IMG/VR virus record: IMGVR_UViG_3300027708_001503
Location: 1 to 20,421 of that record
Reading direction: 5' to 3' (one strand)
DNA: 20,421 nt
DNA from: a virus
Both the position numbers and the translations under genes were made by a program. Shown one piece after another: positions 1 to 20,421 of this stretch (position 1 is its first letter; each line of letters starts with the position of its first letter). A model generated the notes under the pieces. That model did not search any database, was not told where the DNA came from, and saw only the letters and a list, made by a program, of their open reading frames with translations.

Positions 1-5
1 AAGAT

Positions 6-419
6 ATGGTCGTTGAAGTTAAACAAGAACCATTACCGGTTGTTGAACCTGTTGTGGAAACACAAGAAGTGAAAGTTGTTGTACCTGAAGTTGTCGTTGA
101 AGAAGATACTGGTCCGCAGTTGACTGAAGAATTCAAACAACATATGGCTAAATGGAAGACAAAAGAAGATACAGTAGAAGTTGCTGCTGAGAATATTACA
201 AAGATAGAAGAACCACAACCTATTGTTATTGATGATATTACGGGTGAAACAATTCCTCCATTAGAACAATCTCCAGGAATACAAATTAGGAGAGAAGAAT
301 TAATACCTGGTATACACGCAGAACACCATGAGGAAATAGAAATTCCTCCTGCTAAAAAATTAGAACCTAAGTATGATTATAATGAACCATTTGCATTTAA
401 AGAGAAGGATAATAAATGA
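6..419 (+). CDS. Acidic Val/Glu-rich phage protein, probably 5'-truncated
   Basis: I do not recognise a family. The visible part is about 137 residues. Its N-terminal third is a low-complexity run of Val, Glu and Pro (motifs such as VVEPVVE and VVVEED), followed by more ordinary acidic and hydrophilic sequence and a Lys/Asp-rich end. No transmembrane segment or catalytic motif is visible. The frame is open to the left edge of the window (a GAT codon precedes the first ATG), so this ATG may be internal and the protein may be longer; the linker-like composition at the start also suggests an interior position. The stop overlaps the uvsX start (ATGA), so it is co-transcribed with recombination genes. 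A role beside UvsX is only a guess from position. Confidence 0.6.
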   Translation: MVVEVKQEPLPVVEPVVETQEVKVVVPEVVVEEDTGPQLTEEFKQHMAKWKTKEDTVEVAAENITKIEEPQPIVIDDITGETIPPLEQSPGIQIRREELIPGIHAEHHEEIEIPPAKKLEPKYDYNEPFAFKEKDNK

Positions 420-1489
420 GTATACTTGATAAAATTAAAAAGAATAGTTCGATTAAAGATTCAGCTATTCTTTCAAAGTCTAAATTCTTTACGAATAAAG
501 ATATGATTCAAACCGCAGTGCCAATTATTAATGTGGCACTTTCTGGTAAGTTAGATGGTGGTCTAACTCCAGGTCTTACAATGTGGGCTGGTCCATCCAA
601 GCATTTTAAGACAGCATTTTCTCTATTGATGGCCAAATCTTATTTGGACAAATATCCTGATGCTGCACTTTTGTTTTATGATTCTGAATTCGGAACCCCA
701 CAGTCTTATTTTGATAGTTTCGGGATTGATACTGAACGTGTACTACACACTCCCCTTACTGATATTGAACAACTCAAGTTCGACATAATGTCACAGTTGT
801 CCAATCTTGAACGTGGTGATAAATTAATTATCGTTATTGATTCGATTGGTAACTTGGCCAGTAAGAAAGAGGTTGATGATGCACTTGATGGTAAATCAGT
901 TGCTGATATGAGCCGTGCAAAACAAGTTAAGAGTTTGTTCCGTATGGTAACACCACATCTATCACTAAAAGATATTCCAATGATTGTTGTCAATCATACA
1001 TATATGGAAATTGGTATGTTCCCTAAAGCAATCGTGGGTGGTGGTACAGGTTCTTATTACTCTGCTGATAACATATTTATTATTGGCCGTCAGCAAGAAA
1101 AAGAAGGCACAGAAGTTGTAGGTTACAATTTCATAATCAACGTGGAGAAATCTAGATATGTCAAAGAAAAATCGAAAATCCCTGTTACTGTTTCTTTTGA
1201 TGGTGGTATTTCTAAGTGGTCTGGTTTACTTGACCTTGCACTTGAGTCCAAGCACGTGGTCAAACCAACGAATGGATGGTACAGCAAAGTTGACAGCGAG
1301 ACAGGGGCTATAGAAGATAAGAAGTATCGCATTAAAGATACAGACAGTAAAGAGTTTTGGTTGCCTATTCTAAAAGATAAAACATTTCAGAAATTTATTG
1401 AAGACAAGTACCGTGTTGCTTCAGGCGATATTATGTCTAGTGATATAGATGAAACATTTGATTTGGAAACAACCAACGGAGTAAAGTGA
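416..1489 (+). CDS. uvsX: UvsX-like RecA family recombinase
   Basis: Strand-exchange recombinase of T4-like phages. It would form ATP-dependent filaments on single-stranded DNA for recombination-dependent replication and repair. The 357-residue length is normal for UvsX. The Walker A segment is GPSKHFKT (about 59-66), the UvsX variant (T4 has GPSKSFKS) rather than the bacterial GPESSGKT. The acidic residue expected to activate water is in YDSEFG (E91). Walker B is LIIVIDSIG (about 137-145). The segment around VNHTYMEIG and GGGTGSYYSADN fits DNA-binding loop 2 and its flank. The start is the ATG overlapping the previous stop. It heads a block that also carries the helicase, matching the uvsX-41 neighbourhood of T4-like phages. 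A second recombinase type is unlikely given the Walker A form. Confidence 0.95.
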   Translation: MSILDKIKKNSSIKDSAILSKSKFFTNKDMIQTAVPIINVALSGKLDGGLTPGLTMWAGPSKHFKTAFSLLMAKSYLDKYPDAALLFYDSEFGTPQSYFDSFGIDTERVLHTPLTDIEQLKFDIMSQLSNLERGDKLIIVIDSIGNLASKKEVDDALDGKSVADMSRAKQVKSLFRMVTPHLSLKDIPMIVVNHTYMEIGMFPKAIVGGGTGSYYSADNIFIIGRQQEKEGTEVVGYNFIINVEKSRYVKEKSKIPVTVSFDGGISKWSGLLDLALESKHVVKPTNGWYSKVDSETGAIEDKKYRIKDTDSKEFWLPILKDKTFQKFIEDKYRVASGDIMSSDIDETFDLETTNGVK

Positions 1490-1737
1490 TGAGCCATGAA
1501 GATGATAAGGTCAAGCACAGCAAGAGGCTTCACCAAGAAGAATCGGCAATTACTAAACAAGTAAAAATTGCCAAGTCACATGGCATGGAAGTAAAAGAAC
1601 CACATAAGTTGGCTAAACACCATGCCTTAGATTGTGGCCATCCGAATTGTCCTATATGCTCTTCACCACGTAAAGTAACTGGACAAAAAACAAAACAAGA
1701 ACAATCTTTTGAACAAACGGAGAAATGGAATGATTGA
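1489..1737 (+). CDS. Small conserved phage protein with Cys cluster
   Basis: An 82-residue, Lys/His-rich protein. Its C-terminal half has a cysteine cluster, CGHPNCPICSSPRK (C49, C54, C57) with His residues just upstream (H44, H45), which could bind zinc. I have seen similar short proteins ending in C-x4-C-x2-C-x2-PRK near replication genes of T4-like aquatic phages, but no function is known to me. I chose the ATG at 1489, which gives a one-base TGATG overlap with uvsX, over the GTG one codon earlier. The coding end overlaps the next gene by eight bases. Translational coupling to uvsX is likely. DNA or RNA binding is possible but unproven. Confidence 0.75.
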   Translation: MSHEDDKVKHSKRLHQEESAITKQVKIAKSHGMEVKEPHKLAKHHALDCGHPNCPICSSPRKVTGQKTKQEQSFEQTEKWND

Positions 1738-2050
1738 AGGCTTAGATTATTGTTTCATCTATCCGAAAGATGATGGCACCTCGGTACATATTAAGTTCTT
1801 GGAAGGACCTTATAAAAGTACCGTATTCAAATATGGTAAAGTAAAATTTAAGGAAGAAGATGAACAGGTCTATTTACTTTTTGCTTATGATGTGTTAGAA
1901 TCACCAGTTATGAAGCCAGCCAAATTGGAAAAAGATGGTGACTTTAAAAACTACATCGGTGACTTATTAGTGGAAATAATGTCATCTAATATTGAACAGG
2001 AAGTGATTGATGAAACTGGAACAAGCGATACTAAAGAATTTGGTCTATAA
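1730..2050 (+). CDS. Conserved hypothetical phage protein (106 aa)
   Basis: Unrecognised protein with predicted beta-strand character in its first half (FIYPKDDGTSVHIKFLEGPYKSTVFKYGKVKF) and an acidic C-terminus. No catalytic motif, signal peptide or membrane segment is visible. I place the start at the ATG at 1730, with a GGAG ribosome site at 1719-1722, rather than at an upstream TTG. Its last 41 bases overlap the helicase start, a longer overlap than the 1-8 base ones seen elsewhere, so the two products are probably made in coupled amounts. Position between uvsX and the helicase suggests a replication or recombination accessory role, as an inference only. Confidence 0.75.
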   Translation: MIEGLDYCFIYPKDDGTSVHIKFLEGPYKSTVFKYGKVKFKEEDEQVYLLFAYDVLESPVMKPAKLEKDGDFKNYIGDLLVEIMSSNIEQEVIDETGTSDTKEFGL

Positions 2051-3398
2051 TGAAGAATATTTAAGGAAAGTATTACCATTTTTAAAACCAGAATATTTCT
2101 CAGACAGAACTGAAAAAACATTATTTAATGAAATTACATCATTCACAGAAACTTACAATACTACACCGGCGATTGAAGCAATCGGTATTGCCATCAAAGA
2201 GAGGAATTCTCTTACAGATGACGAAGTGGAAAAGTGCCAAACTTATCTCAAAGAGATTGAATCTAATAAGGAAACAAGTACCGAGATACAATGGCTTATT
2301 GACAAGACAGAAAAGTTTTGCCAAGAAAAAGCCATATACAACGCAGTATTGGGGTCCATTTCTATACTTGACGGAAAAGACAAGCAGAATGAGAAAGGTG
2401 CGATTCCCAAGATATTATCGGACGCCTTGGCGGTAAGTTTTGATACGACAGTTGGCCACGATTATTTGGAGAACTCTGATGAACGATACGAATTCTATCA
2501 CAGAAAAGAAGAAAGAATCCCCTTTGACTTGGAATACTTTAACAAGATTACAAAAGGCGGATTACCTGCTAAGACCCTTAATATTGCTCTTGCTGGCACT
2601 GGTGTGGGTAAGTCTCTTTTTATGTGTCACGTTGCCGCTGGCGCTATGGTCCAAGGTAAGAATGTCTTGTATATCACACTTGAAATGGCTGAAGAAAAAA
2701 TTGCAGAACGTATTGATGCAAATCTCCTTAATGTTACATTGGATGATTTGATTGAATTGCCGAAAGATATGTATGATAAGAAGGTTGCCAGAGTCCGTGA
2801 AAAGACAACTGGTAAATTAATCATCAAAGAATATCCAACAGCTTCAGCCTCTACAACTCACTTTAGGACTTTACTCAATGAACTTAATCTCAAAAGGTCT
2901 TTCGTTCCTGATATTATCTTCGTGGATTATCTTAATATCTGCTGTTCTTCTCGCATTAAGGCTGGTGCGAATATTAACTCTTACACTTACGTTAAGTCCA
3001 TTGCAGAAGAACTTAGGGGTCTTGCGGTTGAACATAATGTTCCTATTGTATCTGCGACTCAAACTACCCGCAGCGGATTCACTTCGTCTGATCCGGGTTT
3101 GGAAGACACAAGTGAATCGTTCGGGTTGCCTGCTACCGCCGATTTGATGTTTGCTTTGATTTCGTCTGAAGAACTAGAAGAACTCGGACAAATTATGGTG
3201 AAACAATTAAAAAATCGTTATAATGACCCAACATATTATAAGAGATTTACAGTTGGTATAGACCGTGCTAAGATGAAACTATTTGATATTGAACAATCGG
3301 CTCAACAAGGACTTACTGATGCTGGTCATGATAAACCATTAAACACATTCGGTAACCGTGAAATACCCAAGAAGAAATTTGAAGGATTTAAAGTATGA
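2010..3398 (+). CDS. 41: DnaB-type replicative helicase (T4 gp41-like)
   Basis: Hexameric 5'-3' helicase that would unwind DNA at the phage replication fork and work with the primase. It has 462 residues, close to T4 gp41. An N-terminal helical DnaB-like domain (about 1-140) is followed by the RecA-fold motor. Walker A is AGTGVGKS (195-202). A catalytic Glu lies in TLEMAEEK (E225). Walker B is IIFVDYLN (302-309). The H3 segment is SATQTTRSG (Q351), where the Gln is the usual DNA-contact or switch residue. I chose the ATG at 2010 (AGGAAG ribosome site seven bases upstream) over the TTG immediately before it. It overlaps the upstream gene by 41 bases and the downstream gene by four (ATGA). No intein or frameshift is visible. 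Confidence 0.93.
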   Translation: MKLEQAILKNLVYNEEYLRKVLPFLKPEYFSDRTEKTLFNEITSFTETYNTTPAIEAIGIAIKERNSLTDDEVEKCQTYLKEIESNKETSTEIQWLIDKTEKFCQEKAIYNAVLGSISILDGKDKQNEKGAIPKILSDALAVSFDTTVGHDYLENSDERYEFYHRKEERIPFDLEYFNKITKGGLPAKTLNIALAGTGVGKSLFMCHVAAGAMVQGKNVLYITLEMAEEKIAERIDANLLNVTLDDLIELPKDMYDKKVARVREKTTGKLIIKEYPTASASTTHFRTLLNELNLKRSFVPDIIFVDYLNICCSSRIKAGANINSYTYVKSIAEELRGLAVEHNVPIVSATQTTRSGFTSSDPGLEDTSESFGLPATADLMFALISSEELEELGQIMVKQLKNRYNDPTYYKRFTVGIDRAKMKLFDIEQSAQQGLTDAGHDKPLNTFGNREIPKKKFEGFKV

Positions 3399-4504
3399 TT
3401 TTAGAAAGAACGGATGCTTTGTATTGTGCCAAAGCATTTAATGATTACTTTGCCAACTTTGGTGATATTGAACAGTACATGAGAGATGAGAAGTTGAAGT
3501 CTGTGGCTGAACTTCCTTCTTCTTTATTTCCACCTGAAGATGATTTATTTTCAGATTTCTCCATGCATCCAAATGATATGGATATTGAAGTGTGTGAGAT
3601 ACCAAATGATACATGGGAAACATTGCTTGCCATCACCAGTTCCCATGTCAACAAGGCACCAGTTGGAAGAAACATCCAACTGGCAGTCAAAGAAAAGAAC
3701 TCAGGAAAGATTCTAGGATTCATTCGTTTGGGTTCACCAGTAATCTATATGAAACCTCGTAATGAGATGCTTGGACAGGTCTGGATTCAAAATCCTGACA
3801 CATCCAAACGATTCAATGAGTCCACTATCATGGGATTTGTAATCGTACCATCACAACCATTTGGTTTTAATTATCTTGGTGGTAAACTTCTATCTGCTAT
3901 TTGTACCAGTCATACAGTAAGAGAAATCTGTAATAAGAAATATGGTATGAACCTTTGTTTGTTTGAGACTACCAGTTTGTATGGTTCAACTAAACAAGTA
4001 TCACAATATGATGGTATGAAACCTTATATTCGTTTTAAAGGTCTTACAGAATCTGATATGGTACCAATGATGCATGGTCCGAGATATACTGAATTAAAAG
4101 ATTACGTGGAAGGTAAGGTTGGTGATTTGTTGGGTGGTGATGAATCTACCACCAGTAGAAAACTCAGGACATTTACCAAGATTATTGCTTTGACTAAAGC
4201 AGCACTTAAAGGTACACCTGAAGGAGAGGCATTCCATTTAACGATTGAGAACGCTAAAGGGTTGACAGAAAAGAAAAGATATTATGTTTCCGATTATGGT
4301 TATAGTAATATGGTAGATTATATGGGTTGTAAGACCGATACACTTTTACCTGGAGAAAATTATCATAAACATGAACTTGAAAATATCGTTACGTGGTGGA
4401 AAAATAAAGCTATAAATAGATACGAAACTCTCAAAGCTGAGGGTAGATTACGTACCGAACTAGAAGTTTGGACTTCAGGAAAACACATAGAAATTATAAG
4501 GTGA
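3395..4504 (+). CDS. Conserved phage protein, possible DruA/DUF4338-like fold
   Basis: A 369-residue protein without a confident assignment. The central part (about 75-225) has a pattern like DUF4338 (DruA-type) proteins: a strand segment ILGFIRLGSPV, then IMGFVIVPSQPFGFNYLGGKLLSAI, a helix leading to KKYGMNLCLFETTSLYGS, and a YIRFKGLTES strand. In DUF4338 proteins comparable blocks are a hydrophobic strand, an LxxxLL helix, a YG-hydrophobic-ET strand and a hydrophobic-G-x-T turn. This is a by-eye resemblance, not a database match. The C-terminal 120 residues are Lys-rich and may bind nucleic acid. The start overlaps the helicase stop (ATGA), so it sits in the replication operon. Function unknown. 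Confidence 0.75.
   Translation: MILERTDALYCAKAFNDYFANFGDIEQYMRDEKLKSVAELPSSLFPPEDDLFSDFSMHPNDMDIEVCEIPNDTWETLLAITSSHVNKAPVGRNIQLAVKEKNSGKILGFIRLGSPVIYMKPRNEMLGQVWIQNPDTSKRFNESTIMGFVIVPSQPFGFNYLGGKLLSAICTSHTVREICNKKYGMNLCLFETTSLYGSTKQVSQYDGMKPYIRFKGLTESDMVPMMHGPRYTELKDYVEGKVGDLLGGDESTTSRKLRTFTKIIALTKAALKGTPEGEAFHLTIENAKGLTEKKRYYVSDYGYSNMVDYMGCKTDTLLPGENYHKHELENIVTWWKNKAINRYETLKAEGRLRTELEVWTSGKHIEIIR
4411..4418 (+). promoter_or_regulatory. Possible T4-type late promoter (TATAAATA) inside a gene
   Basis: An exact match to the T4 late promoter octamer lies within the end of the 369-aa gene, about 90 bases before the next start codon. It encodes ordinary residues (Ala-Ile-Asn-Arg), so it may be chance. 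If active it would give late expression of the 389-aa gene downstream. Confidence 0.2.
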
Positions 4505-4507
4505 AAA

Positions 4508-5677
4508 ATGTTAACTTTAGCAAAGCCAAGTGCAAGTCAATTAACCAGGATGCAAGAATTAACTTCTGCTTGGATTTTTCGCCGTGCTTTGAATGATAAC
4601 ATACACTATAAAAATGTTGATGAATTAATTAATGATGATAAGTTCAAAGAAGAAATTATTGGTAATAAAACAAAAAAAGGAATATATCCTTTTGTTGATA
4701 AAGACAGAGAATGGTTAGAAACTTTTCTAAAACAACAACAACGTTTCTTAAAAGAATTCTCAAATGCTAAATTTAAAGAATTTAGTGTTGAAGGTGGATT
4801 CATGGATTGGGTATCAAAATTAGTTAATCAAAAATATCATATTGCTAAAAAAGATGCATGGGATCCTGCTGACGTATGGTGTGTTCAAAATGAAGCAGAA
4901 GTTAAAAAACAAATAACAAATGCAATTAATGAATCATTAAATATTGAAGTATTGAATTCGGAACTTAGAACACTCTTTAAAGAAAGAAAAGTTGTTGGTA
5001 TTTCTTTAAAGAAAGTTTCTTTAAAAGTTGCAGACGCTAGATATCAAGAAGTTAATGTTAAAGAAGGTGTGTTATTCTCATCAGGTAAACATCCTACTTT
5101 TAAAGTCAATGAGATTCGATGTGATTTAAAATTGTTACCAAACGGAACAATTAAAGCTAATGATTCTAAAATATATTTTATTGTTGAATACACAAAAGAA
5201 AAATTAAATTATACACTAACTATAAGAACATCTGGTAGAACATATAGACCAGGCAACCAGATATTTGAATTTCAAGAACCTGGTGCAGCCGCTCAAATTG
5301 GTAAAGCTCCGGTTGACCTCGTAGAGAATGCTGCACAAAGACACAAACATATGAATTTTGACAATGAATGGAAAAATTATCCAACTACTATGTTAGAATT
5401 CAATACACAAGAAAAAGAATGGTGTGGTATCTTTAATAAGATTAAAAATAAAGTTAAAACAAATATTAATTCAGAAGAAGAATTTGTCAAAACTATGACA
5501 ACATTATTAATGGACAAAGAAAATTATGGTACGGCTAATTCTAAATTGATGCAATTAAATTTTTTATACAATTTAATTGACTTAGGTGAAGTTGAAATGG
5601 AAAAGTTTGTTACAGACCTATTTTTCTTAGCAGAAAAACGTGGACCAGGTTTTGGTCCTTTTGGAAAGATTTATTGA
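4508..5677 (+). CDS. Conserved phage protein with KDxWxPADxW and GISLKK motifs (possible nuclease-like fold)
   Basis: A 389-residue protein I cannot name with certainty. Two conserved-looking blocks stand out: KKDAWDPADVW (114-124) and KVVGISLKKVS (161-171), separated by a helical stretch. An acidic residue in the first block and a hydrophobic-S-x-K strand in the second resemble the D...(E/S)xK core of PD-(D/E)XK nucleases with the usual Glu replaced by Ser. This is an inference from motif geometry. The middle is Lys-rich with beta character (IYFIVEYTKEKLNYTLTI), and the C-terminal 120 residues look helical. The ribosome site AAGGTG overlaps the upstream stop, and the gap to the upstream gene is three bases. 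It could equally be a structural or DNA-binding protein. Confidence 0.75.
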   Translation: MLTLAKPSASQLTRMQELTSAWIFRRALNDNIHYKNVDELINDDKFKEEIIGNKTKKGIYPFVDKDREWLETFLKQQQRFLKEFSNAKFKEFSVEGGFMDWVSKLVNQKYHIAKKDAWDPADVWCVQNEAEVKKQITNAINESLNIEVLNSELRTLFKERKVVGISLKKVSLKVADARYQEVNVKEGVLFSSGKHPTFKVNEIRCDLKLLPNGTIKANDSKIYFIVEYTKEKLNYTLTIRTSGRTYRPGNQIFEFQEPGAAAQIGKAPVDLVENAAQRHKHMNFDNEWKNYPTTMLEFNTQEKEWCGIFNKIKNKVKTNINSEEEFVKTMTTLLMDKENYGTANSKLMQLNFLYNLIDLGEVEMEKFVTDLFFLAEKRGPGFGPFGKIY

Positions 5678-5678
5678 T

Positions 5679-5957
5679 ATGACAATCCAACTAGATGATG
5701 ATTTTGGTTTCTCTGCCATATCAGCAACAGATTATGAAGCGAGAATAAGTAAAGCAGTCAAAGATGCTGAATATGATGCATCTTCATTAACTGCTAGTAA
5801 TTATCAAGCTCAACTATTGGAATTAGAGAAGATGATTCTTCCGTTCTTGGAAAAACTCCGTGACACTGGAGATAAAGAATATATATATTGGCCTAATCGT
5901 AGACCTGCTATAGATAAACAAATAGAAAAGATATTGAAACTAACCAGAGGAAATTAA
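5679..5957 (+). CDS. Small conserved T4-like phage protein (92 aa)
   Basis: An unrecognised but phage-typical small helical protein. The second half carries the pattern LLELEKMILPFLEKL followed by KEYIYWPNR and KQIEKILKLTRG, which I associate with short proteins of unknown function in T4-like aquatic phages. The start is the ATG at 5679, one base after the preceding stop; a longer reading from a TTG inside the preceding gene is less likely. It is the last gene before the sugar block and has a two-base gap to the next start. Confidence 0.75.
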   Translation: MTIQLDDDFGFSAISATDYEARISKAVKDAEYDASSLTASNYQAQLLELEKMILPFLEKLRDTGDKEYIYWPNRRPAIDKQIEKILKLTRGN

Positions 5958-5959
5958 TT

Positions 5960-6562
5960 ATGAAATTTTATGATGATGTGAGAAACAGGCTAGGACACAG
6001 ACAGCCTGGATTTGATTATATTTTTAAATATTTAAAACTCAAACAAGACCCACTAATAGTAGAAACTGGTTGTGCCAGACAATTAGATAATTATGAAGGT
6101 GATGGACAGAGTAGTTTACTATTTGACAAATATATTAATGAATACGGTGGAACTTTTTGGACAGTAGACCTTGCTGAAGAATCGGTAGAGTATTCTAGAA
6201 GCAGAATGACAAGTAGCAATAGTTCTGTTACTTTAGGTGACAGCATTACAAAACTAAAACAACTAAATGAAATTCTATTAGAGCAGAATAAGAAAATTGA
6301 TTTTCTATATCTGGATAGTTTTGATGCACCAAGAGATGAACCTCAGGTTGTATACATGAGTGCTTTACATCATATGTATGAATTGTTAACAATTAGTCCT
6401 TCATTGAAGAAAGGTACACTAATTGGTGTTGATGATAATTGGGTAGAGTATAAAGATGGCCAACCTGTATTAGCAGGCAAAGGCCAATTTATTTTTGATT
6501 ATATGAATAAATCTGGTCGACCAATAAAACAAAATGGTTATCAGTTATTTTGGGAGTGGTAA
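5960..6562 (+). CDS. SAM-dependent methyltransferase (Methyltransf_24-like)
   Basis: A 200-residue class I methyltransferase-like protein. The SAM-binding loop is IVETGCAR (33-40), the acidic residue after strand 2 is in FWTVDLAEE (D70), strand 4 is FLYLDSFDAP (115-124), and strand 5 is LIGVDDNW (154-161), the arrangement seen in the Methyltransf_24 group, where the later acidic residues can bind a metal. This group often acts on sugar hydroxyls or other small acceptors. A good AGAGGAAA ribosome site lies just upstream. The gene opens the carbohydrate cluster and overlaps the GT2 gene by one base. The acceptor is unknown. Confidence 0.8.
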   Translation: MKFYDDVRNRLGHRQPGFDYIFKYLKLKQDPLIVETGCARQLDNYEGDGQSSLLFDKYINEYGGTFWTVDLAEESVEYSRSRMTSSNSSVTLGDSITKLKQLNEILLEQNKKIDFLYLDSFDAPRDEPQVVYMSALHHMYELLTISPSLKKGTLIGVDDNWVEYKDGQPVLAGKGQFIFDYMNKSGRPIKQNGYQLFWEW

Positions 6563-7272
6563 TGTCTGCTACCGTGATTATACCAACTACTGGTTCTCCA
6601 GAGTTACGTAAAGCTATTGATTCTGTACTGAAACAAACATACCCAACAACTTGTTATGTTGTATCGGATGGTTTAAAAAATCATTCGAGAACAAGAATGA
6701 TTGTTGATGATTTTCCTGCCAAACATATAGAAAAATGTTATTTGCCTTTGAATGTTGGTGCCAATGGATTTTATGGCCACCGTGTCTATGCCGCTTTCAC
6801 ACATCTAATTGATACCGAGTATGTTCTATATCTAGACCAAGATTGTTGGTTAGAACCAAACCATGTACAATCTTGTATTGAAACTATTGAGGAGAATAGC
6901 CTAGATTGGTCCTATTCATTACGTAACATAACAGACAAAGATGGTAACTTTCTATGCCAAGACAATTGTGAATCTTTAGGTAAATGGCCAGTATTTTCTG
7001 GTGATTATAATCACATAGATACTAATTGCTATTGCCTTAGGACTGACCATGCGATAAAATTAGCGTCTGTATGGCATGGCGGTTGGGGACAAGATAGAGT
7101 TTGGTTCAATGTATTGTCCCAAGCATTCTCTGACTATAATTGTACAGGTCAATATACTGTAAATTATCGTGTTGCTGGTAATGAAGGTTCGGTTAAACCA
7201 GAATTCTTCAATTATGGTAATAAAATTATGTATGAAAGATACAACAACGGATCTTTTCCATGGAGAAAATAA
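6562..7272 (+). CDS. Family 2-like glycosyltransferase
   Basis: A 236-residue inverting GT-A type glycosyltransferase that would transfer a sugar from a nucleotide donor. The N-terminus (ATVIIPTTGSPELRKAIDSV, 3-22) is the typical GT2 nucleotide-binding strand and helix, with VVSDG at 33-37. The metal-binding DxD is in YLDQDCW (D92, D94). WGQDR near 175-179 fits the acceptor-side acidic motif. No membrane segment is present, so it should be cytoplasmic. I chose the ATG at 6562 (TAATG overlap, GGGAG ribosome site) rather than the TTG 12 bases upstream. It overlaps the following oxygenase gene by 13 bases. Donor and acceptor are not predictable. Confidence 0.88.
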   Translation: MSATVIIPTTGSPELRKAIDSVLKQTYPTTCYVVSDGLKNHSRTRMIVDDFPAKHIEKCYLPLNVGANGFYGHRVYAAFTHLIDTEYVLYLDQDCWLEPNHVQSCIETIEENSLDWSYSLRNITDKDGNFLCQDNCESLGKWPVFSGDYNHIDTNCYCLRTDHAIKLASVWHGGWGQDRVWFNVLSQAFSDYNCTGQYTVNYRVAGNEGSVKPEFFNYGNKIMYERYNNGSFPWRK

Positions 7273-8018
7273 TTAATGACCGTAATTGGTTTGATTTGAG
7301 TGAATCATTTTTCGAAGCGAAACCATTTAATCATATTATAATCGATAATTTTTTTGTCGATTCGTTTGCACGAAACATATTTGCTGATATGCCTGAATAT
7401 GAATCGGACACAGATATGAGATATGATAATGCTATTGAAAAGAAAAGAGCAACACAAAATTGGGCTAAGTTTCCAAAAAATATTTACAAAGCTGCATCTT
7501 ACCTAGTTGGCAACGAATTCACACTCAATCTAAAACAATTAACATGGCAAAATGAATTAGTGGCTGATTTTGGATTACATGGTGGTGGTATTCATATGCA
7601 CCAGACTGGTGATTATTTGAATACACATCTAGATTATGATATTCATCCAAAGATGGATATGAAACGTAAATTAAATCTGATTGTATATTTGAATCCAAAT
7701 TGGCAAGAATCTTGGGGTGGAAATTTGAGTTTTTGGTCACATGATGAAGAAAAGAATCGAGCAAAAGATTTAATTAAATCTATACCTCCTTTGTTCAATA
7801 GAGCCGTTCTATTTGATACCACACAAAATTCTTGGCATGGTGTTACAGAAGGTATATTTGCACCAGAAGGACAGTATAGAAAAAGTCTTGCTTTCTATTA
7901 TTTGATTCCAACAGAAGATATAAGTAATAAGAGACAGAAAGCATTATTTGTTCCGAGAAAAGAACAAGAGAGTGATGAAGATGTTATGAAATTAATTAAA
8001 GTGAGGTCAGGTTATTAA
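7260..8018 (+). CDS. 2-oxoglutarate/Fe(II)-dependent oxygenase
   Basis: A 252-residue prolyl-hydroxylase-like oxygenase that would hydroxylate a substrate using O2, 2-oxoglutarate and Fe(II). The metal triad is visible: HLD (H123, D125) and a distal His in WHGV (H193). The 2-oxoglutarate-binding Arg is R207 in YRKSLAFYY. Between them, LNLIVYLNPNW and GGNLSFW match the usual jelly-roll strands. Such enzymes are common in T4-like aquatic phages, but their targets are mostly unknown. Its place between glycosyltransferase genes suggests it modifies the glycan or the protein that carries it. The start overlaps the GT2 gene by 13 bases and its ribosome site is weak, suggesting coupling. There is no other suitable in-frame ATG nearby. 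Confidence 0.9.
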   Translation: MEKIINDRNWFDLSESFFEAKPFNHIIIDNFFVDSFARNIFADMPEYESDTDMRYDNAIEKKRATQNWAKFPKNIYKAASYLVGNEFTLNLKQLTWQNELVADFGLHGGGIHMHQTGDYLNTHLDYDIHPKMDMKRKLNLIVYLNPNWQESWGGNLSFWSHDEEKNRAKDLIKSIPPLFNRAVLFDTTQNSWHGVTEGIFAPEGQYRKSLAFYYLIPTEDISNKRQKALFVPRKEQESDEDVMKLIKVRSGY

Positions 8019-8019
8019 T

Positions 8020-8883
8020 ATGCAAAATCTAATTATTGGTGGATTCACCAACTACAATTATAATCAACTTAAACCTTGGGTTGAATCAATCTGTGAAGTG
8101 ATGCCGGATGCACATAGAGTTATGTGTGTTGGTAATGCAACAGATGAAACAAAATCAATCTTAACAAATAAGGGATTTGAATTGGTCGATATGCCAGAGG
8201 CCAATAATATTCCCATTCACGTTCTAAGATTTCTTTCCATCTATGACTATCTTTCCAAAAATTGGAAGAAGTTTAATTATGTTATTACAACAGATGTGAA
8301 AGATGTTTATTTCCAGAAAGACCCATTTGAGTGGTTAGACTACCACAATATTGGTGTTAAAGATATGAAACAGCTTGTGGCAGGTTCAGAATCTATCTGT
8401 TATAAACATGAATCGTGGGGTAACCAAAACTTAATGGAAACTTATGGTGGTTACATCTACAGCAAATTCAAAGATAATGAAATCTATAACGTAGGTGTAC
8501 TCGCTGGTTCATCTGAATATGTTAAAGATTTGGTGTTCAATATCTTTACTAATGCAATCAACAGGCCTATTCCTATCGTTGACCAGGCGGTCTATAATGT
8601 GTTGATTCAAACACAACCATATAAGAATGTTATTCATTATACCAAACAACATGAGGCTTGGGCTGTACAGGCTGGAACAGTTGCTGACCCAACCAAGATT
8701 GATGGTTTCAGACCAAATCTAACAGACCTAGAACCTGTATTCTATGATGGTATTGTTTACAATTCATTGAATCAACCTTTCTGTATTGTACACCAGTATG
8801 ACCGTGTACCAGAATGGAGAGAATTCGTACAGAAGAAATTCAAACAGGACGATCCATCACAATTTTTCACATATAGAGTTTAA
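8020..8883 (+). CDS. Probable GT-A fold glycosyltransferase
   Basis: A 287-residue protein with the layout of a nucleotide-diphospho-sugar transferase. The N-terminal strand is LIIGGFTNYNYNQ. A strand ending in ITTDVKDVYFQKDP (89-102) carries the DxxD-type metal site seen in transferases with the D-hhh-F-x-x-D-P pattern. NVGVLAGSSEYV and PIVDQAVYN give the acceptor-side segments, and FCIVHQYDR supplies a late His. The gene starts one base after the oxygenase stop, with GAGG upstream. I am confident of the general class but not of the family number, donor or acceptor. Confidence 0.75.
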   Translation: MQNLIIGGFTNYNYNQLKPWVESICEVMPDAHRVMCVGNATDETKSILTNKGFELVDMPEANNIPIHVLRFLSIYDYLSKNWKKFNYVITTDVKDVYFQKDPFEWLDYHNIGVKDMKQLVAGSESICYKHESWGNQNLMETYGGYIYSKFKDNEIYNVGVLAGSSEYVKDLVFNIFTNAINRPIPIVDQAVYNVLIQTQPYKNVIHYTKQHEAWAVQAGTVADPTKIDGFRPNLTDLEPVFYDGIVYNSLNQPFCIVHQYDRVPEWREFVQKKFKQDDPSQFFTYRV

Positions 8884-8893
8884 AGGAAATAAA

Positions 8894-9439
8894 ATGTTAC
8901 AACCAGCAATATCAGGTTATGTTCCAATCCATGAGCCATCTGGTCGTGGTTTAGGAGAATTCGTTAGTCTTTTAAGTAAGCCGGTCGTATTGGAAATTGG
9001 TTGTGATTCCGGAGAAACAACACAATTTTTACTGGAATCTAATCCTAAATTAGAAATACATTGCATAGACCCGTATATTGAATTTACAGATTGGGGTGGT
9101 AATGTTGTTACTAATAGACAACAGATGTATGAATCCGTTTTAGCTAGATTTTCTGGTTATGGTGAAAGATATAAACAATATCGATATACATCAAACGATG
9201 CACTCTTTCATTTCCAAGATGACCAATTTGATTTGATTTTTATTGATGGTCTACACACTTACGAACAAGTTTCATGGGACTGTGAGAACTATTATTCAAA
9301 AGTAAAAACTGGTGGTATATTCTCTGGTCATGATTATGAAACTATTCCTGGTGTAAATCGAGCAGTTAATGAGTTTGCTGCAAAGATTGGCAAAACTGTT
9401 TTACGTACCAATAATGATGTTTGGTATTGGATCAAATAA
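8894..9439 (+). CDS. Methyltransf_24 family SAM methyltransferase
   Basis: A 181-residue class I methyltransferase. Motif I is LEIGCDSGE (33-41), the ribose-binding acidic residue is in CIDPY (D59), and FDLIFIDGLHTYE (112-124) plus GGIFSGHDY (140-148) give the metal-binding acidic and His residues typical of the Methyltransf_24 group, which includes sugar O-methyltransferases of macrolide pathways. I chose the ATG at 8894, preceded by AAAGGAAA, over a reading that extends 36 codons back into the previous gene; the gap from that gene is then ten bases. It overlaps the next gene by one base (TAATG). A role as a sugar O-methyltransferase in the cluster is likely but inferred. Confidence 0.88.
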   Translation: MLQPAISGYVPIHEPSGRGLGEFVSLLSKPVVLEIGCDSGETTQFLLESNPKLEIHCIDPYIEFTDWGGNVVTNRQQMYESVLARFSGYGERYKQYRYTSNDALFHFQDDQFDLIFIDGLHTYEQVSWDCENYYSKVKTGGIFSGHDYETIPGVNRAVNEFAAKIGKTVLRTNNDVWYWIK

Positions 9440-10248
9440 TGAATGAGATAACAATTGTAACGGCCTTCTTTGATATAGGTCGTGGTGAGTGGACTCCTGA
9501 AAAAGGATTGCCTCACTATTTACAGAGAACTAATGATACATACTTTGAAAGATTTGCCAACATGGCAAGTTTGGATAATACTATAGTTGTTTATACCTCT
9601 GAAGATTTAACTGAAAAAGTTTGGCAAATAAGAAAAGATAAGATTGACAAGACTGTTATTATTACGATAGACTTTGAAGAAGAATTTGGTGATTATAGAG
9701 AAAAGATTAAGAAGGTACAAAACAATCCAGAATTTTTAGCAAAGATTAATCCGAATCAAGTTAAGAATCCAGAATATTGGTCGGCAGATTATGTACTTGT
9801 TAACTTTCTTAAATCACACTTTGTTAATCATGCAATTGGTGCTGGTATAGTTGAAACTGATTTGGTTGCATGGTTGGATTTTGGATATTGCCGTGAACCA
9901 TCTACATTAGGTGGTGCCACCGTTTGGAAATATCCTTTCAACAAAGATAAAATTCATTTCTTCAATATCAAAGAATTTAATTCCGATACTTCAATAACTA
10001 GTATCATATCTAATAATGATGTACACATTACTGGACCATGTATCGTATCTAGTAAGAAAATGTGGCCAGAATTGGAAAGATTGATGAATGAAAGTTTTAA
10101 CGAACTAATATCTAAAGATTTAATTGATGATGACCAGACACTATTATTGTTATCTTCATTAATTGAACCAGAAAAATTTGAACTACATCCAATCTCACCT
10201 AACGATTGGTTTATTGCTTTTAGGAAATATAATGAGAATTTATCTTAA
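9439..10248 (+). CDS. HtrL/YibB (WlaTC)-like putative glycosyltransferase
   Basis: A 269-residue protein of the HtrL_YibB / WlaTC type. Signature pieces are TIVTAFFDIGR (5-15), LQRTNDTYFERF, NPEYWSADYVLVNF (110-123) and VAWLDFGYCR (143-152). In bacteria these genes sit in lipopolysaccharide or lipooligosaccharide loci (WlaTC of Campylobacter, YibB near waa genes) and are assumed to be glycosyltransferases, although the reaction is not settled to my knowledge. The LDFG segment may take the place of a metal-binding motif. The ATG at 9439 overlaps the preceding stop (TAATG); a TTG upstream was rejected. It overlaps the following gene by 17 bases. The family assignment is from remembered motifs. 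Confidence 0.8.
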   Translation: MNEITIVTAFFDIGRGEWTPEKGLPHYLQRTNDTYFERFANMASLDNTIVVYTSEDLTEKVWQIRKDKIDKTVIITIDFEEEFGDYREKIKKVQNNPEFLAKINPNQVKNPEYWSADYVLVNFLKSHFVNHAIGAGIVETDLVAWLDFGYCREPSTLGGATVWKYPFNKDKIHFFNIKEFNSDTSITSIISNNDVHITGPCIVSSKKMWPELERLMNESFNELISKDLIDDDQTLLLLSSLIEPEKFELHPISPNDWFIAFRKYNENLS

Positions 10249-10978
10249 TGGAACTGCCAATCTTGGCGACTTTTTGAATGGACTGCCTGTCATGTCCGGC
10301 ATTAGTAGAGAATATGGTAAGTATTCTTTGACAATCAAAAAAGAAATGAGAAAGTTTAAAGGACTTACAGAGTTTCTAATGTATCAGGACCTATTCACGG
10401 ATGTTATGTTTGATGATGAAGTCTTTATGTATGGTGATATCATGCAAATGAGTTCTTGGCCTATCAGAGAGGATAAGAACAATCCAGATAGACCAATTGA
10501 AACTTGTCGTTATGAAAACTTTATGAAAGATAACTTTGGATTGATGTTTGATGTAGATGATGAGTTTATCATTAAGACACCAGAATACAATATTGAAGTT
10601 AAAGATAAGTATTATGTTGGTGACCGATGGGCTGTCGGTGAAATTGATACACGTAGAAAGACACACATTCTATCACACTTAAGTAATTGTGAGTTTATTG
10701 ATTTCAACAATGATATGTTGACAAATGCCTACATCATTAAGAATCTAAAGAAACCATTTATCACCAACTTTACGGGTGTTGGTATGATGGCTGACTTATT
10801 GAATAAAGAATTGTTTTGTGTCTGGAAAGCAGAAGATTGGAATCCAGAATTTAGAGTTGGTAATGATGTGTCGTGGGACAACGGCAAGAATATTGATAAG
10901 GTATTTGAGAAACATTTCTACCTGAATCGTAAAGGTCGTTTAGTTCATGCGAATGATTTGAAAGGATTAATGAAATGA
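10232..10978 (+). CDS. Probable glycosyltransferase, GT9/GT-B-like N-terminus
   Basis: A 248-residue protein. The N-terminal segment IYLNGTANLGDFLNGLPVMSGI (3-24) resembles the first strand, glycine loop and helix of GT-B (heptosyltransferase-like) enzymes. Near the end FITNFTGVGMMADLL would fit the site where GT9 enzymes carry a GxxH-type donor motif, but the usual DSG-H residues are not seen, so it may be a divergent or partner subunit. The ATG at 10232 has AGGAAA five bases upstream; the reading that begins earlier in the previous gene was rejected. The ATGA overlap with the next gene indicates coupling. A second GT9-like gene lies about 0.7 kb downstream, so the two could act in pairs. 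Confidence 0.65.
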   Translation: MRIYLNGTANLGDFLNGLPVMSGISREYGKYSLTIKKEMRKFKGLTEFLMYQDLFTDVMFDDEVFMYGDIMQMSSWPIREDKNNPDRPIETCRYENFMKDNFGLMFDVDDEFIIKTPEYNIEVKDKYYVGDRWAVGEIDTRRKTHILSHLSNCEFIDFNNDMLTNAYIIKNLKKPFITNFTGVGMMADLLNKELFCVWKAEDWNPEFRVGNDVSWDNGKNIDKVFEKHFYLNRKGRLVHANDLKGLMK

Positions 10979-11676
10979 ATATAGTATCAAAAGATACAGC
11001 AATATTGGTTGTCTCATATACAGGCGGTAATGATCCTGAACATTATAGTTGTGGCGATTATACTATTGTACAAAAGAAACTTAGAATGCTTAGAACTCTT
11101 ATGAAGAAATTAAAAGAGACTGGTTATTATGTTTGTTTGGCTTCACACTCTATTTTGGATGAAGAAACTCAAAATAGTTGTCATCTATCCATTTACGATT
11201 CCGACAACTGTTGGCAAATTAATGGTGTTCCAAAAAGACCAAGTTACAGTATTGCTGAGATGACCTCTATTCATAATGGGTTAGACTTATTGCGTGCTCG
11301 TGGTTTTAAGAATGTTTTAAAATTGTGTTATGACCAACGACCAGACATTGATTATGGAAAACTGATTAAGAAGTTCGAAACGTCAGATAAAAAACTTATA
11401 ACACTACAAGATGATTATGGCGTTGGTACATTATTCTTTTTTGCTGATATGCAATTCGTTAAAGATACACTTTCAATGGATGAAATTCACCGAATCGATT
11501 ATCTTCCCGTACAAGCTATAGAAAGAATGTGGTTCAATTCTATCAGAGATAAAGGATTGACCCACGAAATTCAAAAATATTCAACATATGAAGAAATGAT
11601 GGAAATACCTTTAGGTTCACCTGTTCACTTTTCTTCTATGGATGGCGGAAACAAATTATATGACTACAATTATTGA
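10975..11676 (+). CDS. Putative glycosyltransferase-like protein
   Basis: A 233-residue protein I cannot assign firmly. The N-terminus has a hydrophobic strand (AILVVSYTGG) and a helix, then YYVCLASHS, consistent with a Rossmann or GT-A start. FKNVLKLCYDQRPD (111-124) resembles the K-x-R-x-D strand of WaaG/WavE-type or related transferases, with D120 and D124 as candidate metal ligands. TLFFFADMQFV and the acidic end are unremarkable. It lies between two GT9-like genes, overlapping the first by four bases (ATGA) and the second by 17, so a carbohydrate role is likely by context. Confidence 0.55.
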   Translation: MNIVSKDTAILVVSYTGGNDPEHYSCGDYTIVQKKLRMLRTLMKKLKETGYYVCLASHSILDEETQNSCHLSIYDSDNCWQINGVPKRPSYSIAEMTSIHNGLDLLRARGFKNVLKLCYDQRPDIDYGKLIKKFETSDKKLITLQDDYGVGTLFFFADMQFVKDTLSMDEIHRIDYLPVQAIERMWFNSIRDKGLTHEIQKYSTYEEMMEIPLGSPVHFSSMDGGNKLYDYNY

Positions 11677-12382
11677 TATTAAACCTGGAACTTTTGGTGG
11701 TGCATTACGTAATGGTGACATGATTGGTGTCGCTAACGTTGTAGAGTATCTAAGGAAAATTAGAAAAGACCCAACAATCAAATTCAATATTATACAAGAA
11801 TGGCCAGGAATCAATTCGGAAAAATATTGTCAAGACTTCTACCAGTTTCTGTTAAACGCAACAGACTATTTTACAATTCTTCCTGGCCGAGAAACTTTAC
11901 CTTGGCGTAGAGTTAACTTATGGGACTTTAGAGATATATCTGGTGACTTGGTTAAAATACCAAACAAAGTGGAAATGAAAAAAAAGATTGTTGTATTTCC
12001 ACTATTTGATGCTCCCTATAATGTATATCGTAATTGGCCAAATATTCTGTTTGAAGATATTATTGATAAGTATAGTACAGAGCAGTATGATGATTATGAA
12101 AAAATTATCTGTATAAAAGATAGACACAATAGACCTAATTACAGAAAATGGAAGTATTCACATGATTTCATGGACAATATTCACCACATCCAAGAAGCAG
12201 AAATTTTTATTGGTGGTGATACTGGTACTAGCCACTTTGCATGGGCTCTTGACAGGGGACCAGAAGAACTGATATACTATAACTCTAGTCGTGGTCTTGT
12301 CCACACTTTGCCATTTTATCTGACACAAGGTAAGGGTAAATTAAATACATATTGGTTAGATTTTGAAAGCACAACTTGGTAG
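11660..12382 (+). CDS. GT9-like (heptosyltransferase-type) glycosyltransferase
   Basis: A 240-residue GT-B-type protein. The strongest evidence is FIGGDTGTSHFAWAL (183-197), which matches the donor-binding D-(S/T)-G-x-x-H-x-A motif of GT9 heptosyltransferases. The N-terminal GGALRNGDMIGV (13-24) fits the first glycine loop. It is shorter than bacterial GT9 enzymes (usually about 320-350), so one domain is reduced. I prefer the ATG at 11660, which has GGCGGAA upstream, over the ATG six codons earlier, which has no visible ribosome site. It overlaps the preceding gene by 17 bases. Donor and acceptor are unknown. Confidence 0.72.
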   Translation: MTTIIDIKPGTFGGALRNGDMIGVANVVEYLRKIRKDPTIKFNIIQEWPGINSEKYCQDFYQFLLNATDYFTILPGRETLPWRRVNLWDFRDISGDLVKIPNKVEMKKKIVVFPLFDAPYNVYRNWPNILFEDIIDKYSTEQYDDYEKIICIKDRHNRPNYRKWKYSHDFMDNIHHIQEAEIFIGGDTGTSHFAWALDRGPEELIYYNSSRGLVHTLPFYLTQGKGKLNTYWLDFESTTW

Positions 12383-12391
12383 GAGTTAATT

Positions 12392-13429
12392 ATGAGTAAA
12401 AATGTTTTGATTACAGGTGGTGCTGGCTTTATTGCTCACCATGTGATTGATAAGATGCTTAAAGAGACAGATTGGAATATTATCTGTTTAGATAGATTAG
12501 ATATTTCTGGTAATCTAAATCGATTACATGATATGTTACAAGACCATGATATGAAGGTTGTGTCTAAACGATTGCGTATTGTATTCCATGACCTCAAAGC
12601 AGAACTAAATGAAATGATTGTCAAGGACATAGGTCCTGTCGATATCGTCTTACACTTGGCTGCTGGTAGCCACGTAGACCGTAGTATTGAATTTCCATTA
12701 GAGTTTGTACAAGACAATACTGTTGGTACAGTTAATATGCTTGACTATGCTCGTAAACATTTGCCTAATCTGGAACGATTCGTATATTTCTCCACAGATG
12801 AAATCTTTGGTGTCGCACCTCCTGGTGTTTCATATAAAGAATACGACAGATATAATTCTACAAATCCATATTCAGCATCCAAGGCTGCAGCAGAAGAATT
12901 CTGTGTTGCCTATGAAAATACCTATAAAATGCCTATCGTTGTAACACATACGATGAATGTATTTGGTGAACGTCAGCATCCAGAGAAGTTTATTCCTATG
13001 TGTATTCAGCGTGCTCGTGATGGCGAAAAAGTTTATATTCATGCCAATCCAGATTGTACAGAAGCTGGAACAAGAATGTACATCCACGCTAAAGATGTAG
13101 CCGAAGGTCTAATGTTCATTCTCAATAAATTACCTAAAAATTATAAACATACTGGTGATTATGGTTGGGCTCATTGTCCAAAATTCAATTTGGTTGGTAC
13201 AGAAGAAATTGATAATCTATCATTGGCACAAATGATTGCTGAAGCACAAGGCAAAGAACTCAATTATGAAATGGTCGACTTCCACGGCAGTAGACCTGGA
13301 CATGATTTGAGATATGCATTAGATGGTGGTCTATTGAAGTCACTTGGTTGGGAACCTAAAATCAAACTGAGTGAACGAATTAAAGAAATGACATTATGGA
13401 CACTAGAAAATAAAAGGTGGTTGAAATGA
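12392..13429 (+). CDS. RmlB-like NAD-dependent sugar-nucleotide 4,6-dehydratase
   Basis: A 345-residue extended short-chain dehydrogenase, close to the usual RmlB length. It would turn an NDP-hexose into the 4-keto-6-deoxy sugar, the entry point to deoxysugars. The NAD site is TGGAGFIA (8-15), with Ala where the third Gly is usual. The active-site block FSTDEIFG (133-140) has the Asp-Glu pair (D136, E137) diagnostic of 4,6-dehydratases rather than epimerases. The YSASK catalytic Tyr and Lys are Y160 and K164. SHVDRSI (93-99) is also typical. Strong AGGAG ribosome site at 12381-12385. It overlaps the acetyltransferase gene (ATGA). The nucleotide (dTDP, CDP or other) cannot be told. It can feed the C-methyltransferase downstream. 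Confidence 0.9.
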   Translation: MSKNVLITGGAGFIAHHVIDKMLKETDWNIICLDRLDISGNLNRLHDMLQDHDMKVVSKRLRIVFHDLKAELNEMIVKDIGPVDIVLHLAAGSHVDRSIEFPLEFVQDNTVGTVNMLDYARKHLPNLERFVYFSTDEIFGVAPPGVSYKEYDRYNSTNPYSASKAAAEEFCVAYENTYKMPIVVTHTMNVFGERQHPEKFIPMCIQRARDGEKVYIHANPDCTEAGTRMYIHAKDVAEGLMFILNKLPKNYKHTGDYGWAHCPKFNLVGTEEIDNLSLAQMIAEAQGKELNYEMVDFHGSRPGHDLRYALDGGLLKSLGWEPKIKLSERIKEMTLWTLENKRWLK

Positions 13430-14004
13430 TTAAATCTGTAGGCAAACATACATATGGTACCGATGGTTATACAACAACGGTAAGAGAATTTATTTCGTAT
13501 GCTGACCCAACAAGACCTTCTGTTCACATTGGTTCTTTTACTGGAATAGGTCTTGGTTGTAGATTTTTTCCGTCTGAAGGTGTTGCACATAATCCTAAAG
13601 CTTGTACAAATTATGCATTTGGTAATTTAGGACCAAGAAACGAAATATTCAACAATATTGCAATTCCACCAAAGGTCCAAACTAAAGGAGATATCAACAT
13701 TGGTTCTGATGTTTGGTTTGGTGAATCCGTTACTGTCATGTCTGGTGTTACTGTTGGTCATGGTGCAGTTGTTGCCACAAACTCTCATGTATTTAAAGAT
13801 ATTGAACCTTATGCAATATATGGTGGTAATCCAGCAAAATTAATAAAATTCCGTTTCGATAAAGAAATCATTGATGCTTTTTTAGAGATGAAATGGTGGG
13901 ATTTACCTGATGAGATGATTAATAAAATTTTGCCATTGTTGCAACAAGAACCTACTATGGACATTATAAATCAAATGAATCAAATAATCAAAGGCGGAAA
14001 CTAA
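13426..14004 (+). CDS. Hexapeptide-repeat O/N-acetyltransferase (CatB/Vat-like)
   Basis: A 192-residue left-handed beta-helix acyltransferase. Hexapeptide turns are visible in VHIGSFTGIGLGCRFF and in the run from about residue 90 (INIGSDVWFGESVTVMSGVTVG and on), ending with the characteristic YAIYGGNPAKLIKFRF. H55 in the loop EGVAHNPKA is the candidate catalytic His, as in CatB/Vat enzymes. The helical tail is also typical. It would acetylate a sugar, probably as the nucleotide sugar, with acetyl-CoA. I chose the ATG that overlaps the dehydratase stop. Placed between a dehydratase and a C-methyltransferase, it likely acts on the same sugar. An aminosugar substrate would need an aminotransferase, which is not in this window. 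Confidence 0.9.
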   Translation: MIKSVGKHTYGTDGYTTTVREFISYADPTRPSVHIGSFTGIGLGCRFFPSEGVAHNPKACTNYAFGNLGPRNEIFNNIAIPPKVQTKGDINIGSDVWFGESVTVMSGVTVGHGAVVATNSHVFKDIEPYAIYGGNPAKLIKFRFDKEIIDAFLEMKWWDLPDEMINKILPLLQQEPTMDIINQMNQIIKGGN

Positions 14005-14732
14005 TGGCTTCATTAGGAATTTATCATTGGAATAAAGATAATAAATCTGGACTAGAGGCATCAATTGCTTCTTTCCGTAAATACAATCCAAGTATTCCTT
14101 ATTTTCTGGCTTGTGATGCCTCTGGTGGTTCACAATATGATATCTGTAAAAAGTATAATGTAAATTATCTTCATGCAGATTTTGACTTAGGTTATCCTTC
14201 TCCTCATTGGGGATTTGATAAATTACGTGTGTATAATTTTCTCAAACGGATGATGATGGCTGCCATATGTATGGGTACCACACATTTTATGATATCCGAA
14301 GACGATGTTATTTGTTTGAATGAAATTCAATTTGATGAAAGTTGGGAAATTTCATCCTATGATATTACTGTAGGTAATTATATTAATCAGGAAGTATTAG
14401 ATGTGTGTGAAAGAATCTCTGGTGTCAAACCAGACAGAACACAATACGGTGCTGGTGCTGGTACAATTATGAAAACTTCTACATTCATACAGAACTTTTA
14501 TAAAGTTGTTGAATTCTTAGATAAAGATTTTGATAGATTACACCAGAATCAACCACAACTAGGATGGAATGATTGTTTCCTACAAGTATACTTCTTCCTG
14601 TGTGGTGCTAAATATAGTGTGAATCCAAGATTACACAATATTTTTCCAGAGAATCCAAATCTGGATTTAAATGAAATGAAGAACCATTACGACATGGTTC
14701 ACAATTATAAAAATTTTTATGAGGGTAGATAA
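14004..14732 (+). CDS. Probable GT-A type glycosyltransferase
   Basis: A 242-residue protein with features of a GT-A fold. The N-terminus reads as LGIYHWNKDNKSGLEASIASF with a strand and helix, then IPYFLACDASGG. The likely metal site is FMISEDDVICL (95-105; E99, D100, D101). YGAGAGTIMKTSTF and LGWNDCFLQVYFF fit acceptor-side segments, the WND being a candidate catalytic acidic motif. The TAATG overlap with the acetyltransferase and the one-base overlap with the C-methyltransferase place it in the deoxysugar sub-block, so it may transfer that sugar. The family number is uncertain. Confidence 0.7.
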   Translation: MASLGIYHWNKDNKSGLEASIASFRKYNPSIPYFLACDASGGSQYDICKKYNVNYLHADFDLGYPSPHWGFDKLRVYNFLKRMMMAAICMGTTHFMISEDDVICLNEIQFDESWEISSYDITVGNYINQEVLDVCERISGVKPDRTQYGAGAGTIMKTSTFIQNFYKVVEFLDKDFDRLHQNQPQLGWNDCFLQVYFFLCGAKYSVNPRLHNIFPENPNLDLNEMKNHYDMVHNYKNFYEGR

Positions 14733-15919
14733 TGGACTTAACTGAAATTAAAAGATGTTTGGCTTGTGATTCGGACCAATTAGTTCCGGTACTTGACTTA
14801 AATGACCAGCCGTTGGCTAATTCTTACAAAAAGAATAAAGATGACCACGAAGATTCATACCCATTAAAAATTCAAAGGTGTGAAAATTGTTATCATGTAC
14901 AGTTGACTCACGCTGTTAATCCAGACCTAATCTATAAAAACTACCTGTATGTGAGTGGAACTACCAGTACCTATGTTGAATATATGGATTGGTTTGCTGA
15001 TTTCTGCCTTGAGAAGTATGGTAGAATCACACCATTCACAGTATTGGATATTGGTTGTAATGACGGTTCACAGTTGAATAAATTCAAAGCCCGTGGTATT
15101 AAAACATATGGTGTTGACCCAGCTGAGAATTTACATAGATTATCTTCTGCCAACCATGAAGTTGTGTGTGGATATTTTGACGAGACTTATTCAAATAAAG
15201 CCGATATCATTGTTTGTCAGAATGCTTTTGCTCATAATCCCAATCCAGTTGAGTTTTTAAAGAACTGTAAAAAGAATTTAGAACATTCGGGATTAATTTT
15301 TATTCAAACATCTCAAGCGGATATGATTTTGAATAATGAATTTGATACAATCTACCACGAACACATTTCATTCTATAACATTCATTCGATGAAGTTATTG
15401 TGTAGAAGAGCAGGGTTGAACCTGATTGATGTGGTGAAAACACCCATCCACGGTATAAGTTATGTATTTATTATTAGTGCAGATAAAACTGCCGAAGCTA
15501 CTGTTAATAATCTAATTGATATGGAAGCAGTTGCTGGTTTGTACAAAACAAAGACTTATTGGCAATATGAAAGTAAATGTTTGAACATGGTTAGTTCGTT
15601 CAGCACGTTTGTTGACTATTGTAGAGACCAAGGATATAAGATTATTGGTTATGGTGCACCAGCCAAAGGTAACACACTATTGAATTTCTCTAAAGTGGCA
15701 ATGGATATGATTATTGACGATAATCCATTGAAACAGGGGCTCTATACTCCAGGTTCCTCTATTAGTATAGTCGGCTCAGATGTATTGAAATCTTTTACCG
15801 AATCCGACAAAATACTATTTATACCATTGGCTTGGAACTTTTTCGATGAAATTCGTAAAAGAATTCTCGTACATAGGAACAATCAGAATGACAAGTGGTT
15901 GGATTTGAGAGAACTATAG
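14732..15919 (+). CDS. Sugar C-methyltransferase (TylC3/NovU-like)
   Basis: A 395-residue, three-part SAM enzyme of the NDP-sugar C-methyltransferase type. Residues 1-65 form a zinc-binding domain with CxxC pairs C9/C12 and C50/C53. The central SAM domain has LDIGCNDGS (105-113) and the family block YHEHISFYN (208-216), which supplies catalytic Tyr/His/Glu. The C-terminal domain has the typical GYGAPAKGNTLLNF (306-319) and DDNPLKQGLYTPG. Family members methylate C-3 or C-5 of 4-keto-6-deoxy sugars, the product expected from the RmlB-like gene of the same block. Length and motifs look complete. It is the last gene of the carbohydrate cluster, followed by the only sizable non-coding gap. Confidence 0.92.
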   Translation: MDLTEIKRCLACDSDQLVPVLDLNDQPLANSYKKNKDDHEDSYPLKIQRCENCYHVQLTHAVNPDLIYKNYLYVSGTTSTYVEYMDWFADFCLEKYGRITPFTVLDIGCNDGSQLNKFKARGIKTYGVDPAENLHRLSSANHEVVCGYFDETYSNKADIIVCQNAFAHNPNPVEFLKNCKKNLEHSGLIFIQTSQADMILNNEFDTIYHEHISFYNIHSMKLLCRRAGLNLIDVVKTPIHGISYVFIISADKTAEATVNNLIDMEAVAGLYKTKTYWQYESKCLNMVSSFSTFVDYCRDQGYKIIGYGAPAKGNTLLNFSKVAMDMIIDDNPLKQGLYTPGSSISIVGSDVLKSFTESDKILFIPLAWNFFDEIRKRILVHRNNQNDKWLDLREL

Positions 15920-15926
15920 TCCAAAA

Positions 15927-15941
15927 GCCAACAATGTTGGC
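15927..15941 (+). terminator. Short hairpin after the carbohydrate operon
   Basis: GCCAAC and GTTGGC form a perfect six-base stem with an AAT loop, seven bases after the stop of the C-methyltransferase gene. There is no T tract directly after it, so it is at best a weak or factor-assisted terminator, or an RNA 3'-end stabiliser. Confidence 0.4.
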
Positions 15942-15953
15942 GCTATGTATCTA

Positions 15954-15977
15954 ACCGAATCTTTTTGAAGTTTCGGT
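15954..15977 (+). other. Second hairpin in the intergenic region
   Basis: ACCGAA pairs with TTCGGT, and the inner CTT with AAG around a TTTG loop, with one T-T mismatch between the two stems. It could act with the preceding hairpin to separate the carbohydrate transcripts from the late operon. No T tract follows. Confidence 0.4.
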
Positions 15978-15983
15978 GGAATA

Positions 15984-16010
15984 GGTTAAATGTTATATAA
16001 ATAACTAACC
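15984..16010. repeat. Inverted repeat surrounding the late promoter
   Basis: GGTTA (15984-15988) and GTTAT (15992-15996) pair in order with ATAAC (16001-16005) and TAACC (16006-16010), leaving a three-base AAT bulge and an ATAA loop: ten base pairs around the promoter octamer. CTAACCG also occurs twice (15951-15957 and 16005-16011), so GGTTA has two possible partners. Confidence 0.5.
15996..16003 (+). promoter_or_regulatory. T4-type late promoter TATAAATA
   Basis: Exact match to the T4 late promoter octamer, recognised by host RNA polymerase carrying the phage late sigma-like factor (gp55 in T4). It sits 46 bases before the first gene of the downstream block, in the only real intergenic gap of the window, and nothing else is encoded there. 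A start site about a dozen bases downstream would leave a leader of roughly 35-45 bases. This marks the switch from replication and sugar genes to late genes. The octamer lies inside an inverted repeat (15984-16010). Confidence 0.85.
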
Positions 16011-16048
16011 GGCAACCAAAGTGTGTTGCATATCTGAGGACAAAATTA

Positions 16049-16078
16049 ATGTTGACATTTCAATCTTTCCTAAAAGAA
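16049..16078 (+). other. Capsid-targeting-like leader, protein 1
   Basis: Encodes MLTFQSFLKE. Compare the T4 internal-protein leader MKTYQEFIAE: T, aromatic, Q, x, F, aliphatic, x, E line up without gaps. A gp21-type cleavage after LKE would follow the (L/I)xE rule. Confidence 0.5.
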
Positions 16079-17239
16079 GAAGCCGAAGGCGGCGAACTCA
16101 AACACATCCATCATGCGGAAGATAGACCGTTAATGCACGGTCATGCTGGTTTTGAGCACGCTCATGCTGCTTTAATGAAGGCTCATGCTCACATGACGGC
16201 TGGTGCCAAAACTAGTAATCTGACTATGAAGTATGATGGTTCTCCATCTATTGTATTTGGCCATCACCCAAAGACTGGTAAGTTTTTTGTGGCCACTAAG
16301 TCAGCCTTCAATAAGAATCCAAAGATTAATCATACAGAAAAAGATATTGAACGAAACCATGGTCACGCACCAGGCCTTGTAACATCACTTAAACACGCTC
16401 TCAAACATCTACCAAAAGTAACACCTAAGACTGGTGTTTATCAAGGTGACTTGATGCACCATGCTGATACCAAGGTACTGAAAGAAGAACATTTGTTTGA
16501 AGCTGCAAAAAACAAAGTTTCTTTTACACCAAACACAATCACATATACCGCTCACGGTCCAGAAGCAGCAAAGATTAAGAAGTCTAAAGTCGGTGTAGTA
16601 GTTCATCACAAATATAATGCTGACATGACTTCTGCTTCTCCTCATGTTGACCATGAAAACTTCAAGGAACATCCAGATGTTCATATTCATGGTGCAGAAC
16701 ACGACACATCTAAGGTCAAACATTCGGCAGCAAATGAACATGGTTTCCAAAAACATATGGCTGCTGCCAAAGAAATCCACGACACCCACGGCCACAAGAT
16801 GTATGATGCCATCCATCCATCACATTCTGGTGAGACTGGTCATTTATCTACCTATATTAATAAGACAGTTCGTACAGGCGAAGTTCCAAATGTCAAGGGT
16901 TTCAAAGAACACCTAAAAGATGTCCACGAAAAACAAGCAGCCAAAGTTAAAACACCAAAAGCAAAAGCTGAAAAGACTGGTGAAGGCGCCAAACAAATTG
17001 CTCATGTAGAAAAAAATAAATCACATTATGGTAATCTGTTGACTATGCATCATCATTTGCAGCAGGCCAAAAATCACTTGGTCAATTCATTAGAAACGCA
17101 TGAAGGTAGTTATCAACATCATATCGCTGGTAAAAAATCTAAACCCGAAGGATTTGTGGTTCACCACGAAAATCAACCAACTAAATTGGTAAATCGTGCT
17201 GAGTTTGCTAGACAAAACTTATTGAAGGTGAGGAAATGA
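16049..17239 (+). CDS. Ligase-superfamily-like nucleotidyltransferase with capsid-targeting-like N-terminus
   Basis: A 396-residue, basic, very His-rich protein (about 50 His), first gene of the late operon. I believe it belongs to the uncharacterised family DUF6267 of T4-like phages (name from memory). Motifs match covalent nucleotidyltransferases (DNA/RNA ligases): motif I LTMKYDGSPS with candidate lysine nucleophile K61; a motif III-like GVYQGDLM (129-136); motif IV PEGFVVH (366-372, E367) and motif V TKLVNR (K379) twelve residues later, the spacing seen in T4 Rnl1. A large His/Lys-rich insertion separates III from IV. The first ten residues, MLTFQSFLKE, resemble the T4 capsid-targeting sequence, with a possible LKE cleavage site. 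It overlaps the next gene (ATGA). Activity is inferred, not known. Confidence 0.8.
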   Translation: MLTFQSFLKEEAEGGELKHIHHAEDRPLMHGHAGFEHAHAALMKAHAHMTAGAKTSNLTMKYDGSPSIVFGHHPKTGKFFVATKSAFNKNPKINHTEKDIERNHGHAPGLVTSLKHALKHLPKVTPKTGVYQGDLMHHADTKVLKEEHLFEAAKNKVSFTPNTITYTAHGPEAAKIKKSKVGVVVHHKYNADMTSASPHVDHENFKEHPDVHIHGAEHDTSKVKHSAANEHGFQKHMAAAKEIHDTHGHKMYDAIHPSHSGETGHLSTYINKTVRTGEVPNVKGFKEHLKDVHEKQAAKVKTPKAKAEKTGEGAKQIAHVEKNKSHYGNLLTMHHHLQQAKNHLVNSLETHEGSYQHHIAGKKSKPEGFVVHHENQPTKLVNRAEFARQNLLKVRK

Positions 17240-17271
17240 TAACTTCTTTTAAATCTTTTTTAATTATTGAG
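17236..17271 (+). other. Capsid-targeting-like leader, protein 2
   Basis: Encodes MITSFKSFLIIE. The SFKSFL core aligns with FQSFL of the preceding protein and with YQEFI of T4 internal proteins. A possible cleavage follows IIE. Confidence 0.45.
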
Positions 17272-18216
17272 GGTCGAGGTAAAATCACTGGTTCTGGTGC
17301 TATAGGTGCAGAACATCAAAAAAAATATATTGACCCTCATGTTGGGTCGGGAAAATTCTCACACAACTTAGCTTCTGAACATGACGATTTACCAAAAGGT
17401 TCTGCGGTAAAAATACATAAAGTTGAACATATTAATAATAAAATCCATGTTCACGCAGAAGATGAAACTGGAAATCATCATGTCATTCCTGCATCAAAAC
17501 TACATAAACCAGGCGAAGCTCCTCCTAATAAAGGACATGATTATGAAACCAAATTCGTTGAAAGAATGAAACACCATGGTTTAATGCCAAAAGAAATGAG
17601 TGGTGCTGGTTCATCATCAGGTACTGATTTTGCTGTTGAACATAAAAGAAAACACGCAAAGAGTCATTTCCATGCTGGTACAGTTTCTGGTCATTTACTA
17701 AATGGTGAAACTAAAAATGGTGTTACTGCTGCCATGGGTCAATTAACTATTCATCACACCAAAGAAAAAGGCTGGCATATCAAAGATTCACAGAGAGCCA
17801 AAAGACCAGAATATGCACATCATATTGAAAAAGCTGGAATATTGAAACATATGAATACACATCATCCTGATCCAGAAAAAGAACCAACAACAGCTTCTGG
17901 TCGTGCAAAGACAACAGAGATTGAACATCCAAACTTACATCCAGCAGAAGGTTATTTAAAAGACCATCATGTTCATGTTTTACAAGTTGGTGGACATGGA
18001 ACATATCGTGTTGGTGAGAAAGATGCAACAGGTCATGGTTTACCAAGAATTTCCGGTAAAGGTAAATGGAGAATAAGAGAAAAACAAAAAGGCAACAAGA
18101 CTGCAAGAACTGTTGCTTTTCATCCTGCTGGAACAAAAGGATTAAATAAGAGTCATGTTGACTTGGATAACGATACACATTTAAATGCTTTTAAGAAAAC
18201 TTTAGGACATTCATGA
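17236..18216 (+). CDS. PD-(D/E)XK nuclease-like late protein with capsid-targeting-like N-terminus
   Basis: A 326-residue, basic, His-rich protein (about 38 His). The middle third shows a nuclease-like core in the right order: helix GHDYETKFVERM (E104), then SGTDFAV (D131), then LNGETKNG (E158, K160), then AAMGQLTI (Q169). This E...D...ExK...Q arrangement is that of PD-(D/E)XK enzymes. The N-terminus, MITSFKSFLIIEG, resembles the start of its upstream neighbour and T4 capsid-targeting sequences, with a possible IIE cleavage site. Residues 50-90 (AVKIHKVEHINNKIHVHAED) look like a small beta domain. The C-terminal 100 residues are Lys/His/Gly-rich and may bind DNA. ATGA overlaps at both ends show co-translation. 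The target and the catalytic activity are unknown. Confidence 0.78.
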   Translation: MITSFKSFLIIEGRGKITGSGAIGAEHQKKYIDPHVGSGKFSHNLASEHDDLPKGSAVKIHKVEHINNKIHVHAEDETGNHHVIPASKLHKPGEAPPNKGHDYETKFVERMKHHGLMPKEMSGAGSSSGTDFAVEHKRKHAKSHFHAGTVSGHLLNGETKNGVTAAMGQLTIHHTKEKGWHIKDSQRAKRPEYAHHIEKAGILKHMNTHHPDPEKEPTTASGRAKTTEIEHPNLHPAEGYLKDHHVHVLQVGGHGTYRVGEKDATGHGLPRISGKGKWRIREKQKGNKTARTVAFHPAGTKGLNKSHVDLDNDTHLNAFKKTLGHS

Positions 18217-18242
18217 AATCCTTTTTAGAAGTTGTACAGGAA
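18213..18242 (+). other. Capsid-targeting-like leader, protein 3
   Basis: Encodes MKSFLEVVQE. A shorter match: KSFL aligns with the SFL core of the two preceding leaders, and the Glu at position 10 could be a cleavage point, though VQE departs from the (L/I)xE rule. Confidence 0.35.
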
Positions 18243-19910
18243 GATAAAAGTGGTGATGTTCACCACGTTATGGCCTTTGGTCGTATGAATCCTCCTACAA
18301 CTGGTCACCTAAAAGTAATCGATAAGGTCAAAGAAGTTGCTGCTAAACATAATGCCGGCCATACTGTTGTAACTTCACATTCACAAGATAAGAATAAAAA
18401 TCCATTATCTGCTGCACAGAAAATTAAACATCTAAAGAGATACTCTCCAGGTACTAACTTTGCTGCATCCGACAAAGAACATCCGTCTTTTTTACATCAC
18501 GCAGCCAAATTACACAAACAAGGTGTAACTCATCTTCATATGGTAGTTGGTTCTGACCGTGTAAAAGAAGTAAAAGAGAAATTGAACAAATACAATGGTA
18601 CACATCCTGGTGCTTTGTATAACTTCAAAAAGATTCACGTTCATTCTGCTGGCCAACGTGACCCTGACGCAGAGGGAACAGCAGGTATGTCTGGTACCAA
18701 GATGCGTGAACACGCTAAGAACAATGACATACATAAATTCAAACAAGGTGTTCCTGGCCACGTATCAGACACCCATGCAAAAGAATTGATGCATGATACT
18801 CGCAAAGGTATGGGCATACACGAATCTTATAATCATGGTCTATTCAGAGCAATATTTGTAACGGGTGGTCCAGGTTCTGGTAAAGATATTATTATCCGTG
18901 AAGCCATTGCTGAATCTAAGATTGTAGAATTGAATTTTGTACAAGCACAAGAATATTTAAATGATAAACAGAAGTTATCTGAGAAAACTAATGACCTCCG
19001 TAGAGAAGGTATTCGTAATCGTGGTCCTTTAATCATCAATGGACCAGCAGACGATAGAGAAAGAATTTCTTTTATCAAAGAAGAACTGGAAGAACTTGGT
19101 TACGACACAATGATGATTTTTGTTGAAACTAATAATGAAACCAGTCAAAAAAGAAACTCATTATTGTCGAAAATGATGTTAGAATCAGTAAGACAAGATA
19201 AATGGTTGAAATCACAAGAAAATACTAAATATTTCAATGAGTCCTTTAAAACATTCATTTATTTTGATAATACTGGTGACCTAGATAGTAAAGAGGAAGA
19301 TATCCATTCAGTATACGAATCAACAAGTGAATTTTTGGGTTCTGAAACTTTAGGAGAGACAGCCGAAGATTGGCTGAATCGTAGAAGTGGTTCTTTATTT
19401 AAGGAAATTAAAAATGTTAAAAACAATTTTAGGAATATTCAAGAAAACGCCCCAGGTCAACAATTCCAGCGAAAACTCGGAAAAGTTGATAGTGTCAAAG
19501 ACGGAGACGTTAAGTACAACTCCAGTTACACCTTCAGAGCCTATAGCGAAGACAACGGCCCCAAAGTCGAAGTCCTCCCCAAACCAAAAGAAAGCAACTT
19601 CTCCAAGGACAAGGAAAAAGTAAAGTCGCAGAAGTTTTCAAGAATGTTTGGATCAAATACTCAAGGTGTAGGTGTTGGTCCAACATTCAGTTCACGTTCT
19701 GGATTACCAGCCGGTCTAGGTGACCAAACGTATAAAGAACAAAAAGAATTTAGAAATTTTAGAAAAGTCATAGAAGCGATTGATGACCCAGGAGCAAATG
19801 ATATGGGTGTCGGTGGCGTTCTTGGCGGTGGTAGTAATAAAGAACCTCTAGTTACACCAAATGATGTTAAAGTAAAAGTTTCAGATATAACCAAAAAGAA
19901 AAAGAAATAA
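18213..19910 (+). CDS. NMNAT/cytidylyltransferase-like and P-loop kinase fusion protein
   Basis: A 565-residue fusion. Residues 15-200 are a nucleotidyltransferase of the HxGH class: AFGRMNPPTTGHL (21-33, with T30, G31, H32), VVGSDR (111-116) and GMSGTKMR (158-165, the ISSTxxR-type motif). This group includes NMN adenylyltransferase and cytidylyltransferases. Residues 210-390 are a P-loop kinase with Walker A TGGPGSGKD (217-225) and FVETNNETSQKR, like small-molecule or polynucleotide kinases. The last 170 residues are Lys/Gly-rich and probably disordered, ending KKKKK. The N-terminus, MKSFLEVVQE, again resembles a capsid-targeting sequence. NadR shares the domain order, but NAD metabolism is only one option. 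A 69-codon ORF overlaps codons 401-470, where codon use is anomalous. Confidence 0.85.
   Translation: MKSFLEVVQEDKSGDVHHVMAFGRMNPPTTGHLKVIDKVKEVAAKHNAGHTVVTSHSQDKNKNPLSAAQKIKHLKRYSPGTNFAASDKEHPSFLHHAAKLHKQGVTHLHMVVGSDRVKEVKEKLNKYNGTHPGALYNFKKIHVHSAGQRDPDAEGTAGMSGTKMREHAKNNDIHKFKQGVPGHVSDTHAKELMHDTRKGMGIHESYNHGLFRAIFVTGGPGSGKDIIIREAIAESKIVELNFVQAQEYLNDKQKLSEKTNDLRREGIRNRGPLIINGPADDRERISFIKEELEELGYDTMMIFVETNNETSQKRNSLLSKMMLESVRQDKWLKSQENTKYFNESFKTFIYFDNTGDLDSKEEDIHSVYESTSEFLGSETLGETAEDWLNRRSGSLFKEIKNVKNNFRNIQENAPGQQFQRKLGKVDSVKDGDVKYNSSYTFRAYSEDNGPKVEVLPKPKESNFSKDKEKVKSQKFSRMFGSNTQGVGVGPTFSSRSGLPAGLGDQTYKEQKEFRNFRKVIEAIDDPGANDMGVGGVLGGGSNKEPLVTPNDVKVKVSDITKKKKK
19414..19623 (+). CDS. Possible overprinted small gene (69 aa) inside the fusion gene
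   Basis: An ATG-initiated ORF in the +1 frame relative to the fusion gene, with an AAGGAAA ribosome site (19401-19407) at good spacing. The product would start with a short hydrophobic segment (MLKTILGIFKK) and continue as a Ser/Thr/Pro/Lys-rich tail ending SPRTRKK. In the same stretch the host frame uses C at the third codon position in 28 of 55 codons I counted, against 7 with T, unlike its flanks. That C falls at the second position of this ORF, giving its Ser/Thr/Pro/Ala codons. This is consistent with dual coding, but a recently acquired linker with different codon use is an alternative. Confidence 0.3.
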   Translation: MLKTILGIFKKTPQVNNSSENSEKLIVSKTETLSTTPVTPSEPIAKTTAPKSKSSPNQKKATSPRTRKK

Positions 19911-19922
19911 ACGGAGAACAAT

Positions 19923-20421
19923 ATGTTTGCAAAATCTAAAGTGTCACAATCAATGATTGATGCGGTTAACAAAGTACTTGGTGAACAACCAACACAAACT
20001 GCACAACCAGTTCAACCAACAGAAGTCAAAGAAGAACTTCTTAAAGAGGGTTGGGACGATATGGTTAAAGATGCCAAAGAAAAAGTCAAATCTGGTCCTA
20101 AACCATCAGGTGGTGCTGGTAAAAAAGAAGGTTCACGTTATGGTGGTTCTAAACAAAAAGACGAAAAAGAACCAGTCAAAGAAGAACTAAAAGGTAATCA
20201 AACTAAAATTGATGCTAATCACAATGGTAAAATTGACGGTCAAGATTTTGCCATTCTCCGTGGTAAAAAGAAGAAAATGAGAGAACATCTAAACGATATG
20301 CCTTTTGCCAAGAAATTGATTGAAAAAGAGTTGGATGAAGGTCTGATGAAGAAAGCATTTAAGGCTTTGACTGGTGGTTCAGATAAAGACCACTTAGACC
20401 GTCTGAAGAAAAGTATGTATG
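19923..20421 (+). CDS. Late phage protein with EF-hand loop, 3'-truncated
   Basis: An ORF that runs off the window end; 166 complete codons are visible. The start has a CGGAGA ribosome site and lies twelve bases after the fusion gene. Residues 1-20 (MFAKSKVSQSMIDAVNKVLG) form a helix of a kind I associate with short late proteins of T4-like aquatic phages. A Gly/Lys/Gln-rich linker follows, then a clear EF-hand calcium loop, DANHNGKIDGQD (97-108; D97, N99, N101, D105, D108), and a helix-rich end. Candidate gp21-type cleavage points are LKE before GW (41-44) and LDE before GL (137-141). Probably a head or head-associated protein; the precise role is unknown. Confidence 0.75.
   Translation, partial: MFAKSKVSQSMIDAVNKVLGEQPTQTAQPVQPTEVKEELLKEGWDDMVKDAKEKVKSGPKPSGGAGKKEGSRYGGSKQKDEKEPVKEELKGNQTKIDANHNGKIDGQDFAILRGKKKKMREHLNDMPFAKKLIEKELDEGLMKKAFKALTGGSDKDHLDRLKKSMY

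Follow-up and report, generated by a model that had tools for sequence, protein, structure and literature searches.

A fixed-site, variable island of carbohydrate genes in T4-like lake phages: a candidate counterpart of giant-virus glycogene clusters

Phage T4 carries DNA glucosyltransferases, and the phage glycans described so far are mostly glucose on DNA or the work of single transferases on the virion or host surface. In 2023 Freeman reportedly described virion glycosylation in the mycobacteriophages Che8, Corndog and Myrna, with a single essential transferase named for Che8 and another for Corndog. The glycogene clusters of the Megavirinae are larger: they have 6–33 genes with late expression, and in Mimivirus almost all of the genes have late promoters of their own (PMC10117803). 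In pelagimyophages and cyanomyophages, which are aquatic and T4-like, a host recognition cluster occupies the interval from vrlC to gp14 and combines tail fibres with hypervariable carbohydrate genes and some nucleotide-sugar enzymes; other clusters in these phages have 2–3 genes, and the freshwater group PMP-D is reported there without LPS genes (PMC7029224).

Here we analyse a stretch of 20,421 nucleotides of DNA (the window) from an uncultured freshwater phage related to T4, containing a 13-gene carbohydrate block. As in the Megavirinae clusters, glycosyltransferases, rare bacterial-type sugar pathways and sugar methyltransferases occur together, their content is specific to each clade and, in most clades, their position between fixed flanking genes is conserved (PMC10117803). 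Unlike those clusters, the island belongs to tailed bacterial phages, spans 4–13 genes, probably forms a single shared late unit, is known from its genes alone, and encodes 3-C-methyl and 3-dehydrase-type sugar enzymes where the giant viruses make amino sugars. It shares hypervariable carbohydrate genes with the host recognition cluster (PMC7029224), but lies between gp41 and DUF6267. Che8, Corndog and Myrna resemble it in having phage-encoded transferases and virion proteins as the proposed target; by comparison with the single transferase of Che8 or Corndog, a 13-gene pathway with a putative virion target is present here. We give about even odds (roughly 0.5) to the reading in which the block is the phage equivalent of these giant-virus clusters and makes a glycan, specific to each lineage, that is attached to proteins of the virion.

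Gene content of the block

The block extends over 5960–15919 on the + strand, ~10 kb, and contains 13 ORFs, two more than the eleven genes counted in an earlier note on this DNA. To its left lies the replication module, with a UvsX recombinase (416–1489, +; phrog_97, 5.3e-92) and a gp41-type DnaB helicase (2061–3398, +; PF03796, 3.9e-19), whose start at 2061 is our choice within a longest ORF from 2007. A DruA-like gene (phrog_19197; 3395–4504, +) is the final gene ahead of a late promoter. The late unit opens with a gene of unassigned function (phrog_1462; 4508–5677, +), and the small conserved gene g105 (5640–5957, +; cluster 9) marks the left border of the block. The DUF6267 gene (16049–17239, +; PF19782, 1.9e-95) marks the right border. 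The coordinates and the replication genes on the left (uvsX–gp41) are confirmed as placed by the earlier note, and DUF6267 on the right has a late promoter to itself. The note's description of nearly all neighbours overlapping by 1–17 bases holds for 9 of the 12 junctions, if gene I is started at ATG 11660 in agreement with the alignment of its family; the other three are gaps of 1, 9 and 10 bases.

Gene kinds were assigned from family models (Pfam, PHROGs, NCBIfam), PDB sequences and fold comparisons, which bore out the glycosyl transfer, dehydration, acetylation and methylation suggested previously and added a 2OG-Fe(II) oxygenase missing from that list. Five or more of the proteins are glycosyltransferases or resemble them closely. 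With them come two class-I methyltransferases, a sugar 3-C-methyltransferase, a hexapeptide acetyltransferase, a dTDP-glucose 4,6-dehydratase and the oxygenase, which is of prolyl-hydroxylase type. Nucleotide-sugar pathway genes (J, K and M) thus stand together with glycosyltransferases (B, D, G and L), as in a glycogene cluster.

The core genes, all on the + strand like the rest of the block, are B, D, F, G, I and usually L. B (6562–7272) is a GT2 glycosyltransferase (PF00535, 2e-10). D (8020–8883) is a glycosyltransferase (phrog_1579, 6.6e-6) with a TDVxD motif that is invariant in the alignment of its own family; one of the 16 family members matches PF25342 GT_PLOD (1.2e-4). F (9439–10248) is an HtrL/YibB family protein (PF09612, 1.9e-63), with bacterial relatives located in LPS-core and sugar loci. 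G (10232–10978) matches nothing by sequence in Pfam or the PDB, and PF01075 (GT9) is absent among 17 family members; its AlphaFold2 model (pLDDT 88) has a WaaC-type GT-B fold, aligning with 3tov (Z 13.8, 206 residues, rmsd 3.5) and WaaC 2h1f (Z 13.4), and we call it GT9 heptosyltransferase-like. I (11660–12382) is tentatively GT9-like, with PF01075 at 0.0016, below cut-off, and at 0.0014 in a relative. L (14004–14732) is a glycosyltransferase of GT-A fold: its AlphaFold2 model (pLDDT 92) matches 349 PDB chains at E ≤ 0.001, of which the top-ranking are GT-A enzymes such as GT6, and Z scores reach 15.0. Searching PDB sequences with profiles of D, G, I and L returned nothing informative, and B, G and I had zero matches among 50,697 phage records.

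Among the remaining genes, A (5960–6562) is class-I methyltransferase-like (phrog_24975, 3.7e-39; PF13578, 0.0031, below cut-off) and E (8894–9439) is a class-I methyltransferase (PF13578, 1.6e-19). C (7260–8018) is the oxygenase (PF13640, 1.5e-17), for which a PDB-sequence search gives OGFOD1 as the closest solved structure (1.8e-8). H (10975–11676), possibly a glycosyltransferase, matched no Pfam family, nor did its profile match other block families. These four are accessory. J (12392–13429) is of dTDP-glucose 4,6-dehydratase type (TIGR01181, 1e-68; PDB 8du1, 1.3e-47), and the PDB alignment gives a full-length RmlB-like match with the TDE and YxxxK segments, which we take to be active-site segments; it scores 231.8 bits against the TIGR01181 cut-off of 365, and its nucleotide specificity is thus not fixed by the NCBIfam equivalog. 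K (13426–14004) is a CatB/Vat-like hexapeptide acetyltransferase (phrog_16087, 4e-43; every NCBIfam model under cut-off), presumably a sugar O-acetyltransferase. M (14732–15919) has the three-domain architecture (PF08421, PF13489 and PF08484) of the NDP-sugar 3-C-methyltransferases MtmC and TcaB9, and matches PDB 4rv9 over residues 6–375 (8.9e-59).

One site, changing content

A contig of another metagenome (L002) has the identical 13-gene order with 100% protein identity, and the same gene kinds recur in the 52 complete blocks found at the same site. We therefore rule out a chance pile-up of genes or a misassembly. A complete block is one bounded by B and DUF6267, and the count includes the window's own. 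Across the 52 blocks, which have 25 gene orders and draw on 35 gene families, size ranges over the 4–13 genes given above, B and D are present in all and F in 48. A scan driven by gp41 found B and D in 29 of the 31 loci having at least 5 kb downstream. In the cultured Kyanoviridae HTVC008M and DSL-LC02 the site is nearly empty, with ~1.5 kb from gp41 to DUF6267. The synteny comparison that the earlier note had called for thus gives strongly variable content at one fixed site, the lineage-specific content at a conserved position that characterizes glycogene clusters. The promoter and gene-order counts omit seven loci (L002, L006, L082, L083, L099, L110 and L153) that are duplicates or the same contigs; near-identical pairs such as L010/L011, L017/L018 and L074/L075 remain, so locus counts are not counts of independent events.

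Relatives, but not the window, carry a gene of RfbH/ColD 3-dehydrase type, as in L004 at 15603–16886, in which SFYPAHH aligns with SFYPAHH of 3bcx and His replaces the PLP lysine, a substitution that we take to mark the 3-dehydrases; it scores 367.8 bits against the RfbH equivalog, under the cut-off of 423.

A cyanophage identity of the relatives is not supported, because psbA is absent in all ten long relatives and the nearest UvsX proteins are those of Stenotrophomonas, Xanthomonas, Acidovorax and Caulobacter phages and the unassigned phage C48C1. The 24 tRNAs and the beta-type tmRNA of G002 point to freshwater betaproteobacteria as hosts. The literature searched yielded no account of the island at this site, a weak indication that none exists, and none of a phage tmRNA.

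Late promoters on either side of the island

A T4-type late promoter, TATAAATA, lies at 4411–4418 (+), where the DruA-like gene has its 3′ end. It stands 97 nt upstream of the following ATG and starts the late unit leading into the block. A second TATAAATA lies at 15996–16003 (+), upstream of the DUF6267 unit. The exact motif occurs three times in the window against 3.04 expected, which is chance level, so that the significance of these sites comes only from position and conservation across loci. From the end of gp41 to B the exact motif is found in 43 of 75 loci (32.6 sites expected). The degenerate form NATAAATA, suggested partly by capsid-gene sites, is present at the druA 3′ end in 52 of the 56 loci holding druA (6.4 expected; 19 further gp41–B loci without a called druA are outside this count) and ahead of DUF6267 in 30 of 38 (3.8 expected). 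Inside the blocks it is strongly depleted, with 8 sites in 247 kb against 81.8 expected, and gp41 bodies contain none. The same form precedes the major capsid gene by 36–46 nt in four of four long relatives and the tail-sheath gene by 59–61 nt in three of four. A sigma-70 promoter scan gave 74 sites against 72 expected. Late promoters at both flanks, together with depletion inside the block, indicate that the block is probably transcribed late, alongside virion genes, although transcripts begun in earlier units could still read through into it.

Candidate acceptors of the glycan

From the enzyme families and promoter placement we infer a pathway order, chain structure, target and role. The conserved transferases (B, D, F, G, I and usually L), all soluble, would draw on the host's nucleotide sugars to assemble an oligosaccharide in its cytoplasm, and the interchangeable genes would produce and decorate its distinctive sugars. 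J would supply a dTDP-6-deoxy-4-keto-hexose, M would add a 3-C-methyl group, K an O-acetyl group, and A and E methyl groups. The window has no recognised 3,5-epimerase or 4-ketoreductase for the J product, leaving the pathway incomplete there, so host enzymes would need to fill in. The oxygenase C may create an attachment site by hydroxylating a side chain of a protein. As the island lies in a probable late transcription unit, newly made virion proteins would be the most likely acceptor, giving each lineage a sugar coat of its own. Against this reading, no glycosylated virion protein is known from the clade.

More tentatively, this T4-like freshwater clade, probably with betaproteobacterial hosts, would carry as a whole an O-antigen-like swappable locus whose late product coats the virion, with coats differing by exchange of sugar modules. 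The coats would include C-methyl and 3-deoxy sugars, otherwise familiar from O-antigens and antibiotics, and their diversity would be a phage analogue of capsular serotypes. With a conserved transferase core, interchangeable modules and late promoters in dozens of contigs from uncultured lake phages, the island would then imply that tailed phages are capable of serotype-like diversification of sugar coats; it also provides a concrete enzyme set for testing.

The main rival, possible but on balance unlikely, is that the glycosyltransferases modify newly made host LPS or LOS core and mask a receptor, either excluding competing phages or, late in infection, keeping progeny off the dying cell and its debris. 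The LPS-core setting of the relatives of F and the WaaC fold of G also suit a host LOS target, and count against a virion target. In a Citrobacter LPS-core locus, HtrL/YibB relatives adjoin WaaL and GT9 genes, and in Acinetobacter they lie near RmlB/RmlA/FdtA/DegT sugar genes. One study links HtrL to the LOS outer-core (OC) locus, as in Acinetobacter, where HtrL/YibB stands amid changing transferase and tailoring sets at a fixed site, much as here (PMC4172580), and pelagimyophage glycosyltransferases have been interpreted as host-surface modifiers (PMC7029224). Soluble core transferases would need neither flippase nor polymerase. However, the late promoter places the block late for superinfection exclusion, and exported LPS is out of reach from the cytoplasm. 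Lipid-carrier transferase, polymerase and ligase genes were not found among the families tested: the initiating phosphoglycosyltransferase PF02397 and the Wzy/WaaL family PF04932 were absent from all ten long relatives, which argues against Wzy-type O-antigen conversion and, with its phage-borne setting, sets the island apart from bacterial LPS-core and LOS loci. All 13 block proteins are predicted to be soluble, with no hydrophobic or membrane segment by hydropathy. The earlier note had left virion glycan and host-surface remodelling side by side; late-promoter placement leans to the virion phase without deciding between them. Were host LOS the target, the island would represent a large system dedicated to masking the receptor.

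DNA hypermodification, in which the transferases would add sugars to modified bases in the phage's own DNA, is far less probable. T4-like phages are the classic case of DNA glycosylation, and the block includes class-I methyltransferases and a 2OG oxygenase. Pyle (2024) reportedly described virus-encoded transferases that attach a variety of glycans to DNA. Against this, the thymidylate-synthase-type hydroxymethylase PF00303 was found in none of ten long relatives and in 9 of 14 control genomes, a result to be read with the window record being a fragment, as some relatives may be; the C5 cytosine methylase PF00145 was likewise found in none of the ten and in 10 of 14 controls. We therefore reject 5-hydroxymethyl pyrimidine glucosylation as unsupported and disfavour the DNA modification considered earlier. 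A Tet/JBP search of the relatives was empty but proves nothing, since the controls were also silent. The likeness to T4 is in having glycosyltransferases within a T4-like genome. A late promoter poorly suits DNA modification, and we know of no base modification that uses so many transferases plus deoxysugar tailoring.

Finally, a free or protein-linked glycan could have another role, being placed on a host protein, on an injected or internal-head protein, or on the first, variable protein of the late unit; we consider this improbable, though less so than DNA modification. The gene for that protein stands shortly ahead of the block under the same late promoter and belongs to unrelated families across lineages. 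Nothing ties that gene to glycans, and one of the families at this position resembles a type II restriction enzyme.

Composition of the glycan-gene block

The window spans an entire IMG/VR record (20,421 bases; uncultured virus) and carries 13 ORFs on the + strand at 5960–15919, labelled A (5960..6562) to M (14732..15919), and not 11 genes as the earlier note had counted. Its description of nearly universal overlaps of 1–17 bases holds for 9 of the 12 junctions, with the start of gene I taken as ATG 11660; the other three are gapped by 1–10 bases. Locus L002, from a different metagenome, has all 13 genes in identical order, with 100% protein identity to the window.

Gene B is a GT2 glycosyltransferase (PF00535, 2e-10) and gene F an HtrL/YibB member (1.9e-63). 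Gene C is a 2OG-Fe(II) oxygenase (1.5e-17), with OGFOD1, which we take to be a prolyl hydroxylase, as the closest solved structure. Genes A and E resemble methyltransferases. Matches for J are dTDP-glucose 4,6-dehydratases (8du1, 1.3e-47), and M matches the sugar 3-C-methyltransferases MtmC and TcaB9 (4rv9, presumably MtmC; 8.9e-59). K belongs to the hexapeptide acetyltransferases, with CatB and Vat as relatives; because it falls short of all curated cut-offs, drug resistance is not indicated, and its sequence is likelier to represent a sugar O-acetyltransferase. A Pfam search with D itself gave no notable match; 1 of 16 members of its family matches the PLOD glycosyltransferase domain (1.2e-4), and a TDVxD motif is invariant across the family. 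Sequence profiles gave no match for G, but its AlphaFold2 model (pLDDT 88) is folded like the GT9 heptosyltransferases, with structural matches to 3tov (Z 13.8) and WaaC (Z 13.4). The AlphaFold2 model of L (pLDDT 92) has a GT-A fold, I is GT9-like with a sub-threshold score, and searches yielded no family assignment for H. By hydropathy, none of the 13 block proteins contains a membrane-spanning stretch.

Fixed site and changing content

Scanning 2.9 million viral contigs with F identified 80 loci. A scan with the gp41-type helicase, independent of the glycan genes, added 79 further new loci from the best 80 of 598, a few of their contigs also occurring in the F scan; ORFs were called on the scanned loci and clustered into families. 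Of the gp41-scan loci, 31 extend 5 kb or more past gp41; B and D are present in 29 of these and F in 21. The two that lack B, L154 and L155, nevertheless contain a J-like gene. The earlier note had proposed a synteny comparison to see whether block content varies, and it does, at one fixed site: the 52 complete blocks, defined as B to the DUF6267 gene with seven duplicates removed, comprise 25 gene orders and 35 gene families, with 4–13 genes each. Every block has B (part of the definition) and D; 48 have F, 41 have G, 41 have L and 39 have I, while each remaining family occurs in at most 24. Sampled accessory families include methyltransferases (Methyltransf_24/23, TylF), SDR epimerases and DUF5672; close relatives of the window additionally have a second SDR and an RfbH/ColD-type 3-dehydrase in which His replaces the PLP lysine.

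Across the related loci L008, L010 and L011, protein identity to the window is 94–96% for J and 89–90% for L (K, 89% in L010 and L011), but only 55–63% for B, D and I; gp41, where present, shows 81–88%. DNA identity is 84–87% for J, K and L versus 68–73% for B, D and I. This pattern would suit exchange of J–K–L as a module, and unequal constraint could explain part of the gap.

The gp41–DUF6267 spacing is ~1.5 kb in Pelagibacter phage HTVC008M and Synechococcus phage DSL-LC02, and DLP_6 has different genes at this site. Across the seven regions examined from cultured phages, the window's block genes had no match near the site, except for a J-like gene (24%) adjoining uvsX in C48C1. Cultured C48C1 also has, next to uvsX, genes annotated as nucleotide-sugar epimerase and UDP-glucose dehydrogenase (L163:12087-13987). 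Among 50,697 phage records (E 1e-5), B, G and I had zero matches, D one (21%), and F two (both in Campylobacter phages, at 40%); there were 10 for M and 281 for J.

Late promoters around the block

The T4-type late promoter motif NATAAATA lies 36–46 nt upstream of the major capsid ORF in four of four long relatives and 59–61 nt upstream of the sheath ORF in three of four. Counted over mutually related, hence non-independent, loci and compared with dinucleotide shuffles, it occurs at the 3′ end of the druA-like gene in 52 of the 56 loci with that gene between gp41 and B (53 sites versus 6.4 expected) and upstream of DUF6267 in 30 of 38 (3.8 expected), with 8 forward sites in the 247,413 bases within blocks (81.8 expected) and none within gp41 (16.2 expected). 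The window has such sites at 4411–4418 and 15996–16003. Judged by this placement, the nearest recognisable NATAAATA-type promoter upstream of the block is a predicted late one, and the following unit starts past the block; read-through from earlier transcripts may also reach it.

Despite the conserved promoter, the gene after it, the first of the late unit (4508–5677 in the window), belongs to families that vary by lineage without detectable relation: g389 and c22 are related, and no relation was detected for c54, c65, c93, c68, c45, c107 and c51. Among these versions, the one at L007:1795-2724 shows similarity to a type II restriction enzyme (2e-7). The DruA-like gene of these T4-like aquatic phages (window 3395–4504; PF14236 5.4e-8, PADLOC DruA 1.9e-7) adjoins replication genes. 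By eye, the DUF6267 protein (16049–17239) has KYDGS near its N-terminus and EGFVV near its C-terminus, presumably ligase-like nucleotidyltransferase motifs. The product of 18213–19910 has an N-terminal cytidylyltransferase-like domain (PF01467) followed, by eye, by GGPGSGKD, which we take to be a P-loop in an arrangement resembling NadR-type NAD salvage enzymes.

Putative glycan target and known parallels

Target-related families were searched for in ten long relatives (49–170 kb, possibly fragments), where HtrL/YibB (9/10) and GT2 (10/10) served as positive controls. None of the ten has a thymidylate-synthase-type hydroxymethylase or a C5 methylase, which, at the sequence level, argues against DNA glycosylation; the absence from all ten of an initiating phosphoglycosyltransferase and of the Wzy/WaaL family likewise speaks against lipid-linked polysaccharide assembly. 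A late change to newly synthesised host LOS is the serious rival, because F relatives adjoin WaaL and GT9 genes in Citrobacter and lie near RmlB-type dehydratase, RmlA-type, FdtA and DegT sugar genes in Acinetobacter, and because the G model has the WaaC fold. The solubility of the transferases and the predicted late timing favour virion proteins as the putative target.

We regard the island as putative virus-encoded glycan synthesis, a phenomenon already known. Its closest working parallel would be the Megavirinae glycogene clusters, for which PMC10117803 describes 6–33 glycogenes, rare sugars that differ by lineage, late expression and glycans borne on capsid fibrils, with the site conserved in most clades. 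The pelagimyophage host recognition cluster, by contrast, occupies another site, between vrlC and gp14; in PMC7029224, it contains glycosyltransferases interpreted as modifying the O-chain.

Two long relatives encode a permuted tmRNA. That of G002 (L171:14946-15328) matches Rfam beta_tmRNA (Betaproteobacteria) at 158 bits, in a genome with 24 tRNAs; that of G001 (L186:16632-17104) accompanies 25 tRNAs. The contigs are presumably of freshwater origin, judging from sample numbers and relatives.
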